A stretch of 64,000 nucleotides of DNA from Hyaloperonospora brassicae (lineage: Eukaryota; Oomycota; Peronosporomycetes; Peronosporales; Peronosporaceae). Location: contig CANTFL010001458.1 in assembly GCA_947650285.1 (NCBI GenBank), forward strand, positions 1-64,000. Direction: 5' to 3'. A program made the position numbers and the translations under genes. Shown here one piece after another: positions 1-64,000 of this stretch; positions within the stretch are counted from its first letter, which is position 1, and every line of letters begins with the position of its first letter. A model generated the notes under the pieces. That model had not been told where the DNA came from and did not search any database. It worked only from the letters and a program-made list of their open reading frames with translations.

Positions 1-285
1 TCGATGTGCGCATTCCAATCACTTCAAAATCTACCAAACCGGTAGCAGCACCACCACCACCAACAGAGACTGCGCTTGATCCGCAGCTGTCGCCGCTGTC
101 CGCTGTCTGTTGTATCGAGCACTTGTCAAATCCAGACCTAGAGCTCGTACGAGCCACGAGCAGAGTCGTTGTCGTCGTGGTGGTCCGGAAACTCATCGCT
201 GCCTTTATTGCTGTGCCCGCTAAGCTGACTGCGCTGATCCACGTCAATGCTCAAGCCAGACGACATCTCGTAGCTGTTACAACTA

Positions 286-1585
286 CTACCACGTGAGGAG
301 CGTGGCGACTCCCTGAGCGCTCAGGTACGAGTCGTTGTCCTTGGGTTCCATTGCACTCAGCCATAGATTCGTGCCATTAGCGGCAATGTTCTGCCCACCG
401 TCACTATGTGTCGAGTCCACATTGATATCCAATCGGTTCGCTGAGCCCGGGGACGTGACGGAATTGTCATAAAACTGAGCATAAGCTCCGCCTGCTGTGA
501 CCGTCCCAGCAGGCGGTGTCTCTGTGCTGTTCATCAATCCGTTGCCAGCTCCCATCGCGCGTGGATTGTGCGAGTTCTGGCCCGTGAAACCCACTGGTGT
601 GGGGTTGAACCCCTTGTCCATCGACAGCTCAAAGGGCGACAGGGGGTCGTCTTCGATCTCGCGTCGACGACGAATGATGCACATGACGATGACGGCCATA
701 ATAGCGACTGCAACGACAATGCCCACGACTATGCCAATGACCACACCGGAGCTCATGCTCGACGCACTCGACGTGTCCGAAGCGGGTCCCTCAGCAGCCG
801 ACGACGAGCCGGAACTTGTTGTTGTCGTGTTTACCATACCATCAGGTGTCGGCAGCCCCGCGGAAGGTACTGCTGGCGACGACGGGGTCGAACCTGTTGG
901 CGCAGCTGACGGAGGCGTACCTGGAGGAGGCGCAGTCGGAGACTCGGTGGGTGGAGCAGGTGGTGTTCCTTCGGACGGATTCGTCGAGCTCGTTGCGTCC
1001 GGCACAGACGGAGCCGGTGCTTCTTCTGACGACGGCGCGTCGGGCGCGTTGGGTGTCGTCGCCGGTGGCGTCGGTGTACTTGCGGGAGGAGTGTCCGGAG
1101 TAGTAGGCGGCGACGGCGCTTCCGGTGTTGTAGGGGTACTGGGAGGGGTACTGGGAGGGGTACTGGGAGGGGTACTGGGAGGGGTACTGGGAGGGGTACT
1201 GGGAGGGGTACTCGTAGGGGTACCTCGGAGGGGTACTGGGAGGGGTACTGGGCGTTGGCGACGGCGGCACGTCTGGTGGTGGGGTACTCGGCTGCTCTGG
1301 TGAGGGCGTCGGAGTTGAGCTCGGCGAGCTGTCGGTCGGTGTGGACGGCGGCCCCTGCGACGGAGTGGACGCAGGAGTACTGGGGCCGGATTCGCTACCC
1401 GCACTGCCATTGAGCTGCAAGTATCGCTGTACGGCTGAGGTCAGTTGGCGCACGTGGTGGTCATCGCCAGGCACCGCACGTGCTTGTGCGTCTGCTGTCG
1501 GTCGCCAGACCGCGTCCTGTGCGTGGGACGTGGGGGTCACGCACCCAGCGAGGACGGCCGAGACGAGTACGAGCGCGAGTTTCAT
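286..1585 (-). CDS. Secreted Pro/Ser/Thr-rich single-pass membrane protein, frameshifted
   Basis: The start is placed at the ATG at 1585-1583 because it opens a clear signal peptide (MKLALVLVSAVLAGC, likely cleaved after SHAQ). About 40 ordinary residues follow, then a long Pro/Ser/Thr-rich stalk, one strong membrane segment (GVVIGIVVGIVVAVAIMAV), a basic stop-transfer RRRR and an acidic cytoplasmic tail ending at 286. The stalk includes a 12-bp minisatellite (about 1138-1255) read as S-T-P-P or S-Q-Y-P. The signal peptide and the membrane segment are in different frames, and an extra base near 1223-1224, inside the only irregular repeat unit, accounts for the shift. The tail may run further: a coding-like stretch in another frame goes on to a stop at 138-140, which would need a second indel near 325. 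The layout suits a mucin-like surface protein. I do not recognise the family, and no RxLR motif is visible. Confidence 0.6.
1138..1255. repeat. 12-bp coding minisatellite
   Basis: About nine tandem units of ggggtactggga lie in the stalk of the membrane-protein gene. On the minus strand one frame reads Ser-Thr-Pro-Pro and another Ser-Gln-Tyr-Pro, so an indel does not stop translation at once. The unit at 1217-1230 is irregular and carries the extra base. Confidence 0.85.
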
Positions 1586-3649
1586 GGCCCCACTTACTTG
1601 TTCGAGCGCGAGCGAGTGCGTGCAGTGTATTGCACGGGAGTGTGGTGCGGCAGACGGCGTCGAACAAATTGACGATCGCGTGGTTGCGAGACGGCGAGCA
1701 GAGGTGGAGGAGGAGGCACGAACGGCCGAGGAATGTGGGAATGGGAGACGTGGCTTTTCCCTCGCGTGACTGGCGCTCTCGCTCTCTCTATGTATGAGTG
1801 TGTGTGTGTGTGCATTTATGTGTGGGTTCGCCGCGTAGGGGGTACGCTTGCGACCATCAGAAGAAAAGGGAAGGGAGCTGCTGGGATTACTTACGCCTGG
1901 TGCTGGCACCTACTGTCAGCCAGACGGCCGGGCAGCCAGGCAGCCATCGATTTTCGATTTGAGTACGAGCGACCCATTTCTGGACGCACTTTGGGTCGAG
2001 TTGTCGCAGGAAGGCGTTCGAACAGCGACCCGCGCGAGGGCATGTTGGGTAGAAAAAGAGGACCATATGTCTTTTCAGAGGCTTTGCGCACGACCGGCAG
2101 GAGGTCGCACGTATGTAGAGAAGCGACTCGCCGTCTGTTTTCGACGCGGGTGTTGCTTGGGCAGCGGCTATGTTGCACGTAGACCCGTGGACGACGTCAG
2201 ATGGACGTGCGCGTGAGGCAAAAGGAAACACGGGACTGGAGTCGACATGGAATGGCTCGTGTCGGATGCACGTCACGAAACGTGGGCACTCGAGTTGAAG
2301 GTGCGCGACGTGGGTGAATCAGCTGTTTTTTCTGCCGACGAGCGAGCGAAAAGATGCAGTATTGCACAACGATCGACTGACTGGCTGTTTCCTTTGACCA
2401 GCCGTAACGGAAGCTGACTTGTAACGTTGAAGACCATGTCGCAGCAAATGATAAACATTGAATCCACGAGCTAATTGCGTGTGTTAGGTGAATGAGGAGA
2501 GCCAGTTGGTGCAAGGGCCCTTCACTACACCTTTTCGAGGTCGGTTTCAAGCACGTAACGACACAATAGCAACTTCACGGGCATCGCTTTTGCAAACAAA
2601 CACAAGCGATCGCGCTCGGGTGTAGCCGTTTACAGCATGTCATCTCGTCCGCTACTATGCCAAACGAATGAAACACAAAACTGGTACTTCCTGCTGAAAA
2701 GTACGCTGGCGCGGTGGTTCTTCAAGCAGATTCTAGCGTCCCGTCATGTCTCGTCGAGGTATTCCTGTCCACCACTTTTTATAGTTTCGTTGCAGTTACC
2801 TTTGCAGTGATTCGTCTCATACACAGGCGCCACAAAGTTTCTACCCCTTTGGCCGCTGAAACGGAGCGCAGAAGTTGCAACGCCCTCAGCTACAGACCAC
2901 ACCGATTTTGTTGTTGCTGTCGTTCGGACGGGATCGGTAAGCTCAGTTCAGAGCTTTCAGCAGGACTAGCCGCACGTGACGACTGTCCTCAATGCTCTCT
3001 TCGGGCATTCGTGCGATTGTCAAGTCCACGCAAGTAGCAGCAGATCGTGTTCCACTTCTGTATAAAACAGGGATCATGCCTACGTATATGCCAACAAATC
3101 CTCTCACATTATGTGCAGCCCTTTAGTTCGTCTAAAGCTATCAGGCTAAGCGGCAATGGCGACAACTTCCATCCTAGACGCACGTTTTCAAGTTTCCCGC
3201 CTGGGCGGTGCTCGATTCAATTTAGTTTGCTCAATTTAGAGAAGTACAAGCAGCTGTAGCTTGCAGTTACAGCTGCTTGTACTTCTCTAAATTGTCAAGC
3301 TATCGCGCGACAATCGCCATTTTATCGTTGCTGTGCGGGTCGCTTGCTTCTTCAGACGAGTGTCTCACGCAGCACACAAAGTGAGCGTCTGCACCGAAGT
3401 CACGACACAAAGACAACTGACGCGAGGACAACTGACGCGAGGACGGACATGCACAATTTGGACAAGACAACATGTAGACGAAGTCTGTTGCTGTGACATC
3501 TCAAACTCTGGACATTGACGAATAAACCAGCTCAGAAAGGATGTTTTACGTGTTGATAAGCGTGAGCGCGATTATAGGTGCTTATCGGGTCACACGATGA
3601 AGAACCGGAGCTTTAAGGTCAAGTGAAACAATTGTCACACACAAATTGT
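1586..3649. other. No supported gene
   Basis: Upstream flank of the membrane-protein gene, including a short (gt)n run near 1798-1814. Short frames are open on both strands up to 2550, but none has a recognisable domain or convincing start. The only clear structure is the hairpin at 3232-3294. A 15-bp unit (acaactgacgcgagg) occurs twice in tandem near 3414-3443. Confidence 0.5.
3232..3294. repeat. Perfect 27-bp inverted repeat, 9-nt loop
   Basis: Arms 3232-3258 and 3268-3294 are exact reverse complements around a 9-nt loop. No target duplication was found. It may be a very small foldback element or the product of a template-switch event. Confidence 0.9.
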
Positions 3650-6600
3650 TCGTAACGAGAGGACCCCGTTACATGACTTAGACTCGAACAAATGCCCGTG
3701 CGAACATTATGGGTTTCGGTAACATTCTCAAATGTTGATTTATAGGGTAACATTTGGTGACTTCTGCTTATTGGTTGACACTGGCCATTACACCAACCAA
3801 CAAAGCGTCTAAATCAATAATGAAAGCGCTGCGCGTTGCCAGCAGATAGTTGCAGTTCGTGTTTGCATTGATAAATGGTCAAGAAAGGCTCAAATATATG
3901 TATTGATAAGCTGCACCATACTACGAACATGTATCTTTTTACCTTAGGCTCACGTGTTCTCGCAGGTCCATTCGCTTCCTGGGCACGTACGCGTACGTGG
4001 GGTTTCGTAGCACTAAAAAAGACCGTTATCAATGGAGCTTAACCGATACTGTCATCAGTATAATCGAGGTGTTCCGTTGCACCTGGTTGCACGTCGCGAT
4101 TCGTCTAACGATTACAGTCTCATCCACCCTGATTAGCGGTGAATTAGGGCAGCTTCCACGTGAAGGCTTTCCCCATTCCAGTGACATCGGATGGGCTACT
4201 GCCGAAATAGTAAGTTCGACCGTAGGTTCCCCGGTCGTAAGTAACATGTTGTATGTCTAAAGGAAGACGAGTGACATCCCGCAATTGCCAAATTTATACA
4301 GCATAGACTTGATACTGCTGAAGAAGAGATAACCTTGTTTCACCATGGATGTTAGAAACATCCAGAATGTAAGGGGGACAAGGTGCTTCCCAGTTTGAAG
4401 TGTTGAGACAACAGCAAGCTAGTGCTGATGTTGGCGGGCTGACGTATGTGCATCGAGCCGAAATCTAGAAGGTTCATATCTACAAGTTCACGGCGGTCGA
4501 GGGAAACTCTTTGCAAATAAATGTTGTCAATCTCGACGACACCATCGAAGCTCGTCTCGGCAAAGAAGATGCGAAGTAGGTGATGTTCGGCATGTCCAAC
4601 TTGGTGGACGTGCCAACACCTAGGCCCTTACGGCGCAAGCTTCGGAACCATTCTCGGTCGTATAATACATGCAGGGAGCGACTTAGACAAACGTATAGGC
4701 CGCCGCGTGCCGGACGTAGGACTCATGATGAGCTCATGCACTTAAAGTAGGGTAAGCGTGATATATGTACACTAACGTTTGACACATACAACATCTCTTG
4801 AGTTGTATCGTGTGTAAGCCCTTTGATGAGCAAATGCATATTACTGTATTCATCGACGGTCTTGCGGATGCTACCGATAAGACACACATATTCCGCCTGG
4901 CATTGGAGACGTTTGAACAAGAGATTCCGTGGTAATTATGAGTACTTTAGCTTGAGGCCACCTTGAGTTAGTTTGGCATCCTGTATCCCACCTACAAGAC
5001 AGGGAAGCGTAGATTAATAGCGCATGCATTGGCATCGGTTATGTCGAGAGCGAAATGCCTTGCTATCATGCCAACACCCAATTGCAAAGGCGCAATCAAC
5101 GTCATAACTTAGAACACTACGCCTATGAGTGCAGCACCTTACGCCCAGAGTCGCACAACATTGAGCGGAGTGATCGCACGTCCCGAAGGAAGCCAAAGAA
5201 GCGCGGGTTCGACGTTGTTGGGAAGTCGCGAACGGTCAGGGTCAGCGGGTGGAGACCCTACTCATCCAGCAAATTGGAGAAGTCTTGAAGTTCTTGACGA
5301 TAATCATTCCATCCTATAGTCACCGTGCATTCCTGCTCGTAGTGATGACGTATCCCTCATTGTCATGGAGATTGAAGTGACAAACGGCACTTCACCCCGA
5401 TCCTAGTCGCAAAGGATGCGTTTTCGCACTTTTCCAACGCCTAGATACTAGAAATGTGTAGGATCAAGTGTTGGTTGCGAAAAGCTTCACACGAGAATGA
5501 AGTGCGCCTTGGTAGAAACGTATAATGGGGATAACTACGCATTAGGAGATAAACAGTACGATGATACTTACATTCCACTAGAATTGGCTAAAAATGATGT
5601 CATCCGTGATTTACCCTGGCTCAGAAGATACAATCCATGACATAGTTGGTAGCATCGATCCGTGAAGACATCTGTTGCTTGCCTATCATATGTCCATCTG
5701 GTGGACGTACTAGAGCGTCAACAGGAATATAGATGTTCTACGAGTGATTGCGATAGCTTCACTTGTGTTATTGTCATTTGGAAGACTGCACAAGATCTCA
5801 GTGTGGCCACCAACCACACTGTGAAGCTTCTAGCGGCGGCTGTAATTGTATACAAAAAGCGCCAAAGTACCAACACTCGAATAAGTCAAGTGATCCAGGA
5901 CGTAAATGAATGTCTAGAAGGCAGCCTCCAAGGAATAGTAAAAGTGTAATCGAGAAGCGGCAACGTGGTAATACAAGAATGAATGGATAATCGATCGAAA
6001 AAAGGATCTCGCGGTGGTACCATATTAAAACTTGAGGGAATAAATGGGGTGGGTTTTAGGAACGTGATAGAACAAGTTCCCAAGAAGACATAGGGTCATT
6101 TAGCGTCTTGACCAATAACGGGTCTAGAATAGGTGTTTGTACGCTCGGTCTACATCGATTTATACTAAATATACTCAGAGATTACTCACTTTCCAAAAGT
6201 CGAGTCTAGAAGCGTTTTGTGAGATCATTTGTAATGGCATAGTCAATCAGGTCTGAGGAATCATCGCAGAGGACGAACTGGTAAACGAAATTTGGGTCGG
6301 CAATGGTACGAATGCATAGAGCAAACGAAACTTGGAAAACTTATCGATGAACGGAAGTGCCTTTAAAACGACAAATCGGATAAACTGATACACGCTTAAA
6401 TCCTGAAAATCTTCAAGGAATTATCATATGTATGTATTTAAATACCTCTCTAAGAATTATACTTGAATCCGTACGAATTTATTTGTATAAGGATAATAGC
6501 ACTCAATACGAATCTAAGTGAAACCTGGCAAGCAGTATAATGTAACGAAGTAGTGACTACTGCCTAGTGGACAAGCTACAGCGATCGACAAAACTTTTGC

Positions 6601-8115
6601 CATTCAAATATCAGCGAAACATGCGAGATTCAACTTCTCCACACTGCCTACCGACCATATGTGTGCGAAAGGCCACATGAGGAAGTACGATAGTGCACCC
6701 ATTATCAAACGGAATGCTTCAACGGTACCGGATCCGACACTGATACCGATGGGGAGCTTAATTCTAGATAGTATGTCAAGTGATGTCCTCTTTTCGTCCA
6801 TGGATGGGGTCAATGATATCTATTCATATACATATAAGTGAAGGAACATCCCGTACGCAGCAGTGAGCTCCCCAGCGGTATTCTGTGGGAGAGATAGCAA
6901 TGACAAAAGAGCTAAGTAATCCCATGTCACATCCAACAAATCGTAACGTATTCGTTCAGATCTGTGCGAGCTTTTTTACCAAGCCAATTTGACGACGTAT
7001 TCGTCTATAGACGGGCAAAACACGGGAAGACAAACGATAGATGTAGTTCATGACAAATTCTCTTCCGGAAGGGTCACAGAAGCGCAAGAATAGGCTGGAC
7101 TTCAACCTCAGGAAGCGTGCATTTTCAGATAGCACCATACTACTTCTTATTCGTATTGTAGGTAAAAAATGCGCAGGACCTAATCCAGGCCCGTCTGTCC
7201 AGTGTCAGTAGTCGATGTCAAGGGTCTTCGAGGTATTTTGGCGTAGAGACATACTTGCAGAAGTAATCTCGCAACGACACCGTGAATACCGTTTTTCTTT
7301 CTTGTTCGTTGAAGAAAGCTATAATTGGTATTATAATGCTGAGTGTCATCACTCCGTAGAAGTTATCACGTAGATTTTGAACAATCGCTCTTATTGACGC
7401 TTGCATACCTAAACAGTCATTTCATGTGGCCTTTGACGTCCGTGATTTATCAGTCTACTAGACGTTAATATAGACCGTTTATTTATACGTACCACTACCC
7501 ATTGCGTACGGCCGTTAACAGTCCACACTTCTTACGAAGCGTGTCGAGGTGGGTGTCATTATTCGCGGAAAACTGCTCCGGGGGTACAAAGTAGGACGAA
7601 TAGACGTCTATGGCGACAAGCTTTAGCCGGCCTTATGTCAATCCAGCTGCGCAGTACAATAGTGAGGATAAGCTTGTTGTAACAACGGTGCTTCACAAAG
7701 TCTCTTCATTGAGTCTGCTCGATAAGGTGAGATATTTTTACACAAAAGATAAATAATTGTGCTTTTGATTAGGTACCTTTCTCATCCAAAACCGGCAAGC
7801 TTTAGATGATTAATGCGGCGAATAGGTCGTCGAATCGATACACGACCCAATATGCGATGCTGTATTATACATCTGTTGCCGAAGATACATCACGTGTGGT
7901 CGTTACCTATAAAGATATGAGAATGCGTAGTACATACGAGTACTTCGATGCACTCAATAAGTAGGCGTCACGGCCTTAAGAATACTTGTCTTCCGTTCAG
8001 CCGACAATAATACTAAATACAGTAGTATCACTTCGTGCGCGAGAACATCCGCTGATTCGATGCTTGTCAACATATCAAGCCTATTCTAGATACCGAATTG
8101 CCCAGTAGCCTCTAA
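3650..8115 (+). mobile_element. Decayed Ty3/Gypsy copy, same family as element 1
   Basis: Many blocks match the element at 26870-34856 in the same order and strand. LTR start: 3650-3690 against 26870-26895. Gag start: 4155-4230 against 27335-27410. Zinc knuckle: 5085-5140 against 28275-28330. Protease: 5325-5640 against 28534-28880. Spacer: 5650-5920 against 28899-29170. Reverse transcriptase: 6659-6900 against 29971-30210. RNase H: 7430-7560 against 30745-31020. Integrase: 7860-8100 against 31360-31610. Identity is patchy, with many stops, indels and deletions, and no long frame survives. The copy ends in the integrase core, so the 3' region, antisense gene and 3' LTR are missing. All alignments were made by eye. 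Confidence 0.8.
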
Positions 8116-8149
8116 TATTTCCGGTAGAGTACTAGGACTCCGGTTTTAT

Positions 8150-8311
8150 AAACAAGATGTTCGGAGATCTCGCTTGACAAATTTTATTGACCAATTATTC
8201 AAATCTTTTACTGTCTAATGGCAAGATATGTAAACAAGTTGTTAGAAGATATCGCTTGACAAATTTTATTGAAGCTTTATATAAGTTTTGACGCCTAACG
8301 GCAAGGACTGT
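8150..8311. repeat. Two tandem copies of an about 81-bp unit
   Basis: Both units contain gcttgacaaattttattga preceded by a related aaacaag-tgtt segment, and both end with a ctaa-ggcaag motif. They abut the 3' end of the decayed Gypsy copy. A third partial ggcaagat motif follows near 8538. Confidence 0.7.
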
Positions 8312-11300
8312 TACTGGTCTTGACGTTGGACTTCAAAATTCTTCATGATTAGCCATGATGTGACAATTTGACGGACGGGAAAAGGAGATATGGAAGGCAC
8401 ATGGGGAGATCCGGATACCAAGACAGATGAGACTGGGAATTGCGGTCGACACATGAGACTAGCACATAATGACGGGCAGTCTGAACATACACCATGAGCA
8501 ACTGAATCTGATTTAGAAAGTTGCAAGCCGTTTGACGGCAAGATATAGCGTTAACGGAGGATTTATTATCGGATATGTTATACTTTTATTTTCTACATGA
8601 TTTGCACGATTGCAGTTACTAACAGCTTTCGAATCTTCGTCTTATGCAAACCCGTAGATAATTGCAGTATACATATATTTTAGAATAGCCTTTTTAACAA
8701 TATGAATCATCGTATTGCTTTCCATTTAAATATATATTATTAGAAAGTCTATGTTTTTGTCTTTCTTGACGTATCCTTTCGACCATATGGAATGCCCCAT
8801 GAGCTCGCCTTCGATTGGAACCCTCGGCTCACAGAAATGTTCTGGCTACTTGTGCTCCATTCCATATGCACACTGCCGAAAGTGTTGACTTTTGACCAGC
8901 CGAAAGCTGATGAACTGGGCGTAGTAATTGTGTTCTGGAACATTTTCTGCATGCGTAACATGACAATTGTGTCCGGGAACAGATTTTTTGAGAAAAAATC
9001 CACTCGTTTTCGAGCTGGAGTAAGGTTTTGCGGATGGCAAAATCTGCCATCAATAAATTGGTACATGCGTCAACAATTCTAACACCATACTTCGTGACTG
9101 TATAACGTCCTTTACGCACTCCCTCCCGTTGTTAGAGAAAATATTTGCTACAAGGGATCGAGAAAAACATTTTCTTGATCTTGCTTCAAACCCCCACTTG
9201 AACGTCAACGTAAAAGTCAATGATTTTGATGTGGTCAGTAACAATAAGACAAACGTCTTAATAGCGATCAATCGATTACCGACTCACATGGTGATGACGC
9301 AACTGGTATATTCAGTATTCTTCACGACTACAGCAGTCGGTACCATGAAGCTCTCGCTTTAGAAGATTATGGCCCCTACTTACTGCGCCTTGGGCGCAAA
9401 AATAAAAAAATTCGGTTCAGAAGATAATTAACTACTGGCACAGGTAACATTGATTTGTTTCGTGCAGGCACACACTTAGTGACTCTTATAAACACCTGTG
9501 AGCTAATACCCAATTACATCGGTACGTTATGTGTATTGCTTTGCCGAAGCAACGCATTATCGATAAACCTAACTCGCAGAATTCGTGTGCGTCATACATT
9601 TTTGTGCGATTCTCCGCCCATACTGTTTGTATGAACCCCTTCCCGACGGTGAGGATGACCCCCAAGATCAAAATAATCCATCCAGTTTTTGCGCTTACGT
9701 TCCAGGCGTCCAAACTATTCTTGTGATGAAATAAGGTCTCTACAAGTAATGTGAAGATCTCATAATAATAGTCTGCCATGTTGTCGTTGAGGTAAATTAT
9801 TACTTTTTCGGTAGTCGTATATGCGAAGGCATACCTTGTGCGATTCTCTACACAGTACCGGCTACGTTCATTTGTCTTTCTCGCTCATGTAAGAGGTCGT
9901 CATGTAGCTTGAACGGTTGCGCAAATAACCTTTTAACATCAAGATGTAATATTGTAGATCAAATTACGTTTCCTGACACCACCGCATCCGTTGGTGTATT
10001 TGCGCGGTGTGAAACCCATGTTAAAGCTTATCTAAAATCACCGTGACACTACTGGAGGAATTTGAACCAGTTAACCCTTTCGGTGTCGATCGTATACGCA
10101 TTTATATACAATAGCTGGGAAACTCACTTCCAACAAACGGTTATTGATCTTGGTATCGCCCAGACGTACGGATATGTTCAACCGATGTATTCAAATTAAA
10201 AATATGGACTCCATGGCTCGATATAAAGGTTTTACAAGGTCGATAGTTTTCCTTTATCTCAGAAGAGATACGCGCTGTTCGATTGTTCCGATATAGAGGG
10301 AAGACCTCCCTATGACCACGGTTAGCTTTATCAATACGACTCTGACACGTGTCGCTCAAAATGAAATCGATCAAGCAACGATTATAAGAAAAACGGTGCA
10401 ACGTTTCATGACCACCGGCTAAATGGGTTTATCACATCCACTAGATCTGCATAAAGATATTAAAGCCATACTTACTAGTCTATTCAAACAAAATGTAAAT
10501 GAATTCATTCCACGCTTGAGCTAACATATTGCCGTCACGGTTACAGCACTCATTGTACTATCGATATCGGAAGAATTGGGCGAAGTACGAATTAGTAGTG
10601 TTCAACATGACAATCTTTCGCGCTAACATTAAGGAAGTAGAACCTCGACCACTGTAATACGAGACATTTTCATCCGTCCAATTTTGATTTCAGAACTTCT
10701 ATCCCAATACTGATGTGGCGGTTGCTACGGCTTCTCATGAATATCAAGCCACTTAATTTTGCGGTCTATATTTCGCTGAGTGGTGTCAATACAAAGCAGA
10801 TTCACCACGGTCGTCGCGATCTATTTTATCGCTTCGGCTGCAGTGACACCTACTCAAGCCATCTCTAGTATCTTAATAGACGATGTTCCCGTGTCGTCAA
10901 ATTGCGTCGTGCTCATGAGCGATCGAACCATTCCAGGAAGCGGGTACTCTGCCGCATTGGACGGCCCAAGCATATTTACGTCGATGGTGTCACAACAATT
11001 TCCACCAAATTTTAAGTCATCGCCTCGCGACCTCAGCTTTACCCAAAGGCTCATGAGGTGGTTTGAGTAGGGTACAACACACAAAATTTCCGAATGCATG
11101 ACTATCTTCATGGGCCATCGTTGCTAATTGGACTTGCCGCCGATTCCGATAGAGTGGGTGCACTAGCTAAACATGTCGCATCACCACGTGAATCTTAAAA
11201 GGATGATATCGCGGGATGATCAGTAGCATCAGCCAGTAAAGAAGTACATGATGCTGGTATCTGGATAACCTTTCATAGGCATCAGCATCCGTGCAGCCGC

Positions 11301-12788
11301 GTTTTTGGCAGTTTTGGCTGCGCACCGCATGCGTTTGTTAATTATGCGATGAGATTCGACAATGATTTCGACAGACCAAAAATGTGATCCATTTACTATA
11401 GAAATCCAAGAAGTACCATGCTGTCACCAATCAGTTGTCGATCAGTCACTTAAGTATATGATGGTTCAGTAGGTACGTACCGGTTCTAGACAGTTACATG
11501 TCATTGACACCTAAAATGAGTCAATTTATATATGTTTTAATAAACTATATTTACTGGTATTTACTGACATTTACTGTCCTTCGTAAGTATCGGTTTGATG
11601 TTAAAGGAGAAGGTAACATTATGCACTGCTACACTCCTTGGGTGATATCATTTATTGCATATTTCAACTAAAATGCCAATCGTCACTAGACGCGCGCAAC
11701 GGGTTGCAATCAGGTGCATATATATAGATTGTAGTTCGAATAGAAAAATTAAGATCATAGATGTTTTATATGAACATTGAAGTCTAATAAATGTAGCTCA
11801 AATTGTTTCTTCGATACGTGTTCATGGAAAAGACTTAGCTTTCTCTGCACTTGCAGTGTATGTGACGATCGTAGACACCAGTCTACACTGTGTCAGTGTA
11901 AGTAGCTTGTGCTGTATCAGTAAGCGTAGAGTGCCTTTTTCAATGTAGAACATCGGCGAATCCAGTTTATTTCGGTATCAGAGATTAATTTAAATTCCGA
12001 AAAAGACCCTGATGACTCGAAATTTGAGTACACCGTTGGCCAGGTAGAACTTTACAATCAGCAAAACGTCATGGTACAAATTGACTCAGGAAATTTTTTG
12101 CTGAAGCAATCAAAGATGTACCAAACGATAAAGAGCTGTAGAACACATTAGAGTCCTTTGATTTTCGAAGAAACGTTTGCTGAGCATTTCGAAATTAATA
12201 TGTCCAGATGCTACCAAATTTGAGATCCAGTTATCTTTCATCTGTGACAATCCTTCACAACAAGCCAAGGATGATTTTATACAAGCTAAGATGGCTTATG
12301 AAACGCCCGACGATGAATCATCCTACAACGGAATTAGACATAATAATCTGCAGGTGGAGTTATTAAGTAATAGGAATCAAAGCTGCAGCATAAACGACTA
12401 GATCTCCGCATTTGTAAGAATATAGATCATATCAATGGTTGCTAATGTGTACCCAAAGCACATTTTTAACGCACAACGCGTTCAGTTCAGCGGTACTGGA
12501 TTCCATAGCATTAATTCTGCATGTAAGGATATATGTGTTACTGACGCGATCGGTTCAGCAAAACATGAGTTAAGAAAAAGTAAGAGAAGTTTGAAATGTC
12601 ACTGTACAATCAAGGAAAATCAAACTGGCAAATCCGGTAAGCTATACGGAAAAAAGGGTTCGTGTATACACTACGTTTCTCACAATCTTGGTAGTGGGGA
12701 GCAAGGCATATATTAATAAGACTTAAAAAACGGAATAATGGGTTACAAACGTGCCCTACCGAAACATAACACTAGACCAGAAACAACA
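8312..12788. other. AT-rich DNA, no supported gene
   Basis: Frames are short and broken on both strands. The longest (about 96 codons, 8792-9119 on either strand) overlap each other and show no domain. Nothing recognisable. Confidence 0.5.
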
Positions 12789-12900
12789 ACACGGTGTGCT
12801 GCATCCGATTTCCGATATTCTTGCGCAAAAAAATAGCGTATACTAGATTACGCTGTATGTTTGCGCAAGAATATCAGGTATCGAATGCAGCACATCGTGT
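12789..12900. repeat. Imperfect 41-bp terminal inverted repeat
   Basis: Arms 12789-12829 and 12860-12900 are reverse complements with only a few mismatches. The 30-bp centre can pair further (tagcgta with tacgcta-like sequence). Overall length is 112 bp. This resembles a foldback or MITE-type element, but no target duplication was identified. Confidence 0.75.
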
Positions 12901-15831
12901 TATTGTTTTTATTGGCAGGAATATATTGCATAGCTATTGTACAGTGGTTTTTGTTACAGGATTTCCGGTAAATACATAGTATATGGAAATTGATTTTGCT
13001 TTACACTTTCGCGTAGTGTATAAATTCAATTCGTACGGATCATTAGTGCACCAAGCCTGACACCTTAGCTATGTATAATAAACATAATTTGCTGCGCAAT
13101 TTTGGGGGAAAGTGAAATATAATATTGCTAAATAATCATTCACTAAGGTGGCGCCCAGTCTTTCTGTTTTTTGTAGTAGGTGTTCCTATCTGTGTGCCGA
13201 CTTGTATATCTTGACATTACTGTTTATGACCGTCGGTAGTACTAGTCCCATACAACGTAAAGAACTCAAGAGATGTCGATCTTGTTAAAATAAGGCTAAG
13301 AATACTGGGCTGCTGCGAGGGTATTCGCAAAGCGATCTGGTCATATGCCGATATTAATTTCATGAAGTCTCGTCGATTGTAGTTCTTTAAAAGTCGATCT
13401 GTCGTGCAGATTCGTATCTTTGATAGTTCACGTGATCCGGTCTGATCCTGGTTTCTGTCACCTCAAAAAACCTTAAGGTTGCTAGATCGGACTTCAACAC
13501 TATATTTTTCTGGTCATTTTAGTGTTCATGTGACCTTAGTAGCAGCGCTTCCTGTTTCGCAGGCGTTTAAGGCACAACAGAGGGGTTGTGCCTTTTTGAG
13601 CATGATAATAACTATATATTCATTCTGCGTAATACCAAACAGCTCTTGCCCGGAGTGGGACATCGCTTGTCGCTGTAGAAAAAGTGAATACTGAAATATT
13701 TGTGCATTTCAACCAAGCTACTCTCTTACAAAGGTATGTGTTGCTTCAACTCTGCAAAGCCTATCTTGACAAATATTGGGTCTTTTGATATTGTTTTAAT
13801 TTAACCTGTACTTTAATAAACGAACATATGAGTACGAGACAAATCCAGGTTTCCTGTAGTCCGATATTGATGCTGATTTCTTGATACTGGACTATCTTCC
13901 CGATTATATGTACTTGCTCCGATGCAGCATCGAATATCGAATGTTATCTTCACTGCTCATCATTTCAATTTGATGGTAGATACACATCCGAACGTCAACA
14001 GATTTTTTAAATTGTTCATTAGTTTTGTGTGGTGTTGGGCGCAAGAGTCATTTCTGGAGTTCAGCAACTCGAACTTTGGCCTAGTCCGAGAAATATCCTG
14101 ATTTCGGAGTACAATCTCAAAGGTAGACTTGTAACAACGGTGGACGGGAGAGGGACGAATTATGCAAAGAGAGAGTAGAGAGTAATATTCAGGTCTATCT
14201 ATATCAATCAACATGCTCATGTGAATTATTCAACGACGACTATCCGTGACCGATTTATGTCAATAGTCCGTGGTCCGCGTATCATGATCCGCAATTGGGA
14301 AGAAGGAACGAAAGACTTAAGTATATTGTGATTGCATAATCTGAACTCCCGTATGGATGGACAACGTGGATAGTAAATCATCTCGAAGTGTTGACTAAAA
14401 GACGTCAAGAGATGCAAGAGAAATGTAGGAGACAAGATGAGAAGAGTCGTACCACGATCACAAATACTGGTATCGCAAATAATTTTTTTATTATAATGAT
14501 TCACTATTTGATGTGTCCTCAGCATTTATGAAATGCGACACATGATTCCCGCGATTCGGTATACTACGATTCAAAACACCGCGATCAGGTGTACCTCGAA
14601 TCAAAACACCGCGATCCGTAGAGATAGTAATGAATGTAAATCACATATATTTTGGAATGGATCTAGGCAATACTTGTTAGCTGATTTGAAATTTATCGGG
14701 TATCGCGACAAATCGAGTCGTAGTTTGGGATTTAATTGGTACGCACTTAAATAGAGTTTAACTTACTTTACAGCAAATACGTGTCTGTGATATTCCAGTA
14801 GTAACTACTGTATTTATTGACGTCTGGGAACTTCAAGTACGCTGGTTAAGTAAAAGGTTACTGCATTGTGATTTCAGAAGCCCAAGGACGCGTTACACCC
14901 CCAACTACGATCGGAAGTAGATAACCCCTGGCAGGTCAAGGTACTAGATATCGAGATAGCTCAAGTGGTCAGAATACAAGTGAATTAAGTATGACATTTA
15001 GTTTGTCGGACTAGGCGGTCGGTGACGGATCAGGGTAATTCACGCTTAGTACCCTTAAGAAAATACGTGATTAATAAAGTATTTTTACTCGATAGCCCCA
15101 CCCCATCAACTTATCACAATGACGGCCATGTTCAGCGTCAACCCGAGGCGACAAGAAGAGTTCAGCTTACCCTACTAACGTGTACACAAGGTTAGTAGAT
15201 TTATTTATTCATACGATATAAGAAGCACCCCTCAGTCTGTCATCTAGGAAACATTGGTGATTTGGTGACGCAAGTATTCCAGAACACCACCCCACAACAC
15301 AGACTTGCCGATTCGGACATGACAAAACAAATTTCTTGTTAAAAAAGACATTTTGAAAAGATCTATCATAAATTCTTTAATTTGGGTGGTATATGTGTTA
15401 CCTTCGTTTGCCTCTTCATTCTAGATCAATGGATTCGTAGATGCTACTCGTGAGCTATATCGCTTGAGTGCATGCCCATGATAGCAACCTTTTATGCCCT
15501 TTCTTCGGCCTGTACATTAAACCTTCACTTATTATATTGCCATCAACCTACATTTAATGACACCATCAGCTTATGGATCAAATTATTCACATGCTCTATG
15601 TACAGAAAGTGTTCAATCAAACATTTTAGCTTAGTAATAGTGATCAAAGAGACTGAAAGTAATACCGTCATTCTTATCAACATGACCCTGTCGAAAGCTC
15701 TAAATAATAATGATGTCTGCACAAAAGGCTCTATAGTTACTTTCTCACCACCCTTTGCGTGCATGTTCTTGACTGGTGGAAAATTAGCCGATATCGGTCC
15801 AATGTCAACCCATTATTTCGATATTTTTTAA
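12901..15831. other. AT-rich DNA, no supported gene
   Basis: Only short frames. It holds a perfect 10-bp stem (13569-13578 with 13585-13594) followed by five T, and two tandem units of about 30 bp sharing caaaacaccgcgatc (about 14561-14620). A 119-codon plus-strand frame ends exactly at the transposon edge (15472-15831) but has no recognisable feature. Confidence 0.5.
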
Positions 15832-15915
15832 GGGAGCCGCTAATGAGCCTTCAGTTTTCGCTAATGAGCCTCACCCCATACATTAAACAAGTCATTGTAT
15901 TGAGAGGTCCCTAAT
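15832..15915. repeat. MULE left terminal inverted repeat
   Basis: Starts gggagccgctaatgagcc. The motif cgctaatgagcc occurs twice within it. It pairs with the right end at 19783-19866 with scattered mismatches. Confidence 0.9.
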
Positions 15916-16376
15916 TTATAAAATTGTATTGATGTACTTTAAAGAAATAACGTTTACCCATATCATGTTATATAGTCAATTGGACCCGTGACAACCTTCC
16001 TTCAACGCATTACGAAAGGCCTTAACCAGCTCACAGAAGAGCTGTTTGATATTGTGGACGAAGCCCGCCACGCGCTTGACGAGCTAACACTGCCGGAAGG
16101 CCATGTTAAAACTTTGAAAACAACAAATGGTAGGTAACCACAAGGACGATGAGGTTAAAGCAGTGGATCTGCAATGTCCATGCAACGGCCGCTGAACTTA
16201 TTCTGGTACCGAGTCAGGTACAGCGCCTCATCGTCAGCTCATGGGCTCCAGCCGCGCCCCCTGGCTGCTCCTTCTCTACTACGATTACACGACAGCGGCG
16301 TTAAGAACAACCAAATCAGTGATCGATTAAAGATAATCATGAAGAGCATAACCATGATCCATTTATATATATCAAG

Positions 16377-18184
16377 GTGCATCCACGTGTACGTGCTCTG
16401 ACGAAAAAACAAAAACGATCGGTGATTGCGAGTCTGCGTGCAGGCATCAGCGCTTGTTGCATCGTTGCCTCCATACAACAATAGGGTATTGTGGGTGTTA
16501 CTGAGCGCGATATATACAACATTCGCGCAATGGAGCGCCACACATTGCTAACAGGAAGGTCTCCTCTTACAAACTTGCTTGAAAGTCTAGCAAAAAGCAA
16601 TTACCAAAACACAATGCGCCGTACTACGCGATATTTAATGCTGAGCAGCAGCTCAGGCACCTATTCATCGTGTCTCTCTCTACCAGGGAATTTACTCCTG
16701 TTTCAGCGCAATTTGGGTATTTTTAATGACGCCACTTTCAAGACCAATCGATTTCGACTACCTCTGCTGCACGTTGTGGGCGTAACTGCGACCAACAACA
16801 GCTATACTTTCGCCTATTGCTTTATGAGAAACGAGACAGAAGGCGACTAAATCTGGGCGATGCAGAACTTGAGGCGGGTATTCGGGATGCTCGACATCGC
16901 TACACCAAGAACATTCGTTGTTGATCGCGAGATGGCATCAGCGAACGCGCTCGGTAACTGTTTTACCTTTGCGAGGACACTGCTTTGTAGATGGCACATA
17001 AACAAGGACATCACTGCCAAGATGCGAAGACATTTTGACTACACGAAGGAGTTTAAACAATTACACTCACGTGGAACTGCTTGGTACAATCTCAATCAAC
17101 GACAGAGTATGACCGCCAGCTTGTTGCGCTGAGGTTATTTTTACCAGTTTATATAATGAAATATCTGTATGATACTTGGCTAATTTATGAGAAATTGTTC
17201 GTGTCTTGCTACTTGCGTGGTTGTCTACATTACGGCCATGTGACAAAGTCACGTGTTGAGAGCACGAATGCGGCTATCAAGAAGGGGTTGAATGGATCCA
17301 CAGGTAAGAAGCATAACTTTGAGCTTAATGATATTGGTAGTTCGGCTAGTTAAGTATGTTTTTGCCCTTAGATGATCCTATGGTTGGTAAGCACGGCTCT
17401 CGAGTTGGCTTGCCACGGCCAACTCGCTATAGTCACCCACCAAAACGCAAGGGAACGCGACACCGTCGAAATGAAGGTAGGACCTCTTTTTGCAGGAGTT
17501 ATGGGCAAGATTTCCGTCGCAGGTGTACTGGCATCACATCGTCAATGGATTAAAAGACTTGACCCAGGACCTTGTCAGAATCTGATGACAAATAACATGA
17601 GACATCCTTGTCGTCATGCAATATCCAGATTGCATCGGCCGTTTACAGTTTAAGATATTGACCAGCATTGGTGATTGATCCAACCTTCAACACTAAGGGC
17701 TGATAATGAGACAGTCAGATATGGTGTTGTCGGATATAATAATGTGCTAAAAGGACTTTGTGATAGGTATGTAAATGCTGATAGACACCAGCAAAGGTTG
17801 CTATACGATCATGCTATCGCTTTTTCAGATTACGTACTACGTCACCCTGTGCTAGTAAGGACGCGCGGGCGCCCAACAAATTCTACCCATCGCAATTTAT
17901 CTCACTTTGAGCATGTAGAGAACGCGTTTAATCTCAAGAGATGTCGACGATGTGGACGCTGTAAGAATCTGGGGCACAATACAAGGACATGTCTTCAAGC
18001 CGCAGAAGGAGAAGCAGTGCCTCCAGTACCTCGAGCATTGCGACAGATTGAAGTTATAGCGCATTTCGATCCTGTGTTTGATGCTGTCAAGCTGCATCAA
18101 AAATTGAACTGTGAGGTGGATGTTGATATCCGTTGGCAATATACACGTTCCCCTTTTACTAAGATGTCATCAGCATGTAAATAA
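16377..18184 (+). pseudogene. MULE transposase with C-terminal zinc knuckle (broken)
   Basis: A DDE-type Mutator transposase is recognisable in pieces. The N-terminal stretch from about 16377 has an in-frame stop at 16482. The catalytic core has an Asp in DATFKT, a second Asp in VVDREMASANAL, the RWHINKD motif, and the Glu region KSRVESTNAAIKKGL. A TAA at 16848-16850 sits between GD and IWAMQNLRR, where related proteins usually have an aromatic residue. A frameshift falls near 17100. A short GT-AG intron is likely at 17304-17371, with another shift near 17385. The C-terminal part (17675-18184) ends with a CCHC knuckle, CGRCKNLGHNTRTC. The enzyme would bind the terminal repeats and cut and paste the element. 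As read it cannot make a full protein. Confidence 0.85.
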
Positions 18185-18955
18185 CTCGGTTTAACTACAT
18201 ATTAAATGTTGTCTTAATGGATCTCTAACAACCTTTTTAAGCTTTCCACAACAAGCGATTCATGAAGGTAGGTTTGTTGTATCACTCAAGCACATCTAGA
18301 GGTTGAGAAGCATAAAATACGTGTTGTGATATCAAGATCATATATTTACACGTTTATATCCTACCCACCTTAACCAAGGGGATGCTAGCCTACATTTCAA
18401 GTTCTACATTAATTAGCTATCCTATTCAACAAAAGTGTGGGTAGTCTACGTTATCTCAACACATGGATGTATTTACGATCGCAAACGCAGTCGATCAACT
18501 GGATGTAAGCGATGTCAAAGCAACGCCTGACGGAGAACGAACCGCAATCAACACCAATTTCAATCAGTGCCAAGAAGGCATTCACGGCAACTCAAAGGCG
18601 ACTCAAATTACTCTTCGAATAATACTGTATTCAAGAGAAACATCTGTTAGGATTATACGAGTAAGCACGCGCACCATCGTCTATCGGTATCATGTACACA
18701 GCGCAAGTATCAGTTCATCGTCCGACTACAACAACCTCATCATGCATCACAAGACTCACGTCCAATATCACCGCAGCCAGAACCATCGTTTGGCTAAGGA
18801 CAGGACACCGGTTCGCTCATTTCGGTCATCCTGTGGAGCGGGTGAGCCAAACTGCAGCATCCGTTCTCATGAACAAATTCACATTACTACCCCGATACAT
18901 AGATAACAGCTAGTGGCGATGGCGGATCAACAGGAGCGCGAAAACACGTCCATCA

Positions 18956-19225
18956 TCAGGTATAAAGTGTCAGAAATCCGCTGAACGACAGCATGACGCT
19001 CAGCATAGCTGGAAACAATCCATAGCGACCGCAAACCTTCATCGACCATGCAAACACCAGCGTTTCCGTCGCCACGTTCACGTCATCAACACATACGAAC
19101 ACTTGCGTAGCCATCCAGCCGCTAGAATAAACGACGTCTGTCACATTGACGCTCACTGAGAACATTAAGTAGTTGTCCAGACGAGACACAAAGCGCTTGA
19201 CATTGGATAAACCATCGAGCTCCAA
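18956..19225 (-). other. Hydrophobic 89-codon frame inside the MULE
   Basis: An open frame within the unexplained right part of the MULE, opposite in strand to the transposase. It contains several hydrophobic stretches (for example FVCVDDVNVATETLVFAW and AMLSVMLSFSGFL) that could be membrane segments. It may be a captured host gene fragment or chance. No family is recognised. Confidence 0.25.
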
Positions 19226-19782
19226 TAGTTTCGTGGTTGATTAGGTCAGCATATAAATCTTAACTGATACTGCTTCAAACCCTACAATGTTGTCTACGTG
19301 TGTAGAAAACGACGACCTGTCTTTAGCCACTCATGTCGTGCGTGACGTTGGTCGGTGGCAAACAGCTTCCAATCACGTGTACATGAAGGCACTCAGAATC
19401 TGATATCGACTAGGGAGATGTAATCGTCGGCATTATGAAGCCAGATTCCGAGCATTAGCAGAAACACGAGTGACGACGATACGAGCGACGGTAACGCCTG
19501 ACGAGCGGGAGGAGGATTGACGGTATCATACAATCCTAGCTATTTCGTTGGCTAAAATCAAAAGCGCTAAAACTTGAGTGGTCTAACACCCCGTTCCGCG
19601 CTCTTTAAAACGGTCATGAAAAGGCACAACGCAGCAAAGCCCGCTTCGCCTAGTGCGCACTGTTTTGCGTTGCGTCGCAGGTCAAACATTCTTGTGCTTT
19701 TTGTTACGATAATATGTGTATTAGAAAACGGTCGTGAAAATTTTAGACCTAGGTTAGTTAAATAACACGCCAATTTTGGAAC

Positions 19783-19866
19783 TTAGAGACCTCTAAATTC
19801 AACGACTTGTTTAATGTATGGAGTGAAGGCTCATTAGCGAAAACTGAAGGCTCATTAGCGGCTCCC
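19783..19866. repeat. MULE right terminal inverted repeat
   Basis: Reverse complement of the left terminal repeat. It ends cattagcggctccc at 19866 and is followed by the 9-bp target-duplication copy. Confidence 0.9.
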
Positions 19867-20368
19867 ATTTTTAAATAGAATATGGGAATGTGAATAATGA
19901 ACTCAATCTTGATTCAGCTCAGAAGCCATCATTCCGTTCATAATCCATGCATATACGCTAACATTTCGGATTATATTGCCAGCGCATGTGGATGTCAAGC
20001 CATGGCACATATTTTAACACAAGATCCGATCAAAACCAGTTAGACACCTTGTTCGAACCTATTTCGATAACAATGTCGCAATATTCGTGACACGCTGCAA
20101 AGAGTGCATCTGGAATACCACCATCAGCATTTCGATCACATTTCCCTTCGCCATCATCCTAAAGGAGTCGACGAAACAGCATGCTACTGACTGGATAAAC
20201 GACACATTTTCCCACTTCTTACAAAGCAAAGACAGGATCGATTACGCAATCTAGGCAAAATCAGAGAGCTCACTAATCTCACACTCATACCGCTTGTAAT
20301 TCGTTTAATATGCGATGATTCTTGCAGCATTTCGTTGGCTAATCAATCGAGTTTCGAAACCATTGAGA

Positions 20369-20432
20369 CGTACGATCCTTTTTCCCTGTTTTGAGGTGCA
20401 TGCACCTCAAAACAGGGATAAAGGATCGTACG
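20369..20432. repeat. 64-bp near-perfect palindrome without spacer
   Basis: Left arm 20369-20400 and right arm 20401-20432 are reverse complements with one mismatch, meeting at tgca. It lies at the border between AT-rich DNA and the GC-richer island that holds the large inverted repeat. Confidence 0.9.
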
Positions 20433-20977
20433 CTTAATGCTCCGATCAGTCGGTGGCAAAGCTTACGGGTTTACCGTGCTTCTTGATACCAGCCACAGAT
20501 ATGCAACAAACACATGCCCTTGTCACCGGCGTTCTCACCGATATTGTTGCCGAAACGCTTGCTGCTTCTCAAGTGCAGAGAATGAAGGATTCACAGGACA
20601 TGCATGCAAGGATACAAAAGGCAAGACAGATACACCATGGGCCGAGTCCCATACACACGCGGACTGCATTTCGGGACTACAGATTGTAGGCATGAGCGTG
20701 GGAATACGAGAGTCATCAGGGCAAGGAAGGGAGAGGGAAGAGAAGTCAGCAGGGTACGGAAGTGAGAGCGTAGAGAAATTGGCATTGATTCGAAAGTGAG
20801 TTGAAACGAGCTGCACTGACGTCGAAGTAGTCGTTTCCTAGTCTTCGTATCACGTCCACGCCGTAGACTCTTTGATCAGACAAAGTTGCTTCCTAGGACA
20901 ATGAGATGAGCTGGCTGGTATGCCACTGAACGCCTCGTTCAATGTGCTCCAAGTTCCAGAGCTCCTGGCAGAAGATC

Positions 20978-21190
20978 TTATGTTCCCCGAAAAAAAGCGA
21001 TAGGAAATTCGTCCATTTCCATGTTGTTCGTATTGGTGCGACTCTCGCGATTCTCGCCAGCCCCGGTGGCACTATCGACAGCATCTCCAACGATATCATA
21101 AACTCCACCAGCATGATGATGATGACGGCTGAATACGCACGTAACCGTTGTCGCGACAGAAGCGAGCGCGAGGCAAATGAGAAGCTTCAT
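20978..21190 (-). CDS. Small secreted protein candidate
   Basis: A 70-codon frame starting at 21190 opens with a strong signal peptide (MKLLICLALASVATTVTCVF). The mature part is short and polar, with a His run, a Gly/Asp segment and no cysteine or known domain. It may be a first exon rather than a whole gene. It lies just outside the left arm of the large inverted repeat and points away from it. Oomycetes encode many small secreted proteins, but there is no RxLR or LxLFLAK motif here, so calling it an effector would be a guess. Confidence 0.4.
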   Translation of the reverse strand: MKLLICLALASVATTVTCVFSRHHHHAGGVYDIVGDAVDSATGAGENRESRTNTNNMEMDEFPIAFFRGT

Positions 21191-22046
21191 CGTGGATGCA
21201 AAGGGTGAAGGTGGTGAGGAGACTGAGAGGGTTGCGGCAAGTTGAAGAATGACAAAGCAAACAGACGTGTGCGATTCGAAAGGCCTCGAGTTGAACTGGT
21301 CGAATCAAAAGGCATGGTATGATAGATCACGAATGCACCACGGCAACCGTAGCAAAGGGAAAAAGCGCATGCCTATTGACTCCGAACGACTCGTTGGATA
21401 CGATCGGGACAGGCGAAGCGATGCGACTGTTGCGGATCTGAGATTTCGGTGCAAGTTGCGAGTCTCACCTCCTAATCCTCGAAGCAATCCAGGAGGCAAG
21501 AGGTATAAACTGCTTTTCTTCTCTTTGTTAGCAAGCAGCCGTCCAGCCATCTCAAACTCTTGCGTAGCCTAATCTCTGATACAAAGTGCATCTCCGATAC
21601 AAGACGACGCTCTGATGTGCCGCGGCTACGTTCGTCTTACGGGCAGGACTCTGTCGCTGGGGCATGATTCAGTCACGAAGGCCACTTGCGGAAGCGGGTC
21701 AACCATGGATCAGCACGTGGAATACACCAGCACCACGAACGCGTGGCTCACGCTCGTTCTGGTATCGTGCTGCGTGATACCGAATGCAGATTTGACAACA
21801 ACCTTCCACCGGTGTGTGATCGTCCAGTACATAGATCTCGATATTCCTCGACCAGTCACGGTGGACGACCGGCCAACAGTATGCCATGTCCCGATCTGTC
21901 CGTTTCGTTCGCGTGCGTCTGCCCATCCAGACGGTCAGTCAGGATCCAAGCGAAACCGCTGCGAACTGATGGTGTGAAGTCACATAGCGGCTGAAGGTGA
22001 CAAATGAGGGGACAAGTCAAGCCGTTCTAGTACGAGCGAGTGTAAG

Positions 22047-22292
22047 ATGACGATCGCCTGGGTGATTGCGTGTATATTGATGCTCGTGACCGGCCAAGTC
22101 AGCGTGCTTGCAAGATGCGCCGTGTCAGCTCCCAGATGGGAAGGTCGATGCAATGTACGACACCAGGGTGTGTGTGACGCTGAAAGCGGAGTTGCATCTT
22201 TTCCTGATTCGAAGAAAGTGTCCGGCTCGGGCACGCCTGGCTTCATTTGCCAACAACCGTCGACTCTACTACCATGGTTCGGTAGCATCTAG
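22047..22292 (+). CDS. Small cysteine-containing secreted protein, copy A
   Basis: An 81-codon frame starting with a likely signal peptide (MTIAWVIACILMLVTGQVSV, cleavage probably after VLA). The mature peptide is about 59 residues with four cysteines. An identical protein is encoded in the opposite arm at 25220-25465. Between the two 246-bp copies I find one base difference, a synonymous change in a Ser codon, which favours a real coding sequence, although the arms are young and similar everywhere. No family is recognised. A secreted, possibly host-directed role is inference from the signal peptide and size. Confidence 0.45.
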   Translation: MTIAWVIACILMLVTGQVSVLARCAVSAPRWEGRCNVRHQGVCDAESGVASFPDSKKVSGSGTPGFICQQPSTLLPWFGSI

Positions 22293-22331
22293 TGATCAAA
22301 CACTGACGCAACAGCAATAACGCATATCGCA

Positions 22332-22460
22332 CGACGGCTGGCCATCCTACAATGGCTGGCGCATCCTACAATGGCTGGCGCATCATACAATGGCTTGACA
22401 CATCACACATTGTCTGGCGCATCGTACAACGACTGGTGCATCATACAAGTGCTGGCGCAC
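22332..22460. repeat. 20-21 bp minisatellite in the left arm
   Basis: About six degenerate units of the type ggcgcatcctacaatggct. The equivalent array in the right arm (about 25022-25190) is longer. Confidence 0.85.
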
Positions 22461-22908
22461 ATTTGTTGGCCATGTTGCGCATACCATCCAGGGTAACTGT
22501 CGCTCAGTACGTCTCGAACTCGTTTGTTGGTGAGTGCAGAAGAAGTTGCTCGGCTGAGTCATCAGCTTCACGCTGCCCACCCCGAGCTTCCTACCCCCTC
22601 GGAAGCTGGCTGCACATTTCCGATACATGCACGCGAGACAATGAAGACCAGGCACTGTCTTGCGTGCATGTTTCGTAAGAGTTCTCACGTCGCAACACGT
22701 TTGCCTCGATACATCTACGAGCAGACTACCGCTTGTTTCGCTCGTGCGCTCGTAGCGTCCACAATCTGCTCCTTCGTAGTAGTCATTGTTGAAATTGATG
22801 TGTATTGAGGAACGATTAGCGACCAGCAATACCCTGTCTAGACGGATTTAATTATCTGGCGTCACGACCTTCAGCATCCGTCAATGCGACCGCACGAACG
22901 TCATTCCG

Positions 22909-23559
22909 TCAGGCTGTGATAGGATGATCTGCCGAGGCCCGTCCACGGGCGGTCTGAGAGCGGCAGGAGTTCTGTCTGACTTCGACGGAGATTGGTGTCT
23001 CGACCCAAGGATTGACATCGTGGTGGACGTATCTATGCAGTGTTTGAGCGATGGTGCGGTCAGTCGAAGCGTGAACTTGTAACGATTTCTTGGTATCCAT
23101 GGAAACGTTTGCAGCGCGGTTTACTATCGTGTTGTATTCTCGGTAATGGTGAGACCAGCTTGCGACCGCGACGTCATCAGCAAGACCCCGCGCCTTTCGG
23201 TAAAGTGCGGCGTGGTGTGGCTGGCGCGGTGAGCGGGACGGTCGAAATTTAGCGATGACCATGGCACTACCCAACATCATGCAGACGAGTAAAGCCGCTG
23301 TCTTTCGCCTGCTGCAATCCGTGGACGAGGCCGTAGTATCCAGCCACATTATCCGTCGTTGTCGACGACCCGAGGGACATGCTCGCAATTCAGACGATCC
23401 GGGCGGCATGTTTGTGGCCTGTACGCGCACTAGGACAGAGCCAGCTCCTCCAGGACCGGGGATACCTAGAGACCGACCACCGAAGAAAAGCAGGAGATGG
23501 TCGGGAGGAAAGTGCTGCAAGGTCAGGAAGTTGTGTGGAGGCGACGCAAAGTGGTGCAA
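22909..23559 (-). CDS. Hypothetical membrane protein in the repeat spacer
   Basis: A 216-codon frame, GC-rich relative to the flanks. One hydrophobic segment (AALLVCMMLGSAMVIAKF) lies about halfway, followed by a basic region and a polar C-terminal part. The first roughly 50 residues are low-complexity, and a later Met (MPPGSSEL) is a possible true start. No known domain is recognised. It is the only sizeable frame in the spacer between the two inverted arms. Overlapping frames on the other strand are weaker. Confidence 0.4.
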   Translation of the reverse strand: MHHFASPPHNFLTLQHFPPDHLLLFFGGRSLGIPGPGGAGSVLVRVQATNMPPGSSELRACPSGRRQRRIMWLDTTASSTDCSRRKTAALLVCMMLGSAMVIAKFRPSRSPRQPHHAALYRKARGLADDVAVASWSHHYREYNTIVNRAANVSMDTKKSLQVHASTDRTIAQTLHRYVHHDVNPWVETPISVEVRQNSCRSQTARGRASADHPITA

Positions 23560-23771
23560 AACCGCATCAGCCAGCGCTGAGCGGACTCGAGCTCGAACGA
23601 AATCCCGGGGATCGCCACTGGGTTGGTACGTCGAGGCTCAAAAAGGTGATTGCTCTTTGCAATCGGCTTGAGCAATCGCGTTGTGGCTCTCATCGCATAT
23701 CGTTGAGTCCTCTATCCGTCGTAGCCGCTCTAGCCAAATGGCGTGGGTTGGATCTCAATAAAGCGCCATAA

Positions 23772-23842
23772 ATTGGTGGCAGGTTCAAAAACGACCGCTT
23801 GAGTCTCGGCAGTATTACCACTTAGCTATAAAGCAATGAGTG
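23772..23842 (-). ncRNA. Degenerate tRNA-like fragment
   Basis: On the minus strand the sequence has an A-box-like tagctaagtgg, a stem with loop gactcaa, a weak B-box-like region and gccacca at the 3' side. The 5' acceptor strand and U33 are missing, so it is not a working tRNA. A tRNA-derived SINE remnant is more likely. Confidence 0.3.
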
Positions 23843-25021
23843 CTATATTCCATGCACGGTCAGGGGTCTTCAAAGTTTTAGTGAGAACACGCTGTGCGAT
23901 AGGCAGACGTCAGGAAGTCGATCAAGCGTACTCCAAGCGTTGATAACGACCCGCCACCGTCGCTGGGCTAGTGGAAAAACCCAGAAAACATGACTAGCAG
24001 GGGCAAAGCCACGTGGGCAGCGGCCGGGATTCGGACATGTCAGGTTGTTTGAAAATCGGTTCCAGAGTGGGAAACGGTATTGTACCTGCACGCTCCAACA
24101 ACTAAGTTGTCAGCAAGCTGCAGGAGATGTGTAGGCTCCCCGCAGCAGGACATTGGCTAGTCGTTGGAATTCTAAATGACTCTGATGCACCTAAAGAACA
24201 ACTTCATCGAGATGTGCGCTATCGATCGTCCTGCTTCACCTGTTTGTTGTCCTGTCATAGAGCACGCCCGAGAGCGCCTAGGACGCTGGTTATACACCAA
24301 GCTTGTTCGCACCCACTCACTCTCTAGCATTCTATAAATGCGTACTTAAGTCTGAGAGACGGATCGCTCGAGATATTTCCGCAGCACTCCCTTTGTCTTG
24401 AGACAGAGAGCGACACGAGGATTATTCCACCACCGTAGCTCTCCCATCGATTGCGATGTCATAGTAGATATCAACGATTGCCGATCATGAAAACCCATGC
24501 CCGAAAACGACTACCAGCTGACAGGTTACCTACACGCGCTTTGATACGAACGTGAAGCGAGTGGTAAAGAAAGGACATACATACGCTATCAGGATACAGA
24601 CGTGAACAGTGGAGAGATGTGCAAGGACGTCGAGCGTGTCGTCGCCAAGACTTATTACACCTTGATGAAGACGGAAAACAAACGGTGAAGGACGTCATGA
24701 CTACTACGAAGGACCAGATTGTGGACGCTACGAGCGTACGAGCGAAACAAGCGGTAGTCTGCTCGTAGATGTATCGAGGCAAACGTGTTGCGACGTGAGA
24801 ACTCTTACGAAACATGCACGCAAGATAGTGCCTGGTCTTCATTGTCTCGCGTGCATGGATCGGAAGTGTGCAGCCAGCTTCCGAGGGGGTAGGAAGCTCG
24901 GGGTGGGCAGCGTGAAGCTGATGGCTCAGCCGAGCAACTTCTTCTGCACTCACCAACAAACGAGTTCGAGACGTACTGAGCGACAGTTACCCTGGATGGT
25001 ATGCGCAACGTGGCCAACAAA

Positions 25022-25190
25022 TGTGCGCCAGCACTTGTATGATGCACCAGTCGTTGTACGATGTGCCAGACAATGTGTGATGCGTCAAGCCACTGTATGA
25101 TGCGCCAGCAATTGTATGATGCGCCAGACAATTTGTGTATGATGCGCCCAAGTGGCCATTGTAGGATGGGCCAGCCGTCGTACGATATGC
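25022..25190. repeat. 20-21 bp minisatellite in the right arm
   Basis: About eight degenerate units (type tgtatgatgcgccag), more than in the other arm. This accounts for most of the length difference between arms. Confidence 0.8.
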
Positions 25191-25219
25191 GTTATTGCTG
25201 TTGCGTCAGTGTTTGATCA

Positions 25220-25465
25220 CTAGATGCTACCGAACCATGGTAGTAGAGTTGACGGTTGTTGGCAAATGAAGCCAGGCGTGCCCGAGCCGGACACTTTCTT
25301 CGAATCAGGAAAAGATGCAACTCCGCTTTCAGCGTCACACACACCCTGGTGTCGTACATTGCATCGACCTTCCCATCTGGGAGCTGACACGGCGCATCTT
25401 GCAAGCACGCTGACTTGGCCGGTCACGAGCATCAATATACACGCAATCACCCAGGCGATCGTCAT
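25220..25465 (-). CDS. Small cysteine-containing secreted protein, copy B
   Basis: Encodes the same 81 residues as the frame at 22047-22292 in the opposite orientation, because it lies in the right arm of the inverted repeat. The signal peptide and four mature cysteines are unchanged. The two copies are divergently arranged about 3 kb apart and could make complementary transcripts if read-through occurs. Confidence 0.45.
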   Translation of the reverse strand: MTIAWVIACILMLVTGQVSVLARCAVSAPRWEGRCNVRHQGVCDAESGVASFPDSKKVSGSGTPGFICQQPSTLLPWFGSI

Positions 25466-26217
25466 CTTACGCTCGCTCGTACTAGAACGACTTGACTTGT
25501 CCCCTCATTTGTCACCTTCAGCCGCTATGTGACTTCACACCATCAGTTCGCAGCGGTTTCGCTTGGATCCTGACTGACCGTCCGGATGGGCAGACGCACG
25601 CGAACGAAACGGACAGATCGGGACATGGCATACTGTTGGCCGGTCGTCCACCGTGACTGGTCGAGGAATATCGAGATCTATGTACTGGACGATCACACAC
25701 CGGTGGAAGGTTGTTGTCAAATCTGCATTCGATATCACGCAGCACGATACCAGAACGAGCGTGAGCCACGCGTTCGTGGTGCTGGTGTATTCCACGTGCT
25801 GATCAATGGTTGACCCGCTTCCGCAAGTGGCCTTCGTGACTGAATCATGCCCCAGTGGGCGAGTCCTGCCCGTAAGACGAACGTAGCCGCGGCACATCAG
25901 AGCGTCGTCTTGTATCGGAGATGCACTTTGTATCAGAGATTAGGCTACGCAAGAGTCGAAGATGGCTGGACGGCTGCTTGCTAACAAAGAGAAGAAAAGC
26001 AGTTTATATCTCTTACCTCCTGGATTGCTTCGAGGATTAGGAGGTGAGACTCGCAACTTGCACCGAAATCTCAGATCCGCAACAGTCGCATCGCTTCGCC
26101 TGTCCCGATCGTATCCAACGAGTCGTTCGGAGTCAATAGGCATGCGCTTTTTCCCTTTGCTACGGATGCCGTGGTGCATTCGTGATCTATCATACCATGC
26201 CTTTTGATTCGACCAGT

Positions 26218-26869
26218 CCAAACGGTAAATTACCATGATCGTAATTTACCGTTTAGACTTATCAGTAAGCTATGAATGAGCTAATGGAATGTAGGACAGG
26301 CGTCGCTGTCAAATCCGTGTGCACAGTGACTTGAGGGTGCTGCAATTTACATGATCAGCTCTCCGGTGCATTCTTGATTCCAAGCAACTTGATATGCAAT
26401 ATCAAGAATGAAATACTGAATCAACAGTTAAGGTAATCACCAAAAAGACAGCAGCTTTCGTTTGTGTTGACCCCCTGCCGTTGGTAGAAATGAAACGTTT
26501 GCTGAGCGGATCATCAAATGAGTGCCGGAACGGCTGGCTGGGAGGTTCCATTCGGGCGCCAGACGTAAGTACTGCGCGTAGGTGCGACGATTGCCATTCA
26601 ATGCGTAGTGCAGGTGTATAAAAATACACATACTCGTTTCTCGGAGCACGTTGATCCACATTAGTACATGTATGATGTAGGTGCAAAGGATAGGCAGATC
26701 TTGACACATCACATAAATAACGCCACAACTTCAAATAAAAAGTTTAGCTGCAACAAAATGTCACTTACTAGTATATAGAATTCACCTGCGCACTAGATTG
26801 CGGCAGCGAAGTGTTGTGCATCAGATGAGTAGCTTCCGATAGGCTTCAAATGACATGCATCACTTGCAG
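26218..26869. other. Flank between inverted repeat and Gypsy element 1
   Basis: Holds the 14-bp hairpin at 26220-26254. A 110-codon minus-strand frame (26402-26734) is open but shows no signal peptide or domain and is not supported as a gene. Confidence 0.45.
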
Positions 26870-27261
26870 TGTAACGGGGCAGCCCGTTACATGAAATTGT
26901 CACTTTAAGGAAAGTGACAATAAAGAATATAAAGATGGATATTCTTTAAACAATATCACCAAAGTGGTGATATTGAAGGGTCGACCAAAGGGTCTGTTCA
27001 TTGGTTGATATCGTGATGATATCAACCCACCAATCGCCGCAAGACGCGCGCAATGAGTGGTGACGAGACGTCACCATACATCCAGTTATATTAATATAGT
27101 AAAAAGTAAGTCAAACGAAGAGACAGTAGTTTAAAGACTTAATTATATTAATATAACAGTTCTACTTTTACCTTACCTACGCTTCCTCGCTTGCCACGTG
27201 AACGTCCGTCGGGGCACCCAAATCCCTTGCGTTAAGTTACGCAAGGGTGTGCCCCGTTACA
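26870..27261 (+). repeat. 5' LTR of element 1
   Basis: 392 bp, begins tgtaacgggg and ends cccgttaca, so it has the TG...CA ends. It is built from a run of short inverted repeats, for example gtaacggg/cccgttac at 26871-26890, caatatcacc/ggtgatattg and ttgatatc/gatatcaa. Confidence 0.95.
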
Positions 27262-27263
27262 CC

Positions 27264-27275
27264 TGGTAGCACTTT
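27264..27275 (+). promoter_or_regulatory. Primer-binding site of element 1
   Basis: tggtagcacttt starts two bases after the 5' LTR. The tgg opening matches the CCA end of a primer tRNA. Element 2 has the same tggtagc start with the same two-base gap, which supports the call. The primer tRNA is not identified, though initiator Met is the usual one for this group. Confidence 0.65.
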
Positions 27276-27305
27276 GTAGTCCTTCCAAGGACCACATCAT
27301 CCAAC

Positions 27306-28460
27306 ATGAACATGTTGGATGAAGAAGACACCTTTCACGCCACGCGTGACGGATTTACCCATTTGAGTGACATCGAATGGGGTGCGGTAGAACGAATGAG
27401 TTCTACCGTAGGCGAACTCACCATTAGCGCCATGTTGGAGTCTCTAGACAGAGACCAACAACATGCCGCTATTGCCAAGTTCATTCAGAATGAACTTGCT
27501 CTCGAGAGGGAGAAAGAAGCCTTGCTTCACCAGCAAGGCTCTCAACAGGCCGAGCAGTTGAGAGAACTCGGTGCTCAACAGACGGAGCTGTTGAGACAGC
27601 AGCAATTCCATGCTGATGTGGGCGGGACGGCGCATGCGCGTCGTCCCGAAGTCATGAAAGTTGACATCTCCAAGTACAGTGGAGTCCCGGAAGACTCCCT
27701 ATCACTATGATTTGTCGAACTCGACAGAGCTCTAAGGGCTCGTCGCGTCGAAGATGAGCAAATGAAACTCACATTTGCTCAGACCCACTTGGCAGGGCGT
27801 GCCAAAACTTGGTCTCTGGGCCTCGAGAGTAGCGACCCAAATGTGTTTAGGTCGCTAGATGACTTCAAGTCCCGGCTCAGACAAACGTTTGAGCCGCCAC
27901 GTGCTGAGTTCAGGGCTCGTCCAGAGCTCCTGAAACTCAAGCAGGGTAAGCGTGATGTGCACGCTTACGCACAACATATACGACTCCTTGCGAGTAGTAT
28001 AACTACCAACCCAGTTCATGAACACACGTTGATTACGGTGTTCATGCAAGGGCTCGCAGAAGGGCCCGTCAGTAGCCACCTGTTCCGCCTTGAGCTGAAT
28101 ACGCTTGAAGAAGCGATATCAGCCGCGGAACAGGAAGACTTAAGCATGAGACAGGCTCATGCTAGCTCAAACTCTTACCGTCCACCGAGACGACAAGAGA
28201 TCGGAGGTCCAGAACCAATGGACCTCTGTTATGTTGAGAGCGAGAGACCTCGCTCTTCAAGCAACAAGCGATTGCAGAGGTGCAATCGCTGTCAGAAGTT
28301 AGGGCACTACGCATACGAGTGTAGTGCTCCACGCCCAGTACCAAACAGTACTGAGCGAAATGGACGACCTTTTGCCAGAAAGGGCAATGGGCGTGGGTCC
28401 AGCGCTGTTGCGAAGCCGCAACAGCGAGACGGACCATCAAAAAATGGTCGGGGTCAGTAG
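27306..28460 (+). pseudogene. gag: gag of element 1, one in-frame stop
   Basis: A single 385-codon frame runs from the ATG at 27306 to the TAG at 28458, interrupted only by a TGA at 27708-27710. The stop falls just before FVELDRALRAR, where related Gag proteins usually have Trp, so a TGG to TGA change is the simplest explanation. The N-terminal part has a Gln/Glu-rich coiled-coil-like segment. The middle is the retrotransposon capsid domain (TFAQTHLAGRAKTW onward). The C-terminal part has one CCHC zinc knuckle (CNRCQKLGHYAYEC) followed by a basic tail. Gag would form the particle and bind element RNA. The last codons overlap pol in the -1 frame. Confidence 0.9.
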
Positions 28461-28478
28461 GGGCGGAGCGCCCTACTG
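28439..28478 (+). promoter_or_regulatory. Gag-pol -1 ribosomal frameshift signal
   Basis: The heptamer a-aaa-aat (28439-28445) lies in the X-XXY-YYZ phase of gag. Nine bases later is a stem-loop: cagtaggg (28455-28462) pairs perfectly with ccctactg (28471-28478) around an 8-nt loop. The gag stop (28458) lies inside the stem. Reading shifted by -1 enters pol with no stop. Spacing and stem size fit the known mechanism. Confidence 0.7.
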
Positions 28479-31400
28479 ATCCAGCAACCTCAAGAGAATT
28501 TGCAAATCTCTTGACGAAAGTTGCTCCAGACACGCAGTCATTGTATGTCTCTGCACCTGGTGATGACGTTTCGCTCATCACCTTGAACTTGGAAGCGACA
28601 AATGATTTGTCGCTTCGTGCCCTAGTAGACTGTGGGGCGTCGAACAACTTTGTTCGTCGCCAGTCACTAGAGGGTCGTAGGCTCAAGTTCGTTGAGCGCG
28701 ACATTCCCCTCACAAGGATGACGGTGCGCCTTGCAACAGGCGCATCGATAACCGTTGAGAAACGTGTAGTAGGAATCTACTACACGTTAGAGGGCGAACA
28801 GTACGATGATGACTTCATCGTACTAGATCTGGATGACAAATTTGATGTCATCCTAGGATTACCTTGGCTCAGAAAGTACGAGCCAAGGGTGAGCTGGCAG
28901 CATCGATCCGTGAAGATGCCTGCTGCTTGTTCATCAGATGGCCATCTGATGAACGTCATGGAGCGTCCACAAGCGTGTGGATGTTCTGAGAGTGAGTGCT
29001 ATGGCCTCACTTGCGGTACGGTCGTTAGCACGACTGCAAAAGATCACAGTGTAGTTGATCACTACACTGTGGATCAAGCTCCCGGCGGCTGTACAGAAGT
29101 ACAGGCTGCGCCGAAGGTCCACCACTCGAATAAGTCGAGTGGACCGGGACATGGATGCATGCCTAGCGGGCAGCATCTTAGAAGAAAGAAACCTGTTGCC
29201 TCCAAGGGGCAACATGAAAATCCTAGGTCGACTGGAGAGTCGACCGTAGAGGATCGGTGCCTGAATAAGTTTGCACAGCCACAGTCGGAAGACGTCGAGG
29301 GAATAAGTCCCCACGTACTTGAGGAAGGAATTCCTCAAGAGTCGCTTGCTGAGGGATTAGGCCCTCAGCAACCTGTGGAAGCAAGTTCCCAGGAAGAAAC
29401 CGAGACGTTGAACGTCTTGGTCAATGACGGATCAAGCTTAGGCGCTTATACGCTTGATCTGATTGTGCCTCCGAAGTTGACTTCGGAGATAACTCAATTG
29501 CCAACGCTAGAACTGAAACGGTTCTTGCGTGATCTGCGTAGTGGCAAAGTCAAGCAGATCTGCATACTCTTCACAGAGGACGAGTATGTGACCGACATTC
29601 GGTCGGCCACAGTATTTGCTGAGAACGAACGGGTTCTCAGCAGCTCATCGATGGACGAAAGTGTCCTCGATGAGAAGACTCGGATTGAGCGATACGCGTC
29701 CCAATCCTGGGAGTCACTTCAGACAAATCCTTTGTATAAGGATTTGATCGAATTCAGGGATGTGTTCCCTGAATCCGCACCTTGCGAGTTGCCTAAGAAC
29801 AAAGGCACTCGACACGAGATCGAGCTCAAACCGGGCTCGAAATACTGTATCATGAAGCAGTGGCCACTGCCTCGTGAACACGTACTAGCGATCGACAAGT
29901 TCTTTGCCGATCGCTTAGCAGCGGGCGATGTGAGGGAATCAACATCCCTTCACAGCTCTCCGACCTTCTGTGTGCGAAAGGCCACAGGAGGGTGGCGGAT
30001 AGTGCACGCATTCAACAAATTGAATGCTGCAACGGTACCGGCTCAGACGCCAATACCGAGGAAGGACGTAATCATAGATGGTATGTCAAAGAGTACCATC
30101 TTTTCGTCCATGGATCTGATGGATGGATTCTATCAGATCCTGATGCGTGAACGGGACGTCCCGTTCACGGCAGCGAGTACCCCCAGCGGGATGCTGTGGG
30201 AGTGGCTAGTAATGCCACAGGGGCTGAGTAATGCCCCTGCAACATTCAACAGATGTGTCACAAATCTGTTGAGACCGGTGCGAGACTTCGCACCGAGTTA
30301 CTTCGACGATGTGTTCGTCCATAGCCGGGCTATGGACGGAAAGACGGACGTTGAAGTTCACAGAACTCACGTTCGTCAGGTTCTTCAACTTATGCGCAAG
30401 CATAAGTTGTACGCCAACCTCAAGAAGTGTATATTCGCGGCTAGCGAAATACCACTTCTTGGGTGCATCGTGGGTAAACACGGCGTACGCCCTGATCCCG
30501 AAAAGATCAAGGCGATCACTGACTGGCCAGTGCCAGTCGATGTCAAGGGACTAAGGAAGTTCCTTGGTCTTGCGGCGTACTTGCACAAGTACTCGCGCAA
30601 CTACGCCGAGATGACTGTTCATCTTTCTTGTCTGCTCAAGAAAAATGTCAAGTGGTCATGGAACGCTGAGTGCCAGCGTTCTTTTATAGGTATCAAGCAA
30701 AGCTTGATGCAATCGCCGATCTTGGCGATTGCAGATCAGGACAGACCATTTCATGTGGTCTGTGACGCCAGCGATCTTGCAATCGGCTGTGCGTTAATGC
30801 AGTTCGATGCAGATGGCGCGGAGCGCGTCATCTGTTATCAGTCGCGTCAGCTGCAAGCAGCTGAGCGTAATTACCCAGTGCATGACAAGGAACTCCTTGC
30901 CATGAAATACGCACTGGCTAAGTTTCGCGTCTATCTCCTCGGAGATAAATCGTTTGTTGTCTACACGGACCATGCGTCATTACGCACGGCCGTAAACAGC
31001 CCATACCTCTCGCAAAGAATGGCGAGGTGGCTGTCTTTCTTCGCGGAGTATAACTTCTCCGTGGAGTATAAACCGGGACGACTCAATGTCGTCGCGGATG
31101 CTCTTTCGCGCCGGCCCGATTTCGAGCCGAACGCACAATCCAACAGTGAGGATAACCCCACTGTTGCGACACTGTCAGTCAGTGTCCCGTCGTCAAGTTT
31201 ACTTGACGACGTACGAAAGGCATACGCGGAAGATAAGGATCTTCTGCGATTGATGGATCATCTGGTGAATCCATCCAGTAAATCATTGAGGGATTTACCG
31301 GCTTTGTACCGATCCTCATCGGATCGGTATAGTACACGCAACGGATTTCTGTACTATACAGCTGTTGCCGACGACACGCCTCGTGTCGTCGTACCCGCTC

Positions 31401-33356
31401 ATCATGATTTGCGTTTGCGCATCATGTATGAGTGTCACGATGCCCCAAGAAGCGGCCATCGTGGTAGAGAGAAGACTTACCTCACGGTAAGTCGCGACTT
31501 TTACTGGCCCCGCCAGTATCAGTTTGTTCGCAAGTACATACGTGCTTGCGAAGTTTGTCAACGGGTGAAGCCTAGTCCTTCATCCCGTGCGCCATTGCAG
31601 CCTCTGCCTGTTCCGACAGAGTGCTGGCAGTCCGTTTCAATGGACTTCGTCTTCGGGTTTCCCGAAGACGCTCACAAGAATAATGGTATTCTTGTGTTTG
31701 TTGACCGATTCAGCAAGATGGTCCATCTTGCTGCTGTCCCTGAGTCGATCAAGGCTCAAGGTTGTGCTCGTGTCTTTCTAGACACGGTCTTTAGACTCCA
31801 CGGGTTACCCCGTGAACTCGTATCCGACCGTGACCCTCGGTTCACGGCGGCATTTTGGCAAACCGTGTTCCGTTCTCTCGAAACACGATTGAACATGTCC
31901 ACTTCTGACCATCCAGAAACAGATGGTCAGACGGAACGTGCGAACCGTGTCCTCGAAGAGATCCTTCGAGGATATGTCCACTCGTTTCCGAGTTGGAGCG
32001 AATTCCTACCCATGGTGGAATTCGCCATCAATAATTCGGTGCATGCTTCAACACAGCACACACCGTTTTACGTGAATGGCCTACGCCATGCACGAGTGCC
32101 CACCCTTATAGAGTGTGACTCTTGGATAAGGGGGGGGAGGGACTCGCTCGAGCAAAACCCGTTTTGGCTCTTGCTCATCACGTGTCGACGCAAACGTCGT
32201 CACGTATGATGCCGATGTCGATCAAGTCGACATCGATGAAGAAGATCATCTCAATAATAGCTAAGACGATATTATTGACTCGGATGATGATGACGATGTT
32301 GGTATATTCAGCATCGCCAACGATTATGTCAGCGAGGAAGAAGACAACCTCGCTGAAGAAGAGAGCAATCTCTTAGCAGTGCGCACGAAGCGCACTGCCA
32401 GACAAAACAAAGAGTCAGCAGAGAACTTCCTGCTGACTCGAGAAGCGGTAGTCCTTTTCGTTCAGAACTCAATCGCAAATGCGGTGGACCGTCAGAAACG
32501 GAACGCAGACAAGAATGGAAGAGCAAATGTTCTTTCATTTAAGGTTAACGACCTAGTACTACTGTCAACGGTAAACCTACCTGGACATGCAGTCACTAGT
32601 GTCGGCAGTAGTAAACTACTGCCGAAATACATTGGGCCATTTCGAGTGTTGCATCGCAAGGGCAATGCTTACACACTCGAACTGCCACGTAGGATGCGCA
32701 CGCATCCTAAGTTTTACGTGGGGAGGCTTAGGTTGTACTGTCAGTACGAGCCTTCTTCTTCCGATGAAGATATCCCCCACGTTCAAGAACATCCATCAAG
32801 TTCTTGCGTTCGCGCTCCAGACGATCCGTCTGGTCGCGCAGATATGATACCTCGGTATTCAACCGAGTTATCTCTCCGCGAGCTGTCGCCAGCTCGCCGA
32901 AAAGGGAGCGGACATCCCGCTCGACCTGAAGCTGCGCCGTGGCATAATCGGCGCGATCCCTCGCCCGATCAGCCTCGTGATCCTTGCGGTTCTTCCGCAC
33001 GGTGTCGGTCAAAGCGTAGCGTCGGTCGCGCTCGTGCTTCAAGTCATCGCGCAATTCATCGATTGCGCGATCCATCTCGTAAGGGTCGAGATGGTGGGCC
33101 TGGGGTTCTGGAGGAGGTCTGTCCTCCTCCACCACATCATTTGGTGGATGCGCACGGTGACCAACTCTTTCTAGTGGAGCGTATCTTGAATCACCGTGAC
33201 GATTCAGGATCAAGGACGAGCTACCTCGTCCAGTGGCGGGGGTATCCACCCTCTTGGAACAGCTGGGAGCCCCGCTCTCAGCTGTTAATGGATGTTGAAG
33301 GTCTCGTCCGCCAGTATGACGAGACTTATCCGATGAGTCCTGTGGCCCATCTGTAA
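28445..33356 (+). pseudogene. pol: pol of element 1 (PR-RT-RH-IN-chromodomain), broken once or twice
   Basis: Entered by -1 frameshift from gag and open to about 32130. Domains in order: aspartic protease with DCGASN (Cys where Ser or Thr is usual), about 28610-28900; a Glu/Ser-rich linker; reverse transcriptase with YFDD at about 30299-30310 and the upstream SMDLMDGFYQI motif; RNase H (VCDASDLAIG, YTDHASLR), about 30735-31110; integrase with the H-H-C-C zinc-binding region (CHDAPRSGH, CEVCQR) and the core Asp in SMDFVFGF, Asp in VSDRDPRF and Glu in QTERANRVLEE, about 31390-32100. A run of eight G (32130-32137) shifts the frame, and a TAA follows at 32262. The frame then continues through a post-integrase region to a chromodomain (33162-33353, FLVERIL, YLVQWRGYPPSWNSWEP). 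The chromodomain would steer insertion into marked chromatin. Confidence 0.9.
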
Positions 33357-34332
33357 ACTCGCGCCCTAGGCGCATGTAGACGGATTGCAAGTTTGAAATC
33401 GAGTCACGCATCTCAGCCGAGATGTGTGCCCTTCCCCAGGGCTAATCTAGGGAATACACATCCTTATGTGCACGCTGCGAGTTGTCAACACAACTCGCAC
33501 AAGGGTCTCCCCATGTGAGGCAAGGAATGCCTGCCTCACTCGATAAACAATGCAACCGGTACCTAGCACCGGTTGGCGTTCGCCGTTCGAACCTGAGGCG
33601 TGTCGCCTCAAGTTTCTTGAGCCACCCTTCTCGTCCAAAATTCTTTATGTTTTGGACGAACGCGTTCCACGCAGCAAAAGCGAGGCCTTGTTACGCTTCT
33701 GGTTGCTGTTGTACCATCGATGTCTAAGGAAGACATCGAGATAAAAATCTTCTTCAGCGCGAAAGTTCTTCGCGCTATAACTCAAGCCGTGAAGCTCGGT
33801 TGCATCGAATAAGGGTATTCGATGGTGTTGGCCTGTCTCGTGAGACAGTCTATTGATAAGCCGTTCGGGCAAGCGGCACGGACTTAAGCTTTCCACGCTT
33901 CACAGTGGTACCCTTGTCGGTACCACGGCTCCCAGACTGACGACGGCTCGCGCCATCGTCATCACGCTCGTGCGAAGACGCACGAGCCGGCGGTGGTGTA
34001 GAATAGAACTCACCACCCTGATCATCGTCATCACTGCCGAACAGACTGTGATGCAAATCACGAGTCCGTTCGTTTGGCAGTGGTCTTGGCGAATACTGAG
34101 GCGTCTCCGGTGAGCGAGACGCCTCTGGAGCATTGCCCGAGTCAGACACGTCTGACTCGCCAGAGTAGATGACCTCTACATCAGGGTCATCGTGCGCACG
34201 CGGTGTGATACCGCGTGCACCTGCAGCACCTGTTGCTGCAGGCGAAGAAGGGGCGGCAGACGACGAATCGTCTGCCGCAGAGGCTGGCACAGCACCGGGC
34301 TGTGTGGGTCTTGAGTCACCTCGCATAGACAT
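32728..34332 (-). pseudogene. Antisense gene of element 1 (coiled-coil protein)
   Basis: On the strand opposite gag-pol, a coding-like stretch runs from the ATG at 34332 to a stop at 32728, about 535 codons in three pieces. 34332-33850: an Ala/Ser/Pro-rich and then acidic region. 33896-33447, frame shifted and with a stop at 33645: a charged segment including EEDFYLDVFLRHRWYNSNQ. 33411-32728: a long coiled coil (ELRDDLKHERDRRYAL, LERERKNLMDVLERGGYL). The 3' part is antisense to the pol linker and chromodomain (up to 33356). Element 2 has the same arrangement at 35985-37344. The function is unknown. Antisense reading frames at this site are described in some plant Gypsy lineages (Tat/Ogre type). 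Whether oomycete ones are described I cannot check. Confidence 0.7.
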
Positions 34333-34451
34333 GTTAACTATGCGAGGTCAAGCGGAAAGTGAATGGAACGGACCCAACAAGTGCTCCCTGTCCCAATGGT
34401 GGCCAACGGGTGGCCTCCATATTTTCGATAGTCACACGGTGACTATCAGTT

Positions 34452-34464
34452 AAGGGGGGGGTGA
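34452..34464 (+). promoter_or_regulatory. Polypurine tract of element 1
   Basis: aaggggggggtga directly precedes the 3' LTR at 34465, the expected place for the primer of plus-strand DNA synthesis. Confidence 0.75.
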
Positions 34465-34856
34465 TGTAACGGGGCAGCCCGTTACATGAAATTGTCACTT
34501 TAAGGAAAGTGTCAATAAAGAATATAAAGATGGATATTCTTTAAACAATATCACCAAAGTGGTGATATTGAAGGGTCGACCAAAGGGTCTGTTCATTGGT
34601 TGATATCGTGATGATATCAACCCACCAATCGCCGCAAGACGCGCGCAATGAGTGGTGACGAGACGTCACCATACATCCAGTTATATTAATATAGTAAAAA
34701 GTAAGTCAAACGAAGAGACAGTAGTTTAAAGACTTGATTATATTAATATAACAGTTCTACTTTTACCTTACCTACGCTTCCTCGCTTGCCACGTGTACGT
34801 GCGTCGGGGCACCCAAAACCCTTGCGTAAAGTTACGCAAGGGTATGCCTCGTTACA
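34465..34856 (+). repeat. 3' LTR of element 1
   Basis: 392 bp, same ends as the 5' LTR, with 8 base differences by direct comparison: one in the gtgacaata segment, one in acttaatt and six in the last 60 bases. Confidence 0.95.
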
Positions 34857-35402
34857 ATATACATTTACGTTCCACGAGGAACTTGAGGTTTATAATAACT
34901 GTGGACTAAGCGCCTTGTGATGTCAGTGCAGGTTAATTCGATATTACGTCGATATACGCACCGCTGTCACGAGTAGCCGTCGATTTAGTAGCGGATAACT
35001 GATGGAAAGATCCCATAGTGAGAATCGAAATGCGAGTGCAATATAGCTGCAAAAGGGGGCGTGCAAGCCGTGTGACTCACTGCACAGTCGATGAGTTAAT
35101 TATACTGAGCGTGTGATGGATCACAGCACTGGAAATTAGAGCAAAATTTTAGCCTATTGGCACGTCTTATAATTTCTCTACATTTGCTATAATACGCAGT
35201 GCATCACCGAAACTGTCGAAAATTACGCCATTATGTCCCATCAGCGCGTACTTCGGTAATTGACTAGAATTACCACGTTCCTTCAAATCGTAGAGACACT
35301 GGATGTGGCTAACAGCTGCAACGTATTATTTGCATTTCTTTGCAAAAACATTGCACCTGTTCTGCATCCTTTCTTGGAGCTGCGCTGATCGATCAAAGTA
35401 AA
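34857..35402. other. Spacer between the two Gypsy elements
   Basis: About 0.5 kb of DNA that matches neither element. No reading frame or repeat recognised. Confidence 0.5.
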
Positions 35403-35878
35403 TGCAGCGGAGCTACACAGCTCCTTAAGTCAGAGGAAGACTTAACGCTCTTACGAGCAGCTTAGATACGAGAACCCGACTCCTGAGAGTCACACAAGCT
35501 TAAGAGCTTCCGTTCCCTGTTTCAAAGGGGACCAAATGATTCAAATGAATCACAGCACATAGTACTCAAAGACAAGCTACCTTCACAGGCGTTGCTTAGT
35601 CCTTACGACCAAGACGCCCCGTAGGGCACGTGTCAATTACTGATCAAAAGGTGAACTGAACTTATTTTCTTCTTTAAACCTAAAAAACACCTTAGAACAA
35701 CGTAATTAACCTGTCCTGAACAAAATCTCTTAAAAGATCTCGCAATCAATGGATGACAGACATCACTCTTCAACAATCGATGCACTTACTGTGTTCTAAT
35801 ATCACTTGACAGGGGACCCCGTCTCTTTTGTGCACCAGACCTATTGTCGACTATCAGCCGACGTGTAACCCCGTTACA
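35403..35878 (-). repeat. 3' LTR of element 2
   Basis: On the minus strand it starts tgtaacggggttacacgtcg. It matches 42944-43476 along its length, with blocks such as agctacacagctccttaag and cgctcttacgagca shared. Confidence 0.85.
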
Positions 35879-35888
35879 CCCTCCCCTA
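35879..35888 (-). promoter_or_regulatory. Polypurine tract of element 2
   Basis: On the minus strand taggggaggg lies directly before the 3' LTR. Confidence 0.6.
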
Positions 35889-35984
35889 CCAGACTGACGT
35901 CACCACAAAACGTCAATCACATTCTTTCCTCGAAGAGGTCGATGTGTGTGAGCTTTACCTCACAGTTGCCAAACACAAAACATT

Positions 35985-37344
35985 ATGGCATCGCCACCTA
36001 ACGAGTCTCGGAATCTTGTCCCCTATCTCGACTTTAATGAGGATGTGGACCATGGTAGCAATACCACTGCCCCTGGAGATGACGGGATATCTCCCACTTT
36101 GCTGTATATGAGGCTCGACCTCTAAGAGCACCGAACCCGTTCGTTAAACGTGGTGAAACGACCGCGCCATTGGCGCAGCATCATACAACAGATGCAGATG
36201 AGAACATCATCAAGGACCCGCTCGACGAGCAACAGGAGTTAATTCTTCAGCGAGAGGAGAGGGATCGCCGTCGTGCTCATACCCAGAAGGTTATTCAAGC
36301 CGGAGTAGTTACGTGTTTTCAGCACCAGACGTGAAGCATCGTCTCCGGCAAACGGAAGGCTGAAGCCTCGCAACATAGGCAATTGCACCAGAGACTAAGT
36401 CTACAGAAGACATTGGGTTCCGCAAGTTTCTACATGAGAGATATCTCGGACCGTTCTTGACCACGCAAGGTCAGTACCTTACGCACCTTAAAAGCTTATC
36501 TCGTTGTTTTTCGGTTCGACCGATACAGGTCGTGACCATCTTGTTGTTCACTGGCGAAATGCTCTAGGAGGAGGACAATCAGTTCATTCGTTGGGTGTGC
36601 CGCAAGCGTGATCTTAGCAGTGTTTAAGCGCTGCGGGCCGGCGCCGATGTGGCTTACATTCGTCTAGAACGAAAGCTCCGGTTCGAATACGCCAAGCTCA
36701 AGGCCAGAGACTAGTTGCGTACACGTACGCATGATGCTCCGGCTACGCCGGTAACCGCGGGTTCCAGCCCCAATATTGCGGAACAACCCGCTGCCTCCAC
36801 CACTATTGGTGAGAAGCGCTCTCGGTCGAGGGATGACCCCTGCCGCCATGTTCAAAAACAATAACGGCATATGGGCAATCCTGCCGAAGGCGTATCTTAA
36901 ACTCCCACGCGTTCTCCGAATCCGGGTACCCTCGCCACTTCAACAGATACTGGTATTGACCCTGACGACGACGTCGTTTCAAGAGTCGCTCCACATGGAA
37001 CTGGCGGTTCACTTGCTCATTGAGCAGCGTCGGAGGTGGTCGGTATATCGAAGGAGGAGCGTAAGAAGATGCACCTCGAGTTGAGTGGTATTCGTGAGAC
37101 ATTGATCGAGATCCATAGTGCTTTTGACGCGATGCGAGCAAGTGTCCAGGTGTTGGAGTTGAGCCAAGCCCGTGTTTAGGCATTAAAGTTGCGCCAAGCC
37201 CTGATGGAGGCTCATCTTGACCCTTTGATACGATTTCAGCAACCGATGGCAAGGCCTACCTATGCGGCGCAAGTGCCTCCGAGTTCACATAGGACGGATC
37301 CTGATACGGCTGAAGCAAGCCAACTTAGAACACCGGATGCTTAA
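35985..37344 (+). pseudogene. Antisense gene of element 2 (coiled-coil protein)
   Basis: Plus-strand coding-like sequence opposite the 3' end of a minus-strand element. It opens at the ATG at 35985 (MASPPNESRNLVPYLDF), continues as an acidic region with a stop at 36123, then in other frames through a Glu/Arg-rich helix (LILQREERDRRRAHTQKV), a segment with FRKFLHERYLGPFL, and EDNQFIRWVCRKRD. From about 36571 to the stop at 37342 one frame holds coiled-coil-like sequence (RLERKLRFEYAKLKARD; ELSGIRETLIEIHSAF), with stops near 36628, 36712 and about 37171, and a clean end. It overlaps the chromodomain and post-integrase part of pol in antisense. Its position, length class and layout match the antisense frame of element 1, though the sequences differ. 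Confidence 0.65.
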
Positions 37345-40300
37345 GCAGTTTGCGCAAAAGGTTGAACATATACGCAAGTCCCTTCTTAGAGACAACCGTG
37401 AATGGACCGATGAAGCGCGGACGCAACTTTGTCTTGAAGATGGTATGCACTAAATTTGTAGGTAGGTTTTTAGCATTGAGTAGAACTTGGTCTCCGACCT
37501 TAAAACGCTCAATACAAGCTCTGACTTTATCATCATCTTGTTCCTTCTGCTTGTCTTGGCTATCAGCCAGTGCATCACGTACGTGTCGTAAAACATTCAA
37601 TCGCGTTACAAGAAAGTCGCCTACCTGTTTGTGAACAATAGCAGGGCTGATATCAGCAAGCCGATTGGCCATCTTTTCCCCAACAAGCCCTTAACCACGT
37701 AGTGAAAGCGTTTACGGAATGCGAGGGTGGGTGAGACCGTTCACGTAGAACGGGGTAAAGACTGTAGAGGCGTTAACAGCGTTGTTGAACGAAAAATTAA
37801 CAACAGGAAGCATCGAACTCCAACGTTTTGGTATATTCACGCAAACGCTGCGTGATATATCACCGATAACGCGATTTACTCGCTCGGTTTAACCAACGGT
37901 CTGCGGATGATCCGCTGTGGACATGTCCAAACGTGTGCCGATCACCTTGAAGATGGACTTACAAAACTTCCCAGTGAAGCGGGGGTCTCGGTCAGAGACA
38001 ATTGCCATAGGAAAACCGTGTAGTCGAAACACTAGATCAATAAACAGCGTATCTGTACCTTCACCATCAACGATATCCGGCACCGCCGCTAAATAATCTA
38101 TCTTGCTCAAACGGTCAACAAAGACCACAATACCCGTAGTGCCGTACAAAACTTTCGGTATACCGAACAGGAATTACATGCCTATGAACTCTCTACACCC
38201 TGAGGGTACAGGCAAACTAGCCAGCGTCGCGGCCGCGTGAGCTGAGGGTTTCATCCGTTGACACGTTTCACACATACGCACATATGTGCTTACCCATTTG
38301 TAAAGCTGAGGCCACCCTAATAACATTGGCTCACAGAGCTAAAGGTCTTTTCAAGACCGAGATGACCACTCAACGCAGCATCATGTGCCTCATAGAGGAT
38401 CCGATACTTCAATTCCTCATCATGAGGGACAAATATGCGAGGGGTATCCTCCACATCCGTTCTATAGCACAACAGGCCCTGACCAATGGAATATCGATGT
38501 AACCTCGCACGTAACCGTGCCGACAATTTAATGCCTGAGTCGTTAAACTCCTCGCTCCCTAGAGCGCGAAGCAGCGCTACACAGTCTCGATCTTTGGTAT
38601 ATGTCGAACGAATGAGGTCAGTGACCAATGATGACAGAGTCATTACATGAGCAAACTCATATTCTGGTCGCCAAATAACGCACCAGCCAAAGAATTCTGC
38701 TTGCCGGCTTCTTGTACTTCATCTAAAAGTTGTATTCTGCAAAAAAAGGAAAGCCAACAAGCCATTCGCTGAGAGAGGTGTGGCGATTGGGTCGCAGTGC
38801 GTAATGGCGCGTGATCGGTGTACTCCACAAAAGGCTTCGAGCCAAGCAGATGAACTGTCATTTGCCTAAAGCGTACTTCATTGCAAGTAGCTCTGTGTCA
38901 TGATCTGTATTGTTCTTTTCAGCTTCTTTCAGCTGTCGGGACTCAAACGCGATGACGCGTTCCCATCCATCATTAAATGCTTGTAATATATCACTGCCTA
39001 TGGCGAAGTCAGATGCATCACAGACGACACTGAAGGACGATCAGGATCGGGCAAAGCCAAGTTTGGCGCATAAAGAAGACTTATTTTAACATTCATAAAG
39101 GCTTCATGCTCGGTGTTAGCCCAGCACCACTCCAGGTTCTTTTTAAGGAGATTGGATAATGGTTGAGCCATACCGCATAGTTCGCACTGTATTTGTGCAA
39201 GTAATTGGCAAGGCCAAGCCTCTTACTTGAGTCCTTTTGGTTCTTAGGAATCATCCAATCGTCCATGGTTTCTACCTTAGCGGGATCCGCTCCAAGGCCA
39301 CGTTTTCCAATGAATCACCCTGGAAAAGGGAATCTATTCTGCACCAAAGATGCACTTAAATGCGTTGGCATACAACTTGTTTGTGCGCATGTACTCGAAA
39401 ACTGCTTGTAAATGGTCGATGTGATCATCTACACCAGAACGGCCGTTTAACGCACGACTGTGGACGAAGATGTCATCAAAGCACGTCTGTGCATATCCTC
39501 TGTGAGGTCTGAACAATTGTGTCACAAGACGATTGAATTTAGCCGGGGCATTTGATAACCCGTGCGGCATAACAAGCCACTCTCAGAGATTTTTGCCGTG
39601 TGACCCCTCAGACCGCCCGGGGGTGATCTGCGAGTACCGCGGCTCGGTTTTAACTCTCCAGGGGCCCACATTCCTCATTACACTATGGGGCTTTTCGGCT
39701 AGTAGGGCCTCCAGCCCACCCAACTATCACACACCCTTCGGTGAAGGTTGGCAGGGCGGCCACCCATTTGGTGGTTGCTCGTCATACTTTGTAAGCCTAT
39801 CGCCGGCGCCCTGTAATCAAACCCCCCTCCGGGTTATCGATCCAGATACCTCCCCAAGCCACTCTCAGAGCATACCGCTCGGAGTGACGACCGCTGTCAG
39901 CCGAATATCGCTTTCTCGCATTCAGCTGGTAATAACCATTGACCAAGTCGATCGCACTCTACATTGTACATCCCACCATATTGCTCTGAAGAACATCCTT
40001 CCTTGAAATTGGTGTCTAAGCCGGGATGGTGGCTGCATTAAGCTTATTGTAAGCATGAACAATGCGCCACTTCCCATTGGGTTATTTGACACGAAATGTC
40101 GGTGTGGAACGAGGAGAATTGCTCTCAAGAACCATACCAGCCGCGTGATTTGCACGAATGAAGTCGTCAATGACGTCACACTGTTCCTTCGTTTAGGGCC
40201 CCTGTCGTGTTACGCAGCATTAAGTTCCAGGAACTAAGTCAATTTCGTGACGCACACTTCATCAGTAGGTAAGACGGACGGTGGGTTGTTGCACACCACG

Positions 40301-41917
40301 TCCTAAAATTCCTTTACCAAAGGATAGAAAGGATCAAGAGAATCCTTAAGAATCGACGATCCACTACGGGTATCTAATGCCGCCTTTGTGTCCTCAAGGA
40401 CAGACTCGTCCAATATCGAGGATGAGCTCAACTCAATATTCGGCCGAATGACCACTAACTCAAATAATTTTCCTGCCTGTAAGGCTTGGCTAAATTCACC
40501 GTCAGACATTTCGTATAGTTTGAAGAGAGCTTCCATGGACGGAAGAGGCGCGAGACGTACTTTAACTTCAATCTGTCCAGTCAACCCATTGACAAGTGCA
40601 TATAGTGTATTATTACTTTTATCACTTCGTGGCTTCTTAATCGCTGGACGCGTAACACTTGCCACCCTACGCTGAGATTGAATCCTTAAAGAAACCTTAC
40701 GCCTTCTTGAGGCCGAGACAGTAGGGTCCCCGTGGTTGCTATTCATCTTAGCACGCTCTATACGAGAGCTTATGTCTTGAACGACATCTGGTGAAGTGTT
40801 ACGTAACTCGAACACTTTACCCAGTGGATTTACACGTACCACTTCACGTACATCATCCGGGCCTAGCCCTGAACACTCTGGCTTCTAGCCATCAATGTCA
40901 TTACCGACATTCAGCGAGGTGCCATCTCGGCCGCCCTCACTCAGTGCAATTTACACGTACCACCACAAGTTAAGCATCCGGTCCTAGCCCTGAACGCTCT
41001 GGCTTCTCGCCATATATGTCATTACCGACATTCAGTGAGGTGCCATCTCGGCCTCCCTCACTCGGTAGAATTTCACGTGCCACCCCGCTCACATCAGAGG
41101 AATGACATTCTTGACGTCTTGGCCCTAGGCCAACCATGCCTGCAGTATGCAGTGACTCATCATCACAACGAGTATCACTCAACGGATTATAGCTCTCTTC
41201 ACATACGGTAAAAGAGCTCCGCTCAACATGGATGTCATTAATATTGGATTTAATTAACTCGGACATACCAATGTCCAGCACATTGACATCTTCCGTCAAT
41301 AGCTCGCGCAAACAGAGCTTATGGCGCCTATTAAAGGTGGGTTCATGACTCTCCAAAGCTTCTCTAGAAACATTGCGCGTGGCGCCTAAGGTCTTGGACC
41401 TCCAATCAATCCATGGCTCATGGCGTTCAAGCCAAGCCATACCCAGGATGAGATCGTATCTCGAATCCAAATCGAGGACAAGATAGCGTTCAATGCTGTC
41501 AAAGCCTAAAAACGTCACACACAAGTTCAACGGAACTTTGAGCACCGTGACGCGACTACCAGTCGCTAAACGAACGGTGATTGAATCACCTTCATGCGCT
41601 TTGAGCGCTTCAGCGTATCGCTGACTTCTCTCAAGGAAACGACGTCGAGCTTGATAGCATGATGCTCCGGGGTCGATTAAGATCGACCCATGCTTTTCAA
41701 AGCCGTTAATCTTCGCCTCAATGACTAACAAGCCAGGCTTGTATCCACGCTCTGTGCTGGCGTGAACAGAGTTCACTAAGGCTAAGCTCTGTTTAATTAT
41801 ACCTCGTAAAGAAGTAGCAGAACTCAGTTCTATACCAGTAGGGCGCCCCGCACCTTCTGGGCGTCGACGTTTACCCGTGCCATACCACTTTCCAGGTTGG
41901 GGCTGGGGCTTTAACAA
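36803..41917 (-). pseudogene. pol: pol of element 2, heavily broken
   Basis: Starts in the -1 frame relative to gag, overlapping it by a few codons at 41911-41917. The protease region (about 41700-41350) has IDPGAS, so the residue after the catalytic Asp is Pro, probably an inactivating change. The linker frame is 40303-40842. Reverse transcriptase appears as MPHGLSNAPAKFNRL and CFDDIFVHSRA (39334-39570) and is split by the insertion at 39589-39854. RNase H shows EYTDHAPLR (38643-38861). Integrase shows the zinc-binding HDAALSGH region (38317-38643) and core VSDRDPRF, TADHPQTVG (37889-38149). A post-integrase part (37325-37672) and a chromodomain (FHVERLLKRR, LLKWRGYPDSENAWE; about 36870-37110) follow. 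It cannot make a working polyprotein. Confidence 0.85.
39589..39854 (-). mobile_element. SINE-like insertion with 16-bp target duplication
   Basis: 266 bp inserted in the reverse-transcriptase region of element 2, flanked by exact copies of caagccactctcagag (39573-39588 and 39855-39870). Removing the insert and one repeat copy rejoins the RT reading at the EWLVMPHG motif. On the minus strand the insert ends cggcaaaaat, a short A-rich tail, and has a weak B-box-like ggtttgattac near its start. Target duplication size and tail fit LINE-driven retroposition. A tRNA origin is uncertain. Confidence 0.75.
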
Positions 41918-42850
41918 AAATGAGTCGGTTTTTGCTTACGCAAAGGACAATAGGGACGCAAGTGTTTAGCGCTTTCGCATATATAACAGCGTTTCACTTC
42001 TTGACGTTTCTCTGCAAACGGAAGCTCCGCTTCACCTTCATCTTCAGCATGGCTGAGATCTATCGGTTCTGACTTACAGTAAGCCGAGGTGGTCGCAGAG
42101 GTTGCCCTCGCATAGCTTGCGTTGTACTCATTCCAACCAAGTCTGGCCGACTTAAAGTTGTGCTCAGCATTTTGAGCGATGCTCACATCCTCTTCAAAAG
42201 TCGAGGGATGTACCCGAAACACCTTAGTCCTGGCAACGCCAGTGCGAAGACCTTCCATGAAGACAGTCACATAGACTGTCTCATGGAGAGGGTCAGACTG
42301 CATAGCAGCCATCAGAGTTCTCAACTCTTGGACATAGTCCGTTAGCTCATTCTTACCCTGACCGGTAGACAAGAAGCGTGAGAGCGTGCGAAAGGCCTGG
42401 TTGGGCGGCGAGAAAACTAGCAATAGGTCTGACTGAAGTGAATGCCATGTGGAAACGCTAAGTCGACCGACATGCCACACATCAGAGCCCACTCTCTAGC
42501 TCTTCCGTCGAGCTTGGAGATGGCCAGCGAGACCCGCTGGTACTCCAGTGAGATAAGGCCAGAGCTCATGGCCACCTCAATTTCTCGGATCTAGAGGGTC
42601 AGGTTTCCCCCTCCTTACCGGAGAAATGTTTAACGTCCACCCTAAGGGGGCGAGGTTTGGACTCTTCATCTGGCAACGCAACTTCCGTGTTGGCATAGCC
42701 GACGCTATTTGGTTTTAAACCTTCCCTAACAGGTCCTTCCATACTGCACGAAGGTCTCGACTCGTGCATTGAGCACATCAGGACCTTGTGCAGCTAGAAT
42801 CTCCACATATTCTGGGCCTACGGCCGCGGTCATCTTATCAAGCGCGACCT
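41911..42850 (-). pseudogene. gag: gag of element 2
   Basis: The best frame is 42492-41911 (193 codons) and holds the end of the capsid domain (ELTDYVQELRTLMAAMQ, VYVTVFMEGLRTG) and one CCHC knuckle (CYICESAKHLRPYC). Upstream, capsid-like sequence (VSLAISKLDGRAREWAL) continues in another frame above 42492, so an indel lies near there. The start was not resolved. The frame ends at 41911, overlapping pol by a few codons in the -1 direction, but no canonical slippery heptamer is seen at the overlap. Confidence 0.75.
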
Positions 42851-42929
42851 TTTACGCCTCATAGAGGAGTGTATATTGCTCCATCCTTACAGAGGATCAG
42901 TCGTTACCGACTCAGTTGTAGATTGACTA

Positions 42930-42941
42930 CTATTGCTACCA
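42930..42941 (-). promoter_or_regulatory. Primer-binding site of element 2
   Basis: On the minus strand tggtagcaatag begins two bases after the 5' LTR, as in element 1. Confidence 0.6.
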
Positions 42942-42943
42942 AG

Positions 42944-43476
42944 TGTAGCAAAGCTACACAGCTCCTTAAGTTAGAGGAAGATTTAGCGCTCTTACGAGCA
43001 ATTGTGGTTCTACGAACCCGACTCAAAGATTCAACAGCTCCGAGAGCTAAACGGGTCGTTCAAAGAACCCGACTCAAAGAGCCAACAGGCTCAAAGAGCT
43101 TACGGTTCCTGTTCCAGGGGACCAAATAATTGAAAGAATTAAACGCACTAAGTTTACAAGGAGTAGCTGCCTTAACAAGGCGTTGCTACTTCCTTACGAT
43201 CGCAAGAAGCCTCAGAGAGGCACGTGTCTTGTGTTGATCAAAATGGTAACTGAATTTTATATCTTCTTTTAACCTAAAGAACACCTTAGAACAAAGTATA
43301 TAACCTACTCACTTATGTCCAAAATAAACCTTTTGAAAGATCTCGTAATCAATTGTTGACAGACATCAGTCTTCAACAATTGATACTTGTGTTCTAATAT
43401 TAATTCAAAGAAGATCCCATCCCTTGTGTGTACCACACCTATTGTCGACTACCAGTCGACGTGTAATCTCGTTTCA
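42944..43476 (-). repeat. 5' LTR of element 2
   Basis: 533 bp. On the minus strand it begins tgaaacgagattacacgtcg and ends gctaca. It carries an extra tandem-like segment (cgaacccgactcaaagat and related, about 43014-43084) that makes it longer than the 3' LTR. Confidence 0.85.
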
Positions 43477-46400
43477 GTTACCCTCAGCATGAAGACTAAA
43501 GATCAAGACCAGCGGTAATTCCCACGTTTTTTTAAAGCAATTAAGATATGGGGAAAAGTACGTCATACAACTTGAGATACCGACAGGCATAATCGTCGTA
43601 TAAGCCGATAATAGGTTAAAAACAAACAGTATTGATTTACTAAAATTACACGCGTCAGCATTCCTCCGGGATATGATAGTAGTGACCACCAAATGTATAA
43701 ATTTTGTTGTGCACGTGCTTTGTACGTGTTTGGCGACTTGATGCTTTGCTGGGGGCTATTATATTCATTCAAGTTTGCTTTCGAACGGGTGCGCCAGCAT
43801 GTAACGGCATGGTCTTTAGATGGCTGATATGATCAGAAAAATTATTGTATTAGGTATCTTAATTGGGCAAGGTGACCTTAAGGAAGGTTAGGGTGAAACT
43901 ACAAGGGCTTTTATGTAGCTGTTGGTCACGTGAAGAGTGTTAACGCGACCAAAGCAGGCTTGTAATAAATTAGGTCAAGACAGACAACGACCTCAATTCA
44001 TCCAGAAGAGTGCGGCCCACCCGACAACGGGTACACGAGAGAAGAATAAACTAGTATAACACACGGTTTGGTCACACGCTACGTCAGTTATTTTTCCAGG
44101 CAACAGGGATGGTTTGAGTAAGCATCGGAATCTCGGCGATAACCACTCCCTTACCATGTGCGCATGTTCAGGAGACTTGGGATCTCACCATTATTCCCTG
44201 ATCGACGATGTCAAGGTATTATTTAACTGGGTATGGAAGCGTCGGCGATAATGGATCATTGCAGAGAAGTAATAAGCAATGTACCTCGGTTTGTCAGGAT
44301 TCTAGGAGAGACTCTATCGATTACAATTAAAGAGGAAGATCACTTAGATGATCAGTGGCAAACCCCTCCATACACTCCCCAGGTACCTTCGGGAACCACC
44401 GAGGTTCGCACTTTGAAGAATGTCCCTCTAGATGAGACACGTCTGGTGAAAGCAAAAAAATGTTTCGGCAAACAAAATATACAATAAAAAGGAGATGAAC
44501 GCAACAACCCTGAAGCTATAGGTGGCTAAATCTCCAAGTAACGATCAAGAAAAAGTAGCATCAGAATAGGGAAAGATGGTTGGATGACAGCTCGATATGC
44601 GGCATAGACGTAGTTACTGGAACCAGCTTCGTGAGCTAATAACCAGGGATTCGTTATGATAGAATACTACAGCTGGAGCTGATCGACCAGGTTCGTAGTC
44701 ACATGATACATATGAAAGCCTCGACGATCAAGAAGAGACGATGCGCCGTCTCTTCCAGTTTTTACAAGACACGAAGTTTGTCCCGGCAGCGTTTTAAGAG
44801 CAGGTGTTGCTTGACTGTGACCTCGATCAGGTAATCACGGCTATTTGATCACTGTCCCATATGTTGGCACCGCTTACCCAGTAATTAGAATACTGCCAGA
44901 CGCTATTCCACAATCACCGTGATCAGAGAGACGATGTATCGTTCTCCTGTCGGGTCGTTGTGTTATGCCTTGAATGAGTCCAATGCGGACGAATCTGACC
45001 ATATTTAGATGGCTTGTACGTATTGGGGACCCTTGGGCGCAGCCCTATTGCGTCAGCAAAATATCATAACTTATACGCCATGCGCGAGAATCATATTCCT
45101 CCTGCGAGGGTTCGTACTATTAGCTAGCTTTGAAGATATGTATATCTACGTTGCGGGAGTCATAAAGAATTAGTTTCGCAAGACCAAAATCGTAAGCGAC
45201 ACTGATCAATGCAGATTGTCCAACCCCAACTTTAAATTATATGTTAGAGGCATTCATGCCGGACCTACTAATAGAGCCGGTCGTTTTGCTTCACACTCAC
45301 GGAAACGAATATGACTTAGACTATCAGGACTTGGATGACCTGCGGTGACTCTAGTAGGTCGCTATAAAGGCTTATGCAGAAAATGTTTTACTACGTAAGA
45401 AATCCGCGTGTCGGTGATCGCTGACTAGAAGTAATTTTTTTGGGACGCGGCCATATTGATAACCACGCTAAAATATAGGTGAACAAGGTAAATTAAGTTT
45501 TATATGTAACCAAGCTCCGTCTTGTGCGAATTTTTTGGTTTAGTTAGGTATCGTACTGTGCCGTGCTCTTAACTGGTATTTATAGCTCATCCGGCTTACC
45601 GGCAGCAAGTGGAACACTTTTTTGGAAAACCTGAGGGGAATGACTGTGGACGCAAAACTTCTGCTCGTAGGCAGTACAACCACGCGTGGAATTGCGTGAA
45701 TGGGATCTACAGACTGAACGTGGGTAAGATAATTTACAAGAGAGATGGTAATGCCACAAATCGCCGCGATCATGGAAAACAATTCATTGATATATTGGAT
45801 GATCGTGAGATGGCAAAATAGCTGATGCTACTGAGTTTTAACGACGTGGATATAAAGTATGGAACGTTGCGCACGTACAAGCGCATGTAGAATCTTCAAG
45901 GCGAATGAAGAAAAATGGATCAAAGAATTGTGATAGAATGTGCTTAAGACTCATTACCCTGACAACCGGACTAGGTACAATGGTTGGATGGGTGGACTGC
46001 GAAAATCGCATCAGATCTGGAAGTGGATCCGAACCAAGAGGTACTTCTGATTCGAGAGGAAGTTTCTAATCAAGAGTGGATATGACCCAAGTAAGGACCG
46101 AATTAAACAAGGATCCTATACAAGAAGAGCTCCGATCTACGAGAAGATCCGATTTTAGGGGGATCCGATGTGGGCACAGGGTAGGAGATTGACCAGCGGG
46201 CGTATGATTTACGAGATGAAGGAAGTTCAAGTTTTGCTTGAATAGACATCAGAGAATCAGCGTACGCTAGGGTATAGATGAAAGGTTCTTCAGGGTTCTT
46301 TGGGTTGTATTAGACACTACAAAGATATAGGTTGGGTAGTTCTCACTTGTGTTTTGAGAAGGCACCGCAGAGACCCCCGGCAGGGAGCCAAACCTCTAAT

Positions 46401-49400
46401 GCATTTTGTCGGTACCTTCACTTAATCTTCACTTTTATCACGAGACACAAAGTGATTTATTGGATGACACGTGGCGTGTGTTTTTCGGTACATATAGGCT
46501 AGGCCGTAGGTCTTGTGAGATGCGTGAACAACATCAAACCGAGTTCAATTTACGTCAAAAGACACGCGCCATCTATTCCGGGCTAAATATTTGCCCCCCC
46601 GACGACATAGATAGACCCGCCGCTCGTTTATCCAAGTGTCGCACCAGGAAAGTTTGGATATGTGCGCTCCAAACATTCACCAATATCAAGACAACGGCGA
46701 TATGGCGCACCAAGAAAGTAATGGTAATTAAAATCGCGAGACAGCGAAAGTGTTTATAAGGTCGAGCAGATCAAGATTCACTTATTGGACAAGGTAATCT
46801 ATTTGATATCGAGGTAGCATTTATGGAGTACCTTCAAGTAACCTGTGACCGCGTGAAGATTTTCACGCGTACCATCCTACCCCAAACTTGGTCAGGTTCA
46901 GGATCGACAAGTGTTGAAAAAGAAGAGTGCAGTCTTTACTACCGACGGGAAACAATAGGTGAGGAAGAAATCAACACACACATAAAAAGATACCCCATTT
47001 AAAAGTCTGTCGTCTGGTTCCCAGTAGATAGGCAGGATCACATCAGCAATTTAATAAACCCCGCTCCACCACAATGGTGCGCGTGGCTAGATCTTCATGA
47101 GACTCGGGAAACTTCGCGATTCTCTGAGTGAAGATGTAAGAATTAATGAAGAATCTGGTATCGAAGCGTTGGAAGTTTGAAGGATAGCCGTAGAAGCGCG
47201 ATTCCTAAATATCCTCAGATTTCAAGGTTTTTGGTGGGGCTTTATCAACGAGAAATATATAGAGAAATATCAACTTGTCGATCTGAAATATAACTATCGA
47301 CTACCTGCTAAAATTGTTAAGGACCACAGCGGACCATATTGCAAATATAATTTGCTGGACAAGAGATCTACAGCGAACGCTAAACACCATAAGACCCTTC
47401 ACTGAACGTCGAAGAAGAAGATCGTGAAGGCTAAGCGAATGAAGAGAGAAGTAGCCAGAGCGAAATCACACGATAGCAAGACTGAATTAGATTGACAGGA
47501 TCGCGCTATGTAAACATTTATGTGGTTGGCCAAGTTAGTAAACGATGGAGACAAGATAATGAGCTGACTTAAAGACTAGCAGTTCGAGCTACTAATTAAA
47601 GACTATTACTGAAAGCAGTCTAAGAAACGGTTCACCATTGATTAAGTGCTGCAGATCTTGAATGCACAGATAATTGGTCCGCTACGAATGCCGACATCAT
47701 CTCATGGCTCACCCGCGAATCCAGTTGGTTGCGATTCGCAGTCTTATAAAGTTGCTAGAAGACGCGAAATTTAAAGCCGGATCTTATAGTGATGCGCAGA
47801 AGCTATTGAAATGCGATGATGACCGAGAGATCGATGCGGAAAAATCGTTGTGTAAAAGGCTGACCAAGTTGATTAAGAGAGGAGATTAGTAGACAATAAG
47901 ATTAATCCGGCGATCGATGGAGGGATAAATTATTAACGGGTATCGGATCAAGCTATCACGCCGATCGCAGACACAACAAGTAGTTATGATACCGGATCAA
48001 CGTTGTATACATCAGTAAATTAGTACTTGGGATCAGCCCATTCGATAAATATTCAACTAATGTTATTGGTACTTTCCGGAGCTGCATCGTTCCGCTATAG
48101 TATAAGCCCGATGGAAGCGAGATCGAATGAGGCGCACTAGTTGCCCGCCGGACAACTGCGGTCGTACCTTGAAGCAGTCATGAAGAAGTAAAAAGAAGAT
48201 CGGAGAAATATGAATGTCAATAATTCTGCTCGATTGACGGTAAATGTTACGACTTCAGAGACTCATTTTCCCAGATGTGGAATAAGAGCCGGTGAGGGAG
48301 TTACATTATCGTCGATATTACAACTATGATCATCAATATCTTGATGAGGTTCTTCTTAGACGACCTATGATGGCCGCTGCCTAGACCACTCCAAGCGGCA
48401 AATCAACTTCGCAGAGCCTACAAGTATCGGCGATCAGCGATCTACAAGAGCGTAAAAATCGTGGCTGAGATAAAGATCGAGATAGGATCTAAATTTGTAA
48501 ATTTGAGTTCGCACTCTTGCGTGACCAAGCCCCAGATGCAGAAAATACGAAGTGTTCAGCGATATGCTAACGTGACCGGCTCTAAACTTATGCATTTAGA
48601 TAGTCCGATCGACTCGCCATAATAGGAAATTCCTATTTTAAGGTTTCATAATCCAATATAGGCGACATGGCTAAACATAAAAGTCGACAATGCTACCACG
48701 CAAGGAAACCACCGGATGCGACTCCACTTAAGTATCTGTAATGGTTGAAGGTGACGGCGATCAGGGCGAAGGTCTCTAATCTAGAAGGGACGTCGGCAAT
48801 GAAAAGTGAAATTGTGGAATACTACGTGGAAGCGCTGGAAGATTATGATCTGGCTAAGAAGTTGACGTTTTACGATTAACGGATGATCACAACATGGAAC
48901 AAACTTTGCGTGCCTATAAACGCACGAAAGTGTGTACCAATAAGGCGCCGGTGAGATCAAGATAATTTTAATCACCATCGGGCTTGATTTCGAACCCAAA
49001 ATTGTCGAAACCTATCTGAGCTGTGATAGTGATATGAGGGGAAGAAAATATTAGCAGCGGTTCGGGTTCAGAGCACAGTGGATCTAATATGGGTGTGGAT
49101 CGACGCCATGTCTGTGCGGCCGGATACCAAGATCGGGAAAAGTATGCGTACGCCTTATAAGTTCAACACGATAATAAAGATCCTGAAAACGAACAAGGTC
49201 GTGGCGATTGACCTCACGGACGTTATCGATATGGTCACCAATGAGAGTCGAAATATGTCAATCAAAAACATGATCAGATGATAAAATTAATCTCGTGGTG
49301 AACTTTCGAAGTCGTACCCCCACTGCGGACGCCGAATTGACGATCGTGGCTTTTGAAAGAGACTGGCATGTCATTAGTGCAAGTATGATGAAAATCCGTT

Positions 49401-51876
49401 GGACTAGTATATAGGTGCGCCGCATGCGATGAGATGAATGAAAATGACAAATGCCCAATGGATAATGTCAACAATTGGATTCGCAAGTGTTATGTACCTA
49501 CCAAGAATTCTGGAATATTTCCGCCCATGTTCAAACAGACCATAAACTGGAACGCTCGCCGGGATGGAATCTGGCACAAGCTCAGCATTGTATCCTTTGC
49601 ATTTATGCATACGTGGAAAAGAAGAAGGAATCCTATAACGTTAACGATCATATTACACCGATTTCTAAAACATGCCGAGATTCCTTAGTTTTTTTCGATT
49701 TGAAGCATGGAACGAGCTGATGAGTACGCCAGATTGTCCAAAAGGATGGAGTGCGATCTTGCGCCGGACGTATTGCGAGAGTACTGTAAGTACCACACAC
49801 CAGGAAAGTGATTGAAGAAGCCAATAGCAATTGGCAATATCAACAAGGAGAAGGTCTTCATCCTGTTTGACTCGAGCGCTAAACTTTTAATTATATACAC
49901 AACTTTTGCTCGTAATATATTTTTTCAATCAACAAAAGTCAGACTTAAATTTGTATTGGTTTGGTGTGAGCACGTGTATGACAAGTTGAATGATTTAGAT
50001 CAAGATAACATTGAACGGATCCTTTGTGTATGAATTCGAAGTATGGGTCGGAAATCAATTCGGTCAAAAGGCAATATGAACTCATGGCACCGGCAGCGAT
50101 CCGTTTGGATCCGGCAGACGAAACTCTATGTCTGCCAAATTAGGTTAGTAAAAGCTTGGCGGGGCGAAAACCCCTGTACAGATCCATCTTTAAGCGATCA
50201 ATGTTAAGGACCAGCGTTTTGATATATCTGATAGAGGATCAACGGAGGTGAGGATAGGTGTTAGTTCTCGAAAATAGAACTCTGGCTACAAAAGGACAAT
50301 ACTTGGGTGCCAACGCTAACAAAACGGCCCGTTTATTGAAGTACGTACAGCCCACCTATATCGTAGATCACATATTGATCTAAAGTTATTTCACCACTGG
50401 GCTTGATAGTAAGGAGCTACATAGTACTGTGATCTACCGGTTATGTTTCGGAGAATTCACGTCGATACCATTAGTGGAAATTTTTGATTTCAAAACGAAT
50501 ATTGGTCGAACAGATGAAAAAATATAAGCAGGCGCAGGACCTAACGTGAAAATTTGATCTACAAGATTTACACAAAGATCATGATTAGACCAAGCGATCG
50601 ATATAACGTCAAGGAAATTGATGAAGAAAATCGAGAACGTTTACCGTCATCGTCACCGGTTGAGCTAAAGAACCAACAGATTCACATGATTGAGTACAAC
50701 GTCTCAGTGCGAGAACGACCAGATAGCTGTTTAAACAGGATCAAGAGACGATCAAGGCCGGTGAAGTGGTTGGTGAGGATGCTATTTCTCGGATTATCAC
50801 GTTCAGCCATCAGTCTGACGTGATGCGGCCTATAAATGGGACGTTGTATAGCAAAGAGGGGGATCCAGCAAAGCCGACGACTCACGGATCCGATCCGGTA
50901 GGATATTGCGACGTGTCGCTACCGACAACGTTCAGCGCCATTGATATAACGAACAGTTACGCCTTGCTGCACAATCAAGCGGTTAGCTCGACGATCGAGG
51001 TGAATCAAACAGTGATTAATTGTGGTAATTTTGATATAAGCGAATTTAATCGAGATCATATAGCCACCAATATGAAGACGATATCAAGATGTGAGGTTTT
51101 AAAGACCATGAACAGTCTAATTTAATGACCGAAGAGACTGGTTCCGCGGTAACTAACAACGAAGTGTAGCAGGACGAATAGACAAGCGTTTCCGTGCATT
51201 ATCACGAAAGCGGAGAATCGTAAGTAGAAGACGGAGATCGACACATGGCTGTGCTGCTCTTAGTTTCTACGTCTACCGCCGAAGTCACCATAGACGATAT
51301 TCAAGTTGGCGATTTAGAAGTGCCTTTTCGGACGATAGAAAGACTAACGACAACTGATTTAAAAAACAATTCGGTTGCGAATGCGTGTAGGGAACGCATT
51401 ACCGCCCGAAGCACGTGGATCTGTATGTAATATTGATGTAGGAGGAGAGAACCCGATCGCACAACGATTGAAACCAGTCTAACCTATATTTCGTGTGAAA
51501 TTATCAGATTTGATCGCAGGATTGTTGTCAGCAAAGATCATTTAGTCGTCGGCATCAACATTAGATCCGCCGAAAGTGATATTTTTAAAGAAGGACGATA
51601 TGTACATTCGACAATGTATGTACTACCTACATATATCACCTTGCGAAATTGATGATGTACATGTGGTAACGTGTTTTCCAAGAACAATAAACCTCGAGGT
51701 CGGCCCGGTCAAGGGACAAGGTATCACTTTCAAGAAGGTGGGTGTCTGAAGAAAAAAGGGCCTCGGAAGAGGTCGAGCCTTCATGTTAGAGGGGCCCGCA
51801 GAACCATTCAAGGCGAAGACCGTTGCCCAAAGTACCGGTAAAGTGGTACTGAAAAAAGCCGACCGCGGTATCTCAT
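43477..51876. other. Old repeat DNA, probably decayed retroelement
   Basis: No long frame. Short coding-like stretches on the plus strand are visible: RRLFQFLQDTKFVPAAF near 44740 resembles LIKLLEDAKFKAGSYSDAQ near 47745, and EIVEYYVEALEDYDLAKKL lies near 48805. A block near 44010 (gcccacccgacaacgggtacacg) resembles one near 52650 (acccgctagccgacgggtacac), which may be the ends of two old LTRs, giving an element of about 8.6 kb. I could not identify a polymerase domain, so the type stays open. Confidence 0.35.
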
Positions 51877-52102
51877 TGCTAGACCCGTTCGATCACCTGT
51901 AGACCTGGAGCCCTCATCGATGGACACGGTCCATCATCGTTCGATTTTAATCTCCCACCGGTAGACCTGATCCCTTATCGGTATACCTTGGCCCCTCGCT
52001 GGTAGACCCGGTCCCTCATCGATAGACCTGAGTACGTATTTGGTAGAACCTGTCCTTCCTCGGTTGACCTGGATCTATAATTGGTAGACATGGTCCCTCA
52101 TC
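51877..52102. repeat. Degenerate 20-21 bp minisatellite
   Basis: About eleven units of the type ggtagacctggtccctcatc with many substitutions. The same unit family recurs on the other strand at 62906-62992. Confidence 0.75.
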
Positions 52103-54760
52103 GCCCGGCTACTCCTGGCTAGTCCTATAAAGAGTTAGAGAAACGGGCAAAGATAGAGTAGAAAACTTTAAGGATATGATTATATTTTATACTTCTCAAT
52201 TTGCGATATTCGTGTCCCGTCGTCGTGCATAAAGAAATGACTTGTAAAGTCCGCACGCCTGTTCCGAGATAGGGATAAACTTTAGTCTCTTCCGTTGAAG
52301 ACAGTTTCGTGGCAAGACAAGTGCAAGTAGGGCCCCAAGAAGTATTTGGCATGTGGTTTCGTCAAGTAGCAAACCTTTTCCCTCATTCTTTGCTATCGTA
52401 ATTGGCCTACTAGCCTACCGATAAGGTAGAGCGAAAACGCCAGGAGATTGACAGCCATGTGATCACACGAAAGGACAGAAGTGACAAGCTACCTAAGGAA
52501 TACGGTTGTAAGCCAGCCCTCGGACAAGTCTATCGAGCGGTCATCTACCGGCCCACCGAGTACATTATATCCACTCGAGGACCAAGGTCTACCTCTATCA
52601 AGGCAACACATCGCTGTCTAAGTCCAATTTTACCGAAGAATGCAACCCGCTAGCCGACGGGTACACAAGGTGAGGTAAGGTCAATACGCGACATCAGGGT
52701 ACCCCCCCAGTAAGTCGGCAGTCAGGCACCGTGAGTGCTTTGGGGGCTCATCACGTAGTGTTGAGACCCCATCCACCAAAATATCAAGCTTTGATAGATT
52801 TCTCTTACGTCAGATTTATTAAAATGTAAAAACTAAACTTACATCACCTTGGCCTAAAGAGACACTGATCCAGACTCGTCGGCCATCTATTATAACGAAA
52901 GTCACGGCAATTGCGTTTTGATCCCGCTAAAAATCTCTTCCATTTATACTTTACGTATTATCGACGTCACTGGTATCTAAATATGTTTTCGACCAACTTA
53001 TTACACTCAAACACAGCGGATAAACAGATCCGGTGTATGTGGAGGCTTCAATTTTAATCTATTAAAATATCAGGATTGGGCAATGCCTAAAGGATGTTGA
53101 ATTTTTTAATCTCCGGCGTAATTTATACCGTGCTTTGTTCGTAAACAACCCGGGATTGTTTATACACCCAGTGGTCAGTTCTATCATCAATGTGAAAGTG
53201 TCTCACAGGTAATCTTTAATTATTTCTATCTTTGCTACATTATAAATTGAAAAATGAATCACATTTTTCAGTGGCTGCCGCTGTCTATTGTTCCGGGTAT
53301 TGTATCGCCCTACTCATCATAAAAACACCATATGATCCTCTTGTTTATTCTTCTCACTCATTCTCACTCCATTCAAGTATCTTTTGAAAACTACTTGCAC
53401 ATTTTCAATCATTTCACACAAAGAGGTGATCACCGTTAGAAACCTGTTTTTGATTTGTGCTATATCATCGCTACGAATCGATTTCGTTCTGCCTGATTTC
53501 GTTTAACCCCTTGAAACAAATCATCTCATTCTAAATCTATCTCGTTGACCTACGTCGGTTTAATGTGTCCTTTTAGTTTGAGTAAATTATTGTGTCCATG
53601 ACTATAAAGTGTTTATGTAAATTCAATGTGAGTTAGTTTTTATGTACAAGCCAAAAACGTGTTCCCATTGTATAATAAGCTTAATATCCTTTCAACTTCA
53701 GCTAACTACTATCAACATCGTCTTCCATCATGTTGTCCGTCTGAAATGCTTACACAAAGTTCACACCTATTCAAGGCGATCCGGAGATTGCTTGATCCGT
53801 TTAAAATGGAGACAATAAAAATCGGTAGATAGTGGTAAGGTGTACAAGTAACTTAAATCTCTGAGTGATTTCCCCATATTGATGCTACAATAAATACATA
53901 TTGGCGCATATGAGCTAAGTTTAACGCGTATCCATCTTTTTATGACCATCCAAATATAAAAATTTTGCAATTTACGCTCTATTACATGCGGCGTTGGATC
54001 ACAATGATTTCGCTCAGCTCGATCTTAATTGCATCCTGTATTGTTAACGGACCTGAGGTCAAAAAAGTTGTCAAGCAGGCCGGATGAAGTCGTAGTTTTT
54101 GTTTGCATACCAGAGTGATCTTTAGGGGTCTGGCTTAACATAAAACGTAAATCCCATTTTATACCATAAATTAGTAAAAACATTATGCAATGCTCCACAT
54201 TTTTGATTGGTTTTTTCAATCGTTCTTCCAATTCTTCTTAGTTTGAGTTTCGTCTGTAAAATTCATCATGAGCGCTTTATTTATAGATCACATTCAATGA
54301 TCTGCCATTTGAATTAGCCTAACTTGATATACTAACTTAACACGCCTCTGTGTCCTGCAATCCTATTGAAGGGTCGAAAGTCAGACTTAAATTTCGGCAT
54401 CGTTTGTTTTGGCTCACCCTCCTAGCACTAAATTGTCGGAAAAACGTTCTTTGTAACTTTTCATGAGCTTACGTGTTTTTCAGGCGATCTTGTATTAGTG
54501 ATCACACATTTAGTAATTAATTTAATCCACAACATTAGCGGTACTCTTTCAGCAATTATCTTAATAATATATGTGATTTATAGCAACAAAGTGTCCAGGA
54601 ATATGTTGCCTACGAATTCCAGGGTGGTAAAGCATGTATTGCGGGTGACACTGCCCTCTTTACAGTCAACTAATTTCTCGAGTACAGAAACAATTCACAC
54701 AGAGCTAAGAACCATACCAGCAAACATCGCTCTAATCATATCTTACCAATACTTTGGTTA
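52103..54760. other. AT-rich DNA, no supported gene
   Basis: Only short frames, no domain. A possible old LTR end lies near 52650. Confidence 0.45.
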
Positions 54761-54777
54761 CATCCTTCTAAAATGGT

Positions 54778-54972
54778 TGAATTCGTCTCATTATACTGAT
54801 TTAGACATCATCGCCCAGAGGTTATTCGGTTGGATAGTTCGGCTATTCGTCGATTCAGTATTACTCGATTTTTGTCCCCGGGGGTGGGCTCGAACCGGCA
54901 ATCAGATTTTTTATCGTTAGCGTACTAAACCACTACACCAGGGGACTACCCCTACACCAGGGGACCACCCCT
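54778..54972 (-). mobile_element. tRNA-derived SINE with 17-bp target duplication
   Basis: 195 bp flanked by exact copies of catccttctaaaatggt (54761-54777 and 54973-54989). Read on the minus strand, the head has the A box tggtgtagtgg and, about 40 bases on, the B box ggttcgagccc. The 5' gtccccT and 3' cggggac can pair as an acceptor stem. The anticodon and T stems are poor, so it is not a working tRNA. The first part of the head (tcccctggtgtag) is present twice in tandem. A body of about 105 bp unrelated to tRNA follows. There is no poly-A tail. Confidence 0.8.
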
Positions 54973-54989
54973 CATCCTTCTAAAATGGT

Positions 54990-57900
54990 ATAGTGATGAC
55001 GCGTAATATCTTGTTACAACAACTCCACTACTTGCAATCAAACTGGTTACAAAAAATCCCTAATTTTCATAGCTGATTAGAGACAAACATATAACCTTCA
55101 TCCTGGTCTAATTCGTAGTCAGAAGCGTCGAGGGCACATAGTTTAGCGTCTTGTTACTTCATTTGCCACAATCGAGATGAGATACGCGTCAAAGTCTGCG
55201 ATTTATTTTATTTCCTCGATTGTGTTATGCGCTATATCGATATTTGTTTAACGACCTTTATCTGTAGGACCTCGCTCCGACGACGTGGTAGTACGACCGA
55301 TCGAGCGATTTTGTTCATCTTCACCACGGTATCAACTATGCAAGCTTGTAAGGAATCTACATGGGCGATTGATCGTATATCTTCTTTTGCGATTTTGAAC
55401 GGGATGACCCAATTACTGGGTCATATTTAAAAGGATTAACCGCAATTCAAAGGTTTCGACATCCATATTCGCCTCATATGTAGATTCACATGAGTCAGCT
55501 TTGATTAAAGCTTTTATGATCCTCCGTCTAAAGCGAATTTAGAACGAGCGCCTTGCGAGAAATATCAAGAAGCCGATTTGCAGCATTTATGATATCCGAC
55601 CCTTCTACCGGATCAAATAATTTCAAAGCCGACAATAGTGATCCACTCTTAATTCTGATCGACCAGAATATACGGATATGTTACAGCACTAGAAGATGTG
55701 CTTTGTGCACTGTTTAAACTGCCGCGTATTTGGCTGCACCTGATATGGTCGTACAATCCAGAATAAATCATAAATTCGCATGATTTGTTCTATTCTTCAT
55801 TTATACAGTTGACTATTTGATTAAGCTAGCTGCCAGAAGTATCTATCCACTTTGTCCGCAAGCTGTGACATAATTGGGGTCTGTACTCGTTTTTAACGCG
55901 GATCAATTGCAAATAGCAATTCGCCCACTTTTATAAAAGGGGTAAATGGCTTGGCTGATGGACAAATTATGTAGTCTATCTTTTCTGTTCGCATTGGCTG
56001 ATCTATAGCTTTTATAGAAAATAAGAAGCATCCTAATCACTGACCTTCCGATAAGACTCAATTATTGTATTAGCCATAAATGCGTTATTGGTGTAAATAA
56101 ATTCAATTTTGAGAAGACAACTAAGTATTTCCATTGTAAAAGATGTAATGAAGGACTTGTCCTTCTTAAATCTCAAACCACCATTATCAACTTCTCGTTC
56201 GACACCAACGTATGACTAAATATAAAAAGGACGATAAATAACACCATCGCTTCCAGTAAAGCTGCCGGTATAGCGCATGAAATGGCTCAGAATACAACCA
56301 CGTACGTCCAATCAAGAACGAATTTACAAACACGAGCATTCCAGCTACCTAGGTATTTAACAACCTAAACGAAATCACGGTTATAAACCAAACTTTTTTT
56401 GCCATCCAAAGATATGGAGACATATCGCAATCGCCATTTTCCTGAAGAACTAGACTCTAATCACCCTATTATCAATCAAGGCGATATTAGTCACTTATGA
56501 CATTTTAAAAAGACATCTGTGCATCGCCAAAAAGACGTATTGTATAAAAACTACCTTTATACAACGTCAAGGTTCATCCTATGGAACCTAGGACCCTGCA
56601 ATTCGTAATGCAAGAGTTGTAAAATGCGAAGTGGCTAATAATAGGCTGGAATTAACCAGATTACTGAATATTATAAGCCGCACTAATGTTGGTCAGGGCG
56701 AAATATCATAGTTTAATACCAATCCTGTCGGGTGAGCATCCACTTCGGCCAAAGACACTTGACGAACCAAATAACATACCTTAAGACTTCCTGAAATAAA
56801 TAACTATAGGACGATAAACAACATATACAGATCACACGCGTCCAACAACTGGTCAAATTTTGGATAAAGGTCTTTGATGAGAGAAATTTTAAACTACCAT
56901 CGACATTGGATATTCCACTCTACACCGATAGTTTCTGATAAGTATACGTTTTACCTCTTGGAAACACATCGATCAGCTATAGCAAATCTGTAGCTATCAT
57001 ATCAGGGTTGTCATCGATCTACATACAATCATACAAAGCAGTATCCATAAAAGGATAACAGATTTGTGGGGCAATATTCTATCGCAGAGATATATGTGAA
57101 TATTATAACAAGTGCGACGGCGAGATACCGCGTATTTAACTATAATCTCTTTGTGAAAATTTTCACTGAAGGCCCACTAGCCATATCAAACTGACAAATC
57201 CGCATTTCGTAGTCGATGTGTCGAGGAACTTCGCCGGCAAATCGTATAGATACACCATTATCCTTGTTGATTGACTTACACTTCACGATATCAACGGACT
57301 ACAGGCTCAACAAGTAGCCCCGATTTCCCAGGCGGTTGTGCTTCCCGGAAGAATTTCCACTTGAATTCCTTGTCAGGACTATGAGGGGACGGGTGCCAAC
57401 GTGGTATATGTGAATTAGTATTATCCGCAGTAAGGCCAACACTTCTTTTCCCCAAAAATCTGTTTTTGTTTATTCTCCGTAACGTTCTAGCTCGTAATGG
57501 TACTGTCATGAGTAGGACTTCACGATCCTATACTATGGACGCCGAGATAGCACAATCACTCGCAGAGACGATGATCACGGCTAGTTTGGCCAAGTTGGAA
57601 TGGGTGCTGTATCAATTTCATTTTGAGCATGGCGAAGTCTTCCTGCAATTAAGTCTATAAATTCTGTCCTATCCTCCTGGTAGTTGCACCATCGCTTTTG
57701 TTTATCTTACACCACCCTGGATGAAAGTACAACCACCCCAATAAGTTTAAATCGACGCATATTATGCACATTATCTAATAAAACTTTTACATTTGTATAC
57801 AATTTTAAAAAGCAATTGCATTGTCATAATTATTTTCATCAAAGGTAGATTATTCAAAGATCGATGGTCCTTCAGGTGGGCCGTTAGTCCCCTTTAACAG

Positions 57901-60253
57901 GACTGATTACCGAGGAGGTTGACGCCCCGATACGCTCACGATCCCTTGACTACGATGTTTAGCAAAACCTATTCGTCGCACACATCTAACAGCTACCTTC
58001 TTATATAAAATATCCTATATTTTGGCTGGAATGAACATGTCATCGATATATATATATATATATATACGATCGTCGGTCCAATATCGAGTGACCCAACTGT
58101 ACATCTTGATTCCCGTCGCGAAAAGATCTTTTTATGGTCTAGTCAGCACTCAATAAATTTGTAAAAACTTATATAAACCATTAGGATAATCGTCGCTGGT
58201 ATATCTGAGACGCATAATTTAGCCTGAGTGGCATCCGGAGCCATTTATACAGCTTAGAGGATTGGCGAAAGCAGAGATCAGTCTTACCCTCTCGGCCATA
58301 CTGACGACCCAAAAACTGCTCGCCATGTCAAAAGAAATGTATCCCAATGAGCCAGACGGATCCTTTAATTACTCATCAATCAGAGTCATAAAGTAGATCG
58401 TGAGTTGGGTCAAGACATTCACCAATCGGTAGTCGACACACCGTATGATTTTCACGCCATTCTTCTTCACAATAATTAAAGTTGTACTGGCCTGTAAGGA
58501 TTTTGAGAGCATAGATACATCTTGCAGATAGCGGCCCTTTCAAATAAGTCGTCCATATACTCTATTATTTGATAAATCCCCTTTCGCGTGCGTTGCGTAA
58601 TAAGCTTTTTATTTACGAAATTAATATTGCATATACTTCTCGGGTGGCGGGTAGTAAGGCTTACATTTTCTTATCGATAGATATCGTTTTTTTTCCCATA
58701 AATCTGTCGCAGTCGTACCTCCTCTTCTCAAATTTCACGATCTGGTTCTGTAATCTATAAAAATCACGACCCCATATCTTTAAGTGAGGTGTTTACCTTC
58801 GGTACGGTATCTTGTCGTAAGTTAATTTTGTGGTTTAAAGGTTTCCGCTCTCAAAAAAGCATACTTAACCATCTGTATGTGCTGATCCATCCATCTTGCG
58901 TCCCTCCTCAATGTCTGTAGATTCAACAGGTGGTTTATCTTCAAGTTTGATTTGTTCTTTAGCGACCATTAACCGCAAACTCATCTCTTCTTTACACGAT
59001 CGCTGTGTTTTTCGGGCATTCGTTGGTTTGACATGCATATTATTTGGGGTCGGTGCCATTGGACCCTGCAAACTGCACGACGACGGGGTATTGGACGGTG
59101 CTATCTTTCAGGCCCCTCTTACTCTTTCATTAGGTTCATCTTAGGGTCGACCGGATCAGGGGTGGCTTAATACGTTCATTTATCCATTCAGCGTATGTTC
59201 AAGAATCCACCGAAAGAAAACATTGCGCTCTTGAAATTCTGTATGCGGTCCAACAATCTAAACTCGTATTATCGTGAAATATTATAGGAATGGCGCTTAC
59301 GTTTGTTACCTTCTACAATTGTCGACGTCCCACCCCCGCGTCATATTCATGACCTACCGTTTATTTCGTGTGACCCACGGTTTATATACTAAATATCGAC
59401 TTCCCCGGAATATCTCTACATACATACCAGCACGAATACGTGCTTGCTGGACTAACTTCCGTCTGGTACTCAGTTATCATCAACATTCCTTCATCCAGTT
59501 AGTTGCACGCAAACTTCATAGAGAAGACAAAGCGTTCATTTCACCAAGTCTTCCGAATTTTAGCAGATAGAAAGAAATATAATTCAAGATTACGTCTTAG
59601 CATACCATAGTGCTTACGAAATACATTAACGATATCCACTGCAGTCTACTGTTGAACGATCTCGATGCGATCACGCCTTGCCGAAGTATACAAGGGTTCA
59701 TCAATAACAATGCATTCTTGTCATTTTATTTCGTCAATTCGAGAGCCTACTTAAGGAGAGTAGTTAAATGTAGGAATTATATTTCGGCATCCCTATTGAT
59801 TAAAAATTTACGCGATCACCGTTGTTCTTCCCAGGGGCTTTGATTGCCTCAACTTTTATTGGTGGCATAGATTTTTTGATGCCACCTCAATTCTCCCGGC
59901 AACAGGTTTAACTCCATCAATATATTTTCTTGAGCAAAATCGTTAGGATCATCTATAGACACATTATCGACCACCGATTTTTTCAATATTCGATATTCAA
60001 ATTGAATCTTCTTTGTAGGAGTACCCCTCTACTTCATAGATGTGTCCCCACAGACGCAAAGATACAAAATATTTTACAATCGACTTATACCAGTTTTAAA
60101 CCTGGCGAGCGTCCTAATGTGTTTTGTTCGGCTTTCTCTGGCAACATTCCGCCGTTCTTGGTTGGTTGGAACCACCGACAAAATTATATAGTCCATAACT
60201 TTTTTTATCTGGCATCTCTTAACTTCATGAGGCTTTCCACACCCTTGTCCAAC
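54990..60253. other. AT-rich DNA, no supported gene
   Basis: Scattered short frames without domains. A (ta)n run lies near 58050-58068. This may include the decayed 3' part of the minus-strand retroelement marked by the zinc knuckle at 60260. Confidence 0.45.
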
Positions 60254-61570
60254 TTACATACAGAAATTCAAAGGGTGGACTTCCTTTCCACAGTGGTAAC
60301 AGGTTATCCACAATGGGCATCTCGAATCACCATGCTTCCTGGACACGCAGCGAAAAAAACCCACATATGAAGCGGCCGAAGATGTGCGGGGTCTCGAGTA
60401 CCCTGCCTGGTGTTGATGTTGTCCAGTTCGGTCTATCAAACTTCTCTTACCTGGTACTTCTATACAATGTTTTCATTAGGTGCACTCGACGTAAATTTTC
60501 TTCGTTGTCCGTGTTTCCTAGTCTTTGTTTATATAACTCGATTCATCCGGGGTCATCCAAACTACATGAACAAGTCGGCGTATCATGTAACTTGGTTGGT
60601 AAAAGGGAGGGCGGGTGACTTTTAAAATGACCTGCTCGATCCTGACAGTCTATTACCTTGTCGTGCCTTCGTTTGCTGACGCGACTTCAGCACTATTTTT
60701 AACTATTTCACATCCGACAGACGTAGCACATTCAACTGATTTGCTAGCATCGTCTCATAATAATTTAATGCAGTGCTTGACATGTTCTTTTTAAATCTTA
60801 AGCGATCCGTCTTCGATCTACAAATTTGCCCTTAGTCTGATCACATTCAGGAGGTTTAGGTTAACTTCCAAAAAACCATCTGACTTCTTCTTTGAATGTT
60901 AGTACTGGCGAGCAACTGATATCCATAAACAATAGAATGAAATTTAGAAACTTACGAGAGATCGTTTGGCTTCTTTAGATGGATGCTTCATGTTGTCGGT
61001 ATTTGTCCTTCGCCAAATTGTGTCAACAGTTCCTTGACAACGAGACAATTTTTTGCCGTCTGTCTCCTATTCTTAAGTAAATGTAGCCTTGAAGGTGGTC
61101 ATTGAGCTGCGTGCTCGGTCCTCGTCTTAATTTGTCCCGTGTTTTCCTTTGTAAGATCCTAGTCTGCTGAGCGTCTAATGCTAAGGGTCTCATGGATTCC
61201 TTCCTAGTGTAGCATTTGACATCCTATTTATAGATTTTTCGAGGTCCATGTCATCTGGGGAATACTCGAGTGAGCTGACCGATTCCATTTCTACATTCAG
61301 CATTGTACAAAATCTTAAATAATTGACACTTGAACTAGGGCTGTCTCGAGCCTTCGTCATTCGCGTTCCCTCTAACTTTATCCGGTTGGTTAGTGTCTGT
61401 GCTACACGGTGTTCGTAAAGGAATTGCTTCATCTCCACGTCAAAATATGTCTGCAGGAACCCTTCACATACTAGTAACAATTTTAGTCGCAATATGTAGC
61501 CTTGTTCTGACGAAAATTCCCCTATACTTGTGATTCCTACTAAAATTGTGTAGATGTGGTCATAACCCAA
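60254..61570 (-). pseudogene. Decayed gag-like sequence with CCHC knuckle
   Basis: A minus-strand frame at 60439-60254 contains CYHCGKEVHPLNFC (60301-60260), a CX2CX4HX4C zinc knuckle typical of retrotransposon Gag, preceded by a Cys/His-rich stretch that may be a second knuckle. Upstream on the same strand, a 126-codon frame (61570-61190) has a helical, charged composition that could be capsid. The pieces are not in one frame, and no polymerase was recognised downstream, so the element class is unknown. Confidence 0.45.
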
Positions 61571-62905
61571 AGCATATAAGTTTTACGGTTTGAAACCGCC
61601 TAATATCATGTATGCTTCTCGATGGAGGTCAATGACAGCAGTTATTGCGTCTCGTGTCGTCTAAAGCTTTAGCAGTGTTGACTATGGTCCACCGAGTTGG
61701 AAAAGCAACCGTATCTCGAAATTCTTCGTAATAAGGTCACTCTTCGGCAAGACACCAAGCTTGTGTCGATATTAAATCGTCGTTATATCCGCTTCTATCC
61801 AGATAAGCTGTTCCGACGCTTTGGAGGCGACCACATGGGTGACAATTGTGCTTTCATTCTTAGTTGTCTTGGTGCAGGTGAAGCAAAAATGTTGTTTTTT
61901 ATTTCGGGGACCTTAGCCTTTCAAGCTACATATTTCGGTGAAGGTCGCCTGAAGCAAGATCGATATATTTACATAAGGTATCCTCTACGAAAACAATGGA
62001 TGATATTTCGATTTCTCTTCAATTGCTTTTATCCTAACTGTGTTGGCTGGTTTACGCTTAAGGTCCGGTTTGTGCTTCATCTCCATGTTTTTTTTCACTG
62101 GCGATCGGCCTTCCGGCGCATCTTCGGTCGTCGGCTTAATCTTGGATTGTTTTTAACCTCTTCATCTTTCTGGGATTCGAGGTGCTATCCCACGTTAGCT
62201 GAAGATCCGGGTACGATCACCATTGTTGTAGAGTGAAGTTTCAACCTGTGTGATTAGAACACAAACCTCTCATTGTTATGGACTGCCTACTGTCAGAGGA
62301 GGCGCGCTAACGCCGCGTATGGACGTTGACTCACTTTTTGTACCCGTCAGTTAGTGGGTCGCAATTCTTTGAAGACTTGAGGTGGGGATACACATGTCAA
62401 ATTCGAATAGAAATACCTGTGCTCGAGCTGATATGCTTTGCTTTGCGGGCTTATAGGTGGTCAATCGATCGATTTAGTTGATAGTGGACTTATTAGCAAA
62501 GTATTTAGGGAGAATTTTGCTTCTGAACTTTTCACTGGTAATTTAAGGTTTTTTAACCACCTGGCTGATATTTAAGTCCCTAACTACAGGGCTGGGGAGA
62601 CCGGATCCGATACCGGATCTCTGAGGCGGTGTTACTTAAGACGAAATCGCAGGACAGACACTTGTAGGATTTCTGTTTGCACCTGGTCTTGCGTCGCCAC
62701 TGTCTTTAGCAGAAAGCCAAATTAGATCCCTTCCTTAGAATGGCGAACAGCCATAAAACATTTCTTCAAGCTCGACGAGTACTTGCCACGTCAACAGGAC
62801 ATTGCGATATTAAAAATAAGTTAGATCCTCCAATATTTTTACTATATTCTTTCCTCAAGCTCTGGCTCCTTATTTTGACTAACCAGGTGTCATGTGACCT
62901 TGCGG
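61571..62905. other. No supported gene
   Basis: A 179-codon plus-strand frame (61697-62236) is open but lies opposite the decayed minus-strand element, is rich in Phe/Arg/Leu and has no recognisable domain. Best read as chance. Confidence 0.4.
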
Positions 62906-62992
62906 GACCGAGGTCTATCGATGAGGGAGCATGTTCACCAAGAATGAATCGAGGTCAACAATGAGGGACCCGGCCTTCCGATGAGGTTACTT
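62906..62992. repeat. Minisatellite, reverse strand of the 51877-52102 family
   Basis: About four degenerate units (for example gaggtctatcgatgaggga). The reverse complement matches the ggtagacctggtccctcatc unit. This suggests a second, inverted copy of the repeat element at 51.9 kb. Confidence 0.65.
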
Positions 62993-64000
62993 AATTGACT
63001 CGTTTTCGCGATGTTTAACCTGCACTGGGAATGATATCCCTTTGTTGGATCCTGCTTCTCCTTGAACGGTCACTTTACTGTCGCAATATCACTTTTATGT
63101 ATAACCCTATCCTTGGTGTGCGGTTCTTTGTTTCCCTTATATGTTGGCATTTACATCCATTACTTTCGAAGAGCACTTATTCCCCAACCGTCATATGCAT
63201 CCTAACCGAAAGAGCTAAATGGGATTACGATCGCGTGCATCTTTGCGGAAACGATCGCGTCAAAAAAACTTGTCCATTTCACCCCTAATTGAATCTAGAG
63301 TCTACGACTTGTGGTGGTCACGGTACCCACGAACGCTATGGCCACCATTGTGGTAATGAGCCAGGCTGAATTAAGCAAGTCCAGCATGAATAGTAGGGGG
63401 GCAATTGTTAGTCCAATTCTTATAGAAAATAGAATTGTCCAAGGGCTAATACCCAATACTCGGATCAAATGGCTGACGGCTAAAGATGGACGCCTATACA
63501 AGCCTGACCATTGGCATGACTCATACAATAAAAACATGTCCTTACCCCCGAAGAGGTAAATTATTTTTTTATGATTGAGCTAGTGGTTTAGGAGAAGCCG
63601 CACTGGCAACACGGGTCGCCGCTGTCTCACTGGAGGAAAGTGAATAGCGCGTCTGGAGAAGTGGCGATATTTGTATTCCCCGGGGTCGAGAACTTTCCTA
63701 AATACTAACAACGTGTAAGCCCAACAAATACGGTCCCGCGGTCAATATTGGCGTCTTTTTTCTCTTGACTCTAATAATCTAAGCTCCACGCGGAGCTAAT
63801 ATCATTTTTAAGCCGCAGCGGTAGCGGTTGAGCCAACATCAATTATTGTAACTGTCAGTTTTAGTTGCGCGCGAAATTTTAGTCCTGGATCCATTTGGCA
63901 GAGAAAAATCAGAAAGAACGGAGAGCGAAATAATTCATGTCATAATATCGTGCATTTTTGAAGAAGATGTGTGCACCTAATGCAACAGTGCGGTGATCGA
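62993..64000. other. No supported gene
   Basis: Short overlapping frames on both strands near 63295-63559, neither recognisable. Nothing else seen. Confidence 0.45.

What the first reader, a model, noticed from the sequence alone, without database searches (positions are those of the whole stretch)
26870..34856. A retrotransposon written almost entirely in short hairpins
Element 1 has near-perfect short inverted repeats about every 40 nt in the stretches I read, in LTR, gag, pol and the antisense region. Stems checked base by base: 26871-26890 (8 bp), 27946-27968 (9), 28143-28163 (8), 28455-28478 (8), 28592-28616 (11, loop 3), 28761-28788 (11), 28800-28824 (10), 28929-28954 (13, no loop), 29045-29071 (11), 33046-33071 (10), 33110-33130 (8). 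By simple arithmetic, a perfect 8-bp stem with a loop of up to about 10 nt should occur by chance about once per 6.5 kb. The protein still reads as an ordinary Gypsy polyprotein, so the pattern must be carried largely by codon choice. Possible causes are quasi-palindrome correction or template switching during reverse transcription, a selected genome-scale RNA structure (packaging, protection from RNA silencing), or both. I know of no described element with this property but could not search.
Basis: partly seen in the sequence, partly recalled or inferred. Interest (0 to 1): 0.9.

Follow-up and report, generated by a model that had tools for sequence, protein, structure and literature searches.

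The report
Retrotransposon family tiled with hairpins
A jumping gene in what looks like a downy mildew genome is packed almost end to end with short mirror-image stretches that can fold into tiny hairpins, even inside its protein genes, and related copies suggest that the pairing is kept by selection; what it is for is not known.

Summary
Confirmed, and broader than reported. Window 26870-34856 is a Ty3/Gypsy LTR retrotransposon with 96 non-overlapping perfect stems (>=8 bp, loop <=12); dinucleotide shuffles average 1.6, and in the pol frame 43 stand against 1.15 in protein-preserving codon shuffles. Hairpins (stems peaking at 9-11 bp, loops at 3-5) lie about every 37 nt through LTRs, gag, pol and an antisense-gene region. 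The 49 other loci of the family that I fetched and six diverged subfamily copies have them. Two other Gypsy families of the genome have them at other positions and with other stem lengths (4-5 bp with a cut-off; 8-9 bp); one Copia fragment has none. In the window family, sites paired in independent relatives carry 3-5 times fewer inherited variants, third codon positions included. Double changes keep pairing in 33 of 44 cases, against 32 of 85 in controls. This fits selection on pairing better than copying of one arm from the other. G-U is not favoured over A-C, so the constraint looks alike on both strands. Best guess: local folding of both polarities that blunts RNA silencing. That function is inferred, not shown.

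The parts
26870..34856 (+). Whole Ty3/Gypsy LTR retrotransposon tiled with hairpins (96 perfect stems >=8 bp, loop <=12)
26870..27261 (+). 5' LTR, 392 bp, 6 stems >=8 bp; begins TGTAACGGGG; 8 differences from the 3' LTR
27263..27278 (+). Probable primer-binding site (TGGTAGCA...), lying between hairpins; tRNA match not tested
   Evidence: position read; label from general knowledge
27297..27322 (+). 12-bp hairpin (loop 2) that contains the first ATG of the gag frame (27306)
27306..28460 (+). gag frame (PF03732 Retrotrans_gag; Ty3 capsid; zinc-knuckle matches below cut-off); in-frame stop at 27708-27710 in this copy; 14 stems
28355..32209 (+). pol frame: protease, RT, RNase H, integrase; 43 stems when counted alone
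28929..28954 (+). Example: perfect 26-nt palindrome (13 bp, no loop) inside pol
32265..33356 (+). Integrase tail (SH3_Tf2-1) and chromodomain frame, 10 stems
32728..33441 (-). Antisense ORF 1 (237 aa), open in 21 of 30 other copies when read on window coordinates
33850..34347 (-). Antisense ORF 2 (165 aa); with ORF 1 part of one 571-aa antisense frame in subfamily copy L053
34451..34461 (+). Probable polypurine tract (AAGGGGGGGG), lying between hairpins
   Evidence: position read; label from general knowledge
34465..34856 (+). 3' LTR, 392 bp, 5 stems >=8 bp starting inside it
35400..43100 (-). Second, decayed Gypsy element (bounds approximate): family with 4-5 bp hairpins; 2 stems >=8 bp, 47 stems >=6 bp vs 18.9 in shuffles

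Best explanation
The element belongs to a Ty3/Gypsy lineage whose members keep their sequence tiled with short, strictly Watson-Crick hairpins of a family-specific stem length. SHOWN here: the hairpins are real, dense, laid down mainly through synonymous positions, and in the window family conserved in place by fewer inherited changes and by compensating changes. INFERRED: selection on pairing, not automatic copying of one arm from the other, maintains them. INFERRED: since G-U mismatches are no better tolerated than A-C mismatches, and the element has an antisense gene, folding of both polarities matters. GUESSED: the benefit is that sense and antisense transcripts, and small RNAs cut from them, fold on themselves and so anneal poorly to each other and to silencing guides, while the stems stay too short to be cut as double-stranded RNA.
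For: Excess over dinucleotide and protein-preserving shuffles; predicted folding far above codon shuffles on both strands (z -23.5 and -20.9; Copia 0.0 and -0.3). Pairs chosen in independent relatives: shared (inherited) variants 0.014-0.019 per paired site vs 0.060 unpaired, third codon positions 0.023-0.036 vs 0.122, while single-copy variants are 0.089-0.106 vs 0.109. Double changes keep pairing in 33 of 44 vs 32 of 85 and 222 of 604 in controls that start paired. Inherited stem variants one-sided in 39 of 40; arms even. Strand symmetry: GU:AC 11:9, 10:19, 24:23, 36:34 for group-B pairs. Antisense gene with homologues. Small RNAs map along Gypsy elements in both orientations in P. infestans (PMC3522703, passages). 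PBS and PPT lie between hairpins.
Against: No RNA, small-RNA or probing data. Structure can itself attract silencing (PMC10760457, abstract). A cut-off at 5 bp in the second family is not explained by avoiding Dicer. In that family the apparent constraint vanishes once ascertainment is removed: 17 of 610 paired vs 59 of 1541 unpaired sites differ, and against L062 paired sites differ more (5 of 198 vs 23 of 1720). At third codon positions single-copy variants are also somewhat rarer at paired sites (0.092-0.121 vs 0.154, P 0.004-0.2). Hairpins are not more evenly spread than chance except in L058. The antisense gene could be incidental.
Confidence: 0.4

Rival explanations
1. Mutational origin: during reverse transcription the new strand folds back and copies itself, turning imperfect hairpins into perfect ones; each family's polymerase has its own patch length, hence its own stem length. 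Purifying selection only removes changes that spoil the protein.
For: Explains family-specific stem lengths with sharp ends, strict Watson-Crick pairing without G-U preference, independent positions in different families and saturation of LTRs and genes alike. A conversion process is what the authors propose for hairworm palindromes (PMC6649704, passages).
Against: Copying predicts double changes, yet 39 of 40 inherited stem variants are one-sided; no arm bias; double changes 26:7 transitions vs 286:264 at unpaired sites, P 0.0035; paired sites change 3-5 times less, not equally.
Confidence: 0.25
2. Packaging or compaction: Gag or its nucleocapsid part recognises stem-loops of a given length along the genomic RNA, and each family's Gag sets the length.
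For: Hairpins run through the whole transcribed unit about one per 37 nt, with a family-specific length; Gag carries weak zinc-knuckle matches.
Against: It concerns sense RNA, so G-U should be tolerated more than A-C; pooled 45:51. No loop motif was apparent, by eye only.
Confidence: 0.15
3. DNA-level role: inverted repeats act as DNA, as cruciforms, in single-stranded cDNA, or as protein-binding palindromes.
For: Strand symmetry of tolerated mismatches; the LTRs are tiled too.
Against: Sequences of the hairpins all differ, so no sequence-specific site; stems of 5 bp in one family are poor cruciforms (general knowledge).
Confidence: 0.12
4. Chance, composition or assembly artefact.
For: Only that raw reads were not available, and a slight excess also in the window flanks.
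Against: 96 vs 1.6 in shuffles; present in 49 other loci and six diverged copies; absent from the Copia fragment.
Confidence: 0.01

Closest known systems
Coding palindromes of Nematomorpha (hairworm) mitochondrial genes (PMC6649704, PMC10380579; passages and one introduction read)
   Same: Perfect inverted repeats inside functional protein genes, bias against the third-to-third codon phase, sharp perfect arms.
   Different: There few and long (up to 284 bp), in mitochondrial DNA, free in some genes, and evolving in concert between arms; here dense, short, with a family-specific length, in LTRs as well as genes, with inherited variants one-sided.
Genome-scale ordered RNA structure of some RNA viruses (recalled; one search listing)
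   Same: Pervasive folding carried by synonymous sites along a whole genome.
   Different: Here local hairpins of near-constant length, strict Watson-Crick pairing and no G-U preference, in a retrotransposon.
Palindromic elements in Rickettsia genes (mentioned in PMC6649704, passages)
   Same: Palindromes tolerated inside coding sequence.
   Different: Those are inserted elements; here the hairpins differ from each other and belong to the gene's own sequence.
Chronos and other oomycete Gypsy groups (PMC5348765, passages)
   Same: Oomycete Gypsy elements; Chronos has a chromodomain.
   Different: Chronos has a second, archaeal-type RNase H, not matched here; the words hairpin, inverted and antisense do not occur in that paper's held text.

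Membership tests
Ty3/Gypsy LTR retrotransposon | Two LTRs around gag and pol | tested here: met
   LTRs 392 bp, 8 differences; gag and pol
Ty3/Gypsy LTR retrotransposon | Domain order protease, RT, RNase H, integrase; Ty3-type gag | tested here: met
   Pfam positions in pol; Ty3_capsid over its cut-off
Ty3/Gypsy LTR retrotransposon | Target-site duplication | tested here: not met
   Flanks TTGCAG and ATATAC differ; seen by eye in this one copy, other copies not examined; common in old or recombined copies
Chronos group of oomycete Gypsy | Chromodomain | tested here: met
   PF00385
Chronos group of oomycete Gypsy | Second (archaeal-type) RNase H | tested here: not met
   No second RNase H family matched at E<=0.01 in the five frames scanned; this copy is broken, so a lost domain is possible. 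Not filed as Chronos
Coding palindromes of the hairworm kind | Perfect inverted repeats in coding sequence with bias against the third-to-third phase | tested here: met
Coding palindromes of the hairworm kind | Concerted evolution of the two arms at short time scale | tested here: not met
   1 of 40 inherited stem variants changes both arms
Genome-scale ordered RNA structure | Folding energy far below that of coding-preserving shuffles | tested here: met
   z -23.5 sense, -20.9 antisense
Genome-scale ordered RNA structure | G-U pairs accepted as in RNA helices | tested here: not met
   45 GU vs 51 AC; 36 vs 34
Genome-scale ordered RNA structure | Structure forms in cells | not testable with these tools
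   needs chemical probing

The most novel reading that the evidence does not exclude
A lineage of oomycete Gypsy elements carries a second, selected layer of information: nearly end-to-end hairpins whose stem length is set by a family-specific ruler (about 5, 8-9 or 9-11 bp) and read in strict Watson-Crick form on both polarities. Each family evolved its own set independently without loss of the protein. I found no mobile element or virus described as organised this way.
Probability: 0.4. Interest if true: 0.95.

Novelty: new variant of a known kind. Interest (0 to 1): 0.86.

Why it matters
It is a natural coding sequence that satisfies protein function and very dense local self-complementarity at once, in at least 40 copies in one genome, with an untiled Copia element beside it as a control. 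That makes an old question, why and how genomes acquire pervasive structure, directly testable: silencing escape, packaging and template switching predict different things that small-RNA reads, probing and new insertions would settle. If the stem-length cut-off reflects a protein ruler, finding that protein would reveal a new rule of retroelement biology. It also warns annotators: three Hyaloperonospora arabidopsidis proteins named RxLR effector candidates are relatives of the element's antisense ORF.

Tried and rejected
Relatives outside this genome: two scans of viral contigs and one of bacterial/archaeal genome contigs found none. No DNA of other oomycetes was within reach, so tiling in other species rests only on a protein-level hint; its first version used a control that did not start from paired bases and was replaced. 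The slid controls had the same flaw and were replaced. The contrast of inherited variants chose its pairs from the family itself; one search repeats it with pairs chosen in relatives and confirms it for the window family, but the same correction removes the apparent fourfold constraint in the second Gypsy family. The lower divergence of paired sites between groups (third positions 0.096 vs 0.232; 3' LTR and antisense stretch) is inflated, up to about twofold, by choosing pairs in the window family; against L056 the 5' LTR even shows the reverse (0.333 paired, 0.252 unpaired). Rfam: nothing over threshold in 26500-35200. Hairpin positions shared between families: 2 of 54 vs 1-4 in shifted controls (L057), 4 of 54 vs 0-4 (L058). 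Strict periodicity: not found; spacing is loose (24-44 nt, then about double), as in saturated packing. Even spacing: only L058 is more even than random placement (P 0.0035); six other sequences are not. A shared loop motif: looked for by eye only.

Dropped before counts: columns with fewer than 15 rows, 150 of 1118 pairs had no clear state and 27 were not paired in the reference. L003 and L040 are parts of one element; leaving L003 out did not change the counts. In one search insertions relative to the window were lost.
Full report
WHAT WAS CLAIMED AND WHETHER IT IS THERE. All 11 listed stems exist (two are one pair longer than stated). A full count gives 96 non-overlapping perfect stems of at least 8 bp with loops up to 12, against 1.6 on average in 50 dinucleotide shuffles (maximum 5). 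In the pol frame 43 are found against 1.15 in 100 codon shuffles that keep the protein and codon usage. The other ~56 kb of the window hold 25; the 26 kb upstream and 21 kb downstream show only a slight excess over shuffles (12 vs 4.5 and 9 vs 4.0). Allowing mismatches, 168 hairpins cover 3,948 of 7,987 nt, with median centre spacing 37.5 nt, stems peaking at 9-11 bp and loops at 3-5.

WHAT THE ELEMENT IS. Two 392-bp LTRs with 8 differences enclose gag, pol (protease, RT, RNase H, integrase) and a chromodomain: an ordinary Ty3/Gypsy polyprotein, broken in this copy by an in-frame stop in gag and by changes of frame. Over the RT/RNase H region pol relatives are 89% identical in Peronospora effusa and about 65-72% in listed Phytophthora and Globisporangium proteins (the best 120 of 3800 are listed). 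An antisense gene lies near the 3' end: its two parts have 31 and 49 homologues, the best named ones 95% and 77% identical, in Hyaloperonospora brassicae. Antisense ORF 1 is open in 21 of 30 other copies on window coordinates, and subfamily copy L053 has one 571-aa antisense frame. Third positions of the antisense frame diverge most in ORF 2 and in the overlap with the chromodomain frame for all six subfamily copies, but not in the 85-nt tail 33357-33441.

IT IS A PROPERTY OF THE FAMILY. Forty places in the genome match a 321-nt probe at 97-100% over nearly its whole length (only 40 of 1718 candidates were scored). L002-L050, 95-98% identical to the window element, carry 11.4-14.2 stems >=8 bp per kb. 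Six further copies, 78-91% identical overall, carry 43-63 stems in 7.8-8.0 kb. Of the window's 139 hairpins (score >=7), 61-94 have a hairpin centre within 2 columns in each of these six, against 0-1 in a shifted control.

OTHER FAMILIES HAVE IT, WITH OTHER STEM LENGTHS. A search for the RT active-site motif led to other Gypsy families. In L057, from the family of the decayed element at 35400-43100 (50% amino-acid identity to the window pol), stems of exactly 5 bp with loops 3-6 number 58 against 10.0 in codon shuffles; 6 bp 8 against 2.8; 7 bp 1 against 0.6. L061 and L062, close relatives of L057, show 55 and 50 five-bp stems, then 5 and 6 of six bp. In L058 (58% identity) the excess peaks at 8-9 bp: 10 vs 0.3 and 4 vs 0.1. 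A Copia fragment (L059) has none: 3 vs 4.8 at 5 bp. Hairpin positions are not clearly shared between families. So each family read here has its own set and its own stem-length class. These comparators are 2.0-3.0 kb pieces of one to three copies each.

HOW IT FITS THE PROTEIN. Window-family stem pairs in pol fall mostly in the two codon phases that leave a third position free in two of three pairs (299 and 277); 105 of 681 fall in the phase that ties third to third. That phase is also lowest in L057 (13 of 62) and L058 (9 of 35). The pattern was laid on the protein largely by synonymous change.

SELECTION OR SELF-COPYING? Variants seen in one copy (mainly decay after insertion) are about as frequent at paired as at unpaired sites (0.089-0.106 vs 0.109); variants shared by two or more copies (inherited through replication) are not. 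With pairs chosen in independent relatives, shared variants occur at 0.014-0.019 per paired site against 0.060 per unpaired site, and at third codon positions at 0.023-0.036 against 0.122; at third positions single-copy variants are also somewhat rarer (0.092-0.121 vs 0.154). Between window-group and group-B copies 33 of 44 double changes keep Watson-Crick pairing; controls that start paired keep it in 32 of 85 (slid) and 222 of 604 (unpaired sites). Self-copying predicts double changes, an arm bias and the normal mutation spectrum. Instead 39 of 40 inherited stem variants are one-sided, the arms are even, and pairing-keeping double changes are 26 transitions to 7 transversions against 286:264 at unpaired sites. 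I conclude that pairing is selected; a slow copying process that helped to create the hairpins is not excluded.

WHICH STRAND? If sense RNA folding were the target, G-U should be tolerated more than A-C. It is not: 11:9 and 10:19 and 24:23, pooled 45:51, far from an assumed 3:1; pairs of group B give 36:34. Predicted folding is similarly strong on both strands. Stems end sharply, pairing beyond them being near chance. The constraint therefore looks strand-symmetric: both RNA polarities, RNA plus cDNA, or DNA.

MECHANISM. I commit, at about 0.4, to two-strand local folding that blunts RNA silencing: the element has an antisense gene, and P. infestans makes small RNAs along Gypsy elements in both orientations (PMC3522703, passages). 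The main difficulty is that structure can itself attract silencing (PMC10760457, abstract and start of introduction); a length cap could be the compromise for 9-11 bp stems but does not explain 5 bp. Rivals: self-copying by the reverse transcriptase, packaging, a DNA-level role.

AGAINST KNOWN KINDS. Hairworm mitochondrial coding palindromes share the phase bias and the perfection but are few, long and evolve in concert (PMC6649704: passages; PMC10380579: outline, introduction, passages). Genome-scale ordered RNA structure shares the pervasiveness but not the locality, the cut-off or the strand symmetry (recalled; listing only). Ten paper searches listed no paper on a hairpin-tiled retrotransposon; I saw at most 40 titles per search, and subscription papers and preprints are mostly outside that library.

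LIMITS. One genome; DNA of other oomycetes out of reach; constraint in the 5-bp family not established (17 of 610 paired vs 59 of 1541 unpaired sites differ between L057 and L061); no RNA data. A protein-level test in 120 homologues gives 68 of 115 double changes keeping pairing vs 217 of 652 in controls at 60-70% identity (23 proteins), 10 of 18 vs 37 of 108 at >=70% (7), 339 of 695 vs 1588 of 4434 at 50-60% (87), and no excess below 50% (11 of 31 vs 91 of 226; 3 proteins). This suggests the tiling in relatives, but the rows are not independent.

Noticed in passing
32728-33441 and 33850-34347, minus strand: Antisense ORFs of the element; three of the 31 homologues of the first are named RxLR effector candidate protein in Hyaloperonospora arabidopsidis, so those annotations may be antisense genes of retrotransposons.
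   Followed up: partly
21291-26221: Long inverted repeat: arms of 1053 nt (98% complementary) and 434 nt (97%) around a centre of about 1.9 kb, ending some 650 bp before the element; perhaps a transposon with long inverted ends.
   Followed up: no
1132-1252: Ten copies of a 12-bp repeat inside a proline/serine/threonine-rich ORF on the minus strand.
   Followed up: no
40828-41084: 121-bp tandem duplication within the second Gypsy element.
   Followed up: no
26864-26869 and 34857-34862: No target-site duplication visible at the ends of the element.
   Followed up: no
L057, 3 kb; L040, 5.6 kb: Gaps between successive hairpins mostly stay under about 20 nt, with a second cluster near 45-55 nt; the packing looks saturated. 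Many longer gaps hold shorter or longer-looped stems.
   Followed up: partly
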